Shown here one piece after another: positions 1 through 41,094 of a DNA stretch of 41,094 nt. Each line of letters begins with the position of its first letter. Positions within the stretch are counted from its first letter, which is position 1. A program made the translations under genes and the position numbers. The DNA comes from a virus: positions 1 through 41,094 of the IMG/VR virus record IMGVR_UViG_3300009151_000143; one strand, 5' to 3'. The notes beneath the pieces are model-generated. The model ran no database searches, was not told where the DNA came from, and saw nothing but the letters and a program-made list of their open reading frames with translations.

Positions 1-2
1 CA

Positions 3-311
3 CGGAGCACCCAATACTCAGCAGCCATACTGGGAGCTCAACAAGTGTCGTCCGGAGCTACTGGTGCATTACCATCAGGAAATCAACGTGAATCAACTGA
101 TGCTAGAACTGTGTGGGCATTAAAAAATGCCGCACCACCAGGTGCACCTACAGACGGAGCCGGCAACACTATAAATGCTGTACCAGAAACGGTGCAAGCA
201 GGACCGCCTAAATTGAATTCAGTAGTAGCAAGAATTAATGCGGCCGCGGCCGCCGCAGGCCCTGTAGGACGTGGATCTCAACCACAGAAAATTGCAGGAG
301 ACGGGGGATAA
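3..311 (+). CDS. 3' end of an unrecognised, probably structural gene (partial)
   Basis: The frame is open from the left edge to TAA at 309-311, so this is the C-terminal part of a longer gene; a GTG at 45 is an internal codon with no convincing ribosome site. The visible 102 residues are rich in Ala, Pro, Gly and Asn and contain a run of six alanines (coded at about 235-260). No domain is recognised. It lies 3 bases before the baseplate hub gene and on the same strand, so a role in the baseplate or tail is the natural guess, but this rests on position only. Confidence 0.7.
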   Translation, partial: RSTQYSAAILGAQQVSSGATGALPSGNQRESTDARTVWALKNAAPPGAPTDGAGNTINAVPETVQAGPPKLNSVVARINAAAAAAGPVGRGSQPQKIAGDGG

Positions 312-314
312 TAT

Positions 315-1835
315 ATGGCAGAAAGTGTACAACGCAGTCGAGGACGGCCCAGTAACTACAAACCAGATCGTGGTGGTGTACCTGCAGAATTTGGACCATT
401 CTACGGCATAGTCATGAGCACTGTTGATCCTACACGGGCTGGACGTCTTAGAGTGTACATTGATATATTTGCCGCTGGTACTAAAGCGGACATGGAGGAC
501 GAAAGCAATTGGACCACAGTAAGCTACATGCCTCCTTTTTATGGATCAACTCCCTTACAAGGCAAAGCTGATAGTGGTAATATTGGATCTTATCCTGGAA
601 ATCAAAACAGTTACGGCATGTGGTTTACTCCACCAGACGTGGGAGTAACTGTGTTGTGTGTGTTTGTAAATGGTGATCGAAGCCAAGGGTTTTATATTGG
701 TGTAGTACCCGATCAAGGACTAGGTAGCATGGTGCCTGCTATAGCATCGGTTCCGGCTTCGCAAGCAAAAGTGCAAAATCAAAATCAAGAAACATATTTT
801 GCTAATGCTTCAAGATTGCCGGTAACAGAAATTAATACCAACAACGCAGAAATTTTTAATAATCCAAGATTTTTTGATCAAACTAAACCGGTACACAGTT
901 ATCTAGCACAAGCCTTGCTTCAACAAGGCCTAATCAACGACATTGAACGTGGAACTATACAAAGCTCAAGTCAGCGCGAAACCCCTAGTGCTGTGTTTGG
1001 AGTTAGCACTCCTGGTACACCCATCTATCAAGGTGGCATGAAGCCCAATGACATTCGTACAAAATTAAATTCTGGTGAAATCACTCCGGGTCAAGCGCAA
1101 GTTATTGGAAGAGTAGGCGGGCATAGTCTTGTGATGGATGACGGAGATCTTACTGGACAAAATGCCATGCTGAGATTACGTACCAGCAAAGGGCATCAGA
1201 TTACCATGAGTGATAGTGGTAATTTCTTTTACATTGTCCATGCCAACGGACAAACCTGGATTGAATTTGGAGTAGAAGGCACAGTAGATGTGTATGCCAC
1301 AAACAGTGTAAACATACGCACCAAAGGCGACATCAACTTGCATGCTGACAGAGATATCAACATGTTTGCCGGACGTTATTTAAAAATGAAAAGCCAAGAA
1401 GACATGCAGTTGGAAACTGATACATTTTTAAGTGTACAAGCCCAAGAAGACATTACATTGTATAGTAAAAATACAATTGGCGTCAAATCCGACGGAACAT
1501 TAACGCTAAACAGTTCATCAGGCTCATGGGGTGCAGGATCTGCACTGGTATTAGAAGCAGGCGGCATTGATCTTAACGGTCCTGCCGCAGACGAAGTTGC
1601 GACTCCGCAGCCACTAACCACAACCTTGCTTGATGACACTGAGTGGGACACTAGCGCAGGATGGACTGTAAAAACAGAAGGGATCGAAAGTATTGTTAGT
1701 CGAGCACCCACACACGAACCTTATCCCTATCACAATCAGGGAGTGGATGTTAAAGTTGTATTTGAAGAAGGCAAACCTAGTCCACCACCTGGCGCAGAAC
1801 CAGTACCAGCTGGCGTAGAAATCGAGGCAAAATAA
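315..1835 (+). CDS. gp5: Baseplate hub / central spike protein, gp5-like, without lysozyme domain
   Basis: 506 residues. Residues about 25-135 look like the gp5/VgrG OB-fold: FGPFYGIVMSTVDPTRAGRL, then TVSYMPPFYG, PPDVGVTVLCVFVNGD and GFYIGVVPD. Residues about 270-410 have the short alternating strand pattern of the trimeric beta-helix needle (for example NIRTKGDINLHADRDINMFA). In T4 gp5 a lysozyme domain separates these two parts; here the linker (about 150-265) is Gln/Asn-rich and shows no lysozyme-like sequence. The last 80 residues are Pro-rich. By family knowledge it sits at the centre of the baseplate and pierces the outer membrane. ATG 315 follows the previous stop by 3 bases; the next gene starts 1 base after its stop. 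Fold assignment is by eye. Confidence 0.85.
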   Translation: MAESVQRSRGRPSNYKPDRGGVPAEFGPFYGIVMSTVDPTRAGRLRVYIDIFAAGTKADMEDESNWTTVSYMPPFYGSTPLQGKADSGNIGSYPGNQNSYGMWFTPPDVGVTVLCVFVNGDRSQGFYIGVVPDQGLGSMVPAIASVPASQAKVQNQNQETYFANASRLPVTEINTNNAEIFNNPRFFDQTKPVHSYLAQALLQQGLINDIERGTIQSSSQRETPSAVFGVSTPGTPIYQGGMKPNDIRTKLNSGEITPGQAQVIGRVGGHSLVMDDGDLTGQNAMLRLRTSKGHQITMSDSGNFFYIVHANGQTWIEFGVEGTVDVYATNSVNIRTKGDINLHADRDINMFAGRYLKMKSQEDMQLETDTFLSVQAQEDITLYSKNTIGVKSDGTLTLNSSSGSWGAGSALVLEAGGIDLNGPAADEVATPQPLTTTLLDDTEWDTSAGWTVKTEGIESIVSRAPTHEPYPYHNQGVDVKVVFEEGKPSPPPGAEPVPAGVEIEAK

Positions 1836-1836
1836 C

Positions 1837-3303
1837 ATGGCCGAATTTGTTTTTAATTTAGATCAACTTAAATCAAGTGTTGGCAAGTTTGAATCTGGCC
1901 TCTATTCCAAGACCAAAGATGAAGACCTCAAATACACCGGCAATGATTATATTATATGGGACAGAACCAACGCTGAACGCATACGTCGCGGGTTACCTAG
2001 TTTAACCGACACCGGTTATGCAAGGCCGCCAGAAGATACCACATCTGTTCCGGCCACAGGATCAGCACCTACCAATGCTGATGGCACAGCAAAAACATTT
2101 GCACTTAAAGGCCCACCGGGATTTACTAGAGAGCAAGCATTTGCAATTTTTAAGAAACAAGCCGACACTGGATCACTAGTAGGATTTACACCTGGCGAAA
2201 CTCTTAGTGCGGCTACCCAGGCCGCAGACGGATTGCCATCAGCACAAGCCGCACTGGCACAAGCCCAATCAGGCACAACCGGTAGTCTGGGTGCATTTGC
2301 ATCCAATTTGTCATCTTCTGGTGTTAATCTTTCAACAGGAAGAATACCGTCAGTGGATTCAGCGTTTGCTAAGGGCGGCATCAATGGCGGTGCCGGTGCA
2401 TTTGGTGGTGTGATTGGTAGTGTAGCCGCAGGCTTGGGCGCATCGGGCGGAGCCCTTGGTGGATCTCTGGCCGGCATTGCACCGGGACTTACTGCCATGG
2501 TTGGTCCCGCGGTATCTGCCTTTACAGGTGCGTTGGGAGGCAACACAGGATCATCCCTGGGTACAGCATTAACTGGTGCGTCGGGTGCTCAGGGATCAGT
2601 TGCAGTAACGGCCATACAAACTATCAACAAAAACATTACTGCATCGGCAGTAACCAGTCCCATCAACATAGCAGACTTTTCAAAAATTACCAGTAGCGCA
2701 GGAGCATTGGCCCCAATAGGGCCTATGAGTGTGCCCGAAGTTAATGGTGTGTTGGCACAAGCAAAAAATCTTACAGGACAAGGGTTTTACGATCTTAGTG
2801 ACACCAAAGGACTTGGAGCATTTGGATTGAATGTGGGACAACTTGAAACTGCTGGATATGTTAAACCTGGATCCAGTGCCAAGTTTGGATTATCGGCATT
2901 GAGTGATGTGGTAAAAAGTCCTGCTGTATGGACTGGCAAAGACGGCATTAAAAGTGTTGGTGATTTGTTAGGCAATGCCGGCAAGCAAAGTCAAATACAA
3001 CAAGACTTAATGACCAAAGGCGTAGTAGGCATGGGTGCTGTAGGCATACCAATTGACAAGTTATCAAGTCAGGGTATTGCCGGAATGAGTTTGAATGCAG
3101 CCAAAAGTTTGCCTGATGCGGAAGCATTTGCCAAAGGCTTGCCTATTCCTGGAGACGCTACAGGTGCAGTACAAGCAGAATTTTCTAGTGCTGTGCGAGA
3201 TGGAGCATTTGCTGTGAATTTAGTAAACACAAAATACCCACAGCATTCAAACAACAAGATGTGCCTAAGCCAGCCGCAGACACAGTGGGTAGAGCCACAG
3301 TAG
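1837..3303 (+). CDS. Gly/Ala-rich baseplate-region structural protein (N-terminal part, frame apparently shifted at the end)
   Basis: 488 residues in the open frame. The first 60 are polar and charged (MAEFVFNLDQLKSSVGKFES). Residues about 130-260 are a low-complexity Gly/Ala/Ser region. About 300-440 carry repeated helical segments ending in AKGLPIPGDATGAV. The last 23 residues (YPQHSNNKMC...) differ in character from the rest. If reading slips back one base in the AAAA run at 3231-3234, the text becomes NTK-IPTAFKQQDVPKPAAD and runs straight into the next ORF, giving one protein of about 640 residues. This is either a frameshift, a real mutation, or a sequencing error. It lies between the hub gene and gp25. 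I do not recognise the family; no enzymatic motif is visible. Confidence 0.8.
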   Translation: MAEFVFNLDQLKSSVGKFESGLYSKTKDEDLKYTGNDYIIWDRTNAERIRRGLPSLTDTGYARPPEDTTSVPATGSAPTNADGTAKTFALKGPPGFTREQAFAIFKKQADTGSLVGFTPGETLSAATQAADGLPSAQAALAQAQSGTTGSLGAFASNLSSSGVNLSTGRIPSVDSAFAKGGINGGAGAFGGVIGSVAAGLGASGGALGGSLAGIAPGLTAMVGPAVSAFTGALGGNTGSSLGTALTGASGAQGSVAVTAIQTINKNITASAVTSPINIADFSKITSSAGALAPIGPMSVPEVNGVLAQAKNLTGQGFYDLSDTKGLGAFGLNVGQLETAGYVKPGSSAKFGLSALSDVVKSPAVWTGKDGIKSVGDLLGNAGKQSQIQQDLMTKGVVGMGAVGIPIDKLSSQGIAGMSLNAAKSLPDAEAFAKGLPIPGDATGAVQAEFSSAVRDGAFAVNLVNTKYPQHSNNKMCLSQPQTQWVEPQ

Positions 3304-3767
3304 ATGCCGCAAGCAATCGTGTGCTTGGGGACGACAAGATACCCACACCTGATTACTCTGGCTCATATTATGCCTTGTCGTCAGAACAAAGAACTCAAGC
3401 CTTGAGTACCTACCAAGCGGCTCTTAAAGAATTAGTAACTTTAATATTAAAAACCAAAACAGCATTTGACTCAGTATATCAAAAAATAAATGCTTTGACA
3501 AATCAACAAACAATCACGCAACAGCAGTACGATGCAGTTGCTGAAGAAAAAGCACAAGCTCGCAAAGGCTTATTTGAGAGCGGAATACAACAACTAATTG
3601 ATACTGCATCCAATGAATGGAACAAACTCAGCTTGGAAGCACAAATGAATGTTGATCCAAGTTATAAATTTAGTATTGTAAACAAAGAACTTCAAAAGAT
3701 TGCTAATAACAACATTGCTCTTGGGCAATTGCTTACTGATGTTCTTAAACCTAAAATCGAAGGGTGA
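3261..3767 (+). CDS. C-terminal part of the preceding structural protein in the -1 frame
   Basis: The open frame begins before 3261 (stop TAG at 3186-3188). The only nominal start is GTG 3261, which has no Shine-Dalgarno sequence, so independent translation is doubtful. The text just upstream in this frame (AFKQQD before VPKPAAD) continues the composition of the preceding protein. Residues 1-30 are Pro/Asp linker. The rest, up to KPKIEG at the end, looks helical and probably coiled-coil, with Gln/Ala/Leu-rich heptad-like stretches (QAALKELVTLILKTKTAF and EKAQARKGLFESGIQQLI). Best read as the C-terminal domain of the 1837 gene reached by a -1 shift; a separate small structural protein is the alternative. 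Confidence 0.7.
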   Translation: MPKPAADTVGRATVDAASNRVLGDDKIPTPDYSGSYYALSSEQRTQALSTYQAALKELVTLILKTKTAFDSVYQKINALTNQQTITQQQYDAVAEEKAQARKGLFESGIQQLIDTASNEWNKLSLEAQMNVDPSYKFSIVNKELQKIANNNIALGQLLTDVLKPKIEG

Positions 3768-3787
3768 GGAACCGGTGAATAACCTCC

Positions 3788-3795
3788 CATAAATA
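3788..3795 (+). promoter_or_regulatory. T4-type late promoter-like motif CATAAATA
   Basis: CATAAATA differs from the T4 late promoter consensus TATAAATA at one position and lies in the short gap before gp25. In T4 such boxes are read by the phage sigma factor gp55 with gp33 and the clamp gp45. The predicted start point would fall at or within the first codon of gp25, which makes it either a leaderless promoter or a chance match. Confidence 0.4.
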
Positions 3796-3799
3796 CCAT

Positions 3800-4177
3800 A
3801 TGGCACAAACATTCATTGGGTTCAATACACAAAATCAATACAAGAAGTTCACACTCACGGACTTTGCATTAATCAAACGAGACTTGCTTAATGCATTCAA
3901 CATACGCCAAGGACAACTGCCCGGACGTCCTGCATACGGCACTGTACTTTGGGATTTGCTGTTTGAGAATCAAGTTGAAGAATTACAAAATGCAATTGTT
4001 AAAGAAGTACAAAGAGTAGCCGGCGGGGATCCTAGAGTTTACATTAGCGATGTACAATGTTTTCCCCAGGATAATGGCATACTAATTCAACTTGAACTAA
4101 CTGTGATACCGAGTAGTAATGCCGAGCGTTTGAGCATCTTTTTTGATTTACAACAACGTAATGCCTCCTATGTATAA
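3800..4177 (+). CDS. gp25: Baseplate wedge protein, gp25 family (GPW/gp25 fold)
   Basis: 125 residues, close to the 132 of T4 gp25. The family pattern is clear: an N-terminal helix segment (TLTDFALIKRDLLNAFNIRQ), the RPAYGTVLWDLLFE region, a helix with EELQNAIVKEV, then DPRVYISDV and paired strands ILIQLELTVIP. gp25 forms part of the wedge that transmits contraction to the sheath; the fold is shared with phage P2 gpW and type VI secretion TssE. It sits directly before gp6, as in related phages. ATG 3800 has no good ribosome site; a late-promoter-like CATAAATA ends only 4 bases upstream, so the transcript from that motif would have almost no leader. Confidence 0.9.
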   Translation: MAQTFIGFNTQNQYKKFTLTDFALIKRDLLNAFNIRQGQLPGRPAYGTVLWDLLFENQVEELQNAIVKEVQRVAGGDPRVYISDVQCFPQDNGILIQLELTVIPSSNAERLSIFFDLQQRNASYV

Positions 4178-4196
4178 CATAGCCGTTTTTGATATC

Positions 4197-4204
4197 CATA
4201 AATA
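4197..4204 (+). promoter_or_regulatory. T4-type late promoter-like motif CATAAATA
   Basis: The motif lies in the 47-base gap between gp25 and gp6, 20 bases before ATG 4225. A Shine-Dalgarno AGAGG at 4211-4215 follows at good spacing. This arrangement (late box, short leader, ribosome site) is what a T4-like late promoter for gp6 would look like. Confidence 0.6.
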
Positions 4205-4224
4205 AAAGATAGAGGCGCAGACAA

Positions 4225-7200
4225 ATGGCAAAAACCACAAGACAAACAGCGATATTTGGTGTAGAAGATTGGAAACAAATCTACCAAACCTATCGCGAAG
4301 CAGACTTTCAAAGTTATGATTTTGAAACCTTACGCAAGAGTTTTGTTGATTATCTGCGCTTGTACTACCCAGAAACATTCAATGACTACATTGAATCGTC
4401 AGAATATATTGCTCTTTTGGATGTCATTGCATTTATGGGCCAGGCTCTAGCATTCCGCACAGACTTGAATACTCGCGAAAACTACATGGATACTGCTGAG
4501 CGTAGAGATAGTGTTGTGCGTTTAGCAAATTTAGTAGGCTACACAGCCAAGCGTAACATTGCCGCACAAGGCTTGTTAAAAGTATTTTCAGTTAACACAA
4601 CAGAAAATGTTATAGATTACAATGGTATAAATCTTTCCAATGTCACAGTAGATTGGGCAGATCAAACCAATCCTGATTGGCAAGAACAATTCACTACAAT
4701 TATCAATGCTAGTCTAGTAGACACACAACGAGTGGGTAGACCTGGCAATCGCCAAACAATTTTGGGCATTCGCACAGACGAATATGCGGTCAATTTGGTA
4801 CCCGGATATCTTCCTGTTGTGCCATATACAGCCACAGTGGATGGTGTAAGCATGCCATTTGAAGCAATGACCTCAACTTCTGTAGGCCGAGATTATCTTT
4901 ATGAGCCATCACCAAGACCAAATGTGCCTTTTAACGTGTTATTTCGTAACGATAGTCTAGGATTTCAATCAGCTAATACTGGTTACTTTTTCATGTTCAA
5001 ACAAGGTGTTTTGCAAAATCAAGACTTTAACCTTGGCGAGCGTGTGAGCAATCGCACGGTAAACATCAACATCGAAGGCGTCAATAACGAAGACCGTTGG
5101 TTGTTTCAATTAGACAATGTGGGTAATATAAATCGTGAATGGGATTATACAGAAAATATCTATGCGGCCGCAGGCGAGCAAGTAGCTACAGATACAAGAC
5201 CTATCTACTCTGTTACATCAAGAACCAATGATCAAATTACCATGATATTTGGTGATGGTGTGTTTTCACAAATTCCAGTAGGCACATTCCGTGCCTATGT
5301 TCGTGCAAGTAACGGATTGCAATACATTATTAATCCTGAAGAAATGCAGTCAGTTAATATTCCTATTAGCTATATTAGTCGTGCAGGTAATTTAGAAACA
5401 CTGACATTCACCTGTGGCATTACTCGTCCTGTATCAAATAGCCAGGCACGTGAAAGTATTGATGCTATCAAACAACGTGCACCGGCCAGATATTACACAC
5501 AAAATCGCATGGTTAACGGTGAAGACTACAACCTTTTTCCCTACACACAATACAATAGTATTGTAAAATCTAAAGCATTGAATCGTGCAAGTATTGGTAC
5601 CAGTCGTTATCTTGATTTAGTTGATAACACCGGCAAGTATTCTAGTACTAATAGTTTTGGTACTGATGGCGGATTATGGGAACAAAACATATTACCTACA
5701 ATATTGTTTTCGTGGATTAACCGTAACGAAATTGCCGATGCAATTACTAATCAGTTTCAGCCTAAGTTGGCTGAAACTACTACTCGTCAATTCTATTATG
5801 CTAATTTTCCCAGAGTAACTTCAACAACATTGCCCACATATGGTGGCACTACTTGGGTAACAGGAGCTAACTGGGTTCAAAGCACCACCTTGGCCAACGA
5901 AACCACAGGATATTTTAGAAACACAACTTATTCTACTACATGGCCAAATGGCTCGCCGATACCGGTAGGATTTACAACTACTACAAATTTTAAATATGTG
6001 GCAGTGGGTAGTTTGATAAAATTTGTTCCACCCACCGGTTACTACTTTGACAAAAACAACAAACTTCAACAAGGTACACCAACCTCAGCAGATCAAACAT
6101 TAGAAATCTGGGCTAGTCCCCAAGAAATTGTTGGCACTGGGTACAATAACGGACTTGGCAATTTACCGTCAGGAGCAGGCCCAGTCTCGCTCAATAACTT
6201 TGTACCCACTGGTGCTATAGTTGATACTATTATTCCACTTTTTGTAACCGATTTGCCACAGTCTTTAGAATTAGCCATTGCAGAACAAATTTTATTGAAT
6301 CGTAACTTTGGTATTGGTTACGACAACGATGGCGACATTACTGGGGTACCGTACTCATGGTATTTGATTACCAGTACAAACCTTGCGGCAGATGCCACCT
6401 GGGACCAAACATACGCAGGAAATACATCAGGCACAAACTTAGATGCCAGTTGGATGGTTCAATTTGTTGTGCAAAATCAAAACTACACCGTCACCTTCCG
6501 TGGACTAGCTTATAATTTTGGAAGTGTGTTACAAACAAGATTCTTTTTCAATCAAAATGTCGGCGAGATGGTGTATGATTCCCGCACAGGAACTGTGATT
6601 AAAGATTTTATTAATTGTCTTGCAGTGAATACACAACCTGATTCTACCAATCACTTGCCTGGTGATATCATTATGACTATTACTGGCCAGCCAGTTGAGA
6701 GTGACGGCTATGTTGATGATTTCCAGGTGCTAGTAGGATATCGCGACAGCGACAATGATGGCGTGCCTGATAATCCTGACTTTTTTAACGAAATTGTTGC
6801 TCCTGATACCAATCCAACACAAAAATATATATACTTGCAAAAAACTGTGGACTTTGATAATTTACAAAGGTATTTGTTAGTAGAAGCAGGTGTTGTCACT
6901 AGTGACTACCCTACCTATAATGATATTGCAGTAGTTACAACTGAGTGGAGTCCAGGACAGGTATTTTATGCCTACTCTGAAGATGCATTTTACCAGTTGT
7001 CGTTAAGCACAGCTGGAGTTAGAACCTTAATTGATGTTTCTAGCGAATGGGTCGCAAGAACTGGGCGCCAGCAACTGTATTATCAATATCGTCATAATTC
7101 AACTCTGACCAATCGCATTGATCCAGGTACTACAAATATTATTGACTTGTATGTGGTGACACTGAGCTATTATACTGCATATCAAAACTGGATCAGAGAT

Positions 7201-7707
7201 ACCACCAATACTGTGCCAGCACCCACAATGCCCACAATTGATGAATTGAGCACAGCATATCAGGGTTTACAAGATTACAAAATGATCAGTGACAACATTG
7301 TGTTAAATTCAGTAGTATTCAAACCTTTATTTGGCGAAAAAGCCGCACAAAATCTTCGTGCCACAATTAAAGTGATCAGGGCTTCCAACTCTACAGCCAG
7401 CTCCAGCGAAATCAAAAGCACTGTGGTAGCTGCCATGAACGATTATTTTTCAATTGATAAATGGAACTTTGGTGACACTTTTTATTTTAGTGAACTTGCG
7501 GCTTACTTGCACAGACAACTTGGTACAATTATTAGTTCGGTGGTATTAGTGCCATTGAATTCACAAAAGTATTTTGGAGATCTTTACGAAATACGTTCCG
7601 AGCCTTATGAAATATTTGTTAATGGTGCTACAATCAACAATATTGAAGTTATTGAAGCATTGACCAGTACCAACTTGCGTACTGCACCAGGTAGTGGAGT
7701 AATTTAA
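4225..7707 (+). CDS. gp6: Baseplate wedge subunit gp6
   Basis: 1160 residues, longer than the 660 of T4 gp6. The N-terminus is diagnostic: SYDFETLRKSFVDYLRLYYP, then FNDYIESSEYIALLDVIAFM, GQALAFRTDLNTRENYMDTA and ERRDSVVRLANLVGY. A conserved-looking block near residues 405-430 (SIDAIKQRAPARYYTQNRMV followed by GEDYN) matches the gpJ/gp6 core seen across contractile tails. A later Thr/Tyr/Asn-rich beta region (about 520-920) looks like an insertion relative to T4. The C-terminal 150 residues (NIVLNSVVFKPLFGEKAAQN to FGDLYEIRSEPYEIFV) look like the dimerisation core. gp6 forms the ring of the inner wedge. Its stop overlaps the next start by one base (TAATG at 7705-7709). Strong call. Confidence 0.93.
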   Translation: MAKTTRQTAIFGVEDWKQIYQTYREADFQSYDFETLRKSFVDYLRLYYPETFNDYIESSEYIALLDVIAFMGQALAFRTDLNTRENYMDTAERRDSVVRLANLVGYTAKRNIAAQGLLKVFSVNTTENVIDYNGINLSNVTVDWADQTNPDWQEQFTTIINASLVDTQRVGRPGNRQTILGIRTDEYAVNLVPGYLPVVPYTATVDGVSMPFEAMTSTSVGRDYLYEPSPRPNVPFNVLFRNDSLGFQSANTGYFFMFKQGVLQNQDFNLGERVSNRTVNINIEGVNNEDRWLFQLDNVGNINREWDYTENIYAAAGEQVATDTRPIYSVTSRTNDQITMIFGDGVFSQIPVGTFRAYVRASNGLQYIINPEEMQSVNIPISYISRAGNLETLTFTCGITRPVSNSQARESIDAIKQRAPARYYTQNRMVNGEDYNLFPYTQYNSIVKSKALNRASIGTSRYLDLVDNTGKYSSTNSFGTDGGLWEQNILPTILFSWINRNEIADAITNQFQPKLAETTTRQFYYANFPRVTSTTLPTYGGTTWVTGANWVQSTTLANETTGYFRNTTYSTTWPNGSPIPVGFTTTTNFKYVAVGSLIKFVPPTGYYFDKNNKLQQGTPTSADQTLEIWASPQEIVGTGYNNGLGNLPSGAGPVSLNNFVPTGAIVDTIIPLFVTDLPQSLELAIAEQILLNRNFGIGYDNDGDITGVPYSWYLITSTNLAADATWDQTYAGNTSGTNLDASWMVQFVVQNQNYTVTFRGLAYNFGSVLQTRFFFNQNVGEMVYDSRTGTVIKDFINCLAVNTQPDSTNHLPGDIIMTITGQPVESDGYVDDFQVLVGYRDSDNDGVPDNPDFFNEIVAPDTNPTQKYIYLQKTVDFDNLQRYLLVEAGVVTSDYPTYNDIAVVTTEWSPGQVFYAYSEDAFYQLSLSTAGVRTLIDVSSEWVARTGRQQLYYQYRHNSTLTNRIDPGTTNIIDLYVVTLSYYTAYQNWIRDTTNTVPAPTMPTIDELSTAYQGLQDYKMISDNIVLNSVVFKPLFGEKAAQNLRATIKVIRASNSTASSSEIKSTVVAAMNDYFSIDKWNFGDTFYFSELAAYLHRQLGTIISSVVLVPLNSQKYFGDLYEIRSEPYEIFVNGATINNIEVIEALTSTNLRTAPGSGVI

Positions 7708-10700
7708 TGGCAAAAGTACGCAGTGTAGATTTTCTTCCTGAAATATTTCAAACTGATGCCAACAAACAATTCTTGGCAGCCACATTGGATCAGTTAATAC
7801 AAGAGCCCAGTTTTAAAAAGACTCAAGGTTTCATTGGTCGTACAGTTGGTCCGGGAATTAACCCTAATGACAAATATGTAATTGAGCCTACTGCCACTAG
7901 AGCCAATTATCAACTTGAGCCTGGTGTGGTCAGTTTGGTACCAGAAACCGACACTATTAAAAACGCCATCACCTATCCTGGACTCAATGATGCAATAGGA
8001 TTTCAGGGTGGTATCAGTAGTCGACCCGACTTGTTGTATTCTAGCGATTACTATTCCTGGGATCCGTTTGTTGATTTTGATACATTTGTAAACTTTAGCC
8101 AGTATTTTTGGTTGCCCGACGGTCCGGCAGTAGTTGATGTATCGGCTACAGAAATTTCAACGACCGACAACTTTGTGGTCAATAGAGAGAACGGTGTTTA
8201 TACTTTTTCTGGCGTAGACGGAGAGAACCCCGCAATTGAATTAATACGTGGCGGAAGTTACACATTTCAGGTAGCACAAAATCAAAAAGAAACAGTAAAT
8301 TATCGAGTACAAAATTTGGGGATTTCGGCCTATGTAATAGATGGTCAATCAAACCCTGCACTAACTTTAGCCCGTGGAAATACCTATGTGTTTAATCTAA
8401 CACTTGGTGGCGTATTCCCTTTTTGGATTAAAACAGCACCAGTAACCGGTCAAGGACAAACTTATAATTCAGGAGTGACCCGCAACGGTGCTGCCACCGG
8501 ACTGATAACATTTGTTGTGCCACAAGATGCTCCAGACACATTGTATTATGCCAGCGAAAATCAACAAAACATGCAAGGTGTGTTAAACATTGTCAATAAC
8601 ACACCCGGTACAGGTCCAGGGTTTTGGATACAAACTGCACCCGGTGTCGGTGGTGATTTACCTTTTGCGCCTAATATAAGCAGTAGAGATGTGGTGGGAG
8701 TAACCAACAATGGTGAAGATCTAGGCACGGTGGTATTCAACGTGCCACAAAAAACTGCACAAAATTTTTATTATAATTTAACCAGTATCGGCACAATAGA
8801 TATAGTGACATCAATGAATTATGATGACATTAATGGGCAACCCTTGGTTGATTTTATTATTGCTACAGGTGGTATTGACGGCACAACAAACCTCAACACT
8901 CGTACTTTGGTGTTTGTTGACCAGCCAGAATATGTAAACAAGTATCAAATTACATACAACACAGTTGATGGGATAGATTATTTGCAAGTAAGTGAAATTG
9001 CTACCATTAACACTTTAGAAAAATTTACTATTTTATTTGGTATCACCTACAGTAACACCCAATGGTACAAAACTCCAGACAATAAAATTCAGCAAATTCC
9101 TTTGTTGACTGCGGCTCAAGATACCTTGTACTACCAAGATGGCACTGATCCAGAAATATTTGGCATAATCAAATTGTCAGAATCTACAAGTGCTGTGATA
9201 TTAGACATAGATCAAATTATTGGCAAGAAAAATTATATTAGCCCCAATGGTGTAGCGTTTACTAATGGACTAAAAGTAAAATTTACCGGAGAAGTAACCC
9301 CGATTAGTTATAAATCGGGCACAACAACTTTAGTATGCACTCAAACTGCAGCCGGTACAAATTATATTACATCATCTGGAGCCAAGGACTTGTATGTAGG
9401 CCAAGAAATTTTATTTTTGTCTCCTACGCTGGGCGGTATTACCGTTGGACAAACTTATTATGTTAGAACAATTTCGGCTAATAAACAAAAATTTACCATA
9501 AGTGAAACAAAAAATGGTATAGTAGTAACATTAGAGTTGGGTACTGGTACTATGAACGCGATTGCTATTAGTGATCATGAATATTACGTGAGTGGAGTTG
9601 GTACAGCAATTGAGTTGTTACCTGTAGATAATTTTACTATTTACGAACCCTATGCTGAAGACTCGGCTACTCAAACATTTTCTCCCACCAAAACGGATTA
9701 TTTGACCATCAGTCGTGCTAGTAAAGATTTAAATGCATGGACTAGAAGTAATCGTTGGTTTCATATTGATGTAATCAATGCCACGGCTGAATACAATAAA
9801 ACCAGTGTTAATTTTGACAACAACTATAGAGCCAAACGACCCATCATACAATTCCGCTCAGGCATAAGATTATGGGACATGGGTACAGAAGGCAAGGCCC
9901 CTGTAGATATCATAGATCTAACACAAACTGATGCATTTAGCAATGTTGAAGGCTCTACTAGTTACACAGTTGATGGGTATACATTTGTTGAAGGTTCACG
10001 AGTTATTTTTGCTGTTGACGAAGACGAAAATGTACGCAACAAAATTTATATAGTAAATTTTGCTACTCCAGACACAGTTGAACCATTGATAGCACAACCA
10101 ATCATAATATTAACTCAAGCAGATGATGGTGCAGTAGAAATTGATCAATGCACAGTATGTATTAACGGAAATACTTTAGCTGGACTTACTTTTTGGTATG
10201 ATGGTATTGAATGGATTCAAGCACAGCAAAAAACTAACGTTCAACAAGCACCACTTTTTAATGTTTATGATAGAGATAACATCAGCTTTGGTAATCAAAT
10301 AAAATATCCGTCTAGTAATTTTACAGGTTCAAAACTGTTTAGTTATGCAGTCGGTGATACTACTATACTTGATCCTATACTACAACTGCCATTACAATAT
10401 TTAAACATCAACAACGTTGGTGACATTGTATTTGATAACAATTTATATGTTGATACGTTTATCTATGTGGTAGACAATGTTAGCGTAACACAAGATATCA
10501 GCTCTGGAGCAGTACAACAATATGCAGGTCGCACAGCCTATAAAAAATTAATTGGGTGGCAAAGTGCAGTTGTGCCACAACAAATATATCAGCAATTTAA
10601 ATTTACATATACTGGTGCCACACTCAAGCTAGACGTTGAAGTTAATGCACAATCTTCTATTGCAGTTCCTGTAATTAAAATATATATAGGTAGTATATTT

Positions 10701-13700
10701 TTAGACCCTGGCCTATATACGTATACCGTTGGAACTGACAGTACTGTAATAACACTTACAAATACATACCTACCAACAGATGTGATCGAAGTGGCAGCTT
10801 TAAGCAGCCAACCTAGTAAAGTAGGATTCTACCAAGTTCCTGACAATTTACAAAGTAATCCACTTAATGCAAACAGTCCTGCATTTACTTTGGGAACAAT
10901 TCGCACACACTACGAAAGTATCTGTCAAAACTTAATCACATTAACAGGCAAAATTAACGGCTCTAACAACACTAGAGATCTTGGCAATATTATTCCTTAT
11001 GGGTTAACTATATTACAACAAAGCTCTCCGTTGACATTGGCTGGATATTTCATGAGATCGCCAGATTTTAATATTTTTGCTAGTTTGCAATACAACAGTC
11101 GCGAATACATCAAGTACAAAGCCAAAATGTTAGATGCAGTATTGACCCAAGAAAATATTGCATTTAAAAACACAGCCAACATTCTTGACACAGCAATACA
11201 AGATATTACGTTTGGCAAAGTAGATACACAGCCATTTTATTGGAGTGATATGTTGCCTACTGGAGTAATATTTGCCAGCAACAACTACACTGTAGGTTAC
11301 ACCACACAACCCACTTTTGACACTGTACAAGTTTATGATTTTAAATCAGCAAACTATCTTGGACTTTGTGTTTATTTAAATGATATACTATTGGAAAGAG
11401 GCCGTGATTACACAGTATCGACTAATCCCACACTGACTATTTTGGTTACGCTTAACATTGGAGATGTGGTCACTATCAACGAATACAATGCCACCTATGG
11501 CAGCTTTGTTCCGAATACTCCCACAAAGTTGGGATTATACCCAGCATTTCGGCCAGCTATAGTTTCTAGGGTTGTCAGCAACGGTGTTACAGAGTTTATA
11601 CAAGGACATGATGGAAGTTTAACTCCTTTGTTTGGAGACATACGCGATGCAGTACTATTAGAATTTGAAACTAGAATTTACAGTAACTTGAAGTTGGATG
11701 ACAATCCTGTGCCAATGACTTTGGTTGATGTACTCCCTGGTGAATTTCGAGACACCGGTTATACCTATGAGCAAATCAACAATATTTTTGCCGGAGATTT
11801 TTTGAGTTATTGCGGATGGAACAAACTAGATTATAAACAACAAGACTACTCTGCCACCAATGAATTTACCTGGAACTACAGCAATGTAAATGGTCGACTT
11901 GACAATCAACCACTATTGGGTGCCTGGCGTGGAATTTATAGATATTATTATGACACCGAACAACCTAGTTACACTCCTTGGGAAATGCTGGGATTTGCTG
12001 TTGAACCAGATTGGTGGGAAAACACCTATGGCCCAGCACCGTATACTGCTGACAACATGAACTTGTGGGATGACCTAGAAGCAGGTTATGTGGCTGATCC
12101 TATAGCACCATATTACAAATCTAATTATGCAAGACCTGGGCTAACAACAGTTATACCAACTGGGTCTGAGGGCGAATTATTAAGTCCGTTAAACAGCGTA
12201 GCTGGAACGGCACCGCTCAATTATAGTCTTGGCGCCAAATTTAACAAAAGCTGGGCACTAGGTGATGGCGGGCCGGTTGAAGCATCGTGGTGGAACAGTT
12301 CTGCGTATGCATTTTCTGTAATGCATGTGTTGGCAGTCACAAGACCTGCAAAGTTCTTTGCCTTGTTTGCTGATAGAGATTTGTACAAATTTGATACAGA
12401 TTATGATCAATATCTTTACAATCAACGTTATAGATTAAATGCCAACAATATTGAAGTGTATGGCAACGGAATTAGCAAAGCCAGTTACATTGATTGGATT
12501 GTGGATTTTAACAGACAAATTGGCATTGATAGCACAGCAATACTCACAGCTGATCTTGACAACCTTGATGTGAGATTATGTTACCGTATGGCCAGCTATT
12601 CAGACAAACAATATATCAAAGTTTTTACTGAAAAATCCAGTCCCAATTCAACAAACACAACATTAATGATTCCAGACGAAAGTTACGATATTGTATTGTA
12701 CAAAAACCAGCCATTTGATAGCATAAGATATAGTGCTGTGGCTGTACAAAAAGTCTCAGGTGGATATGCAGTATTTGGATACGGGACTACTCAAGCCTAT
12801 TTTGAAATACTACAAAGCCAGGCTGTGGGCAGATTGCAAGAATATAGTGCTGGCGGTATAACTGTCAGGGTACCAACTTTCTACACCGATACAGTGGTAC
12901 AAGTGCCTTATGGATTTGTATTCAGTAATGAAACTGCGGTAAGTGATTTTTTATTGAGCTATAACAAATTATTAGAAACACAAGGCCTAACCTTTACTGA
13001 CCGAGCAAATGGTTATATGTTGGACTGGCCTAGGATGGTTGACGAATTTTTATACTGGAGTCAGCAAGGCTGGAATACAGACGCTATTATCAATTTGAAT
13101 CCTTTGGCCGGTGGGCTTACAGTTACTCGAGCAGGCGCAATTGTAGACAATATAACCACTGAAACTACAGAAAATTTATTGTTAGATCAAAATTCAAGAG
13201 AATTGCCTACTCGTACGCTAAACATTATAAGAACTAATAACACATTTACAATTCAACCGCTGACTACGCAAAACATTAGTTTTATAGATTTAAGATTTAC
13301 TAACTATGAACATATGATTGTGCTGAGCAATAAAAGTGCTTTTGGAGATTTAATATATGATCCTACAACCGGTGCTAGACAAAATCGACTGAATCTTGTA
13401 GCAGTGACTACTGCTGATTGGAACGGTACGATTGACACTCCAGGATTTATTTTAAATCAAAACAATGTAGAAGAATGGACTGGGCTAAGAACATATAGTA
13501 AAGGTGAACTAGTCAAATATAAAAATGTTTATTGGTCTGCATTAAAAATTGTACAGCCTGGCGTAAAGTTTAATTTTGACGACTGGACACAAAGTAATTA
13601 TACTCAAACTGAAATTGGATTGTTACCTAATATTGCCAACAAAGCCAACCAGTTAGTCAACAGCTATAATATTAATACAGCCAATATTGAGCTTGACAAC

Positions 13701-16700
13701 GATCTGTTGAGTTATGGATTAATAGGATTTAAACCTAGACAATACATGGCTGCCTTGAATTTAGACGACGTCAGTCAGGTAAATGTTTACAAACAATTTC
13801 TTGACACCAAGGGTACTATACTCAGCGCCGAGTTATTTAAATCAGCTAACCTCAGTAAAGAAGCCGCTGACTATACTATCTACGAAAACTGGGCGGTACA
13901 ACGAGCAATTTATGGGGCCAACGCCAATCGAAGTTTCTTTGAATTGCGTTTAGACCGAGCCTTGTTGAGTTCTAATCCTAGTCTTGTTCAAGTTATAGTA
14001 CCGGGCCAAGAAAGCTTGGCTGACCAAACAATATTTTTAAGCGATGTTTGGAAACAAAGTTATAAACTTACCAGCCCAAACATTTTACCAACCACAACCG
14101 AATTACCTACTGATACTGGATTACCCACAGCAGGCTATGTAAATGTTAATGATGCCGACATAAAAGTTTTTGATATTTCAAACAATTCTAGTTTGAATGC
14201 CAATATTGATTCTATTGAAGTTGGTACAAGTATATGGGTCGCTAAAATTAATAATTACGATTGGAACATATATCGTGCGCAAGCGGTACCTGGACAAATA
14301 CAACACGTATGTGACAATTTAAATGGTACCAGCCGAGTAATTTTTAGCGGTAATCACGGATTGGTTGCTGGCAATAAATTAATCATTAAGTTTTTTGACG
14401 TAGAAATTAACGGTGTTTATCAAGTGCTGTCGGTTTTAGATTTAACTACAGTAAACATTGCTTTTGCATTTTCTCCAACCAGCAGAAGAACAGTTGCAAA
14501 TGGTACTGGCATAGGATTAACATTACAAACTATGCGGGTAAGTCAGGCCAGCGATGTTGTTAATTTGCCTTATGCAAACGACATCTTGCCAGGTGCCAGA
14601 GTATGGATTGATAATAACGGTGACGGTTTATGGGAAGTGTTGGAAAAGAACACAGTATTTTCCAGTGTCGTTTCATTAGAACCACAAATTCTTGCGCCAA
14701 ATGAACAATATGGCGCCAGTGTAGCACAAGGTCGTAATCAAGCGGCATTGCTAGTTGGTAGCCCAAACTACAATAGTAGTCATGGCGGGGTGTATGTTTA
14801 TGTACCCGGCTATGATGGTCAATATATTTCACCACTAGAGGGCGAAGATGCTATTCTGTCTTTGTCTGATCCTGTGCAAGACATGGGAGATCGAGGATTT
14901 GGCAATGCTATAGATTTTGGTAATCGTACATGGGCAGTGGCCGGTGCATCAGCAAGCCTTAGCGGAAGCCCAACAGGAAATATTGCCAACACTGGATCTG
15001 CCTGTGTAGTGTATCGTGACCCTGTGCTAGGCGGCAACGGATCAACACCGTACACCACATGGCAATTGCTCAACCCATTGGGCGGTGGGTATACAGGCGC
15101 AGAGTTTGGCTATTCAGTTGCTATGAGTTTAGATGAACGCTGGATGTATATTGGTGCGCCGGGCTACAACTCAGGTGTAGGCACAGTGTATGCATATGGT
15201 TATGTTGACTGGCAAGAGCAAAGTACCAGTGCTGTAGCTGATGGAGCCACAACTACATATACTATCAACAATGCGATACAAATTAACGATGCCTGGCAAG
15301 TACAAGTAACCGTAAACACTGTGGTACAGACTCCGGGAGTTGATTTTACAGTAGCAGGTGATTTTAGCACAGTAACTTTTACAACACCTCCTGCCAATGG
15401 ATTATTGATCAAGTTTGCTCGCTGGGACTCGTTCCAGTTACCGTTGCTGACTGCCACTTTTGACTTGGCCCACGGTATTGATGACCAAGGTCGAAAAGTA
15501 GGATTGTTCAATGTCAAAGCTAATAATATAGATTCATTCTCAGTCAAAGTTAATACTGTATTATGGAGACCCAACATTGACTATACACTCAGTGGAACCA
15601 CACTTACTTTTGTTACAACGTTAGGCCCCGGCGATTATGCTGTGGTAAGTTCCAAAGGGTATTACACACTCTCGGCAACACTTAATCCAGTGACATACGG
15701 AATAACTAGCGGACTTCGTGTGGGCCAATCAGTATCTTGTAGTACTGACGGACGACAAGTTATTATTGGTGCTTCTAATTCAACTGTTAGTAGCAAAACC
15801 GAAGCCGGAGAGGTCTTTGTATTCAATCGCAATGTACAAAAATTTGTCAAGAATGACGATTCAACTAACGCATACACTGTACTTGGTACAATATCTGGAC
15901 CGATCAGTGTACTGGTCAACAATCAATTCTTGATCAATCAAACCAATAGTGTTATTAGCACAAGTGATGCATCAAATTCATTCACAGTGTATGGCAATAC
16001 CGTTACCATTTATAAAACTTTAAATGTTGGTGATATTATTGAAATTGAAACCAATTACTTCCCCCAACCACAGGTAGTGACACAAAATACTGTGGCCGAA
16101 TTTTGTAATTTTGGTTCTGCATTGGATATGTGCTCTAATGATTGTAGCATATATGTAGGAGAGCCACAAAGCAGCCAACAAATTTTCAAAGGTGGAGTTG
16201 TTGAACGATTTGTAAATCAAAGTCGCATTTATGGAACAATTACCGCAACTGTGGCTAACCCTACGTTGATTGCAGGCGACACTATTAGCATCAACAATTT
16301 TGAAGTTGAAGTTCCTGCCAGTAACCCAACGGTACAAGGCTTAGCTGATCAAATTAACGGCATTCCGGTTGGTTCACAAACTGGTGTTCCTAATGTTTTG
16401 GCTACAGTAAGTGCCTCGGGATATCTTACTCTTTCAGTAAAAAATCCCGACGCTACATCACCGTTTAACAAATTACAAGTGGCACCCGGCGCAGTCTCAT
16501 ACGGAAATGGTGTATTTTCTTTGTTAGGACTTAACAACTTTGTGTGGACCCAGACTATTGAAAGCCCATACCCTGTGGAATATGCTGGCTTTGGTAGCAG
16601 TTTGAATATCGATGATTCTGCTGTGAATCTTGTGGTAGGATGCCCCAAAGGATCACTATATCTTATAACAATATTTGATGATGGCACTACTTTCTTTGAC

Positions 16701-19700
16701 GCTGGCACTACTATATTCTTCTCATTGTTTATACAAAGCGGAGCGGTTTACACATATGATTATTTGCCAAGCTCGACCTCAACACTTTCAAATCCAGGAA
16801 AGTTTGTGTTTGGACAACAAGTAAACAACACCGATGTGGCTCCGTATGATGCTTATGGCACCGCAGTTAATTACACATCTGGTTTCCTTGTGGCCGGTGC
16901 ACCTAAAAATGATGCGGGTGATAGTAGTCTAAATTATGGCGCAGTTTTTGTATTTGAAAATTCAAATAAAGCACCTGCCTGGGGTATCAAACAAATTCAA
17001 CAGCCCACAGTTGATGTGAGATTGTTGAATAGTGTATTCTTGTATGATAAAATTACAGGGGCAAAGACTGAATTTTTAGATTTTATTAATCCTTTACAGG
17101 GCAAGATTCTTGGCGCCGCCAAACAAAACATTAATTATATTGGCGCAATTGATCCCGCTTCTTATAATATTGGATCAAACAATATTCGGGGTACCACTTG
17201 GTTTGCAGATCATGTGGGCGAAGTCTGGTGGGACACTAGTACAGTTAGATTTATTGATCCCAATCAAGATAATATCACATACGCCAGTCGTCGATGGGCA
17301 CAATTATTTCCTGGAAGTGTAGTTGATGTATATCAGTGGGTAGTAAGTTCCACACCCCCATCAAATTATACTGGTGAAGGTACACCATACAGTACTTTAT
17401 CGTATACTCTGAATACTCGATTGACCAAAGATGGTACATTTGCTACAGAATATTATTTCTGGGTAAGAGACATCACAGTGACTTCTACCAAGGTCAACAA
17501 AACATTGCCAATCAGTACAATAGCATCTTATATTACAGATCCTAAAGCCAGCGGTATTCCTTACATGGCACCAATCAATTCTAGTACAATTGCTCTTTAC
17601 AATAGTGCCAATTATATTGCGGCCAGTGATACTGTCGTTAGCATTGAATTTGATCGCGAATTGACCGACGATAATGTTCACGTGGAATACGAATTGTTCC
17701 CACAAGATAATCCCGACGGAATACTTAGCGATAATTTATATCTTAAATCTCAGGACAGCTTTTGTGGGGTTGACTCATTTGGTAACAAAGTTCCTGATCC
17801 TAAATTAACTCCAGCTGACCGTTATGGTGCATTATTTAGACCACGACAAAGTACTTTTGTAGATCGGTTTGAGGCATTACGAAATTATCTCACAAGAGCC
17901 AATAAAATATTAGCACAATATCCTATAACTGAAATTCGAACCTTTCAGTTGTTAGGCGCAAGTGAGCCCGAGCCGCCACAAACAGAAATTATTGACGGTA
18001 ATACAATCACAAATTGGAATTTACAAGTTGATAATTTAGAAATTCTTGGATTTCAAAATATTTACTCTGTGCCCCTAGGATACAAATATCTTGTTAACAC
18101 AGACAGCAGTCAACGTGGTCTATGGACAATTTACACAGTTGAAACAAGCGATGTTGTAGTTGGCGAAAGAATATTAAAATTAACACAAGTTCAAGGATAT
18201 AATACACCTGCATACTGGAGTTATATTGATTGGGTTAAACCCGGGTATAATGCTGGAGTTAAGATTTTAACCAAAGTTCCTGCATATTCAGCACTAGCAA
18301 CCCTTTCTGTTCCGGTTGGCAGCAGTGTTGAGGTCATCGCTAATGCTCAGGGTCAGTATGAAATTTATTTGTTGACTGATATTGGGTGGGAACGAGTAGT
18401 ACTACAAAACGGAACAGTAGAAATTTCAGCCGAAATATGGGATTACCAACTTGGCAGATTTGGATTTGATATTGAAGTGTTTGACGCACAATATTTTGAT
18501 CAAGAACCCACAACAGAAACACGTTATATTATTCGTGCCCTCAATGAAGAAATATTAATTGATGAATTAGCAATTGAACGTAATCGTCTCATAACACTGA
18601 TGTTTAATTTTGTATTGAGCGAATTCTCGGCTCCAGAGTGGCTGGTTAAAACTAGTTTAATTGACGTTAATCACAGGATTCGTCAATTAATACCTTATCA
18701 AAATTATGTTCGCGACAATCAAGAATTTGTATTAGATTATATTAAAGAAGTTAAGCCTTATCACGTTACCATACGAGAATTTAATTTGCAATATGATGGA
18801 TTTGGCAAATTTTTTGGAGATATGAATGACTTTGACTTGCCGGCATATTATAATACCTCTTTGATAACTCCCAAGTACACTAGCCCAATTTTGTTGCCAT
18901 ATGCACAAAGTGATGCATTTAATTCGGCCCTGACTACAGAAAGTAATGTACCGTCGATTAGTACATTGTGGAGTGATTGGCCTTATAATCAATGGTATAA
19001 CAATTATCTGCTAAAAGTAACATCGGTCACGGTTATTACTAGTGGTTCTGGATATACCAACGCTCCGACTGTTGTGTTTACTGGTGATGCAGTAGTTCCA
19101 GCAACAGGTGTAGCAATAATCAACAGCTTTGGACAAGTTGCTAGTGTTGTGATAACAGACGGTGGTTCTGGATATTCTGCAACCCCTACTGTGACATTTT
19201 CGGGCGGCAATGGAGTTGGTGTTGTTGCCACTGGATATACTGTGATGAATTACGATGTGGTTACTAGCACTTATACTGGATTGGTAAGAAGTATTAAAAC
19301 TACTATCAAGTATGATAGATTCCAATATTTCTCTGATGTACAAGACTGGAACGAGTCTGGCACCTATCGAGATGGCACATTAGTAAGGTATGACAATCGG
19401 GTATGGAAAGCATCAAGCCTGGACTCAACAGCAGTAGTTGGACCTAATTTTAATCTTGAAGATTGGAAATTAGTTCCAGCTCGTGAATTGTCTGGCATTG
19501 ACCGAACACAAGGATATTATGTTCCCGGTGTGAACGAACCGGGCATGGATTTGCCACTATTAATTGATGGCATTGCCTATCCTGGAGTCCAGGTATACGG
19601 GAATTATTTCCTTGGTGATCCAACGGCTACGGATGCAATTTATCAAAGCGAATTTACTGATGCTACATTAGGTAAACTGCCATCGGACATCAATGTTGAT

Positions 19701-22205
19701 GGTGGTGAGTTCATTGGCTTGTACGAAGGACATAGCCCCGAAGAATTAGTAAATGGAGCAGAATTTGACACACTAGACATGCGTGTGTACACCCGCCCCG
19801 GAGCAGACTGGAATAGAGACGGACACGGATTTCAAACATCCAGTATTCGCTACACATACAATTCTGTAATTACTGATACATTTAGTTGGGCCGGAGTAGT
19901 TAATACACCAGTACAAGTATTAGTCAGTAATATGACTACAAATTTGGATCTCACAGCTGGTATTGATTACACTATTGATTGGGACCATCAAACTATAACT
20001 GTGCTCGAAGTGTACAACTCTGCTAGAGGAAATTATACCGTTGCTAACGGAGATTTACTTAATATTAATGTATACGAAATTGGTGGCGGAAGTCAATTGT
20101 ATCGCGCTAATTACATGGGCGAAAATGTTGGAAGTTCGGTTGTAATTCCTGTAAACTCTAGCGAAATACTAAGTCTGGCAATTTTTGTTAATGGTGCTAT
20201 AACTAGCGGAGCCACTTGGGAACCGTATACAGCCAGTACAGACTGGAATATTAACGACAGTTATGTAACATTAGATGTTGTAAATTATGAAGGGGTATAT
20301 TATAGAGCCCTTCAAGATACAATACCCGGAATTACCCTTAATAACTTCCTATATTGGTTAGAGTTTACACCAATATTAGAATCGTTAGTAGATTTTGGCA
20401 CTACCTATGGTGTGGGCGATGGAATTTCATTAACAGCGTTTGGGGTATCAACAATTGACGCTGGATATTTTGTTATTGGCAGACAGTACACAATAACCGA
20501 GTTGGGCACAACCAATTTTGTTTCTGTGGGAGCCGCAAGCAATACAGTGGGTGTAACATTTACTGCAACTGGTGTAGGATCGGGCACAGGCAAAGCGTCA
20601 ACCAATTACGAGTGGAGCACTCCACAATCACAAACATTTATTGCAACTGCCGCAACAGTAAGTACAAAAACCATAACATTGACCAACAGCATGCAAGGGA
20701 CTAATCCGGCTAATTTAATTGTCACGCAAAATGGCAAAAGATTAATTCCGGCCGCCGGAATAGAATGGATAGGGGACGACTCTAGTGTGAGCTTTGGGTT
20801 ACCACAACGTATTACAATTGGTCAAGACCAAATTAATCCAGCAACAGATATCACAGTATGGATTGATAACATTTTACAACCACAAACATACGGATTAAAT
20901 ATTGGAACATACATTGTTACTCCGTGGACTGGCAGCAATACTCCAGGCCGACAAGTTGTGTTTAGCTTACCCCCACCGAGCGGCGCAATAATTTTAATTA
21001 GCGAAAGCACTCAAGCAGATTACAGTGTAGTTAGCAACCAGTTAACAATTGCCCCAATAGTGAATTTAAATGATATTTTTAACATTACGACTTGGAATGA
21101 CACATCACAACAATTCCCGTTAACTATGGTTTTTATTGGACCAACAGTTACTGGATTAACACTAGCTGAAGGATTTGCTAGTACCAATTACAGTCCAGCT
21201 AGTGCCGACAATTACCCGGGATCGTTTGATTATGCCGTTGGTATTGCAATCAACACCAATAATTTTTATCTAGAAAGAACTGGAGTTTTGGCCAGCAGAT
21301 TATGGGTAACCCTTGATGGTTACAGACTTTTTGAAGGTCGTGATTTTATTGTAACGTACCAAGACGCAACCGATAACAACCCAGCTGGAGACTATTTGAT
21401 TTTATCTAGCGGTATTATTAACTCAGCACAAGTGTTGGTAGTAACAGAATTTACAAGTAGTATAGTACCAGACGCAATAGCCTTCCGTATATTTCAAGAC
21501 ATGCGCGGAGTACAAGCCACATACAGAATTACTCTTGATACCACAACAATATTAACACAAGATCTGAGTGCAACAGATGATATAATATATGTACAAAATT
21601 CCCTAGCTCTTGCAGAACCAAATTTAAGTTTAGGCAAATTTGGTGTAATAATCATCGACGGGGAAAGAATAATGTACCGGGTAAGAAATGTTGCACTCAA
21701 CACTGTGAGTGGATTATTTAGAGGAACTGCAGGAACTGCGGCAGCTGATCACATAACTGATACTAATGTTTACAACATGAATCGAGTGAATTTATTGCCT
21801 GAACCATTACAAAATTACATAGTGAGTGATAGTTCAACCGGTGATGGCAGTACAACTATATTCTACGCACCTAGCATAGATGTTGGCACATTTGATGACA
21901 GCACTGTTGAAGTTGATGCCATTGAAGTTTATGTGGGTGGTATACGACAATATGCCTACAGTGATACAAGTGCAACAAGTCAGTATCGTTGGGTCATAAG
22001 CCAATTTGACCCTGTTGCAATTGAGTTTGTGGTTGACGGTGCAGAATACCCAGCACTCGAGGCCCCGCCAGCCGGAATAGATGTTACTATACTAGTAAGA
22101 CAATGTGCTACCACTTGGTACCAACTGGGAGTTGGAACACCTAGCAACGGAATAGCATTACAAGATACCGATACGCAGGCCGCAAGGTTCTTGCGTGGGT
22201 TATAA
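7707..22205 (+). CDS. Giant tail/baseplate protein (4832 residues) in the gp7 position, with FG-GAP propeller and glycan-binding-like modules
   Basis: A single unbroken frame of 14.5 kb. Residues 1-140 (MAKVRSVDFLPEIFQTDANK; later WDPFVDFDTFVNFSQYFWLP) resemble the large virion proteins that follow gp6 in cyanophages, so it is probably the gp7-like wedge organiser grown by domain addition. About 155-380: two or three cupredoxin-like beta domains without the usual metal ligands. About 1921-1965, 3880-3925 and 4180-4222: modules like carbohydrate-binding family 5/12. About 2335-3086: seven FG-GAP-type blades with inserted beta domains. About 3772-3850: two 40-residue GSGY repeats. About 4250-4300: a YTITELGTTNFVSVGAA repeat. 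About 4615-4690: VIIIDGERIMYRV region common in phage tails. Short beta modules of the form (V/I)xVNxxxxxxGxDYT recur throughout. A good GGAG precedes ATG 7707. Likely on the outer baseplate or as a long adhesin; the exact role is inferred. Confidence 0.85.
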   Translation: MAKVRSVDFLPEIFQTDANKQFLAATLDQLIQEPSFKKTQGFIGRTVGPGINPNDKYVIEPTATRANYQLEPGVVSLVPETDTIKNAITYPGLNDAIGFQGGISSRPDLLYSSDYYSWDPFVDFDTFVNFSQYFWLPDGPAVVDVSATEISTTDNFVVNRENGVYTFSGVDGENPAIELIRGGSYTFQVAQNQKETVNYRVQNLGISAYVIDGQSNPALTLARGNTYVFNLTLGGVFPFWIKTAPVTGQGQTYNSGVTRNGAATGLITFVVPQDAPDTLYYASENQQNMQGVLNIVNNTPGTGPGFWIQTAPGVGGDLPFAPNISSRDVVGVTNNGEDLGTVVFNVPQKTAQNFYYNLTSIGTIDIVTSMNYDDINGQPLVDFIIATGGIDGTTNLNTRTLVFVDQPEYVNKYQITYNTVDGIDYLQVSEIATINTLEKFTILFGITYSNTQWYKTPDNKIQQIPLLTAAQDTLYYQDGTDPEIFGIIKLSESTSAVILDIDQIIGKKNYISPNGVAFTNGLKVKFTGEVTPISYKSGTTTLVCTQTAAGTNYITSSGAKDLYVGQEILFLSPTLGGITVGQTYYVRTISANKQKFTISETKNGIVVTLELGTGTMNAIAISDHEYYVSGVGTAIELLPVDNFTIYEPYAEDSATQTFSPTKTDYLTISRASKDLNAWTRSNRWFHIDVINATAEYNKTSVNFDNNYRAKRPIIQFRSGIRLWDMGTEGKAPVDIIDLTQTDAFSNVEGSTSYTVDGYTFVEGSRVIFAVDEDENVRNKIYIVNFATPDTVEPLIAQPIIILTQADDGAVEIDQCTVCINGNTLAGLTFWYDGIEWIQAQQKTNVQQAPLFNVYDRDNISFGNQIKYPSSNFTGSKLFSYAVGDTTILDPILQLPLQYLNINNVGDIVFDNNLYVDTFIYVVDNVSVTQDISSGAVQQYAGRTAYKKLIGWQSAVVPQQIYQQFKFTYTGATLKLDVEVNAQSSIAVPVIKIYIGSIFLDPGLYTYTVGTDSTVITLTNTYLPTDVIEVAALSSQPSKVGFYQVPDNLQSNPLNANSPAFTLGTIRTHYESICQNLITLTGKINGSNNTRDLGNIIPYGLTILQQSSPLTLAGYFMRSPDFNIFASLQYNSREYIKYKAKMLDAVLTQENIAFKNTANILDTAIQDITFGKVDTQPFYWSDMLPTGVIFASNNYTVGYTTQPTFDTVQVYDFKSANYLGLCVYLNDILLERGRDYTVSTNPTLTILVTLNIGDVVTINEYNATYGSFVPNTPTKLGLYPAFRPAIVSRVVSNGVTEFIQGHDGSLTPLFGDIRDAVLLEFETRIYSNLKLDDNPVPMTLVDVLPGEFRDTGYTYEQINNIFAGDFLSYCGWNKLDYKQQDYSATNEFTWNYSNVNGRLDNQPLLGAWRGIYRYYYDTEQPSYTPWEMLGFAVEPDWWENTYGPAPYTADNMNLWDDLEAGYVADPIAPYYKSNYARPGLTTVIPTGSEGELLSPLNSVAGTAPLNYSLGAKFNKSWALGDGGPVEASWWNSSAYAFSVMHVLAVTRPAKFFALFADRDLYKFDTDYDQYLYNQRYRLNANNIEVYGNGISKASYIDWIVDFNRQIGIDSTAILTADLDNLDVRLCYRMASYSDKQYIKVFTEKSSPNSTNTTLMIPDESYDIVLYKNQPFDSIRYSAVAVQKVSGGYAVFGYGTTQAYFEILQSQAVGRLQEYSAGGITVRVPTFYTDTVVQVPYGFVFSNETAVSDFLLSYNKLLETQGLTFTDRANGYMLDWPRMVDEFLYWSQQGWNTDAIINLNPLAGGLTVTRAGAIVDNITTETTENLLLDQNSRELPTRTLNIIRTNNTFTIQPLTTQNISFIDLRFTNYEHMIVLSNKSAFGDLIYDPTTGARQNRLNLVAVTTADWNGTIDTPGFILNQNNVEEWTGLRTYSKGELVKYKNVYWSALKIVQPGVKFNFDDWTQSNYTQTEIGLLPNIANKANQLVNSYNINTANIELDNDLLSYGLIGFKPRQYMAALNLDDVSQVNVYKQFLDTKGTILSAELFKSANLSKEAADYTIYENWAVQRAIYGANANRSFFELRLDRALLSSNPSLVQVIVPGQESLADQTIFLSDVWKQSYKLTSPNILPTTTELPTDTGLPTAGYVNVNDADIKVFDISNNSSLNANIDSIEVGTSIWVAKINNYDWNIYRAQAVPGQIQHVCDNLNGTSRVIFSGNHGLVAGNKLIIKFFDVEINGVYQVLSVLDLTTVNIAFAFSPTSRRTVANGTGIGLTLQTMRVSQASDVVNLPYANDILPGARVWIDNNGDGLWEVLEKNTVFSSVVSLEPQILAPNEQYGASVAQGRNQAALLVGSPNYNSSHGGVYVYVPGYDGQYISPLEGEDAILSLSDPVQDMGDRGFGNAIDFGNRTWAVAGASASLSGSPTGNIANTGSACVVYRDPVLGGNGSTPYTTWQLLNPLGGGYTGAEFGYSVAMSLDERWMYIGAPGYNSGVGTVYAYGYVDWQEQSTSAVADGATTTYTINNAIQINDAWQVQVTVNTVVQTPGVDFTVAGDFSTVTFTTPPANGLLIKFARWDSFQLPLLTATFDLAHGIDDQGRKVGLFNVKANNIDSFSVKVNTVLWRPNIDYTLSGTTLTFVTTLGPGDYAVVSSKGYYTLSATLNPVTYGITSGLRVGQSVSCSTDGRQVIIGASNSTVSSKTEAGEVFVFNRNVQKFVKNDDSTNAYTVLGTISGPISVLVNNQFLINQTNSVISTSDASNSFTVYGNTVTIYKTLNVGDIIEIETNYFPQPQVVTQNTVAEFCNFGSALDMCSNDCSIYVGEPQSSQQIFKGGVVERFVNQSRIYGTITATVANPTLIAGDTISINNFEVEVPASNPTVQGLADQINGIPVGSQTGVPNVLATVSASGYLTLSVKNPDATSPFNKLQVAPGAVSYGNGVFSLLGLNNFVWTQTIESPYPVEYAGFGSSLNIDDSAVNLVVGCPKGSLYLITIFDDGTTFFDAGTTIFFSLFIQSGAVYTYDYLPSSTSTLSNPGKFVFGQQVNNTDVAPYDAYGTAVNYTSGFLVAGAPKNDAGDSSLNYGAVFVFENSNKAPAWGIKQIQQPTVDVRLLNSVFLYDKITGAKTEFLDFINPLQGKILGAAKQNINYIGAIDPASYNIGSNNIRGTTWFADHVGEVWWDTSTVRFIDPNQDNITYASRRWAQLFPGSVVDVYQWVVSSTPPSNYTGEGTPYSTLSYTLNTRLTKDGTFATEYYFWVRDITVTSTKVNKTLPISTIASYITDPKASGIPYMAPINSSTIALYNSANYIAASDTVVSIEFDRELTDDNVHVEYELFPQDNPDGILSDNLYLKSQDSFCGVDSFGNKVPDPKLTPADRYGALFRPRQSTFVDRFEALRNYLTRANKILAQYPITEIRTFQLLGASEPEPPQTEIIDGNTITNWNLQVDNLEILGFQNIYSVPLGYKYLVNTDSSQRGLWTIYTVETSDVVVGERILKLTQVQGYNTPAYWSYIDWVKPGYNAGVKILTKVPAYSALATLSVPVGSSVEVIANAQGQYEIYLLTDIGWERVVLQNGTVEISAEIWDYQLGRFGFDIEVFDAQYFDQEPTTETRYIIRALNEEILIDELAIERNRLITLMFNFVLSEFSAPEWLVKTSLIDVNHRIRQLIPYQNYVRDNQEFVLDYIKEVKPYHVTIREFNLQYDGFGKFFGDMNDFDLPAYYNTSLITPKYTSPILLPYAQSDAFNSALTTESNVPSISTLWSDWPYNQWYNNYLLKVTSVTVITSGSGYTNAPTVVFTGDAVVPATGVAIINSFGQVASVVITDGGSGYSATPTVTFSGGNGVGVVATGYTVMNYDVVTSTYTGLVRSIKTTIKYDRFQYFSDVQDWNESGTYRDGTLVRYDNRVWKASSLDSTAVVGPNFNLEDWKLVPARELSGIDRTQGYYVPGVNEPGMDLPLLIDGIAYPGVQVYGNYFLGDPTATDAIYQSEFTDATLGKLPSDINVDGGEFIGLYEGHSPEELVNGAEFDTLDMRVYTRPGADWNRDGHGFQTSSIRYTYNSVITDTFSWAGVVNTPVQVLVSNMTTNLDLTAGIDYTIDWDHQTITVLEVYNSARGNYTVANGDLLNINVYEIGGGSQLYRANYMGENVGSSVVIPVNSSEILSLAIFVNGAITSGATWEPYTASTDWNINDSYVTLDVVNYEGVYYRALQDTIPGITLNNFLYWLEFTPILESLVDFGTTYGVGDGISLTAFGVSTIDAGYFVIGRQYTITELGTTNFVSVGAASNTVGVTFTATGVGSGTGKASTNYEWSTPQSQTFIATAATVSTKTITLTNSMQGTNPANLIVTQNGKRLIPAAGIEWIGDDSSVSFGLPQRITIGQDQINPATDITVWIDNILQPQTYGLNIGTYIVTPWTGSNTPGRQVVFSLPPPSGAIILISESTQADYSVVSNQLTIAPIVNLNDIFNITTWNDTSQQFPLTMVFIGPTVTGLTLAEGFASTNYSPASADNYPGSFDYAVGIAINTNNFYLERTGVLASRLWVTLDGYRLFEGRDFIVTYQDATDNNPAGDYLILSSGIINSAQVLVVTEFTSSIVPDAIAFRIFQDMRGVQATYRITLDTTTILTQDLSATDDIIYVQNSLALAEPNLSLGKFGVIIIDGERIMYRVRNVALNTVSGLFRGTAGTAAADHITDTNVYNMNRVNLLPEPLQNYIVSDSSTGDGSTTIFYAPSIDVGTFDDSTVEVDAIEVYVGGIRQYAYSDTSATSQYRWVISQFDPVAIEFVVDGAEYPALEAPPAGIDVTILVRQCATTWYQLGVGTPSNGIALQDTDTQAARFLRGL
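19021..19240 (+). repeat. Two 40-residue (120-bp) GSGY repeats inside the giant gene
   Basis: The 14-mer GTGGTTCTGGATAT occurs at 19042-19055 and again at 19162-19175, exactly 120 bases apart and in frame. The proteins read VITSGSGYTNAPTVVFTG and VITDGGSGYSATPTVTFSGG. Such GSGY...P(T)V.F.G units are common as beta repeats in environmental phage tail proteins. Confidence 0.8.
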
Positions 22206-22210
22206 ACAAG

Positions 22211-22220
22211 GTAAATAAAA
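22211..22220 (+). promoter_or_regulatory. Possible degenerate late promoter (GTAAATAAAA) in the gap after the giant gene
   Basis: The 19-base gap holds GTAAATAAAA, and the giant gene's stop lies in TATAAACA (22201-22208), one base from TATAAATA. Either could serve as a late box for the small gene at 22225. Both are weaker than the box at 22972. Confidence 0.25.
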
Positions 22221-22224
22221 GACC

Positions 22225-22374
22225 ATGTCAAATACACAGTCAAAACAAACAGTTGAACCCAAAAAAGAGGAAAAACCTCGTAGACCTAACGAAACTGGGT
22301 CAATCTCAGTGCAAGCTCACCTGAGAATTTTTGATCCAAAAACCCAAAAGACTTATGTGGAGGGACGAGCATGA
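22225..22374 (+). CDS. Small 49-residue protein of the tail region
   Basis: ATG 22225 to TGA 22372-22374, 49 codons. The N-terminal half is Lys/Glu/Pro-rich and disordered-looking (KQTVEPKKEEKPRRPNET). The second half is a compact beta-like segment SISVQAHLRIFDPKTQKTYV. The stop overlaps the next start as ATGA (22371-22374), typical of translational coupling. The segment RIFDPKTQKTYVE resembles KIHDPVSGEVLVD at the start of the next protein, so the two may share a small fold. AT-rich leader with AAGG at 22208-22212 as a weak ribosome site. Function unknown. Confidence 0.75.
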   Translation: MSNTQSKQTVEPKKEEKPRRPNETGSISVQAHLRIFDPKTQKTYVEGRA

Positions 22375-22976
22375 TAACTCCAGGTTTATGCAAGATTGAA
22401 GGGTTTGTTAAAATACACGACCCTGTCTCAGGCGAAGTTCTTGTGGACAAAAAGAACGCTATTCATTATGAAAATATTAGTATAGCGATGGCACAGACAT
22501 TGAGTGACCGCAATACCGGTTACATCTATCAAATGGCATTTGGCAATGGCGGATCAAGCGTAGACCCCACGGGCGTTATCACATATCTACCACCAAACAC
22601 CACAGGACAAAATGCTGATTTATACAATCAAACATACCAAAAAGTAGTTGATGATAATTCAGCCGCTGACATAGACCCCCTTAATAACAAAATGTCAGTT
22701 TTACACACATCTGGAAATATTTACTCTGATATTTTAGTAACGTGTTTATTAGACTATGGTGAACCCCCGACTCAACAAGCATTTGATAATTCTACAGACT
22801 TCAATGGAGAATATGTGTTTGATGAATTGGGACTAAAATGTTGGAACGGGTCAGCTGAAATATTACGTCTAATTACACATGTAATTTTTCACCCTGTGCA
22901 AAAGAGTTTGAATCGACAAATTCAAATTGATTACACGTTAAGAATACAGACTTTAAGCAATATTAGTGCTGTATAA
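22371..22976 (+). CDS. Virion structural protein of the cyanophage-like tail region
   Basis: 201 residues. It starts MITPGLCKIEGFVKIHDPVS, continues with KNAIHYENISIAMAQTLSDR and YIYQMAFGNGG, and ends with a strand-rich region (ILRLITHVIFHPVQKSLNRQ). The NAIHYENIS...AFGNGG pattern is one I associate with a small structural protein found beside tail-fibre genes in T4-like marine phages; this is recall, not a search. Its start is set by the ATGA overlap with the upstream small gene, with GGAGG at 22359-22363 as ribosome site. The stop codon is embedded in the late promoter box of the next gene. Probably a fibre attachment or baseplate accessory protein. Confidence 0.75.
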   Translation: MITPGLCKIEGFVKIHDPVSGEVLVDKKNAIHYENISIAMAQTLSDRNTGYIYQMAFGNGGSSVDPTGVITYLPPNTTGQNADLYNQTYQKVVDDNSAADIDPLNNKMSVLHTSGNIYSDILVTCLLDYGEPPTQQAFDNSTDFNGEYVFDELGLKCWNGSAEILRLITHVIFHPVQKSLNRQIQIDYTLRIQTLSNISAV

Positions 22977-22979
22977 ATA
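22972..22979 (+). promoter_or_regulatory. T4-type late promoter TATAAATA before the tail-fibre gene
   Basis: A perfect TATAAATA, 23 bases before ATG 23003, with its TAA serving as the stop codon of the preceding gene (22974-22976). A purine-rich CAGGTAA at about 22991-22997 can act as ribosome site. This is the best late-promoter match in the window. Confidence 0.75.
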
Positions 22980-23002
22980 TAGAATAGAAACAGGTAACAG
23001 AC

Positions 23003-24910
23003 ATGGCATATACAATTAATCTTACTGACGGTACAGTTTTTGCTACAGTAAACGACGGCACCGTCAATACCTCCAGTAGTGTGACCCTAGTAGGTAAAAA
23101 TTATGCTGGATACGGTGAATTTTTAGATGAAAACTTTATCCAAATGTTGGAAAATTTTTCAAATGCAACCGCCCCGGCATCTCCACTAACTGGACAAATT
23201 TGGTGGGATAAAACCAACACATTATTAAAAGTTTACAACGGAACTATTTGGAAAACTATCAGTGCCGCAACGGCCAGTGCCACACAGCCTACATCAAATG
23301 TGACTGGTGATTTATGGTACGACACAGTAAATCAACAGGTTAAAGTATACACTGGCACATCATTTTTGGTAGTTGGACCAGCTTATTCTAGTACCACCGG
23401 AACAGCAGGTGCTATTCCCGAAACAATTCTTGACAACGGTTCAGTATCACATTATGTTACCAGCTTGTACGTTGCTAACACAAGAGTTGCAATTTTTAGT
23501 TCAGACTCAACATTTACTGCGGCAGCTCCTGTCAGTACAAATTTCCCCACAGTTTATAAAGGTGTAACCTTTACTAATACCAGTGGTACAAACATGGCTG
23601 GCAATATTATTGGTGGCTCTAATGTTATTATCACTGCCGGTGGGAATACTACAGCAACAATTACCAGTACTGGTGCTAACATTACTGGGTATACAACAGT
23701 AAGTGCTAATATTACCGGCGGTAACATATTGACTGCTGGACTGATGAGCTCTACTGGTACAATTACATCAAGTGCCAATATTACTGGCGGTAATATTTTA
23801 ACTGGTGGGCTAATTAGTTCAACTGGTACAATTACATCGGGTGCTAATATCACCGGTGCAAACATTTTAACTGCTGGATTAGTATCAGTTACAGGTAATA
23901 TTGATGGTGGAAATTTACGCACTGGCGGATTAACCTCAGTGACTGGAAATATCACTGGCGGTAACATTTTGACTGCTGGGTTGGTATCGGTTACAGGTAA
24001 TGTTACGTCGGCTGCTAATATATCTGGTGCCAACATATTAGCTGGTGCTAATATTAGCGCCATAGCCAACATTACAGGCAGTTATGTTTTTGGCAACGGT
24101 AGTGGATTAACTGGTGTTGTTGCTGTTAGTGGAGCCGCCACTAAATTACTCAACGGAACAAGTTTTGCTAATATTGCGTCACTTGACGGTAACATAACAA
24201 TGGCTGTTGGTGGAACAGCAGTAGTCACAATTGACACCACCACTTTGTATGCAACCAATCTCAGTGCTACTGGAACAGTTCGTGGTGCTAATGTCACGAC
24301 TGGTGGAGTTGTATCTGCAACTGGTAACATTACAGGCGGCAATTTGTTAACTGGTGGTTTAATATCTGCAACTGGTGGAATCACAGGTGCAAGTGTAACA
24401 GTATCAACTGGTAACATCAGCGGCGGCAATATCAACAACAACAACGGAAATGGCATAGGTAATATTGGAAGCTCATCTGTTTATTTTAACCGATTGTTTG
24501 CTACTGCTACCACAGCATTATACGCTGACGTTGCAGAACGCTTTGCCGCAGATGCAGTGCTTGATGCAGGTACTGTGGTTGAACTTGGCGGCTCGGCAGA
24601 AATTACCAAATCTCTCACAGAATTAAGCGACAAAGTATTTGGTGTGATAAGTACTAGAGCGGCCTACTTGATGAACGGCGGTGCCGGCGAGGACGACACA
24701 CATCCGCCAGTTGCAATGACTGGACGTGTGCCGGTAAAAGTAATAGGTATCGTACACAAAGGCGATAGATTGGTCTCAGCAGGAAATGGTATTGCTAGAG
24801 CCGCACGACCTGGTGAAGCAAATGCTTTCAACGTGATTGGAAGAAGTCTGGTTGACAAACTCACCTCTGAATCTGCTACAATTGAAGCTATTGTGACTAT
24901 CAAGAATTAA
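23003..24910 (+). CDS. Tail fibre protein with repeated beta shaft and conserved C-terminal domain
   Basis: 635 residues. The N-terminus carries a pattern common in environmental phage fibres: LVGKNYAGYGEFLDENFIQM, then PLTGQIWWDKTNTLLKVYNG and a second copy GDLWYDTVNQQVKVYTGTSF. Residues about 225-365 are a shaft of NITGGNILTAGL-type repeats of 23 or 17 residues; more follow at about 420-480. A short link (GNGSGLTGVV) and SSSVYFNRLFATATTALYAD lead into the C-terminal domain from about 510 (ADVAERF...GTVVELGG...KVFGVIST...PVAMTGRVPVKV), which resembles the fibre-tip or chaperone-like domains of other phages, possibly self-cleaving. It should bind host receptors. Driven by the late box at 22972. 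Confidence 0.85.
   Translation: MAYTINLTDGTVFATVNDGTVNTSSSVTLVGKNYAGYGEFLDENFIQMLENFSNATAPASPLTGQIWWDKTNTLLKVYNGTIWKTISAATASATQPTSNVTGDLWYDTVNQQVKVYTGTSFLVVGPAYSSTTGTAGAIPETILDNGSVSHYVTSLYVANTRVAIFSSDSTFTAAAPVSTNFPTVYKGVTFTNTSGTNMAGNIIGGSNVIITAGGNTTATITSTGANITGYTTVSANITGGNILTAGLMSSTGTITSSANITGGNILTGGLISSTGTITSGANITGANILTAGLVSVTGNIDGGNLRTGGLTSVTGNITGGNILTAGLVSVTGNVTSAANISGANILAGANISAIANITGSYVFGNGSGLTGVVAVSGAATKLLNGTSFANIASLDGNITMAVGGTAVVTIDTTTLYATNLSATGTVRGANVTTGGVVSATGNITGGNLLTGGLISATGGITGASVTVSTGNISGGNINNNNGNGIGNIGSSSVYFNRLFATATTALYADVAERFAADAVLDAGTVVELGGSAEITKSLTELSDKVFGVISTRAAYLMNGGAGEDDTHPPVAMTGRVPVKVIGIVHKGDRLVSAGNGIARAARPGEANAFNVIGRSLVDKLTSESATIEAIVTIKN
23708..24440 (+). repeat. Tandem shaft repeats in the tail fibre gene
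   Basis: The core AATATTACTGGCGGTAACAT recurs with starts at 23708, 23777, 23846, 23897, 23948 and 24017. The spacings are 69, 69, 51, 51 and 69 bases, that is 23 or 17 codons, always in frame. More diverged units lie at about 24270-24440. Protein consensus NITGGNILTAGL(V/I)S.TG. Copy number in such arrays can change by slippage or recombination. Confidence 0.85.
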
Positions 24911-24921
24911 TAGGAAAAACG

Positions 24922-25920
24922 ATGACATATTCAAGTGGCGGACTAATACAAGCAACAGATTATAATGGATTTGTTAACGATACTGCTGGCGCTAATTTAA
25001 ATGACGTTTGGGCCGCAGGCTCTAGCGACAAGGGTTGGGGACAAACCGCAGTTGCCACAGTAACTGGTGGCTCAAGTACAGTCACTGCCACACAATGGGC
25101 TAGTTTGGTTAACAACTTGTCTAGTGCCGGTAGTCAAACCAGTACTGTACTCACAGCAAGATCTGCACCCACAACAGGTCAAACAATTAATATTTTGGCA
25201 GCACTCAACACTGACTTGACCAGTGTCACAACCAACCGTGGCAACGCAGCGGCATCTGGAACTGCATACGGCACATTCTCAGGTACCACAAGTAAAACTA
25301 CTGCTACCGGCTCTGGCACCAATGCTTGGACAATCACATTTACACACACAGTAACATTCCCAAGTGCTGACCAAGCACGTTATTTCTGGAACGCCGGTGG
25401 TATCGTGCGTGTACAGTACGGTAAGAGTTCAACGGGTACTGACAATGACGCGGACTGGAATCTTTTTGCTGGCAAATGCGGCTCAATCAATCTCACCGGC
25501 CGAGTAAACAGTGCCACCCAAACTATTGCAGGCCAGGCCTACACTGGTACCACACGCCTCGGCGGCACAGGCGGAACACAAACCACACTTGCTACCACAA
25601 CAGGTTGGTACAATCTTACTGTTACACCTGCTACTATATTCCAGTTAAATGATACTGTGTCTCCCTACACAAATGATTATATTAGAACCACAGCCACAGC
25701 CACATCAAGCACTGTGTTGACCTTGGTCACAACCTGGGTTAGTAATGCCAGAGCGGCGGCAGGGCAAAGCACCAACATCACGGGCGGCACTGCTACAGCC
25801 AGTCCATCAACTACAATTTCGGGCACAGCACCAACCACTTTGGTCACATACCTTCCACCAGCCATAACTTACCTAAGCAACAGTTGGGGCACACCTACTA
25901 TTGCCGCAAGCGTAGCCTAA
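24922..25920 (+). CDS. Virion structural / fibre-like protein
   Basis: 332 residues, Thr/Ser/Gly/Ala-rich with almost no charged residues. The N-terminus (MTYSSGGLIQATDYNGFVND, GQTAVATV, TATQWASLVNNLSSAGSQT) and the TFTHTVTFPSADQARYFWNA segment followed by WNLFAGKCGSINLTG form a pattern I recall from structural proteins near the fibres of many environmental T4-like phages. No catalytic motif is seen. The start follows AGGAAAAACG, a fair ribosome site, 11 bases after the fibre stop. It is the last gene of the structural block and is followed by a terminator. GC-rich codons are a little more frequent than in the preceding genes. Confidence 0.8.
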   Translation: MTYSSGGLIQATDYNGFVNDTAGANLNDVWAAGSSDKGWGQTAVATVTGGSSTVTATQWASLVNNLSSAGSQTSTVLTARSAPTTGQTINILAALNTDLTSVTTNRGNAAASGTAYGTFSGTTSKTTATGSGTNAWTITFTHTVTFPSADQARYFWNAGGIVRVQYGKSSTGTDNDADWNLFAGKCGSINLTGRVNSATQTIAGQAYTGTTRLGGTGGTQTTLATTTGWYNLTVTPATIFQLNDTVSPYTNDYIRTTATATSSTVLTLVTTWVSNARAAAGQSTNITGGTATASPSTTISGTAPTTLVTYLPPAITYLSNSWGTPTIAASVA

Positions 25921-25935
25921 TCGGCCGACCTCTCT

Positions 25936-25964
25936 GGTAAAAGGTAGACTTTTACCTTTTTTTT
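25936..25964 (+). terminator. Intrinsic (rho-independent) terminator closing the structural block
   Basis: Perfect 8-bp stem GGTAAAAG (25936-25943) and CTTTTACC (25949-25956) with a 5-base loop GTAGA, followed by eight T residues at 25957-25964. It lies 15 bases after the stop at 25920. Confidence 0.9.
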
Positions 25965-25973
25965 CTGTATAAT
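25945..25973 (+). promoter_or_regulatory. Sigma-70-like promoter overlapping the terminator
   Basis: A perfect -10 box TATAAT at 25968-25973 is preceded, at 17 bases, by TAGACT (25945-25950), which matches four of six positions of TTGACA and lies in the terminator loop and stem. The expected start point is at or near A of ATG 25980, so the message would be leaderless or nearly so. A phage late factor reading TATAATAA as a variant late box is the alternative. Confidence 0.5.
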
Positions 25974-25979
25974 AACTCT

Positions 25980-26288
25980 ATGAACACTGAAACTCTAGTA
26001 GCTCATGCACGGGCTAGATTTGACCATGCCACTGCTCGTCGCACTCTAAAAGAAAAATACGAAGCACGTATGCTGTTTGCCCACTCAGGTGGCATGTGGC
26101 GAGCTGGTCCTGAATTACAATGTGTGTTGTTGAGTTGTGCTCAAGACAAAGATGTTGTGTTGTTGGACTTGTACGAAACTCCTGTGCGTGTGAATGTGCC
26201 TGAACTGTATGCTCAAGCACATGGCCATTGGCAGGAACAAATGAACGCCTGGTTGATAGAATACGAAAAACTAAATCAAAACAGATGA
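25980..26288 (+). CDS. Small protein of unknown function, first gene of the modification operon
   Basis: 102 residues. Helical N-terminus (TLVAHARARFDHATARRTLK), then a beta-rich core with MLFAHSGGMWRAGPELQCVL and KDVVLLDLYETPVRVN, and a C-terminal helix ending WQEQMNAWLIEYEKL. I recall similar small proteins near structural genes of T4-like cyanophages, but no function. No catalytic motif. There is no leader: a TATAAT box ends 6 bases before the ATG, and no Shine-Dalgarno sequence is present. Its stop overlaps the next gene's start as ATGA (26285-26288). Confidence 0.8.
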   Translation: MNTETLVAHARARFDHATARRTLKEKYEARMLFAHSGGMWRAGPELQCVLLSCAQDKDVVLLDLYETPVRVNVPELYAQAHGHWQEQMNAWLIEYEKLNQNR

Positions 26289-27088
26289 CCACAGGCGCAC
26301 TAATATTTGCTTTCAACAACGAACAAACAGATTATATACGCATGGCTGCCTGGTGTGCTCGAAACGTAAAACGTCATTTAAAAATTCCAGTAGCCTTGGT
26401 CACAAACGACCAAACACAAGCAAAAAAATACAAATTTGATCAAATTATTGTTGCTGATGCAGAATCAGGCGGCACAAGACATTTTGAAGATTATGATTGT
26501 ACAGTGACTTGGCACAATGCCGGTAGAACAGATGCGTATGCATTAACACCCTGGGATCAAACACTAGTACTAGATGCAGATTATGTTGTGGCCAGCAGTC
26601 AATTAAAAAATGTGCTAACAGCCAAACAAGATTTCCTAGCACATGGCTCAGCCTATGACATTGTGGCACAAGATGACTTTGTGGGCTTAAATCATTACGG
26701 AAATTATCGCATGCCCATGAGCTGGGCCACTGTTATGATGTTTCGTCGAAGTCTTCATGCAGAATTAATATTTGATTGTATGCGAATGATCAAGGCCAAT
26801 TGGAAACACTATACCGATCTTTACCAAGTTCGTACTGCTACCTATAGAAATGACTATGCTTTGAGCATTGCTTTAAATATTGTGCATGGGCAAATGGGGC
26901 AACACCCTACAATACCCTGGAGCCTGGCTAGTTTGACACCGCAACACACAGTCACACGTATAGCACTAGATCAGTATCGTGTGGATTATACGGACCGTGA
27001 ACAACGCCCTCGGTGGATAACATTGAAGAATCAAGATTTCCATGCCATGGGCAAGAAGCATTTGGAGAAAATAATTGAAACCAATTGA
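26285..27088 (+). CDS. GT-A-like glycosyltransferase (paralogue of the next gene)
   Basis: 267 residues from ATG 26285, preferred over an upstream in-frame ATG at 26228 because of the ATGA overlap with the preceding stop. The N-terminus GALIFAFNNEQTDYI followed by VKRHLKIPVALVTND fits the first Rossmann strand, helix and second strand of a nucleotide-sugar transferase. TLVLDADYVV (DxD motif DAD at residues 97-99) would bind the metal and nucleotide sugar. MSWATVMMFRR and the His/Trp-rich C-terminal half suggest the acceptor side. It aligns by eye with the next gene (both have a DYI/NYV, VK/IK, LVTN/LLTN and D/E-AD pattern). No membrane segment, so cytoplasmic. Sugar and acceptor are unknown. 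Confidence 0.75.
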   Translation: MTTGALIFAFNNEQTDYIRMAAWCARNVKRHLKIPVALVTNDQTQAKKYKFDQIIVADAESGGTRHFEDYDCTVTWHNAGRTDAYALTPWDQTLVLDADYVVASSQLKNVLTAKQDFLAHGSAYDIVAQDDFVGLNHYGNYRMPMSWATVMMFRRSLHAELIFDCMRMIKANWKHYTDLYQVRTATYRNDYALSIALNIVHGQMGQHPTIPWSLASLTPQHTVTRIALDQYRVDYTDREQRPRWITLKNQDFHAMGKKHLEKIIETN

Positions 27089-27863
27089 CGAACAAGGCTA
27101 CTTGATAGTGGCCACAAACACTGACTCTACCAACTATGTTGATTGCAGTCATCAACTGGCACAGAGTATAAAATACTGGCATCCTGATGCCAAAATCTGT
27201 TTGTTGACCAATTCAACAGAGAACCCTGCACCACACTTGTTTAATTATGTGCGTGAGTTTCCCTTGCCCACTGTGGCCAACGCTTATGCCAATGACTGTC
27301 AAGTGTTTCATGTTACTCCCTTTAGGGAAACTATCAAACTAGAAGCAGACATGATTGTGACCAGTCCTATTGATCACTGGTGGGACATGGCACGACATCG
27401 TGAGGTTGTGGTCAGTACAGGCTGTAGAGACTGGAAAGATCAACGTGCCAAGTCTAGACACTATCGCAAGGTATTTGATGCCAACGATTTACCGGATGTG
27501 TACAATGCTATCACATATTGGCGTTTGAGTTTAACAGCTAAAGAGTTTTTTGACACAGTGCAAGCCATATTTGAGAACTGGTCTCACTATCGTGCGTTAT
27601 TGAAGTTTCCTGAAGATGTGCCAAGTACCGATGTGGTGTATGCCATTGCGGCCAAGATTGTGGGAGTAGAGAAATGCACCATGCCGTTTGCATCCTATAC
27701 CACAATTGTACACATGAAACGACATATCATGCATGCTCAACGTGAAGACTGGATGGAAGAGTTTGCGTGGGAATATCGAGACTATTTGCTACGCATCAAC
27801 ACTCAAGCCCAATGGGGTGCAGTACACTACAACCAAAAGAGGTTCCGAGTTGACGCCAGATGA
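27075..27863 (+). CDS. GT-A-like glycosyltransferase, TTG start (paralogue of the previous gene)
   Basis: 262 residues. Start TTG 27075, supported by GGAG at 27064-27067 with 7-base spacing; the start overlaps the previous stop by 14 bases. The fold pattern follows the upstream gene: YLIVATNTDSTNYVDCSHQL, SIKYWHPDAKICLLTNS, then ETIKLEADMIVTSPIDHWWD, where EAD (residues 90-92) replaces the DxD. The change from Asp to Glu at the first position may alter metal binding or mark a different donor. The segment FPEDVPSTDVVYAIAA resembles the C-terminal helix that completes the donor site in GT8-like enzymes. The pair suggests gene duplication followed by change of specificity. Confidence 0.72.
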   Translation: MKPIDEQGYLIVATNTDSTNYVDCSHQLAQSIKYWHPDAKICLLTNSTENPAPHLFNYVREFPLPTVANAYANDCQVFHVTPFRETIKLEADMIVTSPIDHWWDMARHREVVVSTGCRDWKDQRAKSRHYRKVFDANDLPDVYNAITYWRLSLTAKEFFDTVQAIFENWSHYRALLKFPEDVPSTDVVYAIAAKIVGVEKCTMPFASYTTIVHMKRHIMHAQREDWMEEFAWEYRDYLLRINTQAQWGAVHYNQKRFRVDAR

Positions 27864-28188
27864 ATTTTGGGCAATCCTGCATGCAATGCCAGCCCCCGGA
27901 CCGGTGTTGTTTCGCTTGTACTACAATATAGATGGGACACCAATTCATTATACCATGGAAGATTTACCAGGTACATACATCGACGTTAGCCCAGAAACAT
28001 TTGCAATTGCTAGTATGAATGTTCGTGTACAGGATGGCAAATTAATTCAACTTGCAAATAAAACGACAACAAAGAAACTGGTGCCCAGCGATACAGGAAC
28101 ACCATGCCATCCTGACAATATGGCAATAGTGGTCACAGAGTTGGAGCCGCATCAAAGATGGAAGATAAAAACTTATGAAACAAATTGA
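27850..28188 (+). CDS. Unknown 112-residue protein, TTG start
   Basis: Start TTG 27850 is chosen over an earlier in-frame ATG (27733) because AGAGG lies at 27838-27842 with 7-base spacing, and because starting at 27733 would overlap the previous gene by 130 bases. The protein begins MTPDEFWAILHAMPAPGPVL, continues with FRLYYNIDGTPIHYTMEDLP and DVSPETFAIASMNVRVQDGK, and ends with GTPCHPDNMAIVVTELEPHQ. It is a compact alpha/beta protein with no known catalytic motif; Cys and His in TPCHPDN could be functional. It overlaps both neighbours by 14 bases, so it belongs to the same translational unit as the glycosyltransferases. Confidence 0.75.
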   Translation: MTPDEFWAILHAMPAPGPVLFRLYYNIDGTPIHYTMEDLPGTYIDVSPETFAIASMNVRVQDGKLIQLANKTTTKKLVPSDTGTPCHPDNMAIVVTELEPHQRWKIKTYETN

Positions 28189-29098
28189 TATAGCAGACTT
28201 AGATTGTATTTTTTTAACATACGATGAACCACTACGTGAAGAGTTTTGGATCAAGATTAAAAACATGGTTCCTTGGGCGGTACGTGTAGATGGGATCAAA
28301 GGATCCGATGCCGCACACAAAGCCGCAGCCGCAGCCAGCAACACTGAACGTTTTATTTTGATTGATGGCGACAACATGCCTGACCCGGAGTTCTTCAACA
28401 AGACTCTGATATATTCTACCGAACAGCATGAACAGGCGGTATATCGCTGGAGGGCAAGAAATCACATCAACGGACTCATGTACGGCAATGGCGGGTTGAG
28501 TTCATGGACCAGGACATTTATCAACCGCATGCGAACTCACGAAGCCACAGATGGTAGAACAGAAACACAGGTAGAATTTTGTTTTGATCCCTTGTACTGG
28601 CCCATGTACGATTGCTATTCAAACACCTATCCCAATGGATCAGCGTTTCAAGCCTGGCGTGCCGGCTTCCGTGAAGGTGTCAAAATGTGTTTGCAACGTG
28701 GCACAAAACCCACTGTGGCTGAATTTAAAAATCAAGTATTACGCAATTTAGATCATATGACCATATGGCATAACGTAGGAACAGATGTTGACTACGGAGA
28801 ATGGGCCATTGCTGGGTCGAGACAAGGCACATATATGACCATGCTGAGCAATTGGGACCATACTCTAGTACAAGACTTTGATGCCTTGGCAGAGTTATGG
28901 GAAACGGTTAAAGATTCACAACCTCGTATTTTGTCTAATCAACTGGGTCCTGAACTAGGTACACAACTAGACTTGCCAATGGCCATATTAGAAAGCGAAC
29001 AAAGTGCATTTTTTAAATATCATTATCGTTCAAATTGGCACAATCGTGGCGTAATGCTTCGCGAGATAGATGTAATTAGACAGCAAGAGGGTTGGTAA
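28175..29098 (+). CDS. Glycosyltransferase-like protein with DGD motif
   Basis: 307 residues. ATG 28175 overlaps the preceding gene by 14 bases. DLDCIFLTYDEPLREEFWIK and VPWAVRVDG, then NTERFILIDGDNMPDPEFFN, give the strand-helix-strand and a DxD-type motif (DGD, residues 64-66) of a GT-A fold. Features of the middle (NGGLSSWTRTFINRM, CFDPLYWPMYDCYSNTYPNG) would form the acceptor side. It is not an obvious paralogue of the two earlier glycosyltransferases, and its DxD lies closer to the N-terminus. I associate this type with T4-like phages that glycosylate their own products, but acceptor and sugar cannot be told. Its stop is 4 bases before the next ATG. Confidence 0.7.
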   Translation: MKQIDIADLDCIFLTYDEPLREEFWIKIKNMVPWAVRVDGIKGSDAAHKAAAAASNTERFILIDGDNMPDPEFFNKTLIYSTEQHEQAVYRWRARNHINGLMYGNGGLSSWTRTFINRMRTHEATDGRTETQVEFCFDPLYWPMYDCYSNTYPNGSAFQAWRAGFREGVKMCLQRGTKPTVAEFKNQVLRNLDHMTIWHNVGTDVDYGEWAIAGSRQGTYMTMLSNWDHTLVQDFDALAELWETVKDSQPRILSNQLGPELGTQLDLPMAILESEQSAFFKYHYRSNWHNRGVMLREIDVIRQQEGW

Positions 29099-29102
29099 AT
29101 TT

Positions 29103-29696
29103 ATGGCTGTGAAATACATTGTAGGCAGTCCAGGTCGCAGTGGTAGCATATTTGTTGCACTCACTATTGCAAAAAGTTTGGGAATTCGCGCAGTAATGAG
29201 CAATCAAGAACCAATGCCACAATCAAGCAATCTAATAGTATATCACAGCCATGATGCTCAACTGCAATTGAATTCTGACATCCCTGTCTTGCATGTTATG
29301 AGAAAAAATCTATACGCTGAAATTATTAGTGCAATGGTATGTGAGCAATATAATGAATGGGCATTCTACACCGGAAATAAACCACCATTTGTTGCTGATC
29401 TTGAAATGTTCGAACAAAAATATTTTTGGCACAAGTATTGGCACCAGGCTCATCGTGAATTAACGCATTATACCAATCGTAAGATTCTTGTGTTTGAAGA
29501 TTTTATCGGTCACAGTGAAATATTATGTGATCAACTTGAAATTTCGCGGATAAAAATACAAACTAATAAAAATCTCTATTCTGAAAATAACATATTAAAC
29601 GCCAATGAATTAAAAGAAAAATTTGATGAATTAGAATCAATGCCCCCACCGGCCACCTGGAAAGCACAAGAATGGAAAGATAACAGGGCAAAATGA
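29103..29696 (+). CDS. Sulfotransferase-like P-loop protein
   Basis: 197 residues. The N-terminus YIVGSPGRSGSIFVALTIAK matches the 5'-phosphosulfate loop of sulfotransferases (G-x-P-x-R-S-G-S) rather than a Walker A loop, because the Lys that binds ATP phosphate is missing. VLHVMRKNLYAEIISAMV (Arg67 and Ser76) fits the 3'-phosphate-binding R...S motif, and ILVFEDFIG fits the strand that follows. If right, it would transfer sulfate from PAPS to a hydroxyl of a sugar or peptide. At 197 residues it is short for the family, so it may keep only the core. AT-rich. Its stop overlaps the first radical SAM start as ATGA (29693-29696). Confidence 0.6.
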   Translation: MAVKYIVGSPGRSGSIFVALTIAKSLGIRAVMSNQEPMPQSSNLIVYHSHDAQLQLNSDIPVLHVMRKNLYAEIISAMVCEQYNEWAFYTGNKPPFVADLEMFEQKYFWHKYWHQAHRELTHYTNRKILVFEDFIGHSEILCDQLEISRIKIQTNKNLYSENNILNANELKEKFDELESMPPPATWKAQEWKDNRAK

Positions 29697-31102
29697 ATCA
29701 ACAAAATAGTGATGTACCTGCAAATAATAAAAGTGTATTCATGGGTTCAGCCGAACAAATGGCTGATAAACTAGGGCCAGCATTATGTTTGGCCAAATGG
29801 AAACAAGTCTCTCTACACTTGCCCACAGGACTTAACAACAGTTGCTATCATCCGCCCTTGCATGCAATAAACCCTGTGGAAATCAAGTTTGATCCAAGTG
29901 CATTGCATAACACCACACATAAAAAAGCACAACGTCAATTGATGCTGAGTGGTCAACGTCCTACAGAATGCTCTTACTGCTGGAACATGGAAGATCAAGG
30001 CAAACTAAGCGATAGACACTATCGGTCAGGTGAGTCCTGGGCCGCTGTGGACTTTGAAAAGATAAAAAATTCCACCGGAGATGAAGATGATGTTATCCCT
30101 AGCTACGTTGAAGTTAATTTTAATCATGCTTGCAATTTATCTTGCAGTTATTGTAGCCCTCAATTTAGTTCCACCTGGCAGTCCGAAGTTGAACGACTGG
30201 GTGGATATCCTACTAGCAATACTCACAACAATCCCAGTCATTTTGTTGGTTCTAGGCGGCCTATACCTGTTAGGGACGCTAATCCTTACGTAGATGCATT
30301 TTGGGCATGGTGGCCGACGTTGTATCCACAACTAGAACACTTCCGTATGACTGGTGGTGAGCCACTCATGGACAAGAACACATATCAAGTGTTTGACTAT
30401 GTGCTGGAGAACCCTAGTTCAAAATTGCACCTTGATGTCACCAGTAACTTCAGTGTAGAATCGGGATTATTCAATCAGTACATAAACAAAGTAAAACAGT
30501 TATGTGACGGACGCATTGAACACTTCATGCAGTATGTGAGTCTTGATTCTGGCATACCTGCACAGGCAGAATATATTCGTCATGGACTTGATTACATGAG
30601 AATGTCCGCTAATGTCGATCGCTACCTGACAGAAATACCCGGTCACAATAGTCTTACTTTTATAATCACCATGAACAATCTTTCAATCACAGGATTGAAA
30701 CCTTTGTTGGGTTGGATATTGTTTTTACGCAGAACACACAGTCGCACATACCAACGTGTGTGGTTTGATACCCCAGTGTTGCGTGAACCAGCATGGCAAA
30801 GTTTGCAAATCATGCCAGAAAGTTATGTGGCCAAACTTGAAGAAGCCAAACAATTTATGTTGGCACACATGGAAGATCCACGATATCTACATTGCGGATT
30901 TAAAGACTACGAAGTAGCAAGACTAGACAGAGATATTGCTTGGATGCGTAGCAAACAGGACCAAGATCATTCAGTTGCACGGGCAGACTTTTATAGATTT
31001 TTTAACGAACATGATCACAGACGCAGTACAAATTTCTTAGAAACATTTCCAGAGATGAAGTCTTGGTGGGCAGAATGTGAGTATTATGCTAGGCAATCGT
31101 AA
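29693..31102 (+). CDS. Radical SAM protein 1, N-terminal twitch type, class A
   Basis: 469 residues. Radical SAM enzymes bind a 4Fe-4S cluster through CxxxCxxC and cleave S-adenosylmethionine to start radical chemistry. Here the cluster is C147-C151-C154 (CNLSCSYC), followed by SPQFSSTW, and GGEPL is at 221-225, the SAM-binding motif. Before it lies an extra Cys set: C32 (LCLAKW), C51 (SCYHPP) and CSYC at 93-96, with LHNT at 71-74, likely an auxiliary Fe-S site as in twitch or SPASM domains but at the N-terminus. A shared EYIR (293-296) and a C-terminal DHRRSTNFLETFPEM (about 441-455) recur in the neighbours. ATGA overlap with the preceding gene. Substrate unknown. As far as I know, such N-terminal twitch proteins occur in phages and often in groups. 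Confidence 0.85.
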   Translation: MNQQNSDVPANNKSVFMGSAEQMADKLGPALCLAKWKQVSLHLPTGLNNSCYHPPLHAINPVEIKFDPSALHNTTHKKAQRQLMLSGQRPTECSYCWNMEDQGKLSDRHYRSGESWAAVDFEKIKNSTGDEDDVIPSYVEVNFNHACNLSCSYCSPQFSSTWQSEVERLGGYPTSNTHNNPSHFVGSRRPIPVRDANPYVDAFWAWWPTLYPQLEHFRMTGGEPLMDKNTYQVFDYVLENPSSKLHLDVTSNFSVESGLFNQYINKVKQLCDGRIEHFMQYVSLDSGIPAQAEYIRHGLDYMRMSANVDRYLTEIPGHNSLTFIITMNNLSITGLKPLLGWILFLRRTHSRTYQRVWFDTPVLREPAWQSLQIMPESYVAKLEEAKQFMLAHMEDPRYLHCGFKDYEVARLDRDIAWMRSKQDQDHSVARADFYRFFNEHDHRRSTNFLETFPEMKSWWAECEYYARQS

Positions 31103-32252
31103 ACTAATTTTAGATACTCATTGTGATATCTATCATATAATTAAAGATAAAGCTGATGCTATTTTTTGGAATTTTGCAGATCATGTAAATTCTAATCAAC
31201 TGGTCCCCAATGCAATATATGTAATTGGGCGAGAGCAATTACAATTAAACGCAAAGACAATACGACAACTAGTCATAGATGATACTATCACGGTGATTTT
31301 TAGTAATCCCCATGAAGGATCTGCTACAATAAAAGGACACTTAATAGCCTATGGTGGGTTATTAGATTTAGTTGAGTCTAAAAAAATATTGGTCATAACT
31401 GGTGGTGACCAAGAACCACAGTGGGATTATCTTCAATACGATATTTTTCTAACTTATATTTTAGACTACGCTGAAAATCGAGCAGTTATACAACAATACC
31501 AAAATTTATATAAAGCGGAAAAACCTTATAAATTTTTGTTTTTAAATGGTCGTGGTCGTCCGCACAGGAAATATCTACTAGAACGATTTCGTATATCGGG
31601 ATTGTTGGATCAATCTATTTGGACTAATCTTGATTCAAGAGCCGGACCTCAATTGATGATACAGGAAAATAAATCAGTGTCATTTATAAATAAAAATGTA
31701 GATTTTGTTCAACAACCGCTGCCTGTAAAATTTTTAGACCCAAAATATGAAGTGGAATCTTATTCTCACTGTATTGAAAAATCTACAAAACAAGGATTTG
31801 TTAAGTCTGAGTTATTTAATAATACCTGGGGAGACATATACTTGCGAGCCGAACCATACGCTGATACGTATTTTAGTTTGGTAACAGAAACAGTATACAT
31901 GTATCCTTACAGTTTTAGGACTGAAAAAACCTGGAAGCCAATATCAATTGGCCATCCTTTTGTAATAGCAGCCAATACAGGGTACTATCGAGATCTTCAT
32001 AATTTAGGATTTCAAACATTTGGACATTTGATAGATGAAACATTTGATCAAATTGACGATAATCAACAACGTATTGAACGCACTGCTGAGGTAGTAGAAG
32101 ATTTATGTCAACAAGACCTTGTAAAGTTTGCAGAAGAGTGTTATAATGTATGTAAATATAACCTAGAACATTTTGCAGAAATGAGTATTAACGTTCGAAA
32201 AGAATTCCCTGAACAATTCAAACAATTCATCAATGATCGATTTAGAATTTAA
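31077..32252 (+). CDS. Glycosyltransferase-like protein interrupting the radical SAM array
   Basis: 391 residues from GTG 31077, or 388 from ATG 31086; both overlap the preceding gene and neither has a clear ribosome site. No radical SAM motif. The C-terminal half carries FSLVTETVYMYPYSFRTEKT, KPISIGHPFVIAANTGYY and LGFQTFGHLIDETFDQIDD, a combination I know from phage and bacterial proteins related to GT-B glycosyltransferases (GT10-like), where TEK..KPI..GHP marks the donor site. The middle has KFLFLNGRGRPHRKYLLERF. The gene is visibly more AT-rich than the radical SAM genes around it (many TTA, ATA and AAT codons), suggesting separate acquisition. It breaks the array after radical SAM 1 and overlaps radical SAM 2 by 20 bases. 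Confidence 0.65.
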   Translation: MSIMLGNRKLILDTHCDIYHIIKDKADAIFWNFADHVNSNQLVPNAIYVIGREQLQLNAKTIRQLVIDDTITVIFSNPHEGSATIKGHLIAYGGLLDLVESKKILVITGGDQEPQWDYLQYDIFLTYILDYAENRAVIQQYQNLYKAEKPYKFLFLNGRGRPHRKYLLERFRISGLLDQSIWTNLDSRAGPQLMIQENKSVSFINKNVDFVQQPLPVKFLDPKYEVESYSHCIEKSTKQGFVKSELFNNTWGDIYLRAEPYADTYFSLVTETVYMYPYSFRTEKTWKPISIGHPFVIAANTGYYRDLHNLGFQTFGHLIDETFDQIDDNQQRIERTAEVVEDLCQQDLVKFAEECYNVCKYNLEHFAEMSINVRKEFPEQFKQFINDRFRI

Positions 32253-33564
32253 ACAACAGGTGTTAGACACCAAGTCCCAAAGTTTTTGTGCGGCAAAATG
32301 GTACAATGCTACCATCTGGTTGGGCTCAGGCATGACCACAAGTTGCCACCACCCGCCGGCCCATTTGGTGGACCGTGATCAAGTCCGTGCCAACCCTAAG
32401 CTACTGCACAACACTGATCAAAAGAAAGATGACCGCCGCAAGATGATTGCAGGCGAACGTCCAGCTGGATGCGAATACTGCTGGAAGATTGAAGACATGG
32501 GACGTGATGCTATTAGCGACCGTGTGTACAAATCAAAGATATTTCCCATAGAGGCCTTGAATGATGCTTTCCACACTCCGCCAGAAGATGATGTTAATCT
32601 TCGAACCCTTGAAATTGCATTTGACCGCACTTGTCAATTTGCTTGTTCTTATTGCAACCCTGCTTTTAGTAGCACTTGGGTTAACGATATACGAAAGAAT
32701 GGACCTTATGACCGACTTGTTAGTGACGGCAGGAACCATTTTACTCACACTCACGATAGTGCTCAACTTTATAAATTCGGTGAAACTAATCCGTATGTGG
32801 AGGCGTTCTTTGCCTGGTGGGAATCAGATCTCCACAGAACCTTACAAGAATTGAGAATAACCGGAGGTGAACCACTCATGTCAGGCTACACATGGAAGCT
32901 GATTGATTGGTTTAAACAAAACCAAGGCAAGAGCCAAACAAGACTAGCAATTAACTCAAATCTTGGCACAGACGTAGATATTGATAGATTATTGATCAGT
33001 GTAGATGGCATGGACATAGATTTGTATACTTCAAACGAAGCAATTAGTCTGCAAGCAGAATACATCCGTGATGGTCTTGTATGGGACGACTGGGCCAACA
33101 ACGTAGAACGTTTGTTAGATTCAGGCAAGTTTCGTGGCATCCATGTCATGTGTACTGTCAATGCATTGTGCCTAGACAGTTTGGATCAATTGCTAGACTG
33201 TATTGCAAACTGGAAACTGGAATACGGTCGTGATGCTGTATCGTTTACATTAAACATACTACGATTTCCTAGTTTTCAATCACCCTTGGTATTACCTGAT
33301 GAATTGCGTACACAATACCGATTCGGTCTAATAGATTTTATGGTACGACACAAAGGTCAATCTTATATGCATGAACACGAAATCAATCACCTATTGCGAT
33401 TGATTGACTATTTGGATGTGGTAAAAACTCCGCACTCAGAAGCATTCGAAATGCCCAAATTGCTGAATGACTTTAAACAGTTTTATACACAGTATGACCA
33501 ACGACGTGGCAAAGATTTTGGTCAAGCATTTCCTAATTTAAAAACCTGGTATAATTCCTTATGA
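32233..33564 (+). CDS. Radical SAM protein 2, class A
   Basis: 443 residues. N-terminal Cys set C19 (SFCAAKWY), C38 (TSCHHPP), CEYCW at 80-84, with LLHNTDQKK at 58-66. Radical SAM cluster C134-C138-C141 reads CQFACSYC, with Gln in place of the usual Asn after the first Cys. GGEPLMS 211-217, EYIR 276-279, and C-terminal DQRRGKDFGQAFPNLKTWY (about 422-440). It is the closest relative of radical SAM 3: they share GACACCAAG and AAAGTTTTTGTG at the DNA level near the start. ATG 32233 overlaps the previous stop by 20 bases; its own stop overlaps the next start as ATGA. Same proposed role and unknown substrate as its neighbours. Confidence 0.85.
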   Translation: MIDLEFKQQVLDTKSQSFCAAKWYNATIWLGSGMTTSCHHPPAHLVDRDQVRANPKLLHNTDQKKDDRRKMIAGERPAGCEYCWKIEDMGRDAISDRVYKSKIFPIEALNDAFHTPPEDDVNLRTLEIAFDRTCQFACSYCNPAFSSTWVNDIRKNGPYDRLVSDGRNHFTHTHDSAQLYKFGETNPYVEAFFAWWESDLHRTLQELRITGGEPLMSGYTWKLIDWFKQNQGKSQTRLAINSNLGTDVDIDRLLISVDGMDIDLYTSNEAISLQAEYIRDGLVWDDWANNVERLLDSGKFRGIHVMCTVNALCLDSLDQLLDCIANWKLEYGRDAVSFTLNILRFPSFQSPLVLPDELRTQYRFGLIDFMVRHKGQSYMHEHEINHLLRLIDYLDVVKTPHSEAFEMPKLLNDFKQFYTQYDQRRGKDFGQAFPNLKTWYNSL

Positions 33565-34961
33565 CTTTCCCAGCAAATCTTTCAGTAATAAAACAATGGA
33601 AAGAAAGAGTGCTTGACACCAAGAGCGAAAGTTTTTGTGGAGCCAAATGGTATCATTCAAGTATCTGGTTGTGGAGAGGATGGACTGCTAGTTGTCATCA
33701 TAACCCACCTCATCAAATTAATCAATTAGAGATTGCCCAAACTCCTAGCGCATTACATAATACACCGAAAAAGATAAACGAACGTGCAATGATGCAACGT
33801 GGAGAGAGACCGCTAGATTGTCAGTATTGTTGGGCTGTGCAAGATATTGATCCCGAATTGGTAACCGACAGAGTTATATACAGTAAACCAATGGCAGAAA
33901 AAAATCTGCAATCAGCATTTGAAAATTCCCCCGATACACATGTAAATCCAACATATCTTGAATTGGGATTTGATAGCACCTGTAATCTAGCATGCAGTTA
34001 TTGTTGTCCTGACATCAGCAGTTCCTGGATGCGCGACATAAAACAAAACGGTGTGTACCAAAATATTGTTACAGATGAGCGTAACCATTACACACTTGCT
34101 GGTAGTGATGGAGACAATTACAGTTATGGTGAAGAAAATCCCTATACTGAAGCATTTTTTAAATGGTGGGAAACTGATCTGCATCGGTCATTGAAGAATA
34201 TACATATCACTGGTGGAGAGCCATTGATGAGTGGACATTTCTGGAAATTCTTAGATTGGTTAGAAAAGAACCCTAATAAAAGTAACGCAGGTATATCAAT
34301 ACAAACTAATCTAGCATATGATTCAAACACACTGAATAAATTTTTTAATAAAATTTCAAACATAAAATCAAATATTTCAATTTCTACCAGTGCCGAATCT
34401 GTTGGATCAAAAGCAGAATATGTTAGAGACGGATTAAATTGGGATCAATGGTGTTGTAATATTGATACACTGATTGATAACAAACGTATACGACGGGTGG
34501 TTATGATGTCTACAATAAGTGCATTATCATTGAATGGATTTGTAGAATTTTTAACTTGGTTAGTAGAAAAAAAGAAACAAACTAGTCGTACATATTTTAA
34601 TTTGTACATTAGTTACGTGCGTTGGCCTACTTTTCAGAATGTCCTGGTATTACCGATAGAAAAAAGAAAACAGCATAGTGCTGAATTACAAAATTTTCTT
34701 GACGCTAATTATCAATGGTTTTCAGTAGTAGAACAAAATTTCATAAGCAGATTGATATCTTATCTTGTTGAAATACAAGTACCTCATCGAGGTAGTATAA
34801 TTTCTGATGGTACACTAGAATTCAATGATCACAGTTTTGATCACAATGTTTCAGCAATGGAAAAAGATTTCAAAAGTTTCTTTTCACAGTACGATCAACG
34901 CCGAAACAAGAACTTTACGGCTACATTTTCCGATCTAAGAGAATGGTATGACTCAATATAA
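33561..34961 (+). CDS. Radical SAM protein 3, class A
   Basis: 466 residues. N-terminal set C26 (SFCGAKWYH), C45 (ASCHHNPP), CQYCW at 87-91, with ALHNTPKK at 64-71. Cluster C141-C145-C148 with an extra adjacent Cys149 (CNLACSYCC). GGEPLMS 218-224, EYVR 286-289, C-terminal DQRRNKNFTATFSDLREWY (about 445-463). Paired with radical SAM 2 by sequence. More AT-rich, with many AAT, ATA and AAA codons, so it has drifted or came by another route. Its N-terminus (MTFPANL) is echoed by that of radical SAM 7 (MNLPAKL). The stop overlaps the next start by 14 bases. Confidence 0.85.
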   Translation: MTFPANLSVIKQWKERVLDTKSESFCGAKWYHSSIWLWRGWTASCHHNPPHQINQLEIAQTPSALHNTPKKINERAMMQRGERPLDCQYCWAVQDIDPELVTDRVIYSKPMAEKNLQSAFENSPDTHVNPTYLELGFDSTCNLACSYCCPDISSSWMRDIKQNGVYQNIVTDERNHYTLAGSDGDNYSYGEENPYTEAFFKWWETDLHRSLKNIHITGGEPLMSGHFWKFLDWLEKNPNKSNAGISIQTNLAYDSNTLNKFFNKISNIKSNISISTSAESVGSKAEYVRDGLNWDQWCCNIDTLIDNKRIRRVVMMSTISALSLNGFVEFLTWLVEKKKQTSRTYFNLYISYVRWPTFQNVLVLPIEKRKQHSAELQNFLDANYQWFSVVEQNFISRLISYLVEIQVPHRGSIISDGTLEFNDHSFDHNVSAMEKDFKSFFSQYDQRRNKNFTATFSDLREWYDSI

Positions 34962-36213
34962 TTATAACAGTGCCGATCTAGTAAAGCCAGTGGAGCTTAC
35001 TGAGCGTGAAGATTTTTTACTAAAGGATTCAAAGACGTTTTGCATTTATCCATGGATACACTTGCATGCCTATCCCACTGGTGAAGCATACCCGTGTTGT
35101 CATGCTGAGATGGGCGTGGGACAAGTTGGCAATTGCCGTACTAACACACTAGAAGAAATCTGGCACAACGATGCCATGACAAAACTACGTAGTGGCATGC
35201 TGAGTGAAACTAAGAATGACACTTGTGGTCGCTGCTATGAACAAGAGGAATCCGGTTTCTTTTCAGGGCGTAAGAGTGCTAACAAGCATCACGGACACCA
35301 TATAAAGAAATTAGACTCGACACCATTCGAAATGACCTATTGGGACATTCGATTTAGTAATTTGTGTAACTTAAAGTGTCGCTCATGTGGACACATTTTT
35401 AGTAGTCAGTGGTATCAGGATCAAGTAAAACTTGCAGGACCTGAGTGGAAGGCCCGCAATACAGTTCTTAACTATGCTGGCCGTACAGAAACAGACATGT
35501 GGGAACAGCTAGAACCACATTTAGACTATGTGGAGCAAATATACTTTGCTGGTGGTGAACCATTGTTGATGGAAGAACACTACAACATTCTTGATGAACT
35601 GGTACGTCGTGGTAGATTTGATGTGCGATTGATTTACAACACAAACTTCACGCACATGGACCTTAAAGGTCGTAGCGTATTTGAATACTGGAAACAATTT
35701 AAATCAGTAGCAGTTGGTGCTAGTTTGGACGCTATGGGACCAATAGCAGAGTACATACGCAAAGGTACAGATTGGGCCGTAGTAGAACAAAATCGTCGAG
35801 ACATGATTGAGATATGCCCACAAGTTGATTTTTACATTAGTCCTACATTAAGCATTATGAATGTTTTGCATTTACCACAATTTCATCAGGCATGGGTAGA
35901 ACAAGGATTGCTTAAACCGCAAGACTTAAATGTAAATATTTTACAAGATCCTGCACACTACAGGATTGATATTGCCCCCAGTGAATACAAAGAAAAACTT
36001 ACTGTGAGATATTATGATCATCTCAAGTGGCTTGAATCAGTAGGTGACCCGCTGGGTCGTGCCACACAAGGATTTCAGTCGGCGATTCAATTTATGAACT
36101 CTACAGACAATACACACTTGATAGATACATTCTGGCGCAAGACACATGAACTAGATAGTATCCGTAATGAAAATATTTTAAATGTGATTCCCGAATTACA
36201 GGTATTAACATGA
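34948..36213 (+). CDS. Radical SAM protein 4, class B
   Basis: 421 residues, first of the second class. The N-terminal Cys site has the form FCIYPWIHLHAYPTGEAYPC (C32, C50, C51) and TCGRCYEQE (C93, C96). This is the C-x-x-P-W...P(T)G...P-C-C pattern familiar from SPASM and twitch domains, here placed ahead of the catalytic barrel. Cluster C140-C144-C147 (CNLKCRSCGHIFSS); GGEPLLM 202-208; EYIR 268-271. The C-terminal SIRNENILNVIPEL is a shorter form of the shared DxRRxxNFxxxFPEL end. It lacks the class A LHNTxxK motif. Start overlaps radical SAM 3 by 14 bases; stop overlaps the next by 4. Confidence 0.87.
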   Translation: MTQYNYNSADLVKPVELTEREDFLLKDSKTFCIYPWIHLHAYPTGEAYPCCHAEMGVGQVGNCRTNTLEEIWHNDAMTKLRSGMLSETKNDTCGRCYEQEESGFFSGRKSANKHHGHHIKKLDSTPFEMTYWDIRFSNLCNLKCRSCGHIFSSQWYQDQVKLAGPEWKARNTVLNYAGRTETDMWEQLEPHLDYVEQIYFAGGEPLLMEEHYNILDELVRRGRFDVRLIYNTNFTHMDLKGRSVFEYWKQFKSVAVGASLDAMGPIAEYIRKGTDWAVVEQNRRDMIEICPQVDFYISPTLSIMNVLHLPQFHQAWVEQGLLKPQDLNVNILQDPAHYRIDIAPSEYKEKLTVRYYDHLKWLESVGDPLGRATQGFQSAIQFMNSTDNTHLIDTFWRKTHELDSIRNENILNVIPELQVLT

Positions 36214-37595
36214 GTACCTGGACCGAGTTTTACAGCGAAATACGTGACCCTTCTTGGCCCAATTGCGACCGTGAAGAAGACTTTGCACTATTACCTGACG
36301 CAATACAAAAAGAGTGTCGAGAACAATTTGGATATGTGCCGGGTAGTTTTTACAAACAAAGCAAACTGCCCAATAAACGATTTCCTATTGTGACCGATAC
36401 AGCATGTCAACTTAAATGGAACTGGAGCACCATTTATTTGACCACAGAAAAAACAGCCAGTTGCCATAGAACCAATCATCATTCTTTTGACACAGAATCT
36501 TTTGACTTTCACAATACGCCCAGCAAACTAGACGATCGCAAAAGAATGTTGGCTGGTGAGTGGCCAACTTTGGGGTGTAACTACTGTCAAGATATTGAAG
36601 CGTCTGATGGTGCCAGTGATCGCATAACAAACTTAGATTTCCCAGGTATGTATGCACCACCAGAATTAGACAACGACCCTACTGCTATTAGAGTTACTCC
36701 TAGAATTCTAGAAGTGTACTTTGATAACACCTGTAATCTAAAGTGTTTGTATTGTGGGCCGCATTTTAGCAGTTTATGGGATGCAGAAAACGTCAAGCAT
36801 GGACTGCCAGCATTCAGAAAAAGCCCTAATATTGAACGCAACAAGTTAAAGTTATTCGATTGGTTAAAACAAAACGCATATACGCTCACTGTGTTTAACA
36901 TCTTAGGCGGTGAGCCCTTGTATCAACCTGAACTAGAACAATGCCTTGAGTTATTTGAACAATATCCTGCTCCTGAACTCAAACTACAAATGTTCACTAA
37001 CTTGAATGCTCGCTTACCTTACTTGAAACGCATAATTCAACGTGTACAAAAGTTAATTGATTCAAGACATATTAGAGAGTTTGAAATCACTGCCAGTCTA
37101 GACTGTTGGGGCGCATCCCAGGAATATGTACGGTTTCCTTTAAACTTAGAAGAATGGGAACAGAACTTTGAATACTTGTTAAGCGAACCATGGATAAATT
37201 TGATTATCAATTCAACTGTGACTCCGTTAACCGTAAAAACTCTACCAGACTTGTTACAAAAGATAAATGAATGGAATCAAACAAGAATAGTGTATCATTA
37301 TCAAAATAGCGTTAACAATCCAAAATATATGTTTATAGACTTGTTTGGAGACATTTTTAAGGATGATTTTGAGCGTTCAATAAAACTAAAGCCCAATTGC
37401 ACACCTGAACAGAAGGCCAGTCGGAATTACCTAATAGGCATAGCACAACAGAGTGCTCACGGTAGCCCTAAACCGACACAAATACGCCATTTGTATAATT
37501 TTTTAAATACTATGGATCGACGACGGCACACAAGTTGGCCCCGAACATTTCCCTGGCTAGTAGATCAATTTGCTCAATACAATTTAAAATTATGA
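36210..37595 (+). CDS. Radical SAM protein 5, class A'
   Basis: 461 residues with an N-terminal extension of about 50 residues. N-terminal Cys set C66 (ACQLKWNWSTIYLTTEKTAS), C85 (SCHRTNHH), CNYCQ at 123-127, with DFHNTPSK at 99-106. Cluster C175-C179-C182 (CNLKCLYCGPHFSS) mixes class A and B features. GGEPLYQ 233-239; EYVR 305-308; C-terminal DRRRHTSWPRTFPWL (about 436-450). It pairs with radical SAM 7 in length, extension and the ACQxKWxWSTI motif. The His-His-Pro-Pro of radical SAM 2 and 3 is replaced by His-Arg-Thr. ATGA overlaps at both ends. Confidence 0.86.
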   Translation: MSTWTEFYSEIRDPSWPNCDREEDFALLPDAIQKECREQFGYVPGSFYKQSKLPNKRFPIVTDTACQLKWNWSTIYLTTEKTASCHRTNHHSFDTESFDFHNTPSKLDDRKRMLAGEWPTLGCNYCQDIEASDGASDRITNLDFPGMYAPPELDNDPTAIRVTPRILEVYFDNTCNLKCLYCGPHFSSLWDAENVKHGLPAFRKSPNIERNKLKLFDWLKQNAYTLTVFNILGGEPLYQPELEQCLELFEQYPAPELKLQMFTNLNARLPYLKRIIQRVQKLIDSRHIREFEITASLDCWGASQEYVRFPLNLEEWEQNFEYLLSEPWINLIINSTVTPLTVKTLPDLLQKINEWNQTRIVYHYQNSVNNPKYMFIDLFGDIFKDDFERSIKLKPNCTPEQKASRNYLIGIAQQSAHGSPKPTQIRHLYNFLNTMDRRRHTSWPRTFPWLVDQFAQYNLKL

Positions 37596-38806
37596 ACTTA
37601 CCACACGATAAATTTTGCGTTCTTCCTTGGATCAGTCTTGAGGCCAGCCCTGTAGGTACTGTACGTCCATGCTGTCTGGCCGATGATGAGATTGTTGACA
37701 GTAATAGTGTTAAATTTAATTTAAAGTCTGCTAATTTTAAAGATATTCAAAACAGTGAATACATGTATCAATTGCGACAAGCATTTTTAGCAGGCAAGCA
37801 ACCACAAACTTGTCGCAAGTGCTGGAACGAAGAACGTGCAGGACGTACAAGCAAACGCATGCACACATTGGATAGAATGAAACACATGGGCATTAGTTCG
37901 GAATGGACTCGGGATACCAAACCATTGATGTTCTTGGATTTGAAACTGGGTAATATTTGTAACTTGAAATGCCGTATATGTGGATCGTGGAGCTCGAGCC
38001 AATTTGCAAGTGAAGAGATTGCACAACTACCCGCTGAAGAGAAGAAAAAGTCATATGCCTATACCATGCTCAAAGCAGGTACATGGCCCCAAGAAAATGA
38101 ATCATTCTGGGCCGAAATTGATGCGTGTTTAAATGACATACATTATATAGAATTCACAGGCGGCGAGCCGTTTATGATTCAGGAACATTTTACCATGCTT
38201 CGAGGTATTGTAGATCGCGGTATTGCACACCAAGTTGAAATACACTACAACACCAATGGCACACACTATCCTGAACACGCTGAGCATATTTGGAAGCATT
38301 TTAAAACAGTAGAAATAGCATTCAGTCTCGACGATGTAGACGAACGTTTTGAATATCAACGTACAAATGCTGTATGGACAGAAGTGTGTGCTAACCTAGA
38401 TCGCTTTAGAGACTTAAAAGAAATATACCCTAACATCGAACTACAAGTATGCACCACAGTGAATATCTTTAATGTGCGATATCTTGGAGATATTGCTCAT
38501 TGGTTAGAACAAAACCAAAAGAGCTTTAATTTTGTATACTGGAACATGATGCACGATGCCTGGTACTTCTCTATTGCGTGTTTGCCCGATTCAGCTAAAC
38601 ATGCTATTAGTGAATATTTAGACTCAATTGAAACTTGTTACAGAAATGATTTTGATCGTATACGTGAATTTATGAATCGTGGAGCATCAACTGATGGCTT
38701 TATGACACGCATGAAAATAGCGGATCTAGATCGCAAGCGTAACCAAAACTTTACTGTATACTGCCCTGAAATGGCACAATTATTAAATTATGAATTTACC
38801 GGCTAA
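37592..38806 (+). CDS. Radical SAM protein 6, class B
   Basis: 404 residues from ATG 37592, chosen over an upstream in-frame ATG at 37535 because of the ATGA overlap and because the class B motif then starts at residue 8. N-terminal site FCVLPWISLEASPVGTVRPC (C9, C27, C28) and TCRKCWNEE (C74, C77). Cluster C123-C127-C130 (CNLKCRICGSWSSS); GGEPFMI 190-196; the shared EYxR is FEYQR here (254-257), less typical. C-terminal DRKRNQNFTVYCPEM (about 380-394). It is compact, with no extension. Start shares MNLP and the bases ATGAA(C/T)TTACC with radical SAM 7. Confidence 0.86.
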   Translation: MNLPHDKFCVLPWISLEASPVGTVRPCCLADDEIVDSNSVKFNLKSANFKDIQNSEYMYQLRQAFLAGKQPQTCRKCWNEERAGRTSKRMHTLDRMKHMGISSEWTRDTKPLMFLDLKLGNICNLKCRICGSWSSSQFASEEIAQLPAEEKKKSYAYTMLKAGTWPQENESFWAEIDACLNDIHYIEFTGGEPFMIQEHFTMLRGIVDRGIAHQVEIHYNTNGTHYPEHAEHIWKHFKTVEIAFSLDDVDERFEYQRTNAVWTEVCANLDRFRDLKEIYPNIELQVCTTVNIFNVRYLGDIAHWLEQNQKSFNFVYWNMMHDAWYFSIACLPDSAKHAISEYLDSIETCYRNDFDRIREFMNRGASTDGFMTRMKIADLDRKRNQNFTVYCPEMAQLLNYEFTG

Positions 38807-40202
38807 ACTAGCGTTGTGCGTTACTCCTGATGATTACACTGTGTTTTCAGGTCCTGATTGGCCTAGTTATACAGATTACCTTAAAGGCGAGTGGGGCAAC
38901 AAAACAGATATTTGTGAAGAGATTCGGGGCTTTACAGATAAATTTCTAGAACAAGGCACAAAATTTCCTATACGTACTGCTACTGCTTGCCAATCTAAAT
39001 GGACATGGAGTACAATATTTCTCAATACGTTGAGCACAGCTAGTTGTCATAGAGTAGAACCGTTTAAATTTACCCTTGACGATTTTGATAATTTTCACAA
39101 CACACCCGAAAAGATTACTGCTAGAGAAAAGATGCTCAAAGGTGAATGGCCAGGACTGGGTTGTGAATATTGTAAAAATATTGAATCAGCAGGCGGGCAC
39201 AGTGATAGATTACACAACTTAGAAATACGCGGACTTACTCCTCCAGAAGTAGAACTAGATCCTACTGCCACACATGTGAGTCCCAAAATAGTAGAAATTT
39301 TTGCACAGAACACTTGTAATCTTGCTTGTGTGTATTGTAGCAGTACTGCCAGCAGTAAAATTGAACAAGAGAATGTCAAGCACGGGCCCTTTAATAAAAA
39401 TGGAGTTAGAATCCAAGTAGAACGTCCCAGTATACTTGCACCAAAATACTTTGATCGTTGGATCGCGTGGTTAGATAAAAACATACAGAGCCTGGTGCGA
39501 TTACACTTGCTAGGCGGAGAAACATTTATTCAGCATGAATTAATGACTCGGGTACTAGATATTATTGAAAAACGGCCCAGCCCTAACTTGGAATTTTGCA
39601 TATTTTCAAACTTAAATGTTCCAGACAAGTACTGGACAATGTATATTGAGCGCATTCGCAAACTACAACAACAGGGACATATACAAGTATTTGATCTAAC
39701 TGCCAGCATAGATTGTTGGGGACCGGAACAAGAGTATGTACGCTCAGGATTAAATCTAGATCGATTTGAACAACGATTTGCTTGGGCAAGTGAACAAGGT
39801 GCATGGATGCGATTAAATGCCAATCAAACAGTAACAGCGCAGACCGTGCGCACAATGCCCGAATTAATTAAAAAAATCGATCAATACAGCCAGCACAAAA
39901 ATATCGGCCATTATTTTCAATTTTACACAGGGCCGCCGACACAGATGTTTCAACATCCACAAACATTTGCCTGGAGCATGTGGGCCAACGACTTTGATCG
40001 CATATTTACAGCAATGCCACAGCGTACACTAGAACAACATGAAGCTATTCTACGTATGCAAGGATTACAAGCACAGTTACAACAGCAGAAACAACATAAT
40101 TGGACTGACATACGTAGGTTACATACATATCTAGACGAAATAGATCGTCGACGAGGAACTAATTGGCGCAGCCTTTTTTCATATTTAGATATTCATGAAT
40201 AA
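38790..40202 (+). CDS. Radical SAM protein 7, class A', with GGET in place of GGEP
   Basis: 470 residues with the same kind of N-terminal extension as radical SAM 5. N-terminal Cys set C67 (ACQSKWTWSTIFLNTLSTAS), C86 (SCHRVEPF), CEYCK at 125-129, with NFHNTPEK at 101-108. Cluster C176-C180-C183 (CNLACVYCSSTASS). The SAM-binding motif reads GGETFIQ (242-248): Thr replaces the Pro kept in the other seven proteins. EYVR 315-318, in the frame IDCWGPEQEYVR. C-terminal DRRRGTNWRSLFSYL (about 452-466). Overlaps the previous gene by 17 bases and the next by 8. All cluster Cys are present, so activity is still likely. Confidence 0.85.
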   Translation: MNLPAKLALCVTPDDYTVFSGPDWPSYTDYLKGEWGNKTDICEEIRGFTDKFLEQGTKFPIRTATACQSKWTWSTIFLNTLSTASCHRVEPFKFTLDDFDNFHNTPEKITAREKMLKGEWPGLGCEYCKNIESAGGHSDRLHNLEIRGLTPPEVELDPTATHVSPKIVEIFAQNTCNLACVYCSSTASSKIEQENVKHGPFNKNGVRIQVERPSILAPKYFDRWIAWLDKNIQSLVRLHLLGGETFIQHELMTRVLDIIEKRPSPNLEFCIFSNLNVPDKYWTMYIERIRKLQQQGHIQVFDLTASIDCWGPEQEYVRSGLNLDRFEQRFAWASEQGAWMRLNANQTVTAQTVRTMPELIKKIDQYSQHKNIGHYFQFYTGPPTQMFQHPQTFAWSMWANDFDRIFTAMPQRTLEQHEAILRMQGLQAQLQQQKQHNWTDIRRLHTYLDEIDRRRGTNWRSLFSYLDIHE

Positions 40203-41094
40203 ACCCGATACACTCTGCATGGCACCGTGGACTCACACTTACCTCTCTCCTCAAACTGAGCGTAGAATGTGTTGTGCATCGCGCGAGCCAGCACAAAGTT
40301 TTGAGCAGTATATAGATACCAGCACAGGTACAGGAACATATACACCAATGACACTAGAACAACATTGGAATAGTGAACACATGCAGAGTGTACGTCGTCG
40401 TATGATGGCCGGCGAATCATTGCCCGAGTGCGAAGTGTGTAACGACAAGTTGTTGAATACTAATGTGTATAGAAGTTATTTCAATCAGTTGTTTGGTCAC
40501 AAGTATGATGATGCAATAAAAGCAACTGATTCAACAGGGCATACCACAATGAAGCCGGTGAGTTGGGATTACAGATTTAGTAACTTGTGTAATTTCAAAT
40601 GTCGTATGTGTGGAGACATGTTGTCTAGTGCCTGGGAAACAGAACAACGCCAGCATGACATGATTGACTTGAACAATCCCAAAAACAATTGGATGCAACC
40701 TGCGGTACGACAGCAGATATCGCAATTCCAAGACACACAAATTGAGGCAGAGTTTGCTGACGCAGTAGAACAGCATCGTGTGGAAGAAGTATATTGGGTA
40801 GGTGGCGAACCACTCATGTATGAACAACACTGGCGGTACATGCAACGTATAATCGAATTAGGAGATGGGCCACGTGTTTATGCTAGATATAATACTAATC
40901 TTAGCCGTGTTGAGTTTGGCAATAGAAATCTTTATAAAAATATTTTATTGGGCTTACGAGATTGGCAAATCTGTGCCAGCCTTGATGGAACAGGCACGAC
41001 AGGAGAGTACATAAGAACAGGGCTTTCTTATAGTACATTTGTAAAAAACTTTCGTGAAGGATTGGCAATTGCTACCAATCCTAGGCAGATGCGA
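40195..41094 (+). CDS. Radical SAM protein 8, class B (partial, runs off the right edge)
   Basis: ATG 40195 opens a frame of 300 codons with no stop before the window ends. N-terminal site LCMAPWTHTYLSPQ (C8), then MCC (C26, C27) and ECEVCND (C79, C82). Cluster C132-C136-C139 (CNFKCRMCGDMLSS); GGEPLMY 203-209; SLDGTGTTGEYIR with EYIR at 271-274. It resembles radical SAM 4 most (WDYRFSNLCN versus WDIRFSNLCN). The missing C-terminal 100 or so residues should contain the shared FPEL-like end. Overlaps radical SAM 7 by 8 bases. The array may continue beyond the window. Confidence 0.87.
   Translation, partial: MNKPDTLCMAPWTHTYLSPQTERRMCCASREPAQSFEQYIDTSTGTGTYTPMTLEQHWNSEHMQSVRRRMMAGESLPECEVCNDKLLNTNVYRSYFNQLFGHKYDDAIKATDSTGHTTMKPVSWDYRFSNLCNFKCRMCGDMLSSAWETEQRQHDMIDLNNPKNNWMQPAVRQQISQFQDTQIEAEFADAVEQHRVEEVYWVGGEPLMYEQHWRYMQRIIELGDGPRVYARYNTNLSRVEFGNRNLYKNILLGLRDWQICASLDGTGTTGEYIRTGLSYSTFVKNFREGLAIATNPRQMR

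Follow-up and report, generated by a model that had tools for sequence, protein, structure and literature searches.

A group of very large, uncultured phages carries a nearly unchanging row of five different radical SAM (rSAM) enzymes, eight in the phage analysed here, next to its tail-fibre genes and probable glycosyltransferase (GT) genes, pointing to a shared multi-step chemical modification whose target has not been identified. The window, that is, the whole 41,094-nucleotide stretch of the virus record IMGVR_UViG_3300009151_000143, was analysed by profile searches, alignment, comparison of gene neighbourhoods, a tree and structure prediction.

Results

Eight N-twitch radical SAM genes in one probable operon

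A preliminary description of the sequence had recognised eight consecutive, diverged rSAM paralogues at 29693-41094, each with CxxxCxxC, GGE(P/T), an N-terminal extra Cys set and an EYxR motif. The observation of eight such genes was confirmed, with corrections. The genes, all on the plus strand, are R1 (29693-31102), R2 (32233-33564), R3 (33561-34961), R4 (34948-36213), R5 (36210-37595), R6 (37592-38806; the ORF list starts it at a TTG at 37535), R7 (38790-40202) and R8 (40195-41094). They are not strictly consecutive, because an unrelated gene, X (31077-32252), with no rSAM match, lies between R1 and R2, and R8 is truncated by the end of the record. The nine junctions from 29103 to R8 overlap by 4-26 bases (X may start nine bases later), so an operon is likely.

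To verify the family assignment, the profile searches that had been proposed for this purpose were run with the NCBIfam twitch model and with PF04055. NCBIfam NF033640 (N_Twi_rSAM) hit all eight proteins over its curated cut-off of 170 bits and over nearly the full model, with 308.5 (R1), 284 (R2), 274.6 (R3), 400.1 (R4), 222 (R5), 330.5 (R6), 195.4 (R7) and 256.4 bits (R8); the truncated R8 matched with its first 300 aa over model positions 2-265. PF04055 gave eight places in the record, but only R6 and R7 exceeded its gathering score of 29.5 bits and the other six matched below it at E 0.0013 or better, so that this profile taken alone does not decide the assignment of all eight. In the alignment of all eight proteins, the rSAM Cys triad (C140, C144, C147), GGE (202-204), E268/Y269/R271 and the N-terminal Cys 32, 51, 93 and 96 were invariant. 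PF13186 (SPASM) was found at the N-terminus over its cut-off in R4, R6 and R8 and was not reported in the other five; that the N-terminal Cys bind a cluster is inferred, and cleavage of SAM was not assayed. None of eight other window ORFs that were checked has CX3CX2C.

An assembly artefact of collapsed or repeated reads had been named in advance as a finding that would overturn the observation, and it was rejected. The 71.5-kb contig L010/G001, a longer record of the same phage, repeats the array at 99-100% protein identity, completes R8 and adds a ninth match over the cut-off and a weak tenth below it, and 130 other contig groups show the same kind of block.

Five core slots are kept together in related phages

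Neighbours of homologues in other phage genomes, whose inspection had likewise been suggested, were then compared. The 160 loci were reduced to 130 groups by merging loci that share an identical rSAM segment; the window, its eight copies (L001-L008), the Vibrio phage K566 locus (L009), L010 and L012 were dropped, and 15 of the 130 groups that do not span both R1 and R8 were left out. Of the 115 remaining groups, 113 encode R1, R2, R4, R6 and R8 as separate genes in one order, as does the window, and the other two (L087; L022/L023) carry R4-R6 as one ORF of 841/851 aa. As the viral scans returned the best 80 of 578-581 confirmed relatives, these counts describe the closest relatives; loci were found through R2/R3-like or R4 queries, so R2 or R4 is partly present by construction, whereas R1, R6 and R8 are not. 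Gene order is not universal: in the marine contigs L175, L177 and L179, R8 precedes R6. R3, R5 and R7 are patchy, lineage-specific extras, and variable genes are inserted between slots.

Every distinct protein over 380 aa in every slot keeps CX3CX2C. The EYxR pattern, scored with Y or F allowed, is less constant, being found in 121 of 123, 124 of 127, 6 of 8, 100 of 128, 10 of 10, 120 of 123, 5 of 5 and 118 of 118 distinct proteins in R1 to R8, respectively. The median dN/dS was 0.06-0.10 in the seven slots with usable pairs, indicating strong purifying selection; the sampled close pairs (84-98% identity) are not independent of each other, and R3 had one pair, R5 two and R7 none. A mere accumulation of genes without joint function, for which the patchy extras and the inserted variable genes could speak, is therefore highly unlikely given the five core enzymes in 115 of 115 spanning groups (two by fusion), the low dN/dS, the intact motifs and the longer record of the same phage.

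The eight proteins fall into two classes (R4/R6/R8 and R1/R2/R3/R5/R7). In the tree, R1, R2, R4, R6 and R8 each group with their own relatives in Bacteriovoracaceae chromosomes. Recent tandem duplication of one gene was thus rejected for the core but kept for R3, which falls inside the R2 group as a phage duplicate of the R2 type. This was a quick tree with SH-aLRT support only, some forks were drawn open, and the R2 and R4 rows are not strictly one clade. The array therefore consists of five conserved plus three lineage-specific genes, not eight equal recent paralogues.

The core follows tail-fibre-like and glycosyltransferase-like genes

The genes upstream of the array, all on the plus strand, were examined in 166 fetched loci. 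The protein s201 (22371-22976; phrog_11259, function unknown, E 4e-69) has homologues in 36 of them, many of which do not reach this far upstream. S635 (23003-24910) is a tail-fibre-like structural protein, with a PHROG hit to a virion structural protein over its N-terminal 72 aa (E 2e-9) and homologues in 97 loci. The fibre-like t332 (24922-25920) is rich in Ser/Thr (S+T 32% against a mean of 12.8% for 2815 proteins) and has homologues in 119 loci. The small conserved protein u102 (25980-26288), of unknown function, was found in 115 loci.

G1 (26228-27088; the true start may be ATG 26285) is a probable GT-A-like glycosyltransferase present in 137 loci; it is homologous to G2 (profile match, E 6e-18) but gave no convincing Pfam or PDB hit of its own. 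G2 (27075-27863), in 138 loci, is a probable GT8-like glycosyltransferase whose weak best PDB match is glycogenin (E 0.11), with only scattered single-member hits in Pfam. The small conserved protein s118 (27733-28188) has an uncertain start and overlaps the end of G2; its family was found in 123 of 167 records, usually between G2 and G3, and the window's copy was matched to it by eye. G3 (28175-29098), in 150 loci, is GT2-like, with PF13641 found weakly in 5 of 12 members (best E 0.0054) and PF10111 below its cut-off (E 0.0026) in a bacterial homologue. ST (29103-29696) is a lineage-specific gene with a sulfotransferase-like N-terminal P-loop recognised by eye only; it gave no convincing family hit and occurs in 4 of 166 loci, two of them the same phage. 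The family of X was found in 105 of 167 records; X looks GT-B/fucosyltransferase-like by eye only, without a convincing Pfam or PDB match. PDB sequence profiles gave nothing useful for X, G1, G3 or the protein D359. The GT assignments thus rest on weak or indirect hits for G1, G2 and G3 and on inspection for X, and the Pfam searches leave it undecided whether these four belong to a GT family.

When loci were anchored on G3 instead of rSAM, 79 of 80 viral loci had a family member, and t332, S635 and G1 were present in 80 of 80, although these loci partly come from the same contigs. A carbamoyltransferase lies downstream and an amidinotransferase of AGAT/StrB/SxtG type nearby, both decorating enzymes. 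IscU was found in 13 of 25 and an A-type Fe-S carrier in 19 of 25 large phage records, and one record has 21 family matches. The 24-25 large records used for these counts were not de-duplicated, some look like the same phage (e.g. G005/G013, G011/G017 and G016/G021), and their family counts include matches below the cut-off. No IscU or A-type hit was obtained in G001, the only other record of this very phage, which is partial. The preliminary description did not mention the usual neighbours (t332, u102, G1-G3 and X); the carbamoyltransferase, the phage Fe-S assembly genes and the Bacteriovoracaceae counterparts lie outside the window.

Bacterial counterparts and the host

The rSAM family was found in 73 of 240 genomes in the phylum of the bacterial genome G026 (three of the 73, G026-G028, were the seeds) against 2 of 238 in the phylum of G029 (one of the two is G029, its seed); at most seven candidates per genome were scored, so copy numbers are lower bounds, and the census did not extend to Proteobacteria. 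In one bacterial chromosomal contig of the G026 phylum (L256/L257), t332, u102, G1, G2, a small ORF, G3 and rSAM genes stand in phage order, but only 1 of the 240 genomes has t332. G3 occurs in 15 of the 240 genomes, all among the 73 with the rSAM family, and lies within the fetched stretch (about 10 kb) of one in 11 of the 15; in the other 4 no family member lies in the fetched stretch. Several stretches were fetched because they held rSAM hits, so this count is not a random sample. In the bacterial locus L211 the family sits beside a clear GT2 gene (PF00535, E 1.6e-12). The bacterial array L183, in contrast, has no homologue of G1, G2, G3 or X in the fetched stretch, and the nearest GT2-like ORF, recognised by eye, lies about 6 kb upstream (L207), so the rSAM set can exist without the phage GT-like genes. 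The gene names of the bacterial flanks (obg, rpmA, atp, cmk, rnhB, trmD, rplS and pheT) were likewise given by eye.

A Bdellovibrionota host was considered because of the family prevalence and the island in L257. Against it, the phage IscU is 79-81% identical to beta/gamma-proteobacterial IscU (Neisseria, Pseudomonas and E. coli; mostly large replicons filed as plasmids) and at most 77% identical to IscU in 191 genomes of the G026 phylum. The difference is small, and no host was assigned; a CRISPR-spacer host assignment of the 330-357-kb records was not made.

Structure comparison and alternative products

AlphaFold models of R2 and R4 were obtained with pLDDT 91.9 and 92.4, respectively. The nearest solved folds include BlsE (blasticidin S), SkfB, SuiB and a sactipeptide maturase, and the N-terminal region aligns with the C-terminal end of BtrN. 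The fold comparison did not separate peptide-acting from sugar-acting enzymes, and a family missing from those lists is not excluded. The analysis did not include complex prediction of R4 with R6 or of R1/R2 with t332, or a structure search of G1, G3 and X. Together with the amidino- and carbamoyltransferases, these similarities could suggest a secreted or intracellular small molecule or RiPP-like product, aminocyclitol-like or peptide, made by several rSAM maturases. This reading is unlikely: hits to RiPP maturase models (WgkB, YhhB, StsB and others) are all far below their cut-offs, and u102 and s118 look conserved along their length, unlike typical precursors, although precursors, other small ORFs, transporters and NRPS/PKS genes were not searched for systematically. 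Nucleic-acid or nucleotide chemistry (modified bases or tRNA, viperin- or QueE-like) is very unlikely, since the profile and fold similarity to viperin, QueE and MoaA is weak, with scores far below the cut-offs, and the genes stand with fibre and GT-like genes.

Discussion

The interpretation offered in the preliminary description was that one or two rSAM genes in a phage would be unremarkable, whereas eight suggest a multi-step or multi-substrate pathway under selection; it was partly supported. Membership of the rSAM superfamily and the twitch family and maintenance by selection hold, and a multi-enzyme pathway is the natural reading of five core members kept separately and of the R4-R6 fusion. 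Eight as the unit is not supported; the unit is five plus optional extras.

Phages with many rSAM genes were already reported. The T4-like environmental phage TARA_ERS488813_N000010, a 183-kb marine genome, has 12 rSAM genes and an Fe-S A-type carrier, with IscU in other phages of that study (PMC5332604); no conserved gene order, core set or GT linkage is described in the section examined, and membership of its genes in the present family was not tested. The Aeromonas giant phage vB_AerVM_332-Vera, placed in Chimallinviridae, has eight rSAM genes within its largest structural gene cluster, called highly unusual by its authors (PMC12390700); homology to the present genes was not examined. The baseplate gene of the window is nearest to Salicola SCTP-2, XaC1 and Atu_ph07. 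In the pelagimyophage host-recognition cluster, rSAM cassettes lie beside fibre genes and glycosyltransferases in a hypervariable region and are described as a gene-content difference between two genomes (PMC7029224), whereas here five rSAM genes are the constant part and other genes vary. Among named phages, 6 records had homologues of R4, including Vibrio phages K566 (6 family matches, 2 over the cut-off) and nt-1 (2 matches, none over it), with only about 24% identity to R4. No match to R2, D359 or G3 was found in 50,697 phage records, and no named phage homologue of the R2-like protein of L183 was found. NF033640 itself is a single-protein model, and the five-member set with GT-like genes is not part of its definition.

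We tentatively interpret the array as a surface-modification cassette of a clade of jumbo myophages, an ancient co-operating enzyme set that modifies a surface structure, most likely the phage's own fibre or its glycan. The analysis itself establishes that five distinct N-twitch rSAM enzymes form a set that is kept whole, in fixed order in the sampled close relatives, in genes that overlap in this window, under purifying selection and directly after tail-fibre and GT-like genes, that R4 and R6 are sometimes one polypeptide, and that most of the largest phages also encode IscU and A-type carriers. The remainder is inference: that the enzymes are catalytically active, each with the SAM-cleaving [4Fe-4S] cluster plus an auxiliary cluster held by the N-terminal Cys and loaded partly by the phage's own Fe-S genes, and that they act one after another, R4 and R6 as a pair, on a single structure assembled by G1, G2, G3 and often X. 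In this view the most likely acceptor is t332 or a glycan on it, with R3, R5, R7 and the variable cargo genes changing the final decoration, although no substrate, product or structure links any of these enzymes to t332. The effect would be a chemically unusual phage fibre or coat that alters receptor binding or hides the virion.

A less likely alternative is that the GT-like and rSAM enzymes build or edit a host O-antigen or capsule sugar during infection, blocking superinfection by competing phages. The glycosyltransferases in the host-recognition region of marine T4-like phages, which also holds rSAM cassettes, were read by their authors as host surface modification (PMC7029224); carbamoyltransferase, amidinotransferase and GT-like genes suit glycan decoration, and in bacterial chromosomes the family sits beside G3 and, in L211, the GT2 gene. 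However, in the sampled phages the cassette follows their own fibre genes, and t332 is found with it in a bacterial contig.

The evidence also leaves room for a more far-reaching but doubtful possibility, a previously undescribed five-enzyme rSAM pathway, coupled to phage glycosyltransferases and phage-borne Fe-S cluster assembly, that installs radical-made modifications on a virion fibre or its glycan and was exchanged as a set between jumbo phages and Bacteriovoracaceae, in whose phylum the same family is expanded.

The family N_Twi_rSAM has no assigned function in its name or in the texts examined. A minimal set of five members conserved in more than a hundred phage groups, with a natural R4-R6 fusion, a defined neighbourhood and bacterial counterparts, turns a collection of many odd rSAM genes in phages into a testable pathway. 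It could also explain why many of these phages carry their own IscU and A-type carriers. If the product is a radical-modified fibre or glycan, it would be a new layer of phage-host recognition and new enzyme chemistry.

Eight twitch-type radical SAM proteins in a probable phage operon

The ORFs at 29693-41094 of the 41,094-base virus record include eight proteins (R1-R8) of the NCBIfam family NF033640 (N_Twi_rSAM). Membership in the radical SAM superfamily had been named in advance as a point on which the preliminary description would stand or fall, and the profile search with NF033640 gave 195-400 bits for the eight proteins against a cut-off of 170 bits. PF04055 alone reached its gathering score in only two of them, leaving the superfamily profile undecided for the others, which is why the twitch model is the better test. 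In the alignment of the eight proteins, the rSAM Cys triad, GGE, E-Y-x-R and four N-terminal Cys residues are invariant, while identity to R4 is only 19-29%. None of eight other ORFs of the window that were checked has CX3CX2C. The nine junctions from ST, a gene located upstream of R1, to R8 overlap by 4-26 bases. The observation of an array of eight diverged rSAM genes was confirmed with one correction: the genes had been described as consecutive, whereas gene X (31077-32252), which has no rSAM match, follows R1. An assembly artefact had likewise been put forward as a possible refutation; a 71.5-kb contig of the same phage (L010/G001) repeats the block at 99-100% protein identity, completes R8, and adds D342, a carbamoyltransferase (PF02543/PF16861), a ninth family member and a weak tenth.

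The eight proteins fall into two classes. R4, R6 and R8 have an N-terminus with CxxPW...CC...CxxC that Pfam calls SPASM, and R1, R2, R3, R5 and R7 have CxxKW...SC...CxxC. Profile-profile alignment with hhalign showed that both classes are related over the full length (E 2e-44). In a profile search of the PDB, the N-terminal part aligned with residues 189-262 of BtrN, its C-terminal end (E 9.5e-5), whereas the best hit overall was 8vpo, an rSAM core protein without a function in its name (E 6e-8). BtrN keeps its auxiliary cluster in this region, and the alignment suggests, but does not prove, a circularly permuted auxiliary-cluster domain. The AlphaFold models of R4 and R2 are confident (pLDDT 92.4 and 91.9, respectively), and their predicted rSAM domains match BlsE, the sactipeptide maturase 5wgg, anSME, SkfB, SuiB, DesII and MoaA at Z 11.7-14.0 and rmsd 3.3-4.7 over 211-252 residues. 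These matches are tied or nearly so, and no substrate class follows from them.

Five of the slots form a conserved core

To examine whether the array is conserved, two scans of viral contigs were carried out, giving 160 loci (the best 80 of 578 and the best 80 of 579 relatives). After merging of loci with identical rSAM segments, 130 groups remained, of which 115 span R1 to R8, and 113 of these encode all five of R1, R2, R4, R6 and R8 in that order, 109 of them with no second core copy. The two exceptions, L087 (13235-15760) and L022/L023 (5614-8169 and 11320-13875, respectively), carry R4 and R6 as one ORF of 841 or 851 aa, a natural fusion of two radical SAM enzymes with the halves scoring 555-696 bits, so that 115 of 115 groups encode all five. 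A third contig, L024 (11344-13557), has a truncated 738-aa member of the same cluster, assigned by cluster membership only. The order is not universal, as R8 precedes R6 in the more distant marine contigs L175, L177 and L179, which come from MAGs. R3, R5 and R7 occur as 11, 13 and 10 proteins among the fetched loci, against 150-161 for each core slot. Every distinct protein over 380 aa in every slot keeps CX3CX2C, and median dN/dS is 0.074, 0.092, 0.074, 0.092 and 0.102 for R1, R2, R4, R6 and R8, respectively. Variable genes are inserted between the core genes. When the GT-like gene G3 was used as the anchor instead of rSAM, 79 of 80 viral loci held a family member; the exception, L313, ends about 2.1 kb after G3.

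Gene neighborhood of the array

The neighbors of homologous arrays, whose inspection had been proposed beforehand, showed the usual order S635 - t332 - u102 - G1 - G2 - s118 - G3 - R1 - (X) - R2 - R4 - R6 - R8 - D359 - carbamoyltransferase. The fibre-like protein t332 is Ser/Thr-rich (32%); about 1% of 2815 proteins, its own family included, reach that value. G3 weakly resembles GT2, and G2 weakly resembles glycogenin and is homologous to G1. No convincing family or PDB match was found for X, G1 and D359 in the Pfam and PDB searches. D359 (L012:4573-5598, minus strand) represents a conserved family of about 350-aa proteins without any Pfam or PDB match, present in 136 of the 167 records, as a rule right after R8. 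L011, a stretch of the sister contig, has an amidinotransferase of the AGAT/StrB/SxtG type (18472-19506), the family of which is in 53 of the 167 records. The baseplate gene of the window is nearest to those of jumbo myophages (Salicola SCTP-2, XaC1 and Atu_ph07), and directly after the baseplate wedge gene lies one ORF of 4832 aa (7707-22205), probably a giant tail-fibre protein, which was not analysed further.

Fe-S cluster genes in the large phage records

In 24 records of 148-357 kb, there are 7-21 family matches each at E <= 0.001, the most in the record G004; not all are over the cut-off, and the records were not de-duplicated. IscU (PF01592) was found in 13 of 25 records, including 8 of the 9 over 330 kb, and A-type carriers (PF01521) in 19 of 25, although records may be fragments. 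This is what a load of ten to twenty Fe-S enzymes would call for, but the link is an inference. The two genes are adjacent in G004, and in the jumbo phage loci L353 (7407-8100) and L356 (7668-8358) the IscU gene is directly followed by an A-type carrier gene. The IscU of L353 is 79-81% identical to beta/gamma-proteobacterial IscU.

Bacterial counterparts

A genome scan found the family in MAG contigs that look like phage cassettes (L175-L177 and L179; L178 in part) and in contigs with ordinary chromosomal flanks (L180, L182 and L183). L183, titled Bacteriovoracaceae (phylum Bdellovibrionota), holds relatives of all five core enzymes in one array, with no homologue of G1, G2, G3 or X in the fetched stretch; a GT2-like ORF, recognized by inspection, lies about 6 kb upstream (L207). 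A quick tree placed each core phage clade with bacterial relatives of its own, with L183 supplying one to all five (support at these forks 80 to 100, some drawn open).

In that phylum, 73 of 240 genomes, three of them seeds, have the family at E <= 1e-40, against 2 of 238, one of them the seed, in the phylum of the seed genome G029. G3 homologues occur in 15 of 240, all among the 73, and lie within the fetched stretch (about 10 kb) of a family member in 11 of the 15. In genome G193, one contig with pheT, rplS, trmD, rnhB and cmk (named by inspection) carries, right after pheT, rSAM - G3 - another CX3CX2C protein - t332 - u102 - G1 - G2 - small ORF - G3 - rSAM - rSAM (L257, G193:C21:126001-139884), with the phage-like fibre gene, GT-like genes and rSAM genes in phage order. 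It is a single contig for which a chimera is not excluded, and t332 was found in that one genome of 240 only. Islands with further, different radical SAM proteins beside N_Twi_rSAM, often with G3 homologues, are present in L211-L214, L217 and L224, from genomes of the same phylum; two of these proteins, from L214, were checked with PF04055. They represent an rSAM-rich chromosomal system of unknown function.

Discussion

No report of the five-member core, the R4-R6 fusion, the G3 linkage or the Bacteriovoracaceae counterpart was found in our literature searches, which did not extend to preprints or to most subscription papers. A marine T4-like genome with 12 rSAM genes and an A-type carrier was reported in 2017, with IscU in others (PMC5332604), and rSAM cassettes in the host-recognition cluster of pelagimyophages were reported in 2020 (PMC7029224). 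A Baltic Sea virus study listed 261 'ahbD' genes, few with both rSAM and SPASM-type Pfam domains, and called inferences on their function speculative (PMC9301287); whether these genes belong to the present family was not examined. Eight rSAM genes in the structural cluster of Aeromonas phage 332-Vera were reported in 2025 as highly unusual (PMC12390700). Thus, the occurrence of many rSAM genes in a phage, near structural genes, is already known.

The preliminary description read the eight genes as a multi-step or multi-substrate pathway under selection, and this interpretation is partly supported. What the analysis demonstrates is a set of five related but long-separated enzymes, kept intact with fibre and GT-like genes, whereas the mechanism by which they most likely work is inferred. 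A host-envelope target is the main rival to a target on the phage itself. The array of L183 without phage-type GT genes shows that the rSAM set need not depend on them in every organism, and this weakens the glycan part of the proposal. The fibre-like t332 is the best candidate acceptor because it is the structural gene found with GT-like and rSAM genes in a bacterial contig as well as in the phages. In this view, phage glycosyltransferases would prime an acceptor, the five rSAM enzymes would modify it in steps, with R4 and R6 acting together, and accessory rSAM enzymes, carbamoyltransferases and amidinotransferases would diversify it.
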